Below, piece after piece: positions 1 to 38,206 of a stretch of 38,206 bases of DNA. The stretch covers positions 1 to 38,206 of the forward strand of contig JAAVDA010000016.1 of assembly GCA_014802045.1 (NCBI GenBank), read 5' to 3'. Both the position numbers and the translations under genes were made by a program. A model generated the notes under the pieces. That model was given only the letters and a program-made list of their open reading frames with translations, had not been told where the DNA came from and made no database searches. Numbering within the stretch: position 1 is the stretch's first letter; every line of letters begins with the position of its first letter. The DNA is from Bacteroides sp. Lineage in GTDB: Bacteria > Bacteroidota > Bacteroidia > Bacteroidales > Muribaculaceae.

Positions 1-108
1 GAGGGCGGACGCAAACATGCCACCGCCCCGAGTCTCGCGGATCATACGAATGCCATAACAGCCGGGATGAAACGTCGTCCGCGCGGAGGATATTTCATTG
101 TAGGCTGA
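1..108 (+). CDS. C-terminal end of an unidentified gene (5' end outside the window)
   Basis: Frame 1 is open from the first base to a TGA at 106-108 and gives 35 residues ending in a Lys/Arg/Gly-rich tail (MKRRPRGGYFIVG). The following 80 bases are A/T-rich and non-coding in appearance, which fits a gene end here. I do not recognise the family, and 35 codons are too few to exclude chance. Confidence 0.3.
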   Translation, partial: EGGRKHATAPSLADHTNAITAGMKRRPRGGYFIVG

Positions 109-190
109 GAAATATTTCTTAATTCTGTAATAAGCAATATACTAAATTTCCTATGACTATTAAAAGGACAAATAGATGCCTTTATAGAAG

Positions 191-478
191 TCATCTAAAC
201 TTTTTTGATTTGTGAATTTTTTTAAGGAATACTACAGTGAACGCCAGGTAGTTCCACCCCTTCCAACTGGAAACGGTTGTATCAAATCTATACAGAATGG
301 ATCTGAGACTGTCCATCCAGGCATTAGTACGTTCAATCACAAACTGTTCCTTATACATCACTTCATCAAAGAGGCACTCTTCAGAAGGCTCTCCATTTCG
401 AGTATACCTTCGAATCCCAAAAGGTAAACTGTCAGTAAAAAGAAAGCGCAGGATCCGTGCTTGTTGCCCGTCCTGCTG
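191..478 (-). pseudogene. IS5-type (DDE) transposase, C-terminal remnant
   Basis: On the minus strand a frame without any start codon runs from a stop at 479-481 to a TGA at 191-193 and encodes 95 residues. The piece carries ERTNAWMDSLRSILYRFDT, then SSWKGWNYLAF and a basic LKKIHKSKKFR terminus. This is the typical end of Bacteroidetes IS5-family transposases: the helix with the last catalytic Glu (the E of ERTNAW) and a basic tail. The N-terminal catalytic domain is absent, and I cannot see terminal inverted repeats. It is a decayed insertion-sequence fragment and cannot be active. Several plus-strand frames across the same bases are its shadows. Confidence 0.75.
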
Positions 479-481
479 CTA

Positions 482-789
482 AAGGCCTTCGCATGCCCGA
501 CAAAGTAGAACGAGCGACGCAGAGCCTACGCCGTATGATATAATATATCCTCTGTAGGGGTATACGCCGCAGTGGCGTATACTCCTATTGAGGGTATGCA
601 ATCATACCCGCGCCATCTACCATTGCTTCATTCCTGACCATCTCTATGAAGTTGCGAAGTTCTTAGCAGCCAAGAATCAAGCGTCAAGTAACGCCTTCAT
701 ATGTAATATGACCTCCCACATTCCGGCTCCCTGAGGAGCCACACGGCGATTGGTCTGTGTGCAAAGTTATGAAAATATATCTATAATGC
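482..789. other. Gene-free stretch with short hairpins
   Basis: No convincing gene. Two perfect or near-perfect stem-loops are visible: one at 555-587 (separate entry) and GGCTCC-CTGA-GGAGCC at 725-740. A plus-strand frame without a start codon is open from 558 to a TGA at 732-734 and reads fairly protein-like near its end (FIPDHLYEVAKFLAAKNQ). It could be a decayed gene fragment left with the neighbouring transposase remnant, but I cannot name it. Confidence 0.35.
555..587. repeat. Inverted repeat (stem-loop)
   Basis: Arms 555-568 and 574-587 are complementary over 14 positions with one G-T pair, around a 5-nt loop. The core is GTATACGCC / GGCGTATAC. It has no T-tract, so it is not an obvious terminator. 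It may be part of the decayed mobile element. Confidence 0.55.
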
Positions 790-823
790 AAAAAAGATTT
801 CTACTCAAGTAGAAATCTTTTTT
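790..823 (-). terminator. Rho-independent terminator of the cyuA-like transcript (probably bidirectional)
   Basis: Sixteen-base arms, 790-805 and 808-823, are perfectly complementary, with AAAAAAG at one end and CTTTTTT at the other. The hairpin therefore ends in a T-run in either direction. It lies 23 bases beyond the stop of the minus-strand gene ending at 847. Confidence 0.85.
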
Positions 824-846
824 GAAGGGTGATTGAGAGAGGGAGG

Positions 847-2133
847 TCAGGATTTGTTGAGCATGATGGAGAGGATTTCGCGGTCGGCTTCGCGCATGGC
901 ATTGAGACCAATGCGGGTGAGGTTGTCGATGGTTATGTCGACATCGTTGTCTACAATGCCTTCGAGCGATGTTACGGTTGTGTCGGCCATGGCCATCATG
1001 GCGGCATAGATGGCGGTTGACACTCCTGAGGTGACTTTGAGGGCGCAGCTGGGTTTGGCGCCGTCGCATATCATGCCGGTGAGGTTGGCCACCATGTTTT
1101 TTACGGCGTAGCTCACCCGGCGGTAGTCGCCTCCCATCAGATAGGTGATGCCGCAGCTGGAGCCGGTGGCGGCCACCACGCATCCGCAGAGGGCAGAGAG
1201 GCGGCCGAGTTTCTGCTTGATGTAGATGACGGTGAGGTGGCTGAGTATGAGAGCACGGATGAGGTGCTCGCGGTCGGCGTGGATTTCTTCGCCGTAGACG
1301 AGCACGGGCATTGTGGCCGAGATGCCTTGGTTGCCGCTGCCGGAATTGCTCATCACAGCCACCATGGCTCCTCCCATGCGTGCGTCGCAGGCTCCGGAGG
1401 TGGCGGCGAGGATGTGGGCAAACATTGTGTCGCCGAGCATTGCTGTGGCCTGCGGTCCGGAGAGGATTCGGCCGAGAGAGTGGCCATAGGGGCGGACGAA
1501 TGATTCGCGTGCGGCGGCTTTGTTGAGCTTGGCTGATTCGAGTATAAATTCGAGCTCTCCGATGGGCGATTGGGTGGCGTAGTCGTAGACCTTGCGCATG
1601 GTGAGGAGGGTGGAGTGGTCTTCGGCGGTAGCGGAGTCGGCGGTGCGCTTGTCGAGCGAGGCAACGCCATTGAGAGCTGTGTATACGAAGTCTGTGTGTC
1701 CGCCGGCTATGATGGCGGTGGCTTCCGCGCCGGGGGCGGTGCAGCTTATCTCGATGTAGAGTTTTTCGGTGATGTTTTCTTTGAGGGAGATGGTGATGCG
1801 TCCTTGCTCTATAAATTCTGTGGCGAGGTTCACTGCCTGGGGGGTGACGTCGCGGAGCACTTCGAGACCGTAGGCGGAGCGACCCACGAGGGCTCCGAGG
1901 GCTATGGCCACGGGGAGGCCTACCATGTCGGTGCCGGGGATTCCGACTCCCATGGCATTTTTAATGATGTTGGCGCTCAGACGGGCTTCTATGCGGGTGG
2001 GGGTGCATCCGAGCAGTTCGGTGGCTTTGGCCACACATAGAGCCACGGCGATGGGTTCGGTGCAGCCGATGGCGGGAATGACCTCGCGGCAGATGAGGTC
2101 GCGAATTTGCTGACGTTCTTCGATGGATAGCAT
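847..2133 (-). CDS. cyuA: L-cysteine desulfidase family protein (CyuA / UPF0597; formerly 'serine dehydratase alpha-like')
   Basis: 428 residues, full length for the UPF0597/CyuA family. Characterised members are [4Fe-4S] enzymes that split L-cysteine into sulfide, ammonia and pyruvate in the cytoplasm. Family landmarks: the N-terminal IGCTEPIA motif with Cys24, the SNSGSGNQG loop near the middle, and a C-terminal cysteine cluster (ALCGC, SSCGI, MICDGAKPSC) that fits the Fe-S ligand set. It starts 19 bases after the stop of the Crp/Fnr gene upstream, so the two are probably co-transcribed, and a strong terminator follows. The substrate is inferred from the family. Other small sulfur or hydroxy amino acids remain possible. 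Confidence 0.82.
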   Translation of the reverse strand: MLSIEERQQIRDLICREVIPAIGCTEPIAVALCVAKATELLGCTPTRIEARLSANIIKNAMGVGIPGTDMVGLPVAIALGALVGRSAYGLEVLRDVTPQAVNLATEFIEQGRITISLKENITEKLYIEISCTAPGAEATAIIAGGHTDFVYTALNGVASLDKRTADSATAEDHSTLLTMRKVYDYATQSPIGELEFILESAKLNKAAARESFVRPYGHSLGRILSGPQATAMLGDTMFAHILAATSGACDARMGGAMVAVMSNSGSGNQGISATMPVLVYGEEIHADREHLIRALILSHLTVIYIKQKLGRLSALCGCVVAATGSSCGITYLMGGDYRRVSYAVKNMVANLTGMICDGAKPSCALKVTSGVSTAIYAAMMAMADTTVTSLEGIVDNDVDITIDNLTRIGLNAMREADREILSIMLNKS

Positions 2134-2152
2134 GGTGGTTTAGGGTCTACTC

Positions 2153-2851
2153 TTATCCGTATTTGCTGATTTTGCGGAGGGTGTTTTCGTCTATGATTTT
2201 GATGGTGCGTCCATCCACTACGATAATTTTCTCATCGGCAAAGGTGGTGAGTGTGCGGATGGCGTTGGAGGTTGTCATGTTGGACAGGTTGGCGAGGTCA
2301 TCGCGTCCCATGTAGATGCGTAGTGTCACTCCGTCTTCTTCGTAGCCGTAGTTGTCTTTGAGCACGATGAGTGCTTCGGCGAGGCGGCCGCGGATGTGTT
2401 TCTGGGTGAGATTGACAATGCGGGTGTCGGAGCTGCCAAGGTTGCGCGAGAGTTCGTGGATGAAAAACCATGCGAGGCGGCGGTTGCCGTCTATCAGTTC
2501 TTCGACAAGCGACATTGGTATGGCTCCGAGTGTTGATGCTTCCATGGCGGCGGCTGTTGACACGTAGAGCTCTTTGGCAAAGTAGGCACGGTAGCCGAAA
2601 TATTGCACGGGGCGGATAAGGCGCAGTATCTGCTGCCGCCCGCCGACTCCGTCTTTGAACAGCTTTACCTTTCCTTTCAGCAGGCACCAGATAAATTCGG
2701 GCTCTTCGTGCTCGGCATAGATAATCTGGTTTTTCTTGAATGTATGTGTGGTGAAGTTGTCGGTAACTTTACGCTTCTCATCGGGGGTGAGAATGGTCCA
2801 GAGTTCTGACAGGTCTTCGCTGATTACTTTTTCCAGTGCGCTTTTAATCAT
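2153..2851 (-). CDS. Crp/Fnr family transcriptional regulator
   Basis: 232 residues. An N-terminal cyclic-nucleotide-binding-like beta-roll (about 30-130: FKKNQIIYAEHEEPEFIWCLLKG) is followed by a long dimer helix (about 130-155) and a C-terminal winged HTH (about 165-225; recognition region around LANLSNMTTSNAIRTL). There is no N-terminal cysteine cluster of FNR type, and the cAMP-binding Arg/Ser pattern is not evident, so the ligand is unknown. Its gene lies between the histidine operon and the cysteine-desulfidase gene and has its own promoter under a large dyad. Autoregulation and control of the downstream enzyme are the natural inference. Confidence 0.88.
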   Translation of the reverse strand: MIKSALEKVISEDLSELWTILTPDEKRKVTDNFTTHTFKKNQIIYAEHEEPEFIWCLLKGKVKLFKDGVGGRQQILRLIRPVQYFGYRAYFAKELYVSTAAAMEASTLGAIPMSLVEELIDGNRRLAWFFIHELSRNLGSSDTRIVNLTQKHIRGRLAEALIVLKDNYGYEEDGVTLRIYMGRDDLANLSNMTTSNAIRTLTTFADEKIIVVDGRTIKIIDENTLRKISKYG

Positions 2852-2888
2852 TTTGCAGAGCTATGTTATAGAACATTGCTCTGCAAAA
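2851..2888. promoter_or_regulatory. 38-bp dyad over the regulator's promoter and start codon (candidate operator)
   Basis: Outer arms TTTTGCAGAGC (2851-2861) and GCTCTGCAAAA (2878-2888) are perfect. Inside, ATGTT (2863-2867) and AACAT (2872-2876) form a second perfect dyad around ATAG on the same axis. The whole element runs from the start codon into the -7 box. The transcript should start inside it, so it acts more plausibly as a DNA operator than as an RNA hairpin. Confidence 0.7.
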
Positions 2889-2891
2889 TTA
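2884..2891 (-). promoter_or_regulatory. Promoter -7 box of the Crp/Fnr-cyuA unit
   Basis: On the minus strand the bases read TAATTTTG, a match to the Bacteroidetes -7 consensus TAnnTTTG, 33 bases before the start codon. I see no good -33 TTTG at the usual distance, which suits an activator- or repressor-dependent promoter. Confidence 0.6.
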
Positions 2892-2984
2892 GTGATTATT
2901 TGTGAGATAGAAAAATTCTTAACAATTTGGCTCCGCATCCGGGGGGCATGAACGGCCGAATGCTGCGGGGGAGGAGAGGGATTG

Positions 2985-3584
2985 TCAGCTATGGCGGCGC
3001 AGAAGTTCGTCTTCGATATCTTTGATGTCGCAGCCCATCTGCTCAAGGAGCACGAGGAGATGATATACGAGGTCTGAGGCCTCATACATGAATCTGTCGC
3101 GGTTGCCGTCTACTGCTTCAATCACGGTCTCTACGGCTTCTTCGCCTACTTTCTGGGCTATCTTTTTGACTCCTTTGATGAAGAGGCGGGTGGTGTAGGA
3201 GTTTTCGGGCATTTCGGCGTGGCGCCCGGCTATGACTTGGGCGAGACTTCTCACGAATCCTTCTGATTCGGGGGTGTCGAAGCAGGCTGTGGTGCCTCGG
3301 TGGCAGGTGGGGCCGCATGGCCGGCATTTGATAAGGAGTGTGTCGGCATCGCAGTCGGGAAGCATCTCCACAACCTGAAGATAGTTGCCGCTCGTCTCTC
3401 CTTTGAGCCATAGCCGGCGGCGAGATCGACTGTAGAATGTGACTTTACCTCCGGCCACTGTGGCATCGAAGGCTTCACGGTTCATATATCCGAGCATGAG
3501 CACGCGCAGTGTCACGGCATCCTGTATGATGACGGGGAGCAGGCCGTCGGCACATTTGTCAAGTTTGAAATCGTCAAAAGTCAT
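2985..3584 (-). CDS. hisIE: Bifunctional phosphoribosyl-AMP cyclohydrolase / phosphoribosyl-ATP pyrophosphatase
   Basis: 199 residues. The HisI domain (about 1-105) carries the metal-binding stretch DCDADTLLIKC and CHRGTTACF. The HisE domain (about 110-199) carries the PRA-PH helices (KVGEEAVETVIEA and an LVYHLLVLL helix). It catalyses steps 2 and 3 of histidine synthesis. It is the last gene of the his operon, 45 bases after hisF. The fusion order I-E is the usual one. No clear terminator was seen in the 133 bases between it and the regulator gene. Confidence 0.95.
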   Translation of the reverse strand: MTFDDFKLDKCADGLLPVIIQDAVTLRVLMLGYMNREAFDATVAGGKVTFYSRSRRRLWLKGETSGNYLQVVEMLPDCDADTLLIKCRPCGPTCHRGTTACFDTPESEGFVRSLAQVIAGRHAEMPENSYTTRLFIKGVKKIAQKVGEEAVETVIEAVDGNRDRFMYEASDLVYHLLVLLEQMGCDIKDIEDELLRRHS

Positions 3585-3629
3585 ATACGGTGATTGATGA
3601 GTGATGGGTGATGAAATGGGGAGAGTGAA

Positions 3630-4385
3630 TCAGCGGCGCACGTCAATACCTTTTTCGGCCAGGCGGTCCTTGAGGTGGGCTATGGTTATCTGACCGTAGT
3701 GGAAGATGCTTGCGGCAAGCGCTGCATCAGCTTTGCCGAGACGGAACACATCAGCGATATCATCTACACTTCCGGCTCCTCCGGAGGCTATCACGGGGAT
3801 GCGGAGGATTTCGGCCATGCGGGCGAATGTGGAGCAGGGATATCCGCTGCGGGTGCCGTCGTGGTCCATGGATGTGAACATAATCTCTCCGGCTCCGCGC
3901 GATTCCATCTCTGTGACCCATGCCATGAGTTCGTGGTCGGTGGGTCTTGATCCGCCATGGGTGGTGATGCGCCACACTCCGTCGATGCATCTGGCGTCGA
4001 CAGCCACCACGATAAACTGGCTGCCGTAGCGAGCCGCAATCTCGCTTACGAGCTGCGGACGGGCTACGGCGGCACTATTGACAGTGATTTTATCGGCTCC
4101 TGCATCAAGGAGACGGGCGGCATCGTCGATAGACCTTATGCCTCCACCTACCGTGAATGGAATGTTTATGCGGTCGGCTATTCTCTCTACGAGCGATGTG
4201 AATGTGGTGCGGTCTTCGCGTGAGGCGCTGATGTCGAGATAGACCAGCTCGTCGGCTCCGTCGGAGGCATAGCGTGCGCCGAGCTCCACGGGGTCGCCAA
4301 CATCAACGAGGCCTTCGAAGTTGATGCCCTTGACAGTGCGTCCGTTTTTCACGTCAAGGCAGGGTATGATTCGTTTTGCCGGCAT
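3630..4385 (-). CDS. hisF: Imidazole glycerol phosphate synthase, cyclase subunit
   Basis: 251 residues, normal length. TIM barrel with the N-terminal IIPCLDVKNGRTVKGINF signature, whose Asp is a catalytic residue, then FTVGGGIRS, a second conserved Asp in VVAVDAR, and IASGGAG at the second phosphate site. It takes ammonia from HisH and turns PRFAR into IGP and AICAR. It lies 22 bases after hisA in the operon and 45 before hisIE. Confidence 0.96.
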   Translation of the reverse strand: MPAKRIIPCLDVKNGRTVKGINFEGLVDVGDPVELGARYASDGADELVYLDISASREDRTTFTSLVERIADRINIPFTVGGGIRSIDDAARLLDAGADKITVNSAAVARPQLVSEIAARYGSQFIVVAVDARCIDGVWRITTHGGSRPTDHELMAWVTEMESRGAGEIMFTSMDHDGTRSGYPCSTFARMAEILRIPVIASGGAGSVDDIADVFRLGKADAALAASIFHYGQITIAHLKDRLAEKGIDVRR

Positions 4386-4407
4386 AGTTTTTTTGAATTG
4401 TGTAAGA

Positions 4408-5136
4408 TTAACTGCGGGTTATGAAACTCTCGATGTCGCGGAGCGAGATACGGTTTTCGTAGATTGCCTTGCCGACGATAACTCTCGGCAGGGCGAGCGA
4501 GTTGAGCCGAATAATGTCGTCCATCGAGGAGATACCTCCCGACACAGTGAATATGAGCGAGGGATAGCGGCTCTGCAGGTCTGTGTAGAGTTCGGTGTGG
4601 GGGCCGGAGAGCATTCCGTCTTTAGAGATATCCGTACAAATCACCTGTGTGAGCCCGTGGGGCAGGAATTCTCCTATCACATCGTCGATTGTGAGAGACG
4701 AATCTTCGAGCCAACCGTTGACAGACACTTTACCCTGACGCAAATCGGCTCCGAGAATCACCCGGTCGCCGCCATAGGCAGAGAGCCATCGTTGCATAGT
4801 GGCGGGGCTTTTTACAGCGATACTTCCGGCTATGGCATAGTCGGCACCGGCATTGAAAGCGTCGCGCAGAGCTTCGTCGCTCTTCAGGCCTCCTCCCCAT
4901 TCGATTGCGGCCACACCGAGAGATGCCATGCGCTCAAGCACATGGAGATTGCGGGGAACGGCGGCTTTGGCTCCGTCGAGGTCAACGACATGAACACGGC
5001 GGATACCCGCATCGGCATACATCTTCACCATCTCTTCGGGAAGTGCCTTATATTGTGTGCAGCGTTCGTAGTCGCCTTGTGAGAGGCGCACGCAGCGGCC
5101 GTCAATCAGGTCTATCGCAGGGATAATCTCTATCAT
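4408..5136 (-). CDS. hisA: Phosphoribosylformimino-AICAR isomerase
   Basis: 242 residues. TIM barrel of the HisA/HisF family. The catalytic Asp is in IIPAIDLIDGRCVRL and the second in VICTDISKDGM, with phosphate-binding WGGGLKS and VSGGISS loops. It catalyses the Amadori rearrangement of ProFAR to PRFAR. Its start overlaps the hisH stop by 4 bases (ATGA-type), which indicates translational coupling. Confidence 0.96.
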   Translation of the reverse strand: MIEIIPAIDLIDGRCVRLSQGDYERCTQYKALPEEMVKMYADAGIRRVHVVDLDGAKAAVPRNLHVLERMASLGVAAIEWGGGLKSDEALRDAFNAGADYAIAGSIAVKSPATMQRWLSAYGGDRVILGADLRQGKVSVNGWLEDSSLTIDDVIGEFLPHGLTQVICTDISKDGMLSGPHTELYTDLQSRYPSLIFTVSGGISSMDDIIRLNSLALPRVIVGKAIYENRISLRDIESFITRS

Positions 5137-5717
5137 AGTTCGAGAAAGTTTCGGATTATATGCTCGCCCACATCACCGCTTTTTTCGGGGTGGAACTGGG
5201 TGCCGTAGAAGTTTTCATATTTGAGAGCCGCGCTAAACATCGTGCCGTGGCCGGATGTGGCTATAGTGTCGGGACATAGCGGGGCATAATAGCTGTGGAC
5301 GAAATAGACAAAAGAGCCGCTGTTTATATTCTTGAACAGTCGGCTTTCGAGATTGGCTATACGGCTCCAGCCCATGTGAGGAACTTTCAGGTGGGGGGAG
5401 TCAGCAAATCGGCGCACTTTGGCATCGAAAATGCCCAGGCAGTCTGCATCGCCTTCTTCAGTGTGGCGACACATCACCTGCATGCCCACACAGATGCCCA
5501 ACACCGGGTGGCGAAGATTTTTTATTACGTGGGTGAGATTGCGCAGGCGCAGATTGACCATAGCTTCCCCGGCGTGACCTACGCCGGGGAGCAATACTTT
5601 GTCTGCTTTTGAAATTGCAACGGGATCATCGGTCAGAATCCATTCGGCTCCAAGGCGGCGAAGCGCATTTTCCACCGACCGGATATTGCCCATCTTATAG
5701 TCTATAATTGCTATCAT
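5133..5717 (-). CDS. hisH: Imidazole glycerol phosphate synthase, glutaminase subunit
   Basis: 194 residues, class I glutamine amidotransferase. The nucleophile Cys sits in [10 protein letters not shown], and the His-Glu pair of the triad in TQFHPEKS near residue 180. It opens with [16 protein letters not shown], typical of HisH. It supplies ammonia to HisF. It overlaps both neighbours by 4 bases (hisB upstream, hisA downstream). Confidence 0.95.
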
Positions 5718-6823
5718 AATATTCCTTTGCTGCTCGGTAGATCATAGCTGAACATATCGCGGCGCACGGCGGCGCGGAGAGCGCGGGCAAACGCCTTGAA
5801 AATCCCCTCGATGAGATGGTGATTGTTGTCGCCACGGGCCGAGATGTGGAGATTGCATTTCATAGCCGCGCAGAGACTCTTGAAGAAGTGGCTGAACATT
5901 TCAGTGGGGGTGTCGCCCACATATTCGCGTGTGAATGTCACATCCCAGAAGAAATCGATGCGTCCTCCGAGGTCTATGAGCACCATGGCGCGGCATTCGT
6001 CCATCGGAAGCACGAATCCATAGCGCTCTATGCCCTGCTTCGACCCTAAGGCGCTGACTATTGCATCGCCGAGGGCAATGGCTACATCTTCCATAGTGTG
6101 GTGTTCGTCCACCTCCAGGTCTCCCTTACACTCTACTGTGAGGCTGATGCCTGCATGGTGGGGTATCTGCCAGAGCATATGGTCGAAAAACTTCAGGCCG
6201 GTGTCGATGTGCGATTCCTCGTGTCCGTCAAGGTCAACAGAAACTTTTATATCCGTCTCAGAGGTGGTGCGGCAGATTGTGGCGCGCCGTCCTCGGCCCA
6301 ATATATGGCGGGGAATATCGGCCCAGTTGTCTGTCACAAGGTCGCAGCTGTCGGCCTCTGAGCATTGGCCGGTGGTGAGCAGTATGGCTCTTGCACCAAG
6401 GTTACGGGCAAGCTCCACATCGGTATGACGATCGCCAATAACGTAAGACTCGGCCAAATCATATGTTCCGTCCATATATCCGGTGAGCATGCCTGTGCGC
6501 GGTTTGCGTGTGGGGGCGTTTTCTTCGGGAAAGGAGCGGTCAATAAGCTGCTCGTGAAACGTGACTCCCTCACCTTCAAGCACCGAGAGCATTTTGTTGT
6601 GGGCCGGCCAGAAAGTATCTTCAGGAAAGGATGAGGTGCCTAAACCGTCTTGGTTGGATACCATCACGAGGTCGTAGCCCCGATTCATGAGAGAGCGAAG
6701 TGCCGAGATGGCTCCCGGCACGAATTCCAGTTTTTCGAGAGAATCAATCTGTTCGTCGGCCGGTTCATTGATAATCGTGCCGTCGCGGTCAATGAACAGT
6801 GCTTTTTTCAATGGTGTGCTCAT
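5714..6823 (-). CDS. hisB: Bifunctional histidinol-phosphatase / imidazoleglycerol-phosphate dehydratase
   Basis: 369 residues, a two-domain fusion. Residues about 1-170 are a HAD phosphatase ([12 protein letters not shown] with the DxD nucleophile pair; the VMVSNQDG motif [12 protein letters not shown] motif III). Residues about 180-369 are IGP dehydratase, with the metal-binding [26 protein letters not shown] and DNNHHLIEG motifs. It performs steps 6 and 8 of the pathway. The same arrangement is known from enterobacteria. The start overlaps the hisC stop by 4 bases. Confidence 0.96.
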
Positions 6824-7857
6824 ATCGGATATTGGTTCAGGAGATTTATAACTCTGGCATTCTCATCGGGTGTGCCAATCGTAAATCTTAGACACTCCTC
6901 GCATCCTGCCACTCTGGAACGGTTGCGCACAATCACCCCGTTAGAAAGCAGATAGTCGTAGAGCGCATCGGCATTATCGACCTTCACGAGCAGGAAATTG
7001 GCGTCGGTAGGATACACTTTCTCAACAAACGGAAATCTGCCGAGGGTCTCTGCAAGAGATTTAGCCTCGCTCACTATTTCGGCCACTTTGTCTGATATGT
7101 TTTCTTCCATCCGTCTCATTACTTCCATCTGAGTTGGACCGTTGAGATTGTAGGGATATTTTACCCGCGCATAAATCTCGGCGATTTCCTGAGATGCGAA
7201 TGCCATGCCTACGCGGAGCCCGGCCATTCCCCAGGCTTTGGAGAAGGTCTGGAGTATAATCAGATTTGGATGCTGATGCAGCACGGAGAGGAGCGAGCCT
7301 TTTTCAGAAAAATCCACATAGGCTTCATCCACCACAACCATGCCGCCGAATGAATCGGCGAGGGTCTCTATCTCTGCAAGGGCAAATGCATTGCCGGTAG
7401 GATTGTTGGGTGAGCATATCCACATGAGTTTCGTATGGGCATCAGCTGCCTGAAGCAGTTCTGAGACAGGGAGCATGAAATCCGGAGTGAGCATCACTTC
7501 GCGCAGTTCGATATCGTTGATAGCCGCGGCTACACGATAGACTCCGTAGCTCGGAGCAATAGACACCGCATTGTCAACTCCCGGCTCACAGAAAATGCGG
7601 AACGTGAGGTCTATAGCTTCATCGCTTCCTGCACCTCCCACAAAAATATTTTCTACGCCCACACCTTTGAGCCTGGAAATCTTCTCTTTCAGACTATGCT
7701 GATGAGGATCAGGATAGCGGTTCACGCCATTGTTGTAAGGAGACTCGTTGGCATCGAGCCACACATTGATATCTCCGCCCTTGAATTCATCTCTTGCGGT
7801 GGAATAGGGCTGTAGGGCAAGAATATTCTTGCGGACAAGTTCGAGAGGTTTTACCAT
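6820..7857 (-). CDS. hisC: Histidinol-phosphate aminotransferase
   Basis: 345 residues, fold type I PLP aminotransferase. SPNNPTGN contains a cofactor-contacting Asn, VVDEAYVDF the Asp for the pyridine nitrogen, and [14 protein letters not shown] the Schiff-base Lys. C-terminal [10 protein letters not shown] is the substrate-carboxylate Arg region. It converts imidazole acetol phosphate and glutamate to histidinol phosphate. The start lies 29 bases after the hisD stop. Confidence 0.95.
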
Positions 7858-7886
7858 ATTTCTGAATTACGTAGGGAGGGGGGAGG

Positions 7887-9167
7887 CTATGATTTTTTTT
7901 CGGTGCGCACACTGACAGCAAGAGCATGTGCATCCAGCCCTTCGGCTCTGGCCATTGTTATGATAGTGGGTGCGAGCGAGGCGAGCCCGTCGGGAGTGAG
8001 TTCCTGATATGTAATCTTGCGGAAGAAACTGTCGAGATTCACACCGCTGAACGCTCTGGCCCAACCTGAGGTCGGGAGAGTGTGGTTGGTGCCTGAAGCA
8101 TAATCGCCGGCACTCTCCGGGGAGAAATTTCCTATGAACACACTTCCGGCAGCCGTGATTTGCGAAGCGGCCTCCCAGGGGTCGGAGAGGGAGAGAATCA
8201 GATGTTCGGCTGCATAGGTGTTGGCGAAATCTATCATTTCGCAACGTGAGCTAAACACTATCACACGGCTATGAGACAACGAACCTTCCACCGAATCCTT
8301 ACGAAGCAGCATGCCGGAGAGGCGCCCAATCTCTTCCATGGCCTGACGGGCGAAATTTTCGCTGTCGCACACAAGGATTGCTTGGCTATCGGGACCATGT
8401 TCGGCCTGAGAGAGCATATCGGCGGCTACAAATTCAGGCGATGCGGTAGAGTCGGCAAGCACCATCACCTCGCTCGGTCCTGCCGGCATATCGATAGCCG
8501 TGATCCGGCTAAGGAGCTGCTTGGCTTTGGTGACATAGCGGTTGCCGGGACCAAAAATCTTATCAACAGCCGGAACGCTCTCTGTGCCGTAGGCCATTGC
8601 AGCAATAGCCTGTGCGCCCCCGATACGGTAGATTTTCGTGATGCCGCAAACTCTGGCCGCATATAAAATCTCGGGAGCTATGCCATAGGTGCCCGACTGG
8701 GGTGTGCAGAGCACCACCTCTCTACATCCGGCTATGCGTGCAGGCACACCGAGCATCAGCACGGTGGAAAAAAGCGGAGCTCTGCCTCCGGGAATATACA
8801 GGCCTACTTTCTCTATGGGCACCGGCCGCTGAACACATCTGACACCCGGCGCGGTGAGAATATCGACCTCTGCCGGCCTCTGGGCACGATGGAAGGTCTC
8901 GATATTGGCGGCAGCATTGCGAATGGCTTCGGCCACTTCGGGAGCCACTTTTGCACAGGCATCGTCTATCTCTGATTCTGAGAGGGCTATATCCGCAATT
9001 TCAGTATGGTCAAACCGTGCAGACATGGAGCGCAGGGCCGCATCACCCTCGCAGCGCACAGTCTCGATGATCCGACTCACTGACTGCTCGATATCATCGT
9101 CGGCGGGAATATTGCGTCCGCACAGTCTGCGCCATTCTTTTTCGGGCGGATTGATAATAAGTTCCAT
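7887..9167 (-). CDS. hisD: Histidinol dehydrogenase
   Basis: 426 residues, normal length. Recognisable by VGLYIPGGRAPLFSTVLM, GPGNRYVTKAK, DMPAGPSEVMVLAD and the catalytic/zinc region LSQAEHGPDSQ, followed by YAAEHLIL and GTNHTLPTSGWAR. It oxidises histidinol to histidine in two NAD-dependent steps. It directly abuts hisG (stop and start adjacent), so the two are surely co-translated. Confidence 0.96.
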   Translation of the reverse strand: MELIINPPEKEWRRLCGRNIPADDDIEQSVSRIIETVRCEGDAALRSMSARFDHTEIADIALSESEIDDACAKVAPEVAEAIRNAAANIETFHRAQRPAEVDILTAPGVRCVQRPVPIEKVGLYIPGGRAPLFSTVLMLGVPARIAGCREVVLCTPQSGTYGIAPEILYAARVCGITKIYRIGGAQAIAAMAYGTESVPAVDKIFGPGNRYVTKAKQLLSRITAIDMPAGPSEVMVLADSTASPEFVAADMLSQAEHGPDSQAILVCDSENFARQAMEEIGRLSGMLLRKDSVEGSLSHSRVIVFSSRCEMIDFANTYAAEHLILSLSDPWEAASQITAAGSVFIGNFSPESAGDYASGTNHTLPTSGWARAFSGVNLDSFFRKITYQELTPDGLASLAPTIITMARAEGLDAHALAVSVRTEKKS

Positions 9168-10019
9168 TCAGCGAATCATGTTTTCGAGCGCAAGCACGAG
9201 GATATCTTCAGCTCCGACATGTTTGAGAATCTCTATTTTATCCCAAAGCTCATCTTCTTTTATGACGGCGTGGAGAGAATACCAGTTTTCGTCGGCCAGA
9301 GGTAGCAGAGTGGGGCTTTTCATGCCGGGCAATATAGCCACAGCCTCCTCTATGTGTTCTTTAGGCAGATTCATGAGCACATATTTTAGCCCACGGCTGT
9401 CTATGATGGAATTGAAGCGGAATTTGAGTTTTTCGATATCGGCTTTTTTCTCTTCGGAGAGTCCGGGAGTGCCGATAAGCACTGCTTCAGAAGGCATGAC
9501 AGTCTCTACCTCCATCAGCCCATTCTGAATGAGAGTGCCTCCTGAAGATACGATATCGAATATCGCATCGGCCATGCCTACAGCCGGAGCTACTTCGACC
9601 GAACCGGCAATCTCATGGATTGAGGCGCTGATACCTTTCTCCTTAAAGAATTTTCTAAGGATATTAGGGTAGGAGGTGGCAATGCGGCGTCCTTCAAACC
9701 ATTCGAGCCCTTCATATTTCGCATCGCGGGGCACAGCCAGCGACAGACGGCAAGCACTGAATCCGAGCCTCATAAGAATCTCTACATCAAGACCCTTTTC
9801 TTCAACCTCATTGAGGCCTACTATACCGATGTCTGCCACATTCATATTTACGGCCTGAGGTATGTCGTCGTCACGGAGATAGAGCACATCCATCGGGAAC
9901 CCCTTTGCATGAGAGATTAGTTTGCGGTGTCCGCCGGAAGCGGTTATGCCGGAGTCGGCAAGGAGCTGCAATGTGTCTTCATTGAGGCGTCCTTTTGCCT
10001 GAATCGCTATTTTCAACAT
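9168..10019 (-). CDS. hisG: ATP phosphoribosyltransferase, long form
   Basis: 283 residues, the long HisG type with its own C-terminal regulatory ACT-like domain (about 210-283, ending VGAEDILVLALENMIR), so no HisZ partner is needed. The catalytic part shows IAIQAKGRLNEDTL, VADIGIVGLNEVEE and the PRPP loop region EIAGSVEVAPAVG. First and committed enzyme, normally inhibited by histidine. First gene of the operon, with its promoter about 30 bases upstream. Confidence 0.95.
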   Translation of the reverse strand: MLKIAIQAKGRLNEDTLQLLADSGITASGGHRKLISHAKGFPMDVLYLRDDDIPQAVNMNVADIGIVGLNEVEEKGLDVEILMRLGFSACRLSLAVPRDAKYEGLEWFEGRRIATSYPNILRKFFKEKGISASIHEIAGSVEVAPAVGMADAIFDIVSSGGTLIQNGLMEVETVMPSEAVLIGTPGLSEEKKADIEKLKFRFNSIIDSRGLKYVLMNLPKEHIEEAVAILPGMKSPTLLPLADENWYSLHAVIKEDELWDKIEILKHVGAEDILVLALENMIR

Positions 10020-10047
10020 TTTCTTAAATCAGTTATTTGCAGATGTG

Positions 10048-10079
10048 CAAAGTTAACCATTTATCTGTAAAAAGACAAA
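10048..10079 (-). promoter_or_regulatory. Promoter of the histidine operon
   Basis: On the minus strand TTTG (10076-10079) is followed after 20 bases by TAACTTTG (10048-10055), a full Bacteroidetes -33/-7 promoter. The expected start near 10043 leaves only about 24 bases of leader before hisG, so there is no room for a His leader peptide or attenuator. The -33 box lies in the T-rich tail of the upstream terminator. Confidence 0.8.
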
Positions 10080-10110
10080 CTTCCCGAAGCAAAGGATTGC
10101 TCCGGGAAGT
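10079..10110 (-). terminator. Terminator of the exporter operon
   Basis: ACTTCCCG (10079-10086) pairs with CGGGAAGT (10103-10110), and inside AGCAA (10088-10092) pairs with TTGCT (10097-10101) across one A/C mismatch. On the minus strand the stem is followed by TTTGTCTTTTT. It lies 28 bases after the tolC-like stop and directly before the his promoter. Confidence 0.75.
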
Positions 10111-10137
10111 GGATATGGCGACGGAAATAATCTGGGT

Positions 10138-11442
10138 TTAGCGTCCGGTGGAATAGAATGTGAGGATACGTCGGCGCAACAGAGACTCATATTTGGCCTG
10201 AACGGCTGTGCTCACCGCTCGGATGTATTCAGTCTTAGCTTGCTCAAACTCTGTGGCATTGGCTTTTCCGTAATTATATTTCTCGCGCATGGCATTGAGG
10301 GCTGCAAGAGTACTCTCTGTGGCTACCCGGCTTGACTCCAGGCGCTTTTCGGCGGCTATAGCTTGAGCATGGGCCTGAACTATGGCTTTGTAAAGGCGAT
10401 TTTCCGAATCTTTGAGCTGAAGGCGTGCGGAAATCTCCTGCACTTTGGCCCGGCGCACGGAATTGCGTGTGGAGAAAGCGTCGAAGATGGGAATGTTGAG
10501 AGAAATGCCCAGCGACTTGCTTAGATTGTGGCGCATCTGCGGTCCGAATCCTTCGTTGGAATATCCCGACACTTTATAGTAGCTGCTCCCTATTCCGGCA
10601 GAGAAGGAAAGGGTGGGGAGATAACCGCTTTTGGCCACTTCAACCGATTTACCGGCCGCCTCGACGCCGAGGCGAGAAGCCTTGACCGAATGATTGACGC
10701 TCATGGCTGCATTGAATAGTTCGTCGGCCGGTGAGAGGGCGCCCGAGGGAGTCTCTCCGAGAAGTTCGATATCGAAACCATCGGATGATTCGAGTTCCAG
10801 AAGCTGGGCAAGATCGAGCAGGGCTATGGAGCGGTCATTGAGTGCGGTCACTACCGAAAGTTCATCCTGAGCCACCTGCGATTCGGCCTGAAGAATATCG
10901 AGTTCGGGTATCTTTCCGGCAGCCAGAAGCTCGCGGCGGCGGGTGAGCTCCACATTTGATAGATTGAGCTGCTCGGTGGCCACACGGTGAATCTCACCGT
11001 AATATAGCACCTGAAGATATTGAGCAATGACATTGAGGGTTATATCATCTTTAGCCGATTCAAGCTGCTCTATAACCATGCGCAGATTGGTGCGCGCATA
11101 ATCAAGATTGCGCACTCGGCGCATGCCTTGAAAAACAGGGAGCGAGAGTCCGGCATTCCATCCGAAGTTGGATGTGTTGCGGTTTGCATAAGTGTTTTCG
11201 GCAGTTAGGCCGCGACCAAAACTGAACGATTGATTTGCACCGGCCGAGAGAGTGGGGAGAAAAGCATCTTTGGCAGAAGTCACATCAATTTCAGCGGATG
11301 CAGCGCTCAATTGGCGGCTCTTTACCGTGAGATTATGGCTCACTGCATAGTTTATGCAACTGTCAAGACTCCACGGTGTGGCGGCAGAAGCTGTGAAAGC
11401 AGCTGCAAGCGAAAGTAGGGCTATGGCTATTATGGGTTTCAT
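10138..11442 (-). CDS. tolC: TolC-family outer membrane efflux protein
   Basis: 434 residues with an N-terminal signal peptide (IIAIALLSLAAAFTASA) and two OEP repeats (about 25-215 and 240-425), each with long amphipathic helices and the repeated L-rich pattern of TolC proteins. It should form the trimeric outer-membrane channel for the exporter encoded just upstream. It follows the MacA-type adaptor by 2 bases and is the last gene of the operon. Confidence 0.88.
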   Translation of the reverse strand: MKPIIAIALLSLAAAFTASAATPWSLDSCINYAVSHNLTVKSRQLSAASAEIDVTSAKDAFLPTLSAGANQSFSFGRGLTAENTYANRNTSNFGWNAGLSLPVFQGMRRVRNLDYARTNLRMVIEQLESAKDDITLNVIAQYLQVLYYGEIHRVATEQLNLSNVELTRRRELLAAGKIPELDILQAESQVAQDELSVVTALNDRSIALLDLAQLLELESSDGFDIELLGETPSGALSPADELFNAAMSVNHSVKASRLGVEAAGKSVEVAKSGYLPTLSFSAGIGSSYYKVSGYSNEGFGPQMRHNLSKSLGISLNIPIFDAFSTRNSVRRAKVQEISARLQLKDSENRLYKAIVQAHAQAIAAEKRLESSRVATESTLAALNAMREKYNYGKANATEFEQAKTEYIRAVSTAVQAKYESLLRRRILTFYSTGR

Positions 11443-11444
11443 TA

Positions 11445-12542
11445 TTATTTCTTGATGATTTCGCCGCGGAGACGGGCAGTGGATTCGATGCCAGATTTTA
11501 CTTCAATGTTTATGCCGTCGCTTGACCCGGTGGTTACGGGGGTGCGTCTGAACTGCTGATCGGGCACACTGTCGGTGAGGAGATAGACGAATGTGCTGTC
11601 GCCCGCAAACTCAACAACCCCTTCGGGGATAGTCAGTACACCGGCCGAGTTGCTGATGGTCACGGTGGCATTGGCGCTATATCCGGCGCGCAATCCGGAT
11701 ATCGAATCGGCCTCGAGAGCGGCTTTGATTTCAAAAGTGTTTGCACCGTTTTCTTCTGTGCCTTTTGGAGCGATATATTCAATTCTGGCGGTGGGTGTGA
11801 GTCCGGGGAGGGCACCGATTGATATCGCCATGGGCATTCCCACGGCTATCTGGCCAACTTCGGTCTCGTCTACCTTGCCCTTGAATATGAGGTTGCTCAT
11901 GTCGGCGATTGTGGCCACGGTTGTGCCATCATTGAACGTGTTGGCCTGAATCACAGATGTACCCACCTTTACGGGAACATCAAGAATAAGACCGCCGATT
12001 GTGGCTCGGACAAGTGTGTTGCTTTCAGATGCATTGTAGCGCGACACTCCATCCTTTACGATTGCATAAGAATCGTTGGCTGCTTCGAGTTCGCGGCGAG
12101 CCTGCTGATAGGTGGTTTCGGATGTTTCGAATTCCTCGCGCGAAATCACTTTTTTCTCAAAGAGAGTGCGGTTACGCTCAAACTTGTTTTTGGCATCTTC
12201 AAGAGATATTTTGGCCGATTCCACTCTGCTCATGGCCGAAGATAGCTGGGAGGCTTCGGGGATAACCTTGATGCGGGCAATGACGTCGCCTTCCTTCACA
12301 ATGTCGCCGGGTTCCACATTGATTTCGGTAATGATTCCGGATATCTGCGGCTTGATATTGATTTCGTCGCGTGGCTCAATCTTGCCGGTCAGCACGGTGG
12401 TGCGCTCTATATCGCCATATTCGGGAGATATGATGGCATAGGTGGTTTTCTCAGGCCGTGAGTTGAGATAGAGAAACACGAATGTGCCGACAAAGATAGC
12501 AGCTATCACTATCCAGAGCAGAATTTTGAAAACTTTCTTCAT
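11445..12542 (-). CDS. macA: MacA/HlyD-type periplasmic adaptor (membrane fusion protein)
   Basis: 365 residues. One N-terminal membrane anchor (about 5-27: ILLWIVIAAIFVGTFVFLYL), then the biotinyl-lipoyl-like half (IKPQISGIITEINVEPGDIVKEGDVIARI), an alpha-hairpin (about 95-155), the second lipoyl half and a beta-barrel domain. It should link the MacB permeases to TolC across the periplasm. Order in the operon is ATPase, permease, permease, adaptor, channel. The substrate is not shown by the sequence (macrolide, lipopeptide, peptide or siderophore are all possible). Confidence 0.88.
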   Translation of the reverse strand: MKKVFKILLWIVIAAIFVGTFVFLYLNSRPEKTTYAIISPEYGDIERTTVLTGKIEPRDEINIKPQISGIITEINVEPGDIVKEGDVIARIKVIPEASQLSSAMSRVESAKISLEDAKNKFERNRTLFEKKVISREEFETSETTYQQARRELEAANDSYAIVKDGVSRYNASESNTLVRATIGGLILDVPVKVGTSVIQANTFNDGTTVATIADMSNLIFKGKVDETEVGQIAVGMPMAISIGALPGLTPTARIEYIAPKGTEENGANTFEIKAALEADSISGLRAGYSANATVTISNSAGVLTIPEGVVEFAGDSTFVYLLTDSVPDQQFRRTPVTTGSSDGINIEVKSGIESTARLRGEIIKK

Positions 12543-12584
12543 ATGGGTGGATGTTTTAATATTTTCAGTGATTGAAAGGTTGTG

Positions 12585-13835
12585 TTATTTGTCGTTCATA
12601 GCCTCGATTGGCTTGATGCGCATTGCTTTTATTGCAGGAATAAGTCCGGCCGCTGTGCCGAGCACAAGAAACACAATCATAATGGTCATGGCATGTGAGA
12701 ATGACAACTGGAAGTGTGCGCTGCCGGTCACGGGATCGGTGGTGATATGGTCTACAGCGGCGAGCACCAGCGTGGCGAAGCAGATTCCGGCAGTCCCCGC
12801 AATGGCTGTGAGCACCATGCCCTCAGATAGAATCTGGACTATGATGTCGCGGGGTTTCGCACCGATGGCACGGCGGATGCCTATCTCCTGAGTGCGTTCC
12901 TTCACGATTATCCACATGATATTGCCTACGCCGATAATGCCCGCTATGAGAGTTCCGGCCCCGACAAAGATGGCGAGCAGACTTATGCCGAGAAATAGAT
13001 TATCTACCATCTCAAACATTTCAGCGACATTAAACATGCCGATAGCATTGTCATCTTCGGGATGAATGGGATGGTTGGACCGGATGGTGCGGAATATGGC
13101 CGGTTTCAGCTCGTCGGGCGAGTGGCTCTGACTCACCATGAATATCATGAAGCCCACTTCGTTGCCCATATTGAATGCACGGCGCATGGTGGATAGGGGC
13201 ATGAGAAACGAATCGTCAATCTTGTTTCCTCCGATATTGGCCTCGGCAGTCTGACCCGCCACACCGACCACCTGAAAGTAGATGCCGTTGAGCGACACGA
13301 ATTTACCGAGCGGGTCTTCAGAGCCGAATAATTCATCGGCAAGATTCTTGCCTATAACCACAACCTTGCGCGATGCAAAAATGTCGTTTTCGTTGATCAG
13401 TCGTCCGGAATAGAGCAGAGGCACCTGAATCTTGAAATAATCGGCTTCGACACCAGACACAGAAGATGATGTCGATTTTGTGGCATAGGCTGCCGTAACG
13501 CTTTGGGCGGCTATGCCCGAGGAGGCCTCGATGTGGGGCACACGAGCACGGATATTGTCAATATCGGTCTGTGTGATGCTCCAACGCATACCTTTGTTGA
13601 AACCTCTGTAGGATATTGATGTGCGGTTTGGAAATATAGCGGCCATATTGGTGGCGAAACCGTCGAAATTGCGCATCAGCAGTCCCTTCAGTCCCGACGC
13701 ACCACCCCAGAGCATTGACAGCATGGCGGTGCCCCAGAAAATACCGAAGGCTGTGAGAAAAGTGCGCGTCTTGTTTCTGGCAAGTGTAGCTCCGATTTCT
13801 TTCCAGTTTTCTAAGTCGAATATTGGATTCTTCAT
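12585..13835 (-). CDS. MacB/FtsX-type ABC transporter permease (second of two)
   Basis: 416 residues: an N-terminal TM helix around 22-45, a periplasmic MacB core domain (about 50-260), then three C-terminal TM helices with the cytoplasmic motif KERTQEIGIRRAIGAKPRDI and the final PAIKAMRIKPIEAM signature. It has no ATPase domain, so the nucleotide-binding protein is the separate gene upstream. It starts 19 bases after the first permease. The two are paralogues and probably form a heterodimer. Confidence 0.88.
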   Translation of the reverse strand: MKNPIFDLENWKEIGATLARNKTRTFLTAFGIFWGTAMLSMLWGGASGLKGLLMRNFDGFATNMAAIFPNRTSISYRGFNKGMRWSITQTDIDNIRARVPHIEASSGIAAQSVTAAYATKSTSSSVSGVEADYFKIQVPLLYSGRLINENDIFASRKVVVIGKNLADELFGSEDPLGKFVSLNGIYFQVVGVAGQTAEANIGGNKIDDSFLMPLSTMRRAFNMGNEVGFMIFMVSQSHSPDELKPAIFRTIRSNHPIHPEDDNAIGMFNVAEMFEMVDNLFLGISLLAIFVGAGTLIAGIIGVGNIMWIIVKERTQEIGIRRAIGAKPRDIIVQILSEGMVLTAIAGTAGICFATLVLAAVDHITTDPVTGSAHFQLSFSHAMTIMIVFLVLGTAAGLIPAIKAMRIKPIEAMNDK

Positions 13836-13854
13836 TTTTCCGACAGTGATGTGG

Positions 13855-15075
13855 TTATTCGTCGCGCAGGGCTTCGACCGGTTTTACTTTGGTGGCTTTT
13901 ATGGCCGGAAACAATCCGGCGAGCGCTCCGGCTATAATGAGCACTATGGTGACCTCGATGGCTATGCTGAGAGAAATGGTTGGATTTTTCATCACATCAT
14001 TCTCACCGATTATATTTGAGGCTATCTGCATCACAGCCATGCCGAGCACAATCCCTATATAGCCGAACATGGTGGTGATGGCTACACTCTCAGTCACAAT
14101 CTGGGTGAGGATATTGGAAGGTTTGGCTCCTATGGCGCGGCGTATGCCTATTTCGTGGGTGCGCTCACGCACCGACACAAACATGATGTTGCTCACGCCC
14201 ACTATACCTGAAAGGAGTGTGAAAATACCGATTATCCACACAGACATATTGAGGATATTGAAGGCTGTGCTTTCCTTGAGATAGGAAGAGAAGCGGTTGT
14301 AGATATGAAGGGCATTCTTATCGTCGGGGGAGTAGGTGTGGGCCTTGGCAAGATTTTCTCTCACGGCGGTTTCTGCACGGTCGGCATCTTCCTGAGTGGA
14401 AAGTCCCTTGAGCTTCACCTGCAGATTGGAAACCTTTCCGTCTGTTCCGGCAAGCGACATGGCCGTGGTGAAGGGTATATAGATATCGGTGATCCAGCGG
14501 TGTTCATGCACTCCCACAACAAGCCATGAAAGACCCATTGCGCTGAGACGCTGCCCCACGGCCTTGTCTTCGGATCCGAATAGCAGTTTTGCGTTTTCCT
14601 TACCGAGAACCATGACTTTGCGGTTATAGCGGATATCGGCATCGTTGATAAAGCGTCCGTGTGAAATCGTAAGGTCATACATCTCTTTTTCGGCTGGGAA
14701 AACCCCTTGTGGACTCGCGCTCACATAGTCTTTTGAAGATGAAATAGTGGTGGAGGGGAGATATTTGTAGGAGGCCACATCTTCCACAATGCCAGGAAGG
14801 TCATGCTGCAGATTGCTGATGTCGTCCATGTTTGGCTGCACCATGCGTCCCTCCTTGTAGCCACGGAAGGGTTCGGTGGTCACACCCTGATACACATTGA
14901 GACGACTTGAGCGCTCCGAAGAACGATTGCTGTTGAACGAATTCGTGACTCCCCGCGCCATGCCGAGAAGAATGATGAGCATGAATATGCCCCATGCCAC
15001 AGCAAAGCCGGTGAGAAAAGTGCGCAGCTTGTTGTTGCGCATCGTCTGGACTATTTCTCTAAGAAGATCAAACAT
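13855..15075 (-). CDS. MacB/FtsX-type ABC transporter permease (first of two)
   Basis: 406 residues with the same layout as its neighbour: TM helix near 18-40, MacB periplasmic domain, three C-terminal TM helices, the RERTHEIGIRRAIGAKPSNI coupling motif and PAIKATKVKPVEAL at the end. Its start overlaps the ATPase gene by 8 bases. The N-terminal motif NKLRTFLTGFAVAWGIFML matches the NKTRTFLTAFGIFWG of the second copy, which supports duplication and heterodimer formation. Confidence 0.88.
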   Translation of the reverse strand: MFDLLREIVQTMRNNKLRTFLTGFAVAWGIFMLIILLGMARGVTNSFNSNRSSERSSRLNVYQGVTTEPFRGYKEGRMVQPNMDDISNLQHDLPGIVEDVASYKYLPSTTISSSKDYVSASPQGVFPAEKEMYDLTISHGRFINDADIRYNRKVMVLGKENAKLLFGSEDKAVGQRLSAMGLSWLVVGVHEHRWITDIYIPFTTAMSLAGTDGKVSNLQVKLKGLSTQEDADRAETAVRENLAKAHTYSPDDKNALHIYNRFSSYLKESTAFNILNMSVWIIGIFTLLSGIVGVSNIMFVSVRERTHEIGIRRAIGAKPSNILTQIVTESVAITTMFGYIGIVLGMAVMQIASNIIGENDVMKNPTISLSIAIEVTIVLIIAGALAGLFPAIKATKVKPVEALRDE

Positions 15076-15751
15076 TGATGGTGGGTGTGGTGGGTTGGAT
15101 AATGCCGTCGGCTATACGGATCACTCTGTCTGTGGCCTCGCCCACGTTGGGGTCGTGGGTCACGATGACTATGGTCATCCCATCGGAATTGAGCTGACGG
15201 AACACCTGCATCACATCTTTTGAGGTCTTGGAGTCGAGGGCTCCTGTGGGCTCGTCTGCAAGAATTATAGAGGGTTTTGTGATGAGAGAGCGGGCTATCG
15301 CCACACGCTGCTTCTGACCGCCTGAGAGTTCGCCCGGGAGATGATGGGCGCGGTCGGCAAGACCCATACGCTCAAGCTGCTCCATAGCGAGGATATTTCG
15401 CTTACGGCGCGACACACCCTGATAAAATAGCGGCAGGGCAACATTTTCCACCGCATTCTTATAGCTGATAAGATTAAACGACTGAAACACAAATCCTATC
15501 ATACGATTGCGGAGCTCGGCAGCGCGGTTTTCGCTGAGGTTTTTGATGAGTACACCGTCGAGGCGATAGTCGCCGGTATCATATGTGTCAAGGATACCCA
15601 ATATATTAAGGAGTGTCGATTTCCCGGAGCCGGATGCTCCCATAATCGACACGAGTTCTCCTCGCTCAATATCGAGGTTGATGCCCTTGAGCACATGGAG
15701 CGGCACAGCTCCGGGGTAGGTCTTGTTTACGTCTTTAAGCGTAATTATCAT
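15068..15751 (-). CDS. ABC transporter ATP-binding protein, MacB/LolD type
   Basis: 227 residues. Walker A GASGSGKST near residue 40, Q-loop FVFQSFNLI, signature LSGGQKQRVAIARSLI, Walker B IILADEPTGALD and switch His in IVTHDP. It closely resembles the LolD/MacB ATPase class that works with FtsX-like permeases. It is the first gene of the exporter operon. I found no TAnnTTTG box on the minus strand upstream, so its promoter is unplaced. Confidence 0.93.
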   Translation of the reverse strand: MIITLKDVNKTYPGAVPLHVLKGINLDIERGELVSIMGASGSGKSTLLNILGILDTYDTGDYRLDGVLIKNLSENRAAELRNRMIGFVFQSFNLISYKNAVENVALPLFYQGVSRRKRNILAMEQLERMGLADRAHHLPGELSGGQKQRVAIARSLITKPSIILADEPTGALDSKTSKDVMQVFRQLNSDGMTIVIVTHDPNVGEATDRVIRIADGIIQPTTPTINV

Positions 15752-15902
15752 GATGAACAGTTAGTGTCTATGGTGTGGAAATTCACCGGATTAAAACATG
15801 GGCGGGAGAGGGCTCCTCTTCCGATAACATTCTTTAGACGCCATGAGGTTAGGAAAAGTTACATCCCCTCTCCGTTTTTTTAGAAAAAAATATGGAAGGA
15901 GT
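15752..15902. other. Intergenic region upstream of the exporter ATPase
   Basis: No gene seen. It contains complementary 8-mers GGAGAGGG (15805-15812) and CCCTCTCC (15866-15873), the latter followed by a run of seven T, and a TTTTTTT-AGA-AAAAAAA palindrome near 15875-15891. The 53-base loop makes the first pair a weak terminator candidate only. Confidence 0.35.
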
Positions 15903-15934
15903 TTTGGATAATTGAACACTGTGTGCTAACTTTG
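15903..15934 (+). promoter_or_regulatory. Promoter of the candidate structured RNA
   Basis: TTTG (15903-15906), 20 bases, then TAACTTTG (15927-15934) gives a textbook Bacteroidetes promoter on the plus strand. It points away from the exporter operon. No long gene follows for 400 bases on this strand. Confidence 0.82.
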
Positions 15935-15939
15935 CGTTA

Positions 15940-16228
15940 CAAAGATGAAGCGAGAGAGCAGAATCAATCAAACTACCGACATAACTTCTACCACATCAAA
16001 GTAGATTGGGAAACTCATCAATTACATGTGAAATGCCGAGACAAGCTTGGCCGGTCAATGGCGGGCCCCATCCCCGCAAGGGGAGGCTTAATTAGCCCAG
16101 GCGGATTACAAAGACCGACGAGCACTCAAATCCTGTCATCCGGAGTTTCATCGCATCCTTTGGTGTGGCTCATATAAGACCGACCGCAATAAACGTGGAT
16201 ATCTCTACGATAGCGGTCGGTCTTTTTT
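15940..16228 (+). ncRNA. Candidate structured non-coding RNA, about 290 nt, unidentified
   Basis: It lies between a consensus promoter (15903-15934) and a 12-bp intrinsic terminator. Visible helices: TCCCC-GCAA-GGGGA with a GNRA tetraloop (16071-16084), GGCT-TAATT-AGCC directly after it (16085-16097), both enclosed by CGGTC/GACCG (16052-16056 with 16113-16117), and a longer-range GAAACTC/GAGTTTC pairing (16009-16015 with about 16144-16150). AAGACCGAC occurs twice (16111, 16176), so the terminator's 3' arm has two possible partners. A 19-codon frame (MKRESRINQ...) starts at 15945 almost at the transcript's 5' end. It has no ribosome site and is probably fortuitous. I see no signature of SRP RNA, tmRNA or RNase P. 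6S RNA or a lineage-specific sRNA are open possibilities. Confidence 0.6.
16176..16228 (+). terminator. Intrinsic terminator of the candidate RNA
   Basis: AAGACCGACCGC (16176-16187) and GCGGTCGGTCTT (16213-16224) are perfectly complementary over 12 bp, followed by a T-run to 16228. The 25-nt loop is longer than usual. Confidence 0.85.
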
Positions 16229-16319
16229 ATTTGCGGTCATTTCCACCACTACACTTATCCGCCATACCTCTGGTGCTTGAAACAAGAGGCTGAGGAAGAA
16301 CATTTCATTACGAACGAAA

Positions 16320-16354
16320 AGGTCCACCCGGATTGAAAATAACCGGATGGACCT
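16320..16354 (-). terminator. Probable terminator after the GH20 gene
   Basis: GGTCCA pairs with TGGACC and CCGG with CCGG across a single mismatch (16321-16331 with 16343-16353). On the minus strand the stem is followed by TTTTCGTT, a modest T-tract, 29 bases after the hexosaminidase stop. Confidence 0.6.
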
Positions 16355-16382
16355 ATTCGATGGTGTTTATGTGCTGAGGTTG

Positions 16383-17999
16383 TTATTCATTCATAAATTC
16401 ATGAGGAGCGAAGTTCCAGTCGCGGGCACGGAGCATTGGCTCCTGAGCGCGGATTCGGGTGCGGAAATCGGAGTAGTCGCGGAGATTCTGAGGAGTCCAG
16501 GCCGCCTCGGCCACAGCTGCCAGACGGGGCATCATCAGATATTCGAGAAATTCGGGAGTTATCACATATTCCGACCAGAAGTTGGCCTGCACCCCGAGAT
16601 ATTTGTCGTGCAGATTGGCCGGCACATTCTTTAGCGGCACATAATTGTAGACAGCTTCGAGGGTTTCTGTGCCTGCACCCTGCGACACCGGTTCGGTGGC
16701 GAGAGGCGACTGCTTGCGGTTTATGTAGTAAGGAATCTGGGGAGAAAGAATTGTGGTCATTCCGCGGCCTGCGGCATCGAGGGCAGCCTTGTCGGCACCC
16801 ACCCATGCCATAATGGTGATGTCAGAAGGAAGCATATCGGTGTTGCCGTGGAGCACTTCATTCCAGAAAATCAGCTTGCGGCGGTCTGACTCGGGTTTGG
16901 TGGCCATATGGTCATTGAGCTGCTTGTAGAAGTTGAGCTGCAGGTCGCGGAAATTTGTGGAGCCTATGCTGTCGAGTTGAGCCACACACTGGGCATTTGC
17001 TTCCCATTTGTCGGTGGGGCATTCGTCACCCCCGAGATGGAGATAAGGGAACGGGAAGAGAGGCACGAGCTCATCGATGATATCCTTGGCCATCTGCACT
17101 GCGGCAGGGTTGGCCACATTCATCACGTCGGGCGACACTCCCTGCATCAGCCACACTTCGTGGGGATTTTCAGGATCACAGGCCAATAGCTCCGGATAGG
17201 CGGCAACGGCAGCCTGAGTGTGGCCGGGTATGTCAATCTCGGGCACTACTTCTATGAATCGGTCAGCCGCATAGGCCACTATCTCGCGGATATCATCCTG
17301 AGTGTAGAAGCCGCCGTAGGCCACGGTGTCGGGCTCCATTTTGCGCCATCCGAGTGATTTGCTGCCGCGCTGAGCGCCGACTTCTGTAAGCTTGGGATAT
17401 TTCTTTATCTCGATGCGCCATCCCTGGTCTTCGGTGAGATGCCAGTGGAAACGGTTCATCTTATAGGCGGCCATCATGTCGAGCACTTTTTTCACCTCAT
17501 CTTTGCCGAAGATATGGCGACCCTCGTCAAGCATGAACCCGCGCCATCCGAAGCGTGGAGCATCGGCAATTTCCAAGCAGGGGAGTGTGGCGGGAGCTGT
17601 CTGAGTGGTGAAGGGGAGCAGCTGGCGGAGAGTCTGAAGGGCATAGAAGAACCCCGCCGGGCGTGAGGCGGCGGCCGTAATGCCCTGCGGATTTATGGAG
17701 AGTAGATAGGCTTCAGGGCCAAGGTCGGGATTTAGAGTGAGGTTGATTTCGGCTTTTCCGGTGGCAGGAGTGAAAGTGGTACCGGCGCCTTTTTCAAGGT
17801 CTGCCTTAAGGAGGTTGAACACGTGGGCTACACTGTCGCCGGCATAGGCTGGCACAGAGTATGTGGTCGGAGAGCTGAAGCGGAATTCACCGGAAATCTC
17901 TGTGACAGACGCCGGTTTTGGCACTAAGGGTGTGGTGGCTGCAACAGCGGTTGCTGCGATAAATCCGAGCATCAGCGAGATGAGGGGTTTGATTCTCAT
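16383..17999 (-). CDS. Beta-N-acetylhexosaminidase, glycoside hydrolase family 20
   Basis: 538 residues with a signal peptide (about 1-20, LISLMLGFIAATAVA). An N-terminal GH20b domain (about 22-145) precedes the catalytic TIM barrel (about 148-500). The catalytic Asp-Glu pair is in LHLGGDECPTDKWEA. FHWHLTEDQGWRIEIKKYP and IPEIDIPGHTQAA-like (VPEIDIPGH) segments are also typical. It removes terminal GlcNAc/GalNAc from glycans by the substrate-assisted mechanism, probably in the periplasm or at the surface, as in host-glycan-foraging Bacteroidales. It is a single-gene unit read divergently from the DUF418 gene, with a dyad over its promoter. Confidence 0.93.
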   Translation of the reverse strand: MRIKPLISLMLGFIAATAVAATTPLVPKPASVTEISGEFRFSSPTTYSVPAYAGDSVAHVFNLLKADLEKGAGTTFTPATGKAEINLTLNPDLGPEAYLLSINPQGITAAASRPAGFFYALQTLRQLLPFTTQTAPATLPCLEIADAPRFGWRGFMLDEGRHIFGKDEVKKVLDMMAAYKMNRFHWHLTEDQGWRIEIKKYPKLTEVGAQRGSKSLGWRKMEPDTVAYGGFYTQDDIREIVAYAADRFIEVVPEIDIPGHTQAAVAAYPELLACDPENPHEVWLMQGVSPDVMNVANPAAVQMAKDIIDELVPLFPFPYLHLGGDECPTDKWEANAQCVAQLDSIGSTNFRDLQLNFYKQLNDHMATKPESDRRKLIFWNEVLHGNTDMLPSDITIMAWVGADKAALDAAGRGMTTILSPQIPYYINRKQSPLATEPVSQGAGTETLEAVYNYVPLKNVPANLHDKYLGVQANFWSEYVITPEFLEYLMMPRLAAVAEAAWTPQNLRDYSDFRTRIRAQEPMLRARDWNFAPHEFMNE

Positions 18000-18046
18000 G
18001 GCTATGACTGAATATAAGAAGTTAGTATATTATGATTTCTGTAGTT

Positions 18047-18072
18047 TGGACAAAGGTAGTCATCTTTGTCCA
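18047..18072. promoter_or_regulatory. Inverted repeat over the GH20 promoter (candidate operator)
   Basis: TGGACAAAG (18047-18055) and CTTTGTCCA (18064-18072) are perfect 9-base arms with an 8-base spacer. The repeat covers the start region, the -7 box and part of the spacer of the hexosaminidase promoter. The spacing fits a dimeric repressor. The regulator is not evident in the window. Confidence 0.55.
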
Positions 18073-18082
18073 GACATGCAAA
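18051..18082 (-). promoter_or_regulatory. Promoter of the GH20 gene
   Basis: Minus strand: TTTG (18079-18082), 20 bases, TACCTTTG (18051-18058). Expected start near 18046, giving a 47-base leader. Confidence 0.75.
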
Positions 18083-18102
18083 TTTTCACTAAGCCGGATA
18101 AT

Positions 18103-18133
18103 TTTGCAGATAAAAGTAGTTTTATTAATTTTG
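18103..18133 (+). promoter_or_regulatory. Promoter of the DUF418 gene
   Basis: TTTG (18103-18106), 19 bases, TAATTTTG (18126-18133). Expected start near 18138. It stands back to back with the GH20 promoter, the two -33 boxes being only 20 bases apart. Confidence 0.75.
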
Positions 18134-18174
18134 CCACTAAGTGCTACCCCGAAAACACTACATAGATTTAGCAA

Positions 18175-19383
18175 ATGAAACCCAATAGTTCTTCTGTGCG
18201 GCATAAGAGAGTAGACGTGGCCGATGTGCTTCGTGGATTTGCAGTGCTTGCCATCATCCTTATCCATTCGATAGAGCATTTCAATTTCTACTCTTTTCCC
18301 GACACATCGGGTCAGAGCGCATGGCTCAATTTCACCGACCGGGCTATCTGGGATTCGCTGTTTTTTGTGATAGGCGGTAAGGCTTATGCGATTTTCGCGC
18401 TGCTTTTCGGCTTCAGTTTCTTCATTCAGGACGATAACCAGCGTATGCGCGGAAATGATTTCAGGCTTCGCTTCTGCTGGAGATTGATTCTGCTCTTTAT
18501 TGTAGGTCAGCTCAATGCAGCGTTTTTCACCGGTGAAGTTCTGGTGCTGTATGCGTTGGTGGGCTTCATCCTTGTGGCCGTGTGCCGTCTGCCCGACAGA
18601 TGGGTGATTGGTCTTGCAGTAGCGTGCGTTTTGCAGCCGGTGTGTATCTGGCAGGTGCTCAGGTCTCTGATTTCGCCCGACTATGTGGTGCCGACCATCA
18701 ACACCGGGGCTTTCTGGGAAGCTACATTTACAGCCCAGACATCGGGCACTTTTCTCGAGATGCTCAAAGTGAATCTCTGGGAGGGACAGCTTGCCTCGCT
18801 TGCATGGGCGTGGGACCACGGGCGGGTGTTTCAGACCGCAGGGCTTTTTATGACCGGAATGCTGATAGGTCGGCGCGGATGGTTCAAGAGCTCCTTCCTT
18901 CCCGGATGGGGAAAAGTCCTGGCGGTAAGCCTGGTTCTTTTCTTCCCTCTTCACGCACTTGACAGCATGGTGGGCGACTTCATCACCAATCGCAATACTC
19001 TCGTGCCGCTCAAGATTATTCTTTCGTCGCTCGCCAACCTGTGCTTCATGTTTATTCTCGTGAGCGGGATAATGTTTGCTTACTATCGGTGGACCTCCAT
19101 TAGCCGACTTCTCTCGCTCCTTATACCCTATGGACGTATGAGCATGACCAACTATGTGACCCAAGGTATCATCGGTTCATTCCTATATTATCACTGGGGA
19201 TTATATCTCCGGCTCGGCATCACGGCCAGTCTGCTCGTCGGCGTAATAATCTTTATTGTGCAATATCTTGCATGCCGCCTCTGGGTGAACCATCACAACC
19301 ACGGTCCCCTTGAATATCTCTGGAAGAAAGCCACGTGGATAGAACTCCCGCCCTTCGTCCGGTTGCACTACAAAGGTAGATAA
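18175..19383 (+). CDS. DUF418 family integral membrane protein
   Basis: 402 residues with about nine hydrophobic segments. Family marks: the N-terminal DVLRGFAVLAIILIH segment, ALLFGFSFFIQ near residue 75, and a C-terminal DUF418 domain (about 240-400) ending in HHNHGPLEYLWKKATW. DUF418 proteins (YeiB-like) sit in the inner membrane. Their function is not firmly established, though relation to acyltransferase-type membrane proteins has been suggested. The start ATG is 37 bases after the predicted transcription start. Read away from the hexosaminidase gene. Confidence 0.88.
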   Translation: MKPNSSSVRHKRVDVADVLRGFAVLAIILIHSIEHFNFYSFPDTSGQSAWLNFTDRAIWDSLFFVIGGKAYAIFALLFGFSFFIQDDNQRMRGNDFRLRFCWRLILLFIVGQLNAAFFTGEVLVLYALVGFILVAVCRLPDRWVIGLAVACVLQPVCIWQVLRSLISPDYVVPTINTGAFWEATFTAQTSGTFLEMLKVNLWEGQLASLAWAWDHGRVFQTAGLFMTGMLIGRRGWFKSSFLPGWGKVLAVSLVLFFPLHALDSMVGDFITNRNTLVPLKIILSSLANLCFMFILVSGIMFAYYRWTSISRLLSLLIPYGRMSMTNYVTQGIIGSFLYYHWGLYLRLGITASLLVGVIIFIVQYLACRLWVNHHNHGPLEYLWKKATWIELPPFVRLHYKGR

Positions 19384-19681
19384 AAATCTGGGATTTGTCT
19401 TAGGTTTCGGTGCAATTGTTGGCATATGCCTTATGGGGAGCATTCTGCTGTCGAACTCTGCGTCTGACAAAAAACACGAATACGAACAATATATAACGGA
19501 ACTTGACCGCTAGCATCAAGAAAAGATCGAGGCAATCTCCTTCGGGAAATCCTGCCGTGAGAACTATCCTAAGAAGTACCGTGAATGGCAAACCGGGCGC
19601 TGGCAGCATGACATAGCTTATCGCGACTCCCTCATCCGCACCCACTCCCTCGACCGCCTGAAACGACTGCACGAATACTAA
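19379..19681 (+). pseudogene. Interrupted small ORF with a hydrophobic N-terminus (in-frame TAG)
   Basis: One frame stays coding-like from inside the end of the DUF418 gene to a TAA at 19679-19681, broken only by a TAG at 19511-19513. The first part reads as a membrane anchor (LGFVLGFGAIVGICLMGSIL) followed by a charged stretch. After the stop it continues as a Lys/Arg/Glu-rich piece (FGKSCRENYPKKYREW, then RLKRLHEY). The first ATG in frame is at 19433. The even quality on both sides of the TAG suggests one gene of about 100 codons broken by a nonsense change. The NYPxxYxxW pattern recalls the N-terminal region of NrfA, but no haem motif is present, so I do not assign it. Confidence 0.45.
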
Positions 19682-19732
19682 AAGTCACTTTTAATTTTCT
19701 ATTTTTAGAGTATTTGTTTAGCACTGCCACTT

Positions 19733-19758
19733 TTTGTCAGTGGCGTTTATTAACTTTG
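19733..19758 (+). promoter_or_regulatory. Island promoter A (TTTG-N14-TAACTTTG)
   Basis: TTTG (19733-19736), 14 bases, TAACTTTG (19751-19758), 17 bases before the metallophosphoesterase start. The short spacing recurs at three other island genes. Confidence 0.6.
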
Positions 19759-19775
19759 CAGAAATAATAGAAATT

Positions 19776-20384
19776 ATGAAAATACTTCATCTTTCAGACA
19801 CCCATGCAGCGCATCATCGACTCCATGAACTACCGGAGGCTGATGTCGTGGTTCACTCAGGCGACTTCTGTATGGTCGGAGAGGAACGAGAAGCATTGGA
19901 TTTCCTCAACTGGTTTTGTGATTTGCCATATCGACATAAGATTTTTATTTGTGGGAATCACGACTCATGCCTCTATGGAGCAAACATTGATGGTCTTGAC
20001 AGCAATGTCCACTATCTATGTAACTCAGGCATTGAGATTGAGGGATTAAAATTCTATGGCGTTCCAATGTTTATGGAAGATTGCGTTACCAATCGTCAAA
20101 CAAGTTACTATACGAATACACCGGCTGATACAGATATTCTTATAACACATTCACCAGCCTATGGTATTCTTGACCTTGATGACAGCATAGATGGTGAGTT
20201 TATCCACTACGGTTCAGAAGAAATTTTAGCACTTGTTATGAAGATTCATCCTCGCGCACATCTTTTCGGACACATACATCGCCAGCATGGATTAACTAAA
20301 CAAAATGGCATTATCTTCTCAAACGGAGCGATAATGAACGAAGACTATTCACGACTCAATATACCAAATATAATAGAGACCTAA
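19776..20384 (+). CDS. Calcineurin-like metallophosphoesterase
   Basis: About 202 residues from the ATG at 19776. A longer frame opens at 19734, but its start lies upstream of the -7 box, and MKILHLSDTHAAHH is the natural N-terminus. All metal-binding motifs of the fold are visible: DTH, VVHSGDF, CGNHDSCLYG, LITHSP and FGHIH. Such small enzymes hydrolyse phosphodiesters (cyclic nucleotides, nucleic acid ends). The substrate is not predictable here. The next gene starts 3 bases after its stop, so the two form one unit. A/T-rich codon use, unlike the his genes. Confidence 0.85.
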   Translation: MKILHLSDTHAAHHRLHELPEADVVVHSGDFCMVGEEREALDFLNWFCDLPYRHKIFICGNHDSCLYGANIDGLDSNVHYLCNSGIEIEGLKFYGVPMFMEDCVTNRQTSYYTNTPADTDILITHSPAYGILDLDDSIDGEFIHYGSEEILALVMKIHPRAHLFGHIHRQHGLTKQNGIIFSNGAIMNEDYSRLNIPNIIET

Positions 20385-20387
20385 GCT

Positions 20388-21218
20388 ATGTCGGTATCAA
20401 AATTTAAACGTGTTCTATGGGCATTGAACGAATTTGTCAACGCCTACCCCGTAGGCATTTCGATAGAAGAGTTGAGTAAAAAATGGTCATACTCCTCTAT
20501 GAATGATGATAAAGAGCCTGATATCCCAGAACGCACCTTCCATCGAGTTCGACGGGCTGTAGAAAGTGCTTTTGGCGTTACTATAGAGTGCCATAAAGGA
20601 GCAGACCCTCGCTACCGGGTATCATCCAAAGACCTTGAACCCGGAAATAATAGTTTGCTAAATCTATTTTTAAGCAAAGCTGATAACGATAATGAAAAAT
20701 CTAAATCTGTAAGAGAAATTCTGAGTCTGATAATGTCCGGTTCAAATATTCCTGAAAACGATATGAAAGCTGTCAATGACATTGTAAATACCCTCAGAAG
20801 AGTCCCATACGAATCGTGCAAACAGCTTATGGCTTCAGTAGAAGCTGGAGAAATTCGAGGTGCGAATCGATGTGATTGGGATGAGGATTACAGAGGATAT
20901 GTTTGTATATGGAATGAAGCAGACTATAATCGTACTGATTTGTGGCTCTCAATCGGCTTCTATTATGATCGGGTACTCTTCTATGTTGTCACCAGTGTTC
21001 AATATATTGAATATCGCAATAAGGTTTCAAAACTACTCCAAGTAAACAACGAGGATATATACAAGAGTGACTATTGGTGGTTTGAACCCACCGACAAATC
21101 GCTGTTTCAACTCGACTTTCAGACATTACCTGACATGAAAGAAGTTAAACACCGCGCGGAGCTTCTTATTGCAAGAATAGCGGAATTATCTAAGGAAATT
21201 CAGAAACCGAAAGAATAA
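20388..21218 (+). CDS. HTH protein related to Bacteroidetes WYL-type regulators, with an unidentified C-terminus
   Basis: 276 residues. Residues about 1-85 match the winged-HTH start of Bacteroidetes WYL proteins: an L/I-rich helix, ISIEELSKKWSYSSMND, IPERTFHRVRRAVESAFGVTIECHK and a YRVSSKDLE strand. After a Ser/Asn/Lys linker (about 85-105) the C-terminal part (about 110-276) has no recognisable WYL domain. It shows an aromatic-rich region (GYVCIWNEADYNRTDLWLSIGFYYDRV) and ends in a charged helix. Probably a DNA-binding regulator or sensor acting with the metallophosphoesterase encoded just upstream. That role is inference. Confidence 0.6.
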   Translation: MSVSKFKRVLWALNEFVNAYPVGISIEELSKKWSYSSMNDDKEPDIPERTFHRVRRAVESAFGVTIECHKGADPRYRVSSKDLEPGNNSLLNLFLSKADNDNEKSKSVREILSLIMSGSNIPENDMKAVNDIVNTLRRVPYESCKQLMASVEAGEIRGANRCDWDEDYRGYVCIWNEADYNRTDLWLSIGFYYDRVLFYVVTSVQYIEYRNKVSKLLQVNNEDIYKSDYWWFEPTDKSLFQLDFQTLPDMKEVKHRAELLIARIAELSKEIQKPKE

Positions 21219-21249
21219 AATTTAAAGGTTTTATGTTTCAGTGACTACT

Positions 21250-21275
21250 TCTGGCAGCAAGATACTGTAATTTTG
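21250..21275 (+). promoter_or_regulatory. Island promoter B (TCTG-N14-TAATTTTG)
   Basis: TCTG (21250-21253), 14 bases, TAATTTTG (21268-21275). The upstream TGACTACTTCTGGCAGC is identical at all but one position to the segment before promoter C at 22591. Confidence 0.55.
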
Positions 21276-21309
21276 TGTCGTAAAACATAGCGAGCGCCTG
21301 CGATAACCC

Positions 21310-21340
21310 TTTGCGGTTCAAAATATAATTCGTAAATTTG
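21310..21340 (+). promoter_or_regulatory. Second promoter upstream of the UDG-like gene
   Basis: TTTG (21310-21313), 19 bases, TAAATTTG (21333-21340): standard spacing. It would start transcription about 317 bases before the next gene. Confidence 0.7.
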
Positions 21341-21346
21341 CGACAA

Positions 21347-21594
21347 TAACCACCTAAACGCGAAAATACGAAACAGACAGTTTAGAACCACATAAGATAT
21401 TGCACATCTTGCAATGACAGCCATCCGATTCGGTAAAATCTGGTAAATTCTACAAGGAATCATAAGATGGAAGTCAATGGCAATCCGTGTATCCTCATCC
21501 GAGGACGCAGGCTGCTTTTGCTTCAATCTTGATTCCGGGCTTACCAGAGCCTTACCGAAAGAGAGACCCAAAAGAGTGTTGTGTCCTCTTTTTT
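21347..21594 (+). ncRNA. Candidate leader RNA or small RNA, about 250 nt
   Basis: This stretch has a consensus promoter at its 5' side and ends in a weak terminator-like hairpin, AAAAGAG (21570-21576) with CTCTTTT (21586-21592) plus further T. A CCTC-ATCC-GAGG hairpin lies in the middle (about 21492-21503). A 21-codon frame (MEVNGNPCILIRGRRLLLLQ) and a 108-codon frame on the other strand exist, but neither resembles a known protein. Function unknown. It could be a long 5' leader of the UDG-like gene or a separate sRNA. Confidence 0.4.
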
Positions 21595-21663
21595 ACATAG
21601 CAGACATTCGACTACTGGATGAGGCGAAACAATAAAAACATAAATCACAAAAATAACAACATT

Positions 21664-22452
21664 ATGAGTTATTCTTTTGAAGAAAATGAAAAAATAATAC
21701 AAAAATGGAGAGATCGAGCTGCCAAGGACGGTGATGGAGACGTTTCTTCAGACGGTGTGTATTACAAAGGTGAATTATACCTTGAACCAAATTCAAACCA
21801 AATGTGGCGTCATGTTGGCGAGGAAGATGCGCAATGGGCTACCGCTAAGAGACGCATTCTATTTGTGTCTAAAGACTCAAATGAAGCCGATAATGCGTAT
21901 GATTTCAGAGGTATAGATCTGACTCACAATACAGACGGATCTCTTTCGTTCGGATGTCGGTTCAATCAGAATCTTCTACGTATCACTACCGGATTGAGTG
22001 CTATTACTAAGGATGGTTACCCCTCCTTTAAAGACGTAAATAATATAGAATATGTCAACAATATATGGCATGATACAGCTATCGCAAGAATTAACTTAAA
22101 GAAACACTCCGGAGGATCCTCTTGCTCAAACTCAAAACTGAGTGAAAGTATTGAGAAATATCAGGATTTGATTCTTGATCAGATGAAGCTTCTTGCTCCA
22201 AACATAATAGTTTGTTGTGGAGGAAGCGGGATTATCAAGGATTTCGTAATAACAAAATTCTTAGGAATAGAGAACCCCAAAGACATTAAATCAGAAACTG
22301 ACAACTGGATTTATTACTCTCCAAGCAAAGATGTATGGGTTATCGACTCCTATCATATGAATCCCATGGGAAACTCTACGGACGAGGAACTTTATGAAAA
22401 CATCATGAAATATCTACTGGAAGGCTTAAAAAATCATCAGACAAAAATCTGA
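21664..22452 (+). CDS. Uracil-DNA-glycosylase-superfamily-like protein
   Basis: 262 residues from MSYSFEEN. An upstream in-frame ATG at 21619 would add only a low-complexity Asn/Lys leader. The pattern is that of the UDG fold: strand KRRILFVSKDSNEAD at the motif A position, HDTAIARINLKK in the middle, strand APNIIVCCGGSG, and DSYHMNP at the place of the His-containing motif B (normally HPS). The catalytic Asp/Asn of active glycosylases is not clear, so it may be a non-glycosylase relative. Neighbour of defence-like or RNA-repair-like genes; role unknown. Confidence 0.45.
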   Translation: MSYSFEENEKIIQKWRDRAAKDGDGDVSSDGVYYKGELYLEPNSNQMWRHVGEEDAQWATAKRRILFVSKDSNEADNAYDFRGIDLTHNTDGSLSFGCRFNQNLLRITTGLSAITKDGYPSFKDVNNIEYVNNIWHDTAIARINLKKHSGGSSCSNSKLSESIEKYQDLILDQMKLLAPNIIVCCGGSGIIKDFVITKFLGIENPKDIKSETDNWIYYSPSKDVWVIDSYHMNPMGNSTDEELYENIMKYLLEGLKNHQTKI

Positions 22453-22475
22453 CATTCTCTCACTCTCGGATTCTT

Positions 22476-22516
22476 GTACCGCAAAATTACGACTGTGATG
22501 TCTCATTTTGCGGTAC
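22476..22516 (+). terminator. Terminator of the UDG-like gene, inside repeat copy 1
   Basis: GTACCGCAAAAT (22476-22487) and ATTTTGCGGTAC (22505-22516) are perfectly complementary, followed by a T-run at 22518-22523, 24 bases after the UDG-like stop. Confidence 0.7.
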
Positions 22517-22517
22517 A
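22478..22517 (-). repeat. 40-bp repeat, copy 1 (inverted relative to copy 2)
   Basis: Read on the minus strand it matches 23212-23251 at 35 of 40 positions, including the loop half GAGACAT and the -7-like TAATTTTG. Each copy is itself palindromic (CCGCAAAAT / ATTTTGCGG, 17-base loop). Confidence 0.65.
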
Positions 22518-22598
22518 TTTTTTATATTCCGTTGACAATTTTGATAGCTTCATGCTGACTTGGTATATATTTATTCAAAAAATTTCAGACTGACTACT

Positions 22599-22624
22599 TT
22601 TGGCAGCCGTGTGTTCTAACTTTG
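22599..22624 (+). promoter_or_regulatory. Island promoter C (TTTG-N14-TAACTTTG)
   Basis: TTTG (22599-22602), 14 bases, TAACTTTG (22617-22624), preceded by TGACTACTTTTGGCAGC, which differs from the segment at promoter B in one base. Drives the DUF6140-like gene. Confidence 0.65.
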
Positions 22625-22639
22625 CACTCATAATAGCAA

Positions 22640-22685
22640 GTTGAGCATTAAGGCTCGACAGGTAACCGACTCACCTGAAGAGTCG
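22640..22685 (+). promoter_or_regulatory. Structured leader with two alternative foldings
   Basis: Hairpins GTTGAGC-ATTAAG-GCTCGAC (22640-22659) and CGACTC-ACCTGAA-GAGTCG (22667-22685). CAGGT (22659-22663) can instead pair with ACCTG (22673-22677) in the loop of the second, so the two folds compete. Lies between promoter C and the gene at 22707. Confidence 0.45.
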
Positions 22686-22706
22686 CAACACTAAAAATTA
22701 ATAAAT

Positions 22707-22946
22707 ATGCCAATTTGGAAAGTAACAGCCAAACGTAAGTTTGACAGTGGAGTAGTATCGTTCTCTCCCGGAATGAGTGTAGAAATCCCAACCACTACAC
22801 TTTCGTCCTCTTTTTGGACGCAGTCCCAGTATCGCAGAGCTATTGCGGAACGTTTCGTGTCACAATATGATCTGAAATGTCCGGTGGCGAAGTTTGAACA
22901 GCAGGTCAACAATGCCAACTTCGACTACACGTTGGTGTCGAAATAA
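22707..22946 (+). CDS. Small DUF6140-like protein
   Basis: 79 residues. The N-terminal MPIWKVTAKRKFDSG strand and the GMSVEIPTTT motif (about 22-31), followed by an AIAERFVSQYDLKCP helix and a C-terminal strand, resemble the small Bacteroidetes family I know as DUF6140. I recall that family name from memory. No function is known to me. Its promoter, structured leader and following hairpin make a self-contained cassette, and a frameshifted relative lies 70 bases downstream. Confidence 0.65.
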   Translation: MPIWKVTAKRKFDSGVVSFSPGMSVEIPTTTLSSSFWTQSQYRRAIAERFVSQYDLKCPVAKFEQQVNNANFDYTLVSK

Positions 22947-22961
22947 CGAGTTAAATTAATC

Positions 22962-22998
22962 TGTCAGGGAGATGAGGTTCTCGATCATCTCCCTGACA
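22962..22998 (+). terminator. Perfect 14-bp stem-loop after the DUF6140-like gene
   Basis: TGTCAGGGAGATGA (22962-22975) and TCATCTCCCTGACA (22985-22998) with a 9-base loop, 15 bases after the stop. No T-tract follows, so termination or 3'-end protection is inferred from stability and position only. Confidence 0.6.
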
Positions 22999-23018
22999 TA
23001 AACACCATTAAATACAAT

Positions 23019-23242
23019 ATTTATTCATTTCAATGGACTGTAAAAGTAACGAGGCCAGTAGGAAATCTTCCGGTAGGCCCATGGGTAGAGATAATCACGA
23101 CCACCATGAAACCGTCAATGCTTGAAATCTTCAAGCATTTGAACAAAAGTATGGCGTAAAACTCCCCTGCGTTTCTTACCAGCACTTTGATATCCGAAAA
23201 GTAGTTATTACTGTCCCGCAAAATGAGACATGCCTGTCATAA
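23019..23242 (+). pseudogene. Frameshifted DUF6140-like paralogue
   Basis: One frame (through 23037, stop TAA at 23157-23159) reads WTVKVTRPVGNLPVGPWVEI then ITTTM. A second frame, open after a TGA at about 23123, continues LQAFEQKYGVKLP and YQHFDIRKVV to a TAA at 23240-23242. Joined by a single-base indel around 23125-23140 they align with the intact neighbour (VEIPTTT ~ VEIITTT; AERFVSQYDLKCP ~ LQAFEQKYGVKLP). No ATG begins the first frame. Only ATT codons (23007, 23019) are available, so the start is lost too. Confidence 0.6.
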
Positions 23243-23251
23243 TTTTGCGGT
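23212..23251 (+). repeat. 40-bp repeat, copy 2, containing the tRNA-like gene's -7 box
   Basis: Palindrome CCGCAAAAT (23216-23224) / ATTTTGCGG (23242-23250) with a 17-base loop, an inverted relative of 22478-22517. Its right arm contains TAATTTTG (23240-23247), a -7 box placed to start transcription about 10 bases before the tRNA-like gene. Confidence 0.65.
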
Positions 23252-23262
23252 TAAATAATATC

Positions 23263-23353
23263 AGCCCGGTGGCGGAATTGGTCAGACGCGCTTTATATTA
23301 GACGGAAAGTGCCCTGTGATGGGGTATTGCCGGTTCGAACCCGGCCCGGGCTG
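23263..23353 (+). tRNA. Class II tRNA-like gene, leucine-type body, anticodon UAG, aberrant anticodon arm
   Basis: Perfect 7-bp acceptor (AGCCCGG with CCGGGCT), D-arm GCG/CGC with a leucine-like GAATTGGTCAGA loop, long variable arm (23310-23328, CCC/GGG) and a perfect T-arm GCCGG-TTCGAAC-CCGGC. The anticodon loop ATTAGAC gives anticodon UAG (codon CUA, Leu). Oddities: the anticodon stem has six pairs including A-G and U-G, the D-loop is one base longer than in common tRNA-Leu, the first pair is A-U, and the discriminator base is G rather than the A expected for leucine. CCA is not encoded. It is either a divergent mobile-element tRNA, a decoy or a decaying gene. Confidence 0.7.
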
Positions 23354-23368
23354 CAAAATTTAAATAAT

Positions 23369-24244
23369 ATGAACCAACCGATAGTATTTCTGGACTTCGA
23401 CGGAGTTTTAAACACCGAACAATATCAGGCACGGCTTACAGTCGATGATAAGCCGACTAAAGATACTTGGGGACCACTATTTGATCCTCATGCGGTAGAG
23501 AACTTGCGACAGATACTTGACGAGATGGATGCTCAGATTGTCATATCTTCATCCTGGCGATATGTCCATAGCCTTGACAGCCTGCGCACTATGTGGGTGA
23601 CGCGTGATTTGCCGGGAGAAATTCTTGACACTCTTGCTTGCGGAGCAACTGATATTTCGCGTGGAGAAGAGATTGAATGTTGGCTCGAACGCAATGATCG
23701 TCCCGATTACGCGATAATCGACGACCTCGACGACTTCTCTCCAGCTCAACGCGACCACTACGTTGAGACAAATCCGATAGTCGGAATTACGGAAGCCGAT
23801 GCACAAAAAGCAATCGAAATACTCCAAAAATCCCGTGCGGAAAGACGAAAGTTAGCAAGAATCAGAAACTCTGAAAAGGCAGCTTACTGGCGCAAAGTTT
23901 TTCAGGATATGAGGTCTGAATCCATCGCCAAGATGCACAAGCGACACGTATTCCTTTCGGATTTAGTGAAAGAATACACCAATCTCGAAGACTTTGCACG
24001 TGATAAAAGCGAATTCTTTGAAATGATGGGAGTGGAATTTGGTAGTGGTGAGAAGTGTATTTCTTTGTATTTCCAACTGGATTACAATGACTATGAACAG
24101 TATTTTGTGGTTCCGACTAACGATGGCCGGTTGGCAGTGAGCCACGTAATCTGGTGGCAAAACGAAGTCTGCGCCAATGAGATTCTCAATATCTTCACAG
24201 GCGAAACCTACGACGATGACGACGTGATTCTGACTACTTATTGA
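23369..24244 (+). CDS. HAD phosphatase of the RNA-repair (SAK) type with a C-terminal extension
   Basis: 291 residues from MNQPIVFLDFDGVLNTEQ. An upstream in-frame ATG at 23309 lies inside the tRNA-like gene and is rejected. Residues about 1-155 are a HAD domain: nucleophile pair in FLDFDGVLN, motif II in IVISSSWRY, acidic motif III in YAIIDDLDDFS. This matches the 'HAD domain in Swiss Army Knife RNA repair proteins'. The remaining part (about 160-291), with a basic helix (RAERRKLARIRNSEKAAYWRK) and a mixed C-terminal domain, is unknown to me. It begins 15 bases after the tRNA-like gene and probably shares its transcript. Confidence 0.75.
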   Translation: MNQPIVFLDFDGVLNTEQYQARLTVDDKPTKDTWGPLFDPHAVENLRQILDEMDAQIVISSSWRYVHSLDSLRTMWVTRDLPGEILDTLACGATDISRGEEIECWLERNDRPDYAIIDDLDDFSPAQRDHYVETNPIVGITEADAQKAIEILQKSRAERRKLARIRNSEKAAYWRKVFQDMRSESIAKMHKRHVFLSDLVKEYTNLEDFARDKSEFFEMMGVEFGSGEKCISLYFQLDYNDYEQYFVVPTNDGRLAVSHVIWWQNEVCANEILNIFTGETYDDDDVILTTY

Positions 24245-24284
24245 AAACTTTTTACAAAACAATCAGAATAAATAAGTTAATACA

Positions 24285-24968
24285 ATGAACCTCTTTCAAC
24301 TTCTGAAGAATGTAAATTTTGATCAGGTTTTCTCTGAAATCCTACAGTTTGTGCCCGATATAGCGTTTATCCGAGATAAATTCATGCATATGTGTGAGTT
24401 CTTATGCATAATTCCACCTGATAAGAAGGAGACCATTATGGTGGATGTATTTGAGGAGAACTATCTGGGAGAGGGTGTGATTAATGTACGTTTATTGGCG
24501 ACAGAAAAAAACATTTCCAATCTCTCCGATTTTGGTCTGATTAAGGATATGGTTTTTCCACTCTACTTTTCCCACTCATCTATACCTCCGACTCCAATCA
24601 CACGTATTATAGCGTCCATTATCTGGAATTTGGTGGCGATAGAAGGAATGAGTGATATCTCTTTGCAGAATGAGATTCATGATTGTGAAGAAGTGGCAGA
24701 GATGATATATAGCGTAACTGGATTCAACTCCCCACTTGATAAGGCCGCTTATAAAATCATTTGCATACTCGATGATTATATGTGGAGAGATGAGGATAGA
24801 ACAATAGTATATTTGTATTCTTCTCGGGGATATGAACAGGAAGTGGAAAAGATAACCGAATTCATAATGGGCATGATGAGAAAGCCCACAATTGTCTATG
24901 GAACCAATTCTCTTCGCGGTATTGCTATGAAAGCATATTTTCTGAAGAATCGATCTTGTAACATTTGA
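24285..24968 (+). CDS. Uncharacterised protein, distantly DUF6557-like
   Basis: 227 residues, no signal peptide. The start MNLFQLLKNVNFDQVFSEIL has the same arrangement as the gene at 25023 (an L/F-x-N-x-x-F-x-x-V helix, then a second helix beginning with an Arg, IRDKFMHM versus VRNLYKTL), so the two look like diverged paralogues. The rest is mainly alpha-helical and acidic. It starts 40 bases after the HAD gene, probably in the same transcript. I know no function; an immunity-like or sensor role is a guess. Confidence 0.6.
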   Translation: MNLFQLLKNVNFDQVFSEILQFVPDIAFIRDKFMHMCEFLCIIPPDKKETIMVDVFEENYLGEGVINVRLLATEKNISNLSDFGLIKDMVFPLYFSHSSIPPTPITRIIASIIWNLVAIEGMSDISLQNEIHDCEEVAEMIYSVTGFNSPLDKAAYKIICILDDYMWRDEDRTIVYLYSSRGYEQEVEKITEFIMGMMRKPTIVYGTNSLRGIAMKAYFLKNRSCNI

Positions 24969-24983
24969 AATTTTATCTCATTG

Positions 24984-25018
24984 ATGCCATGTTTTGGCAT
25001 ACTTACTCAGTAATTTTG
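24984..25018 (+). promoter_or_regulatory. Island promoter D (TTTG-N14-TAATTTTG) with an overlapping inverted repeat
   Basis: TTTG (24993-24996), 14 bases, TAATTTTG (25011-25018). The inverted repeat ATGCCA-TGTTT-TGGCAT (24984-25000) covers the -33-side box. The -7 box ends only 4 bases before the ATG at 25023, so the mRNA would be leaderless or nearly so. The bases TAATTTTGCGGTA are shared with repeat copy 1. Confidence 0.6.
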
Positions 25019-25022
25019 CGGT

Positions 25023-25862
25023 ATGATTTACAAAGATTATTTTATAAACTCTGAGTTTGAAGATGTGTGGCGCACACTTCAGACCTACTATAATGAGCCT
25101 GAAAGCGTCAGGAATTTGTATAAGACATTGTTTTATACAATCCGGAATATGTCGATTGATGAAGCACATTCCGACACTCCGCTAAAGGTTGAAATCGACT
25201 TCGAGGGTATGATTCATGTTGCCGGTGCTCCTGACCCTATTGAATGGTTGGTGGGACGTGAGGTGGTTTTCAAAGATGAAGAAGCGACATCAGGTCAGTA
25301 TGCCGTGTCTGAACTTGCAGCACACTTGCTCTATTGGTCGACGCTTTACGACTTCAAGACCCAGACACGTCACAATAAGGACTTTAAGCAGTATCTTGAC
25401 TCATTGGAAAGCGGCTCTGTCCGCTATTCGATGGAGGATTCCGGTAAGGCTCTTAGCCGGCACCGTAAGATGTCATATTATTGGAAGGAAACAGTAGCCC
25501 ATGATTCAGCTATAAGCTGGAGCTATATCCTGGATATTCTGCGTAAACGAATAGAGTTTCATATCGGTTACCACCGCTACACTGACCGGTATGTAAACAG
25601 TAAGCACTATGTGTCGCGTATGGAACTCTGCTGCAGGCTTCTTGATTTGGCGGCGGCAGACTATTATGATATGAACGGTGTATATGTCAATCCCCGAAAT
25701 TCTTCCCGGTTTATCGGACCGATTTTCAATGAATATCATTATAAAGATATCATTGAAGGAGAGACCGATGACGAATATACATTGTCAGAACTGCGCCGTG
25801 CCAAAGCCTACAAGATACTCTGGAAATTCCTCGACCACAACCTCACCTACTGGTGGGATTAA
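25023..25862 (+). CDS. DUF6557-like uncharacterised protein
   Basis: 279 residues, cytoplasmic. N-terminal region (about 1-75: FEDVWRTLQTYYNEPESVRN, then LYKTLF) has the helix arrangement I associate with Bacteroidetes DUF6557 proteins. A central segment, HLLYWSTLYDFKT, looks like their second conserved helix. The C-terminal half is rich in Tyr, Arg and His and ends KILWKFLDHNLTYWWD. Paralogue-like to the gene at 24285. It precedes the FtsZ-like gene by 59 bases, with no terminator between, so they may be co-expressed. Function unknown. Confidence 0.65.
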   Translation: MIYKDYFINSEFEDVWRTLQTYYNEPESVRNLYKTLFYTIRNMSIDEAHSDTPLKVEIDFEGMIHVAGAPDPIEWLVGREVVFKDEEATSGQYAVSELAAHLLYWSTLYDFKTQTRHNKDFKQYLDSLESGSVRYSMEDSGKALSRHRKMSYYWKETVAHDSAISWSYILDILRKRIEFHIGYHRYTDRYVNSKHYVSRMELCCRLLDLAAADYYDMNGVYVNPRNSSRFIGPIFNEYHYKDIIEGETDDEYTLSELRRAKAYKILWKFLDHNLTYWWD

Positions 25863-25921
25863 GATAGAGACACGCAAAATAAATATATAAAATAGTAGTC
25901 ACTCAATAAAATAATGAAGTT

Positions 25922-26326
25922 ATGAATAATGAAGTTACGATGTGGGAGGGTCATCCTGTGAATGGCGACCCCGGCGAACTTGATATCATTGTGGCAAATC
26001 CCGGTATAGTAGCCCTTGATAAGCAAGACCTTATTCAGGTGCTTGAAGAGGAAGGGGAGGCATATATAGTAAGCGGAGTTGGTGCTAAGCTCGGCGATGC
26101 TTTCACGGCCGCAGTAGAGGCCATGCCTTGCCCGAAGGGGGCGGTGAGAGATGTGGTCGTGTCCCTGCAATACGGCGATAAGGATTTCTCAATGTCTGAG
26201 CTTGCCACGCTCAACACCTATTTTGAATCTCTCGGTGAAGATGTGAATATCATCTGGGGTTCAACACGCAACGATAATCTGTCTGGTTCGATAAAGGTAG
26301 TGATGGTGATTAATGTGAAAAACTAA
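25922..26326 (+). CDS. Stand-alone FtsZ C-terminal-domain-like protein
   Basis: 134 residues. From residue 26 it follows the second half of FtsZ. NPGIVALDKQDLIQVL aligns with the FtsZ T7 loop and helix H8 (usual form xPGLINxDFADVxxVM), keeping both aspartates (Asp33, Asp36) that complete the GTPase site of the next subunit. Then GEAYIVSGVGA ~ GxAxMGxGxA, AFTAAVEAM ~ the AAxxAxxxPL helix, RDVVVSLQYG ~ the GAxxxLxNIxG strand, MSELATLNTYFE, and the hallmark VNIIWGSTRNDNL followed by IKVVMVI. The N-terminal GTP-binding domain with GGGTGTG is entirely missing, and so is the C-terminal FtsA/ZipA-binding tail. Truncation by a frameshift is unlikely because its own start and a short new N-terminus are present. 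Likely a modulator or capper of FtsZ filaments. Confidence 0.65.
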   Translation: MNNEVTMWEGHPVNGDPGELDIIVANPGIVALDKQDLIQVLEEEGEAYIVSGVGAKLGDAFTAAVEAMPCPKGAVRDVVVSLQYGDKDFSMSELATLNTYFESLGEDVNIIWGSTRNDNLSGSIKVVMVINVKN

Positions 26327-26369
26327 TCACTATGTGGATAGCAAGTCTTGACTGATACAGACACAAACG

Positions 26370-26406
26370 GAGGGCGCGCAGACCTGAATGGTTCTGACGC
26401 GCCCTC
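26370..26406. terminator. Hairpin between convergent genes
   Basis: GAGGGCGCG (26370-26378) pairs with CGCGCCCTC (26398-26406), extended inside by CAGA/TCTG. It separates the plus-strand FtsZ-like gene from the minus-strand ahpC. The T-tracts are poor on both sides, so it is a probable, not certain, bidirectional terminator. Confidence 0.6.
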
Positions 26407-26433
26407 GGCGTTTAGGTTGACTTTCGGTTATAA

Positions 26434-27000
26434 TCAGATTTTGCCTACGAGCTCAATGCCGGGTGTGAGGGTCTTGTCACCCTTCTTCCAGCGGGCAGGG
26501 CAAACCTGATCGCCATGTTCGGCCACAAACTGAGCGGCTTCGAGCTTGCGGAGAAGCTCTTCGGAATTACGTCCGATGCCATTGTCGTTGATTTCGGCAA
26601 TTTTGATGACTCCCTGCGGGTTGACCACGAAAGTGCCGCGATATGCGAGGAAATCGTCGGGGTTGAGCACTCCGAATGCTTCGCTCAGAGCGCCGGTCTT
26701 GTCGGCAAGCATGGGGAACTGCACCTTACGGATGCTTTCGGATGAGTCGTGCCATGCTTTGTGGGTAAACTGGGTGTCGGTGCTCACGGCATAGACCTCA
26801 GCACCGAGGGCTTTGAACTTGTCGTAGTTCTCGGCCATGTCAACCAGCTCTGTGGGGCATACAAAGGTGAAGTCGGCCGGGTAGAAAAAGAAGATTGCCC
26901 ATTTGCCGGCTACATCTTTGTCGGTTATACGTTTGAATTCGCCGTTGACAAATGCTTCTACGGAAAATTCGGGAAGGGTAGTGTTGATAATTGTCTTCAT
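26434..27000 (-). CDS. ahpC: Alkyl hydroperoxide reductase subunit C (2-Cys peroxiredoxin)
   Basis: 188 residues, full length. The peroxidatic Cys is in FTFVCPTEL (near residue 48) and the resolving Cys in DQVCPARW (near 167). The FFYPADFTF loop is typical. It reduces hydrogen peroxide and organic peroxides in the cytoplasm. The reductant AhpF is not in this window. It follows uvrA by 110 A/T-rich bases without a visible terminator, and I find no TAnnTTTG box there. Confidence 0.96.
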   Translation of the reverse strand: MKTIINTTLPEFSVEAFVNGEFKRITDKDVAGKWAIFFFYPADFTFVCPTELVDMAENYDKFKALGAEVYAVSTDTQFTHKAWHDSSESIRKVQFPMLADKTGALSEAFGVLNPDDFLAYRGTFVVNPQGVIKIAEINDNGIGRNSEELLRKLEAAQFVAEHGDQVCPARWKKGDKTLTPGIELVGKI

Positions 27001-27110
27001 GTGTTTATGTTTTCCTTTCTTTTTTAGTTTTTATTTTTGTTTCGTTTATAAGGAAAACAATATTGGATAAAAGTGGTTTATCGGATTACGCTTTTATGAG
27101 AAATGTTGTA

Positions 27111-29993
27111 TTATTTTAGCTTATTTTCGAACGGGCTCTTAAGTTCCTCTCGGATGAAGGGGGCGGTGGGGGAGTCGAGGTGAGCAATCTCTTCGGGTGT
27201 GCCTTCGGCTATTATGCGTCCGCCCTGGCTACCTCCCTCCGGACCCATGTCGATGAGATAGTCGGCCGATTTGATCACATCCAGATTATGCTCGATAACC
27301 AGCACGGTGTTGCCCTTATCCACTAGACGATTGAACACTCCCAGGAGCACCTTGATATCCTCAAAATGGAGTCCGGTGGTAGGTTCGTCGAGTATAAAAA
27401 GAGTCTTTCCGGTGTCACGCTTCGAAAGCTCGGAAGCGAGTTTCACGCGTTGGTTCTCGCCGCCAGAAAGAGTGGATGACGGCTGTCCGAGCTTGATATA
27501 TCCGAGACCTATGTCTTGGAGCACCTGAATCTTCTTAAGGATATTAGGGATTCCGGCAAAGAATTCTACGGCCTGATTGATGGTCATGTCGAGTACATCG
27601 GCTATAGACTTTCCTTTGAAACGCACCTCGAGAGTTTCACGGTTGTAGCGTCTGCCGCCACAGGTTTCGCACGGCACGAGCACATCGGGCAGAAAGTTCA
27701 TTTCGATGGTGCGGTAACCGTTGCCAGAGCATGTTTCGCAGCGTCCGCCGCTCACATTAAATGAGAAACGTCCCGGTTTGTAGCCTCTTATTTTGGCTTC
27801 AGGAAGGTTGACAAAGAGGTTGCGGATATCGGTGAACACCCCCGTATAGGTAGCCGGATTTGAGCGAGGTGATTTGCCGAGTGGCGACTGGTCTACGGTC
27901 ACAACCTTATCGATATTCTCAAGCCCCTCGATAGTTTGGTAGGGGAGTGGCTCTTCGTGGGCACGGTAGAAGTGACGGGTCAGAATCGGACGCAGCGTGG
28001 CGTTTACCAGCGAAGATTTTCCGCTGCCCGACACTCCGGCCACACAAGTCATGGTGCCGAGCGGAATGGTGAGAGTCACATTCTGGAGGTTGTTGCCTGT
28101 AGCTCCTACGAGGCTGAGAGTCTTGCCATTGCCCTTGCGACGCTCCGACGGAATCTCTATAGCCCGGTTACCGTTCAGATAGTCGGCCGTGAGAGTCGAA
28201 GATTCGAGCATGTCCGCCGGAGTGCCCTCAAACACAACCTCTCCACCCTTCCGGCCTGCTTTCGGACCAATGTCTACAACATAGTCGGCTTCGAGCATAA
28301 TGTCTTTGTCATGTTCCACAACAATAACCGAGTTGGAAGCATCGCGGAGCTTTTTGAGCGAGTCAATCAGGCGACGGTTGTCGCGCTGATGCAGCCCGAT
28401 GCTCGGCTCGTCGAGAATATAGAGCACATTGACGAGTTCCGACCCAATCTGAGTGGCCAGTCGTATGCGTTGGCTTTCTCCTCCAGAAAGGGTGGCGGAA
28501 TTACGGTCGAGCGACAGATAGCCAAGCCCCACATCAACAAGAAAGCCAAGGCGGGTGCGGATTTCCTTAAGTATTTCGCGTGCAATCAGAGCCGTGGTTG
28601 GAGAAAGACGGCTCTCCACTTCAAGCGACCACTGATAGAGCGCTGCAATATCCATGCGGCAGAGCTGGGCAATATTTTTGCCGTCTACAAAAAAGTGCAT
28701 GGCCTCACGGTTGAGGCGGCTTCCGCCACATTCCGGACATGTGGCACGCGAGAAGAATTGTCCGCTCCATTTCTGTGCGGCAGCCGATGCCTCCTCGTCT
28801 TGCTGCATCTCGATATATTTCACAACCCCCTCATAGGTGTGGAAATAGTTGGAGGTTGACATTGTCTCGTTCTTAATCACGAGGCGCTCGGTTGTGCCGT
28901 TGAGTATCTCGCTTATTGCCTCTTCACCGAGATCTTTGATCGGTGTGCGCAGAGTGTGTCCGTGCTTCTCGCAGATAGCCTGAATCTGCCAGAATATCAT
29001 AGAGTTGCGATATTTTCCGAGCGGCACTATCCCGCCATCGTAGATGGAAACAGACATGTCGGGCATCACTTTCTCGCGGTCAACTATATTGACTGTGCCG
29101 AGACCCTTGCAGCAGGGACATGCACCCTGAGGAGAATTGAACGAGAAGTTGTGGGGAGCCGGCTCGCGGTATGAGAGACCGGTAGAGGGATCCATGAGCT
29201 GCTGGCTGAAATGGCTTATCTCATCGGCATCCACGTCGTAGATCATCATCTGGCGGTCACCCTGACAGAGAGCGTCGGCCACAGTGTCGCGCAGGCGTGA
29301 CACATCCTTGTCGGCCACCTTCAGACGGTCGATCACAAGCTCTATAGAGTGGTTGCGGTATCGGTCGAGCTTCATGCCGAGAGTTATCTCGCGGAGTTCG
29401 TCGTCTACACGCACATTCAGAAAACCCTTCTTGCGAAGAGTCTCAAACAGTTCCTTATAGTGGCCCTTACGGTTCTTTACCAACGGAGCGAGGATATATA
29501 TTTTCTTGCCGTTGAAACGGTCGAGAATAAGCTGCACTATTTTCTCTTCCGTATATTTTATCATCGGCTTGCCTGAAAGATAGCTCACAGCCTCTCCTGT
29601 GCGGGCATAGAGCAGTCGGAGAAAATCGTAGATTTCAGTGGTGGTGCCGATTGTGCTTCGCGGATTTCGGTTCACAGTCTTTTGCTCTATGGCTATGACA
29701 GGACTTAGTCCCGTTATTTTATCAATGTCGGGACGCTCAAGAGAGCCGAGCATATTGCGAGCATAGGAGGAGAAGGTCTCCACATAGCGCCGTTGTCCTT
29801 CGGCGAAGATTGTGTCGAATGCGAGCGATGATTTCCCACTCCCGCTCAAGCCGGTTATTACGGTGAGCGAATTGTGGGGAATGTTGACGTCTATATTCTT
29901 AAGGTTGTGTACTCTCGCACCGAACACTCTGAGAGAACTCTCCGGCTCTGCGGCCGGAATTGTTTGAGATGATATTGCGGTGTCCTTGCTCAT
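27111..29993 (-). CDS. uvrA: Excinuclease ABC subunit A
   Basis: 960 residues, full length. Two ABC modules. The first Walker A is GLSGSGKSS near residue 50 and its signature is [16 protein letters not shown]. The second Walker A is [15 protein letters not shown] near 660 and its signature is [15 protein letters not shown], with DEPTTGLH. Zinc-finger cysteine pairs are seen at [15 protein letters not shown] and CETCSGNG...CETCGGR. DNA-damage recognition in nucleotide excision repair. Start overlaps the transglycosylase stop by 4 bases, so it is translated from that operon. Confidence 0.97.
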
Positions 29994-30940
29994 TGCTTAA
30001 TCCAGTCGGGGTTATACACTGTCTGTTTCTGTTTTGACCGGAGCTGTGCCCCCTGTTTGGGCACCAGCACCTTATAGGTCTTTCCTGTCTTGTTTGGCAG
30101 CGATTTGCCACGTATCCATGGGTTGAGATCGCGAAGCGAAAGATATGATGTGCCGTGGCTCTTTGCCCATTCAGCCCAATCGGCCACAGGCCCGCTTACG
30201 GTCACCTCGTCACAATCCACCGGACGGTAGAGCTGCGAGGCATCGAGATAGAAGCCATAGCGAGCGGGGTGTTCCATAATCTCTTTCATGGCGAGCAGGC
30301 GGAACATATAGCGTGAGGTCTCATCAGTGAGCCAGAGATCGAATGCAGTGTTCTGTCCCTGAGCTTCAAGTTCGCGGGAGATACGTGCCATTCCGCCATT
30401 GTAGGAAGCAGCCACAGATTCCCAATTGCCATAGCGTGCGAGAGCCTTTTTCAGATAGCGGCAGGCGGCCTCCGTAGATTTCACCGGATGATAGCGCTCA
30501 TCAACAAATTCGTTCACCTCCAGACCAAACTCCTTGGCAGTAGTGGGCATGAATTGCCATATTCCGGCGGCCTTGGCACCGGAAAGAGCGCGAGGATTAA
30601 GATTGCTCTCTATACAGGCGAGATAGAGGAGGTCTTCCGGCACTCCGTTGCTTTTTAGCACAGGAGCAAGCGTCGGAAAATAGCGGTTGGCACGCTTTAT
30701 TGTCAGAAGGGTGTTGCCGTGTGTATAGGCCATAGACGTGAGTTCACGGTCATAGCGTTCATACATATCGTCTCTGTCAAGGCTTATGCGCTTTCCGGCG
30801 AATGTGACCGAAGCGGGAATTTCCGGATTGACCACAACCGAGGGAGTTGGGTGGCTATGCTGAGCATGCATGCCCGCAGGTGATATGATTGCTGCCGCAA
30901 GAGCGGCTACGATAGTCAGTGAATTGATTGCGTGTTTCAT
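29990..30940 (-). CDS. Membrane-bound lytic murein transglycosylase (SLT / GH23, MltD-like)
   Basis: About 316 residues from the ATG at 30940. A longer frame begins at 30985, but the inner Met starts a proper signal peptide (MKHAINSLTIVAALAAAII). The SLT domain (about 85-215) shows LLYLACIESNLNPRALS with the catalytic Glu, AAGIWQFMPTTAKEFGL and ASYNGG. The C-terminus keeps a single short TYKVLVPKQG piece rather than full LysM repeats. It cleaves peptidoglycan glycan strands to 1,6-anhydro ends. Starts 25 bases after the surface-protein gene and overlaps uvrA. Confidence 0.88.
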   Translation of the reverse strand: MKHAINSLTIVAALAAAIISPAGMHAQHSHPTPSVVVNPEIPASVTFAGKRISLDRDDMYERYDRELTSMAYTHGNTLLTIKRANRYFPTLAPVLKSNGVPEDLLYLACIESNLNPRALSGAKAAGIWQFMPTTAKEFGLEVNEFVDERYHPVKSTEAACRYLKKALARYGNWESVAASYNGGMARISRELEAQGQNTAFDLWLTDETSRYMFRLLAMKEIMEHPARYGFYLDASQLYRPVDCDEVTVSGPVADWAEWAKSHGTSYLSLRDLNPWIRGKSLPNKTGKTYKVLVPKQGAQLRSKQKQTVYNPDWIKQ

Positions 30941-30965
30941 TAGGGTCTGTAATAATAAAATTAGA

Positions 30966-32249
30966 TTATTTCCGCGAGCCGACAATATTTATGTCGCCGC
31001 TAAGATTATATATTTTGCCATCAGAGCCTCGGGCTTTGATGATGTAGTAGTAGACACCAGGGTCTACTATACGGCCTTTATATCTACCGTCCCAACCTTG
31101 AGACGGGTCTGTGAAACGAGTCATTCTCACTCCCCAGCGATTGAATATCGAGCAGTCGAATTCTACTATTGAGCGATAGCTCACACACCAGATGTCGTTT
31201 ATGCCTTCCGATGCGCCGGGAGAGAAGGCATTGGGACAGCGGAGGCGTGATTCACCTATATCCACACGGTAGGTGTCGCTTTCCCAAAGGCATATCCCTG
31301 CGGCATCAGCCGCCGTAAATTTCACGAAAAAACTTCCGGCTTTGGTAAACGTATAAGGCATGTCAAGAGTTCGCTCCCTGAGAATCACGTTGCTGAATTC
31401 TTCGTCGGTAGCTATCTGCCATTCGGTGAATACCGCGGCATCGGTCACTGTGGCGCTGAATGTAGCCGACACAGGCGCCGATCCTCCTATCTCATCCATC
31501 GGACCGGTCTGTTCGTTGGCCACGTCGCGTGAATCGCTCACTACCGAAGTTACGGCCGATACCGCCATGGCTGTAAAGGCTTCAGACTCCACCACAGATT
31601 CCATACCCCATTCGCGCAGAAAACGGTCGCCGGTGAGGCAGAAACGGGTGTCGCAGAGAGGTGCATCTGCATGAATGGAAGCCCGGAGAAAGGGATGATG
31701 GTCGCACACCTGAATCTGTTCGAAATGGTTGCCTTCAGCTTTCAGAGTATAATAGGAGAGTGAAATCTGGCGGTCAATCTCAATCTGTCGACCGTTGATG
31801 GCAGTATAAGTAAGCCGTTCGGCAGTGCCGTCTACAGTCAGTTCAGTGACCGCACAATCAGATTCACCGGATGCACGGAGTCCGGTCACACTGTAGGACG
31901 CAGCTGAATAGTCTATCAGCCAGAAATATTCTCTGCGGTTGCCCGATTCGGCTATATAGCCTTGTCCTCCTTTCAGATTTGAGAGTTCTCTCCCTTCTGC
32001 TATTTTTTCGGCATATGCTGCTCCTGCTGTTCCGAAACTATACCATGTGACAGTTCCACCGGTGGCCGACGGAGAGCAAGCCACTTTAAGCCCTTCGACA
32101 GTGAAGGCCACAAACACGCTGTTCAGCCCGGAGGAGGCATCCGGCACTACTCTTATCACCGTTTTATCCGCTCCGACGAAACTGAAATCGGAAGCGTGGG
32201 CAGCGATGACAAGCAATAAGGTGGTTATGAGCGTGAGAGCGCGGGTCAT
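30966..32249 (-). CDS. Surface protein with type B type IX sorting domain (gliding-motility-associated C-terminus)
   Basis: About 427 residues from the ATG at 32249. A longer frame from 32297 is excluded because it would start upstream of the -7 box at 32273. Signal peptide LTLITTLLLVIAAHAS. The last about 85 residues are a classical type B C-terminal domain: CPNAFSPGASEGINDIW, FDCSIFNRWGVRM, WDGRYKG, PGVYYYIIKA, GDINIVGSRK. In this family the CTD directs export through the type IX system and cell-surface attachment. The middle part holds Ig-like beta segments without a recognised binding or catalytic site. First gene of a surface protein / transglycosylase / uvrA unit. Confidence 0.85.
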   Translation of the reverse strand: MTRALTLITTLLLVIAAHASDFSFVGADKTVIRVVPDASSGLNSVFVAFTVEGLKVACSPSATGGTVTWYSFGTAGAAYAEKIAEGRELSNLKGGQGYIAESGNRREYFWLIDYSAASYSVTGLRASGESDCAVTELTVDGTAERLTYTAINGRQIEIDRQISLSYYTLKAEGNHFEQIQVCDHHPFLRASIHADAPLCDTRFCLTGDRFLREWGMESVVESEAFTAMAVSAVTSVVSDSRDVANEQTGPMDEIGGSAPVSATFSATVTDAAVFTEWQIATDEEFSNVILRERTLDMPYTFTKAGSFFVKFTAADAAGICLWESDTYRVDIGESRLRCPNAFSPGASEGINDIWCVSYRSIVEFDCSIFNRWGVRMTRFTDPSQGWDGRYKGRIVDPGVYYYIIKARGSDGKIYNLSGDINIVGSRK

Positions 32250-32272
32250 GTGTTTCGGTTTTTTGCAGTCTG

Positions 32273-32280
32273 CAAAGTTA
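32273..32280 (-). promoter_or_regulatory. -7 box of the surface protein / transglycosylase / uvrA unit
   Basis: TAACTTTG on the minus strand, 23 bases before the chosen start. No good -33 TTTG is seen. Its position decides the start of the surface protein gene. Confidence 0.6.
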
Positions 32281-32415
32281 CGAAAAATTATGGACATACC
32301 CCACAGACCGCTACTCCATAGTCTGTGAAAAGCGCTTAAATATGCTCAATTAGTGTGAGCCTCCTCTTCAGGGCAGACCCGGCTTCATGCATTAACAGAT
32401 ATCCGGGAAAGGAGT

Positions 32416-33171
32416 TCAGATAATCTCCATGTCGGCCGACAGGCGCTGACGCACTACTTCGTAGATGGTCACTCCGGCGGCTACCGACACATTGAGAGAA
32501 CCAATCTTGCCGAACATTGGAATCGAAACAAACAAGTCGCACTCTCTGAGCACTTCCGGAGAGATGCCCTTATCTTCAGCTCCCAGCACCAGAGCAACCG
32601 GCACTGTATATTCGGCCATAGTGTAGTTGATATCGGCTTTCTCGCTTACAGCAATAACCTTATATCCGCTACTCTTCAGAAATTTCACCGCACGAACCAT
32701 ATTGTCCACCCTGCTCACCGGAATATGGTGGAGGGCACCGGCCGAGGTTTTCACCGCATCGGCTGTGGCGCTTACGCTGTCGTGGGTTGGAATAACTATC
32801 GCATCTACCGCCGCACATTCACATGTACGGGCAATAGCTCCGAAATTTCTAACATCGGTCACTCCGTCGAGCATTACAATGAAAGGGGTCACTCCGGCTT
32901 CAAACAGTTCGGGCACGAGATTTTCGAGGGGGTAGTAGGTCACAGCCGACAATTGTGCCACAACACCCTGATGGTTCTTGCGGGTTATCTTGTTGATGCG
33001 TTCCACCGGCACCCTTCTGTTGACTATGCGATGAGTGCGGATGAGTTCGAAGAGTTCATTGGCAAGCTCTCCGGAGAGATCTTTTTTTATATAAATACGG
33101 TCAATCTCTTTTCCGGCTTCGATTGCCTCGATTACGGCACGGATGCCATAGATATATTCGTCGCGTTCCAT
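32416..33171 (-). CDS. rlmB: 23S rRNA (guanosine-2'-O)-methyltransferase, TrmH/SpoU family (RlmB)
   Basis: 251 residues. N-terminal substrate-binding domain (IYGIRAVIEAI, IYIKKDL) and a knotted SPOUT domain with the three family motifs: DVRNFGAIARTCEC (Asn-Arg of motif 1), VALVLGAEDKGIS (motif 2) and ISIPMFGKIGSLNVSVAAGV-like (VSIPMFGKIGSLNVS; motif 3). It 2'-O-methylates a conserved G of 23S rRNA. Starts 37 bases after recN. The 118 bases following it hold no gene and only a weak hairpin (GCTCA/TGAGC at 32344-32360). Confidence 0.92.
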   Translation of the reverse strand: MERDEYIYGIRAVIEAIEAGKEIDRIYIKKDLSGELANELFELIRTHRIVNRRVPVERINKITRKNHQGVVAQLSAVTYYPLENLVPELFEAGVTPFIVMLDGVTDVRNFGAIARTCECAAVDAIVIPTHDSVSATADAVKTSAGALHHIPVSRVDNMVRAVKFLKSSGYKVIAVSEKADINYTMAEYTVPVALVLGAEDKGISPEVLRECDLFVSIPMFGKIGSLNVSVAAGVTIYEVVRQRLSADMEII

Positions 33172-33208
33172 TTTTTTAGGTGGTTATGTGGTTTCTGTAA
33201 TGCGTGTA

Positions 33209-34879
33209 TCAGATATTGCCGGCGGCTGCCAGAAGCGATTCGGCATTGGCGCGGGCTGCCTTGTCGTCGGGATTTCCGCTGAGCATCAATGCCAGCTCGC
33301 CCACACGTGCCTGAGGTGTGAGTTCGTTTATGCGAGTGTGGGTTGCGTTGTCGTCATCCTCTTTGTAGACCTTGAAATGATGTGCTCCTTTGGCGGCTAC
33401 CTGAGGCAGGTGTGTGATGGCAATTACCTGAATCGAACGTCCAATCTGAGCCATCATCTCGCCTATGCGGTTGGCCACATCGCCCGACACTCCGGTGTCT
33501 ACTTCGTCGAAAATTATCGACGGTAGTTTCATCTTCTCTGCTATTATAGCCTTTATGCAGAGCATGAGGCGTGAGATTTCACCTCCCGATGCCGCTCCCC
33601 CCACAGGCATGAGAGGCTGATTTTTGTTGAAAGCAAAAGTAAACTCTATTCGGTCCATACCTGTTGCGGAAATTTCGGTCGGATCAACCTTAATCTCGCA
33701 GCATAGATTTTTCATGCCGAGCGGCACAGCAAGCTCCTTGAGTTTACCGGCAAATTCCTGAGCTGCCTTTTTTCGCCGTTCGGTTATCTCTCCGGCGGTC
33801 TCCTTGGCAAGAGCCAATGCTCTCCGGGTCTCTTTTTCGAGTTCGGCAAGAGTCTCATCGGCATTTTCGAGTCGGTTAAGCCTTGAACGCAGCTTTTCTC
33901 TTACGGCAATCAGTTCTTCCACGGTGCCCACTTTGTGCTTCTCCATCATAGCATAAAGTGCCTGCAGGCGCTCCTCCATCGCGTCAAGTTCGCGTGGGTC
34001 GGCGGCGAGCTCCTGGTCGATAGCCGAAAGAGTCTGAGAGATATCAGAAATCTCAATGGAGAGAGTTTCGAGTCGTGATGGTATGTTGTCAGACTCCTGA
34101 ATCACGGGTTCGAGTTCCGTGCAAGCCTCTGTCACCTCCTCAAGAAGCGAGAGCATATTGCTCGGAGCATCGGTAAGAGCCTGAAGCGCCGTATAAAGAT
34201 TGCTCTTGATATCGGTAAGGTTAGACAGCACGTCGCGGTCGCGCTCAAGCTCCTCCACCTCACCCGGCTGTGGATTCAATTGGTCGAGCTGGTCGAGCTG
34301 ATAGCGCATATACTCTTCATCATCGCGAGTCTTTGCAAAATGCTGTCTGGCGATTTTGAGTTTGCGCAAGGTTTCTCTGAAAGAGTTGAACTTCACCGAA
34401 TAGTCGCGCATCAGCTTGTCATTAGCTGCCAGTGTATCGATTACTTTTAGCTGAAATTCAGGTTGAGAGAGAAGTTGGTTCTGATGCTGGCTGTGGATAT
34501 CCACAAGTTGCAGAGCCACCTCTTGCAAGCGAGCGAGTGGCACCGGAGTATCGTTGATAAACGCGCGCGAGCGTCCGTTGGGCGAAATCTCACGGCGGAG
34601 TATGCACCGTGTATCATCCCAGTCAATATCGTTGGCTTCGCAGAAATCCTTGATGGACGGATAATCCGCAACCATAAACACTGCTTCAATCACAGACTTC
34701 CGGTCGCTCTGCCTCACGGCCTTTGTGTCGGCTCTTCCGCCAAGGAGCAGAGAAAGTGCGCCGAGTATTATTGATTTACCGGCTCCGGTCTCACCGGTTA
34801 TTATATCAAATCCTTCGTAGAAACGAATATCTACGGTGTCAATCAGGGCATAGTTTGAAATGTGTAGTGTTTCGAGCAT
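33209..34879 (-). CDS. recN: DNA repair protein RecN
   Basis: 556 residues, SMC-like ATPase. N-terminal MLETLHISNYALIDTVDI and Walker A GETGAGKSIILGAL, a coiled-coil middle (about 155-370) and a C-terminal ATPase lobe with ASGGEISRLMLCIKA and Walker B SIIFDEVDTGVSG, then ITHLPQVAAKG. It acts in double-strand break repair. Two bases separate it from the upstream porD gene. Confidence 0.96.
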   Translation of the reverse strand: MLETLHISNYALIDTVDIRFYEGFDIITGETGAGKSIILGALSLLLGGRADTKAVRQSDRKSVIEAVFMVADYPSIKDFCEANDIDWDDTRCILRREISPNGRSRAFINDTPVPLARLQEVALQLVDIHSQHQNQLLSQPEFQLKVIDTLAANDKLMRDYSVKFNSFRETLRKLKIARQHFAKTRDDEEYMRYQLDQLDQLNPQPGEVEELERDRDVLSNLTDIKSNLYTALQALTDAPSNMLSLLEEVTEACTELEPVIQESDNIPSRLETLSIEISDISQTLSAIDQELAADPRELDAMEERLQALYAMMEKHKVGTVEELIAVREKLRSRLNRLENADETLAELEKETRRALALAKETAGEITERRKKAAQEFAGKLKELAVPLGMKNLCCEIKVDPTEISATGMDRIEFTFAFNKNQPLMPVGGAASGGEISRLMLCIKAIIAEKMKLPSIIFDEVDTGVSGDVANRIGEMMAQIGRSIQVIAITHLPQVAAKGAHHFKVYKEDDDNATHTRINELTPQARVGELALMLSGNPDDKAARANAESLLAAAGNI

Positions 34880-34881
34880 AG

Positions 34882-35787
34882 TCAGTTAGATGGATTAGCT
34901 ATCCGCTCTGTCAGTGTGGTCGCGGTAGGGTAAATTTCAGCAAGAATGCGGGCCACCTCCTTGCGCTCATCAGCAGCGCTTTTTGAATAGACGCCGGTGA
35001 GTTCGTCGAGTTTGGTGTCGTGAAAAAGTGGGAGAACGGCCGACATTGGTAATGTATGTGCAATCTCTGCAAGCGAACGCACACATCCTGTTATAGCCGT
35101 CCGCCCCTTGTCAGGACTCACTGTCATGCGGTCAAGTCCTTGACGGTGATAGGTGAATATAATGTCGCGTATGGCCGAAGCAGGAGGTTCGGTGAGTGCT
35201 GCAAGTATCGAGGCGCGGTTTCTGGGGTCGTCTATGGCCCTCCATCCTTTTTCTGCCCCCGATCGGCTTAGTTGCACTATTCGATCAGCCTCTTCATAAT
35301 AAGGTGTTCCTCCATGTGAAGAAAAACTGTCAAAGTCAAGTGCAATGATAAGATATGCGTAAAAATCAAGCAGAGCGGTGAGGTTGCTTGTCACTTCGCT
35401 GTGGGAGAATGTGAGCGGCTCACCCTGCGAATATGAAAAACTGATGTCATTGTCCTTGATATTCAGCAGGGGAGTGGTATATGTGCTGTCGAACACCGGA
35501 CGGGTAGACTGTACCTGAAGTGAGCCTGTGACCACATTGTCTGCATACGAATTGACAGTGAGGAAAAACTTGCAGTCAATTTTTTCGTTGGATGAGAATT
35601 GTGCTTCAGTAAACGAGGTAGTGTTGAGATATTCCGCCATAGCCTGCTGAAGAGTGGTAAAGACTTCACGCGCCGTGGTCGGTATGCGGTCGGCATTTAT
35701 CTCTACAGAGCAGTTGAGCTCGGCACACCGTGCCACAACAGCTGTGAGAATTATACACCCCAGCCATATGAGGCGTTTAGCCGGCAT
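34882..35787 (-). CDS. porD: DUF4835 / PorD family protein of the type IX secretion system
   Basis: About 301 residues from the ATG at 35787 (MPAKRLIWLGCIILTAVVARC, a signal peptide). An ATG seven codons further upstream is also possible. The body matches DUF4835: LNCSVEINADRIPTT, then FTTLQQAMAEYLNTT, CKFFLTVNSYADNVVTGSLQVQSTRPVF, and a C-terminal helical part. PorD is required for type IX secretion in gliding Bacteroidetes. The gene overlaps the coaBC stop by about 11 bases and is followed by recN. Confidence 0.85.
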   Translation of the reverse strand: MPAKRLIWLGCIILTAVVARCAELNCSVEINADRIPTTAREVFTTLQQAMAEYLNTTSFTEAQFSSNEKIDCKFFLTVNSYADNVVTGSLQVQSTRPVFDSTYTTPLLNIKDNDISFSYSQGEPLTFSHSEVTSNLTALLDFYAYLIIALDFDSFSSHGGTPYYEEADRIVQLSRSGAEKGWRAIDDPRNRASILAALTEPPASAIRDIIFTYHRQGLDRMTVSPDKGRTAITGCVRSLAEIAHTLPMSAVLPLFHDTKLDELTGVYSKSAADERKEVARILAEIYPTATTLTERIANPSN

Positions 35788-36985
35788 AGCTACTTTCAAT
35801 AGAGTCAAGAATAATCGCTGCCACCTCTTTCTTGGGGAGGCATCCAGATGTTGTTGATGTGCCGTCTGGAAGAATGATTGTCACATCGTTGGTATCTACA
35901 CCGAAACCGGCGCCGGGAGTATTCATGGAGTTGAGCACAATCATGTCGAGATTCTTGCGCTTTAGTTTTTCAATTGCGTTGGAGCGCTCGTTGTCTGTCT
36001 CAAGAGCAAATCCTACGAGTCTCTGGCCGGGATGTTTTGCCCCTCCGAGGGTAGCGGCTATATCAGGATTTTTCACAAGTTCGATAACGGGCACTTCGTC
36101 GTGTTCGCGCTTGATTTTTCTGTCTGAACGGTGGGCAGGGGCATAGTCGGCCACCGCGGCACACATTATTGCCACGTCGGAAGTCGGAAAGGCTTTCTCA
36201 CAAGCGGCAAGCATCTCTCTGGCCGACTCCACTTTAATCACATTGACACCTGCCTCTTCGGGAGAAACTGCCACCGGGCCGCTCACAAGAGTCACTTCCA
36301 TTCCGCGTCTTGCGGCTTCGTCGGCAATCGCATAGCCCATTTTTCCAGACGAATAGTTGCCTATAAATCTCACCGGATCAATCTTCTCATATGTAGGACC
36401 GGCTGTGATAAGGAGTTTTCTTCCTTTGAGCGGGCTTTTCCTGCGGTTGAAAAATTCAAGGAGCGTATCGTGGATTTCCTGCGGTTCGGCCATGCGTCCC
36501 TTCCCTACGAGATGACTCGCAAGCTCTCCTTCTTCCGGTTCGATGATACGCACACCGTCGGCACGGAGCTGACGGAGGTTGCGTGTGGTTGTGGGGTGAG
36601 CCATCATGTCCAGATCCATCGCAGGAGCAATGAATACGGGAGCTTTTGCCGACAGATAGGTGGTGACGAGCATATTATCGGCAACCCCGTGGGCCATCTT
36701 TGCTATCGTAGAGGCTGTGGCCGGGGCGATTACCATGGCATCAGCCCAAAGACCTATGTCAACATGGCTGTTCCACTGTCCGGTGTTGGCAGTGAAAAAT
36801 TCGCTTATCACAGGTTTGCCACTCAGTGCAGAGAGGGTCACAGGGGTGATAAACTCCTTTCCGGCCGGAGTAATTACTACTTGAACCTCCGCACCGCTTT
36901 TCACGAAAAGCCGTAGCAGCGACACCGATTTATAAGCGGCTATGCCGCCGGTTATGCCGAGTATGATATGCTTTCCTTTAAGCAT
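35777..36985 (-). CDS. coaBC: Bifunctional phosphopantothenoylcysteine decarboxylase / phosphopantothenate-cysteine ligase
   Basis: 402 residues. CoaC flavoprotein domain (about 1-180: ILGITGGIAAYKS, the active-site His in WNSHVDIGLWA, APATASTIAKMAHG, PAMDLDM). CoaB domain (about 190-402: ITAGPTYEKIDPVRFIGNYS, GKMGYAIADEA, FALETDN, and the Lys-containing KRKNLDMIVLNS). Two steps of coenzyme A synthesis. It overlaps the exonuclease gene by 8 bases. Confidence 0.95.
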   Translation of the reverse strand: MLKGKHIILGITGGIAAYKSVSLLRLFVKSGAEVQVVITPAGKEFITPVTLSALSGKPVISEFFTANTGQWNSHVDIGLWADAMVIAPATASTIAKMAHGVADNMLVTTYLSAKAPVFIAPAMDLDMMAHPTTTRNLRQLRADGVRIIEPEEGELASHLVGKGRMAEPQEIHDTLLEFFNRRKSPLKGRKLLITAGPTYEKIDPVRFIGNYSSGKMGYAIADEAARRGMEVTLVSGPVAVSPEEAGVNVIKVESAREMLAACEKAFPTSDVAIMCAAVADYAPAHRSDRKIKREHDEVPVIELVKNPDIAATLGGAKHPGQRLVGFALETDNERSNAIEKLKRKNLDMIVLNSMNTPGAGFGVDTNDVTIILPDGTSTTSGCLPKKEVAAIILDSIESSYAG

Positions 36986-37748
36986 TGTTCTTCAGCCGAA
37001 GTTTGATATTGGTAAACACATCTTTTGTATTCTGAGCGAAATCGCCCTGCATTATCCAGTTGTAATAACCCGGATCGCGACGGAGCACATCGGCAGCCAC
37101 CTGTCCTTTATATTTGCCGAAATTAATGATTTCGCGCTTCTTATCATCGTAGATGAGACGTCCCATAAGGTCCACATTGTGGGCATGGGTGGAAAATTCG
37201 GCCAGATAATCCACATCATTCTGCAAATCATCGTAGCGGTCGAGCTGAGCCTTAAGCACCTCGTAAGTGGCGCGCGTATCGGCATTGGCCGAATGGGCAT
37301 CGTCAAGCTCTTTGCCGCAATAAAAGCGGTAGGCTGCCACGAGGGTGCGCTGCTCCTTGCGGTGGAAGATGTTCTGCACATCGATATAACGTGGTTTTGT
37401 GAAATCAAATTTCACTCCTGCGCGAAGAAACTCTTCGGCAAGCATAGGCACGTCAAACTTGTTGGAGTTGAAACCTGCTATGTCGCAGCCTTCGAATATC
37501 TTGGCAAGGTCTTTGGCTATCTGTCCGAATTTTGGAGCGTCGGCCACATCGGCATCAGTGATATGATGCACAGCCGTAGCTTCGGCAGGGATGGGCATTT
37601 CGGGATTAATCCGACGCGTCCGTTCGAATTCCTCCCCGTTGGGCATAATCTTAATGAGGGAGATTTCTACTATACGGTCGTGGGTGATATTTGTGCCGGT
37701 GGTCTCAAGATCAAAGAATATCACCGGTTTTGTGAGTTTCAGTTCCAT
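36978..37748 (-). CDS. DnaQ-like 3'-5' exonuclease (DNA polymerase III epsilon type)
   Basis: 256 residues. DEDD exonuclease: Exo I FFDLETTGT (Asp13, Glu15), Exo II in AGFNSNKFDVPML, and Exo III His/Asp in DDAHSANADTRATYEVL. The last about 60 residues (FGKYKGQVAADVLRRDPGYYNWIM) are the ExoX-like C-terminal domain common in this Bacteroidetes protein. Probable proofreading or repair exonuclease. It lies 5 bases after dnaN. Confidence 0.9.
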   Translation of the reverse strand: MELKLTKPVIFFDLETTGTNITHDRIVEISLIKIMPNGEEFERTRRINPEMPIPAEATAVHHITDADVADAPKFGQIAKDLAKIFEGCDIAGFNSNKFDVPMLAEEFLRAGVKFDFTKPRYIDVQNIFHRKEQRTLVAAYRFYCGKELDDAHSANADTRATYEVLKAQLDRYDDLQNDVDYLAEFSTHAHNVDLMGRLIYDDKKREIINFGKYKGQVAADVLRRDPGYYNWIMQGDFAQNTKDVFTNIKLRLKNNA

Positions 37749-37753
37749 AGGGT

Positions 37754-38206
37754 TCAGTCGGCGGTGATACTCATAGGCATGAGGAGCATGAGGAGTTCCG
37801 ATTCCGGTTCATCTTCAGAAGGCACACACACTGCAGCTCTTGTGGGGTCAGAAAGACGCATCACAACGTCGGTGGTTGAGATATGACTGAATATTTCGAG
37901 GAGATACGGAGCGCTGAAGCCGATTAGCAGTTCGTTGCCTGTATATGAGCAGGGCACTGATTCCCAACCGGATGTGCCGTAGCTGTTGTCTTGCGCGCGA
38001 AGGGTGAGGCTGTCGGAGGTGAGCTTGAATTTCACCAGACCGTTGCCTCCGTTGCCAAACACTTCCACACGACGCACCGCGTTGATAAACGACTGACGGT
38101 CTACAGTGAGAGTATAGGGGCTGTTGAGGGGGATAACACGGTTGTAGGCGGGGAACGGCCCCTTTATCAGGCGGCAGTCGAATGTGAACGATGTGGATTC
38201 AAACAC
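37754..38206 (-). CDS. dnaN: DNA polymerase III beta sliding clamp, C-terminal part (5' end outside the window)
   Basis: 150 residues visible, open to the window edge. They cover the end of domain 2 and domain 3: IKGPFPAYNRVIP, then a domain-3 strand set and the C-terminal clamp signature LLMLLMPMSI close to the end, which forms the protein-binding pocket. Ring-shaped processivity factor of replication. Leads the block with the exonuclease, coaBC, porD, recN and rlmB. Confidence 0.94.
   Translation of the reverse strand: MFESTSFTFDCRLIKGPFPAYNRVIPLNSPYTLTVDRQSFINAVRRVEVFGNGGNGLVKFKLTSDSLTLRAQDNSYGTSGWESVPCSYTGNELLIGFSAPYLLEIFSHISTTDVVMRLSDPTRAAVCVPSEDEPESELLMLLMPMSITAD

Follow-up and report, generated by a model that had tools for sequence, protein, structure and literature searches.

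What is the role of a gene that encodes only the C-terminal half of the cell-division protein FtsZ in a genome that also encodes the intact protein? The question is raised by the window, i.e., the whole analyzed stretch of 38,206 nt from a Muribaculaceae genome that is 75.7% complete. Profile and homologue searches identify there a free-standing FtsZ C-terminal-domain protein of 134 aa (25922..26326, forward strand), which we assign to a family termed FZ-A; the intact FtsZ of the same genome is encoded on a separate contig. The first-pass annotation of the locus had proposed that this protein contains an FtsZ C-terminal domain, keeps both aspartates of the T7 loop, and lacks the GTPase domain. 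All three points hold. The domain occupies residues ~20-130, with curated and structural libraries in agreement: (i) the NCBIfam ftsZ model TIGR00065 matches at 3e-6 over model positions 205-321, (ii) FtsZ chains from PDB match from 6.7e-5, (iii) an HMM built on 11 Muribaculaceae FtsZ sequences matches at 4.9e-11, and (iv) Pfam FtsZ_C matches at 4e-4, below the gathering score. The match to the family HMM rules out chance similarity. The protein aligns collinearly with FtsZ, starting at the end of H7 and continuing past T7 up to the final strand. It has no GTPase domain, the open reading frame starting just before T7, and no C-terminal linker or tail peptide either, the protein ending within a few residues of the last aligned strand. 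Alignments place the T7 loop at residues 28-36 (26003..26029, forward strand), with G28, D33, and D36, the two aspartates corresponding to D210 and D213 of Staphylococcus aureus FtsZ; the usual asparagine (N208 in S. aureus) is replaced by A31. The predicted structure is only fair, and FtsZ is not among the best 50 Foldseek matches listed.

A close homologue is encoded in 15 of the 297 Muribaculaceae genomes, the window genome included. These FZ-A proteins are 30-43% identical to the window protein, and most of them share its start position and have a similar length, in line with the earlier suggestion that the protein has an N-terminus of its own. Among five close homologues from one subgroup, dN/dS ranges from 0.19 to 0.85 and is below 1 in all 10 pairs, the two highest values being observed at small distances. 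The intact FtsZ elsewhere in the genome, the common start and length of the homologues, and the dN/dS below 1 rule out a broken ftsZ, as had been claimed before. Some copies are truncated, e.g., the one in locus L058 ends early at a stop codon. A second set of C-terminal domains, FZ-B, was found in 9 of the 297 genomes, along with more distant, separate or degenerate forms.

Close relatives of the window gene have moved horizontally. In three genomes of three genera (G266, G074, and G173), the dS between FZ-A genes is 0.08-0.34 versus 1.4-2.4 between the respective FtsZ genes (three pairs), and therefore these genes were transferred. The transfer signal is limited to these relatives and gives no date for the window copy, for which FZ-A dS is saturated (1.85-2.39), the same as for FtsZ. 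The family itself is likely confined to Muribaculaceae, judging from the genomes sampled. In an order-wide sample, 351 of 393 genomes match the FZ-A profile, full-length FtsZ included; outside Muribaculaceae, the open frame around each of the listed matches is 252 aa or longer, and all 45 matches in 21 order genomes chosen for having more than one match sit in frames of at least 377 aa. A first scan of a genome contig collection gave no matches and a second found 8 loci, whose titles name Muribaculaceae, Paramuribaculum, or Barnesiella; the named matches carry the titles Muribaculaceae, Paramuribaculum intestinale DSM 100749 (with an FZ-A homologue), or Barnesiella. Three queries found no relative in a viral contig collection. 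A plasmid collection yielded two matching records, one annotated as ftsZ and the other carrying no annotation under the match. The single match in a phage collection is an unverified 5.9-kb scaffold, MT837932.1 (L074), which encodes RtcB-, WYL-, exonuclease-, and DUF6140-like proteins and a mini-FtsZ with a degenerate N-terminal part (595-5584). The RtcB-, WYL-, exonuclease-, and FtsZ-like genes of this scaffold resemble a bacterial island, and the scaffold, although deposited as phage, is probably one. From the matches in these collections, an origin from phages or plasmids was rejected.

Other unusual FtsZ forms were observed in the course of these comparisons. Four genomes belonging to a single genus (L050, L052, L061, and L062) encode a compact FtsZ_C-like family, FZ-C (~118 aa), next to an amidohydrolase gene; its T7 loop keeps the D213 equivalent and not the D210 equivalent. 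Two loci encode additional FtsZ paralogues of nearly full length, which stop shortly past the C-terminal domain (L056, 6957-7973; L057, 9568-10695), each adjoining another divergent FtsZ_C-like gene (L056, 6130; L057, 10583). One Muribaculaceae genome has tandem full-length FtsZ genes (L106, 9228-11933), and closely spaced FtsZ copies also occur in other families of the order.

The proposal that the window gene lies in an accessory island was borne out by comparison with congeners. In three of them (G231, G171, and G074), the GH20 gene directly adjoins the AhpC gene; in the window, 8.4 kb separate GH20 (16383-17999) from AhpC (26434-27000). This segment (18000..26433), which includes a DUF418 gene and ends in the FtsZ_C gene, is absent from the three congeners. 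Among the 12 congener AhpC loci compared, six have UvrA in the same place and three of these have GH20 beside AhpC; the remaining nine have no GH20 within the 1.5 kb read. The GC content is 0.41 over 19734-26326 versus 0.52 and 0.51 in the flanks. No integrase was found among the island proteins scanned.

The following island genes lie on the forward strand. The most upstream of these encodes a calcineurin-like phosphoesterase (19734..20384, likely start 19776; Pfam Metallophos 1.1e-11). It is followed by a regulator-like protein (20388..21218) that clusters with WYL proteins and has no Pfam WYL domain, a protein of a group called UDG-like by eye only (21619..22452), for which neither Pfam nor PDB searches gave a meaningful match in support of that label, and a DUF6140 protein (22707..22946; Pfam 2.7e-6). 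Next come a HAD_SAK_2 phosphatase-like protein (23309..24244, likely start near 23369; Pfam 4.9e-29), a 227-aa protein (24285..24968) with one homologue (L038, 8e-32), no Pfam or PDB match, and an N-terminus that by eye only is like that of DUF6557-like proteins, and, directly upstream of the FtsZ_C gene, a DUF6557-like protein (25023..25862; Pfam DUF6557 E-value 4e-4, below the gathering score). The structure model of the latter is poor (pLDDT 52.5, pTM 0.44), and no reading was drawn from it. The last four genes, from HAD_SAK_2 to FtsZ_C, with gaps of 41, 55, and 60 nt, are, from their spacing, probably one operon. Between the convergent FtsZ_C and AhpC genes, the fold of 26330-26432 (MFE -41.8 kcal/mol) contains a GC-rich stem-loop (26370..26406), not reported by a pattern scan, that is a possible two-way terminator. 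The island genes do not bear out the first-pass idea of a defense or conflict cassette. Searched with PADLOC 2.0.0, seven window proteins (the phosphoesterase not among them) gave no defense model that matches FtsZ_C and one weak CARF match for the regulator (E-value 0.025). The neighbors suggest an island of the phosphatase, nucleic-acid-repair, and ADP-ribose type. No RtcB ligase gene is labelled in the window and no ADP-ribosylglycohydrolase in its island, the single match to the latter in this genome being on contig C17.

A survey for homologues beside the same neighbors, as proposed in the first-pass annotation, shows that several gene families recur; the neighbor sets vary between loci and contain no known checkpoint gene. 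Near the 16 FZ-A loci, several of which lie on short contigs, we found DUF6557-like proteins in 9 by phmmer (11 with two by-eye groupings, L041 and L045), HAD domains in 8 (the window, L032, L033, L034, L036, L042, L045, and L072; L038 has only the C-terminal extension and was excluded), calcineurin-like phosphoesterases in 7, WYL-cluster regulators in 7, members of two phmmer groups labelled UDG-like by eye in 7, exonucleases in 3, RtcB in 2, and an FtsK-like protein in 1. Loci L066-L071 repeat those already counted and were left out; the count skipped genes overlapping the anchor base, and CBD genes beside L047 and L053 were seen separately. As a background, HAD_SAK_2 is present in 10, the phosphoesterase in 20, and ADP-ribosylglycohydrolase in 50 of 101 relatives. 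Five of the 20 phosphoesterase genomes (G000, G216, G002, G009, and G259) have an FtsZ half in the same island, and therefore such islands often lack an FtsZ half.

In a few loci the FtsZ C-terminal domain is joined to another protein: one of the 16 FZ-A (L042) and two of the nine FZ-B (L048 and L105) are fusions, and the window copy is unfused. The 671-aa protein of L048 (7883-9898, genome G093) comprises the FtsK alpha domain, the SpoIIIE motor, and the gamma domain, with an FZ-B domain at the end, and an ADP-ribosylglycohydrolase gene follows directly. In L042 (1071-1937), a HAD_SAK-type protein and FtsZ_C share one open frame of 288 aa. The FZ-B domain of L105 is preceded by ~240 residues of no assigned nature. 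FtsK was seen in two further loci, L045, where an FtsK-like gene adjoins FZ-A, and L134. A 501-aa protein upstream of FZ-A in L072 (5354-6859) matches both the HAD and the DUF6557-like families.

We aligned 35 orphan domains, defined as C-terminal domains whose protein has no intact GTPase domain (some are fused to FtsK, to HAD, or to a degenerate N-terminal segment), and removed near-duplicates to obtain 30. The equivalent of D36 (D213) is present in 33 of 35 and 28 of 30, being absent from two of the 35; that of D33 (D210) is present in 22 of 30 and missing from three of the eight aligned FZ-B, and both aspartates are gone in L105. By eye, D213 equivalents were also read in L122, L130, and L134, outside these counts. 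Among 55 columns, taken from window residue 24 onward and conserved in at least 11 of 12 FtsZ sequences, the median column is retained in 8 of 30 orphan domains. D36 ranks third of the 55 and first among charged residues; only W112 and L41 rank higher. According to the available part of PMC8936486, the catalytic water of S. aureus FtsZ is held by D210 and D213, the T7 loop is shaped by N208, and D210N, D213N, and N208L each suppress assembly. The simplest reason for keeping D36 in proteins that have no nucleotide site would be its use in the nucleotide site of another protein, and we see no other evident reason for the retention of the T7 aspartates in a protein lacking the GTPase domain. Alternatively, an Asp early in helix H8 could serve to cap the helix or to shape the loop.

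Our preferred reading, with a probability of roughly 0.45, is that the half-FtsZ acts in trans on host FtsZ, as a cap or hydrolysis trigger that would pause division. The C-terminal half includes the T7 loop together with the bottom (C-terminal) face and has no nucleotide face. We infer that, upon an inducing signal, it would bind head-to-tail to the GTP face left exposed on an FtsZ monomer or at a filament end, take the place of the next subunit, and, as it could not itself be extended, cap the filament; its two catalytic aspartates may trigger GTP hydrolysis in the capped subunit. Division would thus be slowed or paused while co-located island enzymes handle damage or attack, namely the calcineurin-like and HAD phosphatases in the window and RtcB, exonuclease, and ADP-ribosylglycohydrolase in relatives. 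The net role would be that of a SulA-like brake built from FtsZ itself. Docking on the GTP face is supported in part by three observations: (i) the 28 of 30 retention of the D213 equivalent, (ii) the head-to-tail pairing, when GTP is added, of the N- and C-terminal parts of S. aureus FtsZ as separate fragments, according to the part of PMC4496089 at hand, whereby a free C-terminal half is expected to dock on FtsZ-GTP, and (iii) the FtsK-FtsZ_C fusion. Both the FtsK and HAD fusions are as expected of an FtsZ-docking module. Also counted in favor are the complementary N-terminal half described below and, among close FZ-A relatives, the horizontal transfer and the dN/dS below 1. Against the cap stands the fate of the N208 equivalent: the residue, critical for S. 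aureus assembly (PMC8936486, as far as available), survives in no more than 11 of the 30 orphan domains and in 3 of the 11 non-redundant FZ-A, being lost in the other 8, the window included. Further points against it are the orphan domains that lack one or both aspartates, the varied neighbors, the saturated dS of the window copy, and the only fair structure model. In Salmonella, the SOS response induces RNA-repair operons (PMC9879122, from its accessible part), and by analogy this makes a coupling of such islands to a division brake plausible.

The comparison also revealed a complementary family that the first-pass annotation had missed. Using a GTPase-domain-only open reading frame near FZ-A in L041 as a query, we found a separate FtsZ N-terminal half in 14 of 297 genomes, one of these being a 63-aa piece and one carrying a stop. 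The genes (L041, 8603-9154; L121-L130, L132, and L133) usually lie beside a calcineurin-like phosphoesterase gene and often near RtcB and WYL-cluster genes. In 11 loci, i.e., without L127 (repeats L125), L131 (stop), and L133 (63-aa piece only), the phosphoesterase is found in 8, or in 10 when the overlapping cases L122 and L130 are added, the WYL cluster in 8, and RtcB in 6. The 11 aligned halves end before H7 and retain much of the nucleotide-binding signature. They lack one stretch of FtsZ, which from FtsZ anatomy we take to be the T3-loop region. Loci L125 (G259) and L127 (G200) have the same gene layout with identical coordinates, which may reflect recent transfer or assembly contamination. 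We tentatively extend the cap to this family, though we would not yet wager on it: the two halves, both carried by accessory islands, would cap opposite ends of host filaments in trans, with the nucleotide face of the N-terminal half set beneath a T7 loop and the T7 of the C-terminal half on the GTP face, so that repair or conflict islands would bring along a division checkpoint made from its own target.

As the main rival to capping, we consider that the half-FtsZ is a decoy or guard that mimics the surface hit by FtsZ-directed toxins or phage proteins and soaks them up, with ADP-ribosylglycohydrolase and phosphatases erasing the modification. This is somewhat unlikely for the window protein and fits FZ-B better than FZ-A. 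An ADP-ribosylglycohydrolase gene lies within ~7 kb of 6 of the 9 FZ-B loci, in four of them (L047, L048, L051, and L105) as the next gene, versus 1 of the 16 FZ-A loci. FtsZ is indeed attacked in both ways: the ADP-ribosylating effector Tre1 targets it at Arg174 (PMC7827354, available in part), and phage T7 Gp0.4 targets it as well, the Gp0.4-FtsZ complex being sensed by a defense protein (PMC13423816, likewise). The islands resemble the predicted anti-ADP-ribosylation host systems of PMC9503650 (section 3.8), and the strong divergence and mobility of the genes fit an arms race. However, ADP-ribosylglycohydrolase is missing from the window island itself, the best-kept charged residue is a catalytic one, and no toxin gene was recognized among the neighbors by annotation of the island genes alone. 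An arginine-directed decoy is ruled out by the absence of a conserved arginine column in the 35 orphan domains, where the best column reaches 9 of 35. Arg174, by FtsZ numbering, presumably falls in the N-terminal half.

The C-terminal half might instead be one part of a split paralogue, functional only together with the separate N-terminal half, the two restoring a divergent mini-FtsZ that forms a filament of its own. Both halves are neighboring genes in L041, and in L134 (439-1422), which also has FtsK-like and ADP-ribosylglycohydrolase genes beside it, a 327-aa protein matches the N-terminal-half model at 5e-37 and the FZ-A model at 5e-12, the FZ-A start motif lying where the two parts join; therefore, both families derive from a single divergent FtsZ, of which each is one half. 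Of the 297 genomes, 22 carry the C-terminal half (FZ-A or FZ-B), 14 the N-terminal half, and 4 both, which exceeds the expected number (P 0.014). But the near-complete genome G173 (one contig, 98% complete) has FZ-A and no free N-terminal half at E <= 1e-12, and none was found in the window genome at its lower completeness. Moreover, only one half is seen in 28 of the 32 carrier genomes, although many of these assemblies are incomplete, and the stretch missing from the N-terminal half also speaks against this reading. Obligate pairing is improbable.

Less probable still is a function as an address tag that brings partner enzymes, such as the FtsK motor, HAD, and others, to FtsZ filaments without capping them. 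The FtsK-FtsZ_C fusion, which starts at the FtsK alpha domain, the single HAD-FtsZ_C frame of L042, and the ~240 residues ahead of the L105 domain point in this direction, but most copies, including that of the window, are unfused. Finally, a decaying remnant, or an unrelated re-use of the fold without FtsZ contact, agrees with the strong divergence, the truncated copies, and the loss of both aspartates in L105, but is hardly credible given the common start and similar length of most FZ-A, the dN/dS below 1 in that one close subgroup, and the near-universal D213 equivalent.

If the half-FtsZ does cap host filaments, it would be a natural dominant-negative protein of the tubulin family, a literal half of FtsZ with the catalytic loop, and would link the control of division to islands of the repair type in gut bacteria. 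For in vitro work it would also be a one-subunit reagent that caps filaments and triggers GTP hydrolysis, and the complementary N-terminal-half family makes both filament ends separately testable.

Comparison with known systems shows what the window protein shares with each of them and where it departs. With FtsZ it shares a homologous, collinear C-terminal domain with both T7 aspartates; it differs in lacking the GTPase domain, linker, and tail, in the replaced T7 asparagine, and in being encoded in an accessory island, with the intact ftsZ elsewhere. SulA, of the SOS checkpoint, and MciZ resemble it in the proposed outcome, a small protein that would stop FtsZ assembly. To our knowledge, neither is homologous to FtsZ, and the FtsZ inhibitors that we can name are all unrelated to it. 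MciZ, in the available text of PMC8456036, caps FtsZ filaments and binds H10 and strand 9 of FtsZ, whereas the window protein would present its C-terminal face and bind the GTP face.

The predicted host systems centered on ADP-ribosylglycohydrolase (PMC9503650, section 3.8) combine that enzyme with WYL or Nudix regulators, calcineurin-like or HAD phosphatases, and variable accessory genes in islands. Both kinds of coupled phosphatase are present in the window island (19734-20384, calcineurin-like; 23309-24244, HAD), but the glycohydrolase is not, and that section names no FtsZ component. The NTP-dependent conflict systems of PMC7159879 include FtsK ATPase domains and rare members of the FtsZ/tubulin superfamily, with no C-terminal-only FtsZ domain mentioned in the portion of the text available. 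FtsZl1 (PMC2875224, also available in part) is another member of the superfamily with altered domain content; it is described there as having no similarity to known FtsZ/tubulin C-terminal domains, whereas the window protein keeps the C-terminal domain alone. Among the matches listed from the open-licence PMC literature, no title or abstract describes a natural gene family for a C-terminal-only FtsZ. Another likeness is the engineered split FtsZ, for which the accessible part of PMC4496089 describes a separate C-terminal half with the central helix that pairs with the N-terminal half on GTP addition. That pair was constructed in the laboratory from the S. aureus protein, carries fluorescent tags, and has K175D in its N-terminal half, whereas the half in the window is a natural gene.
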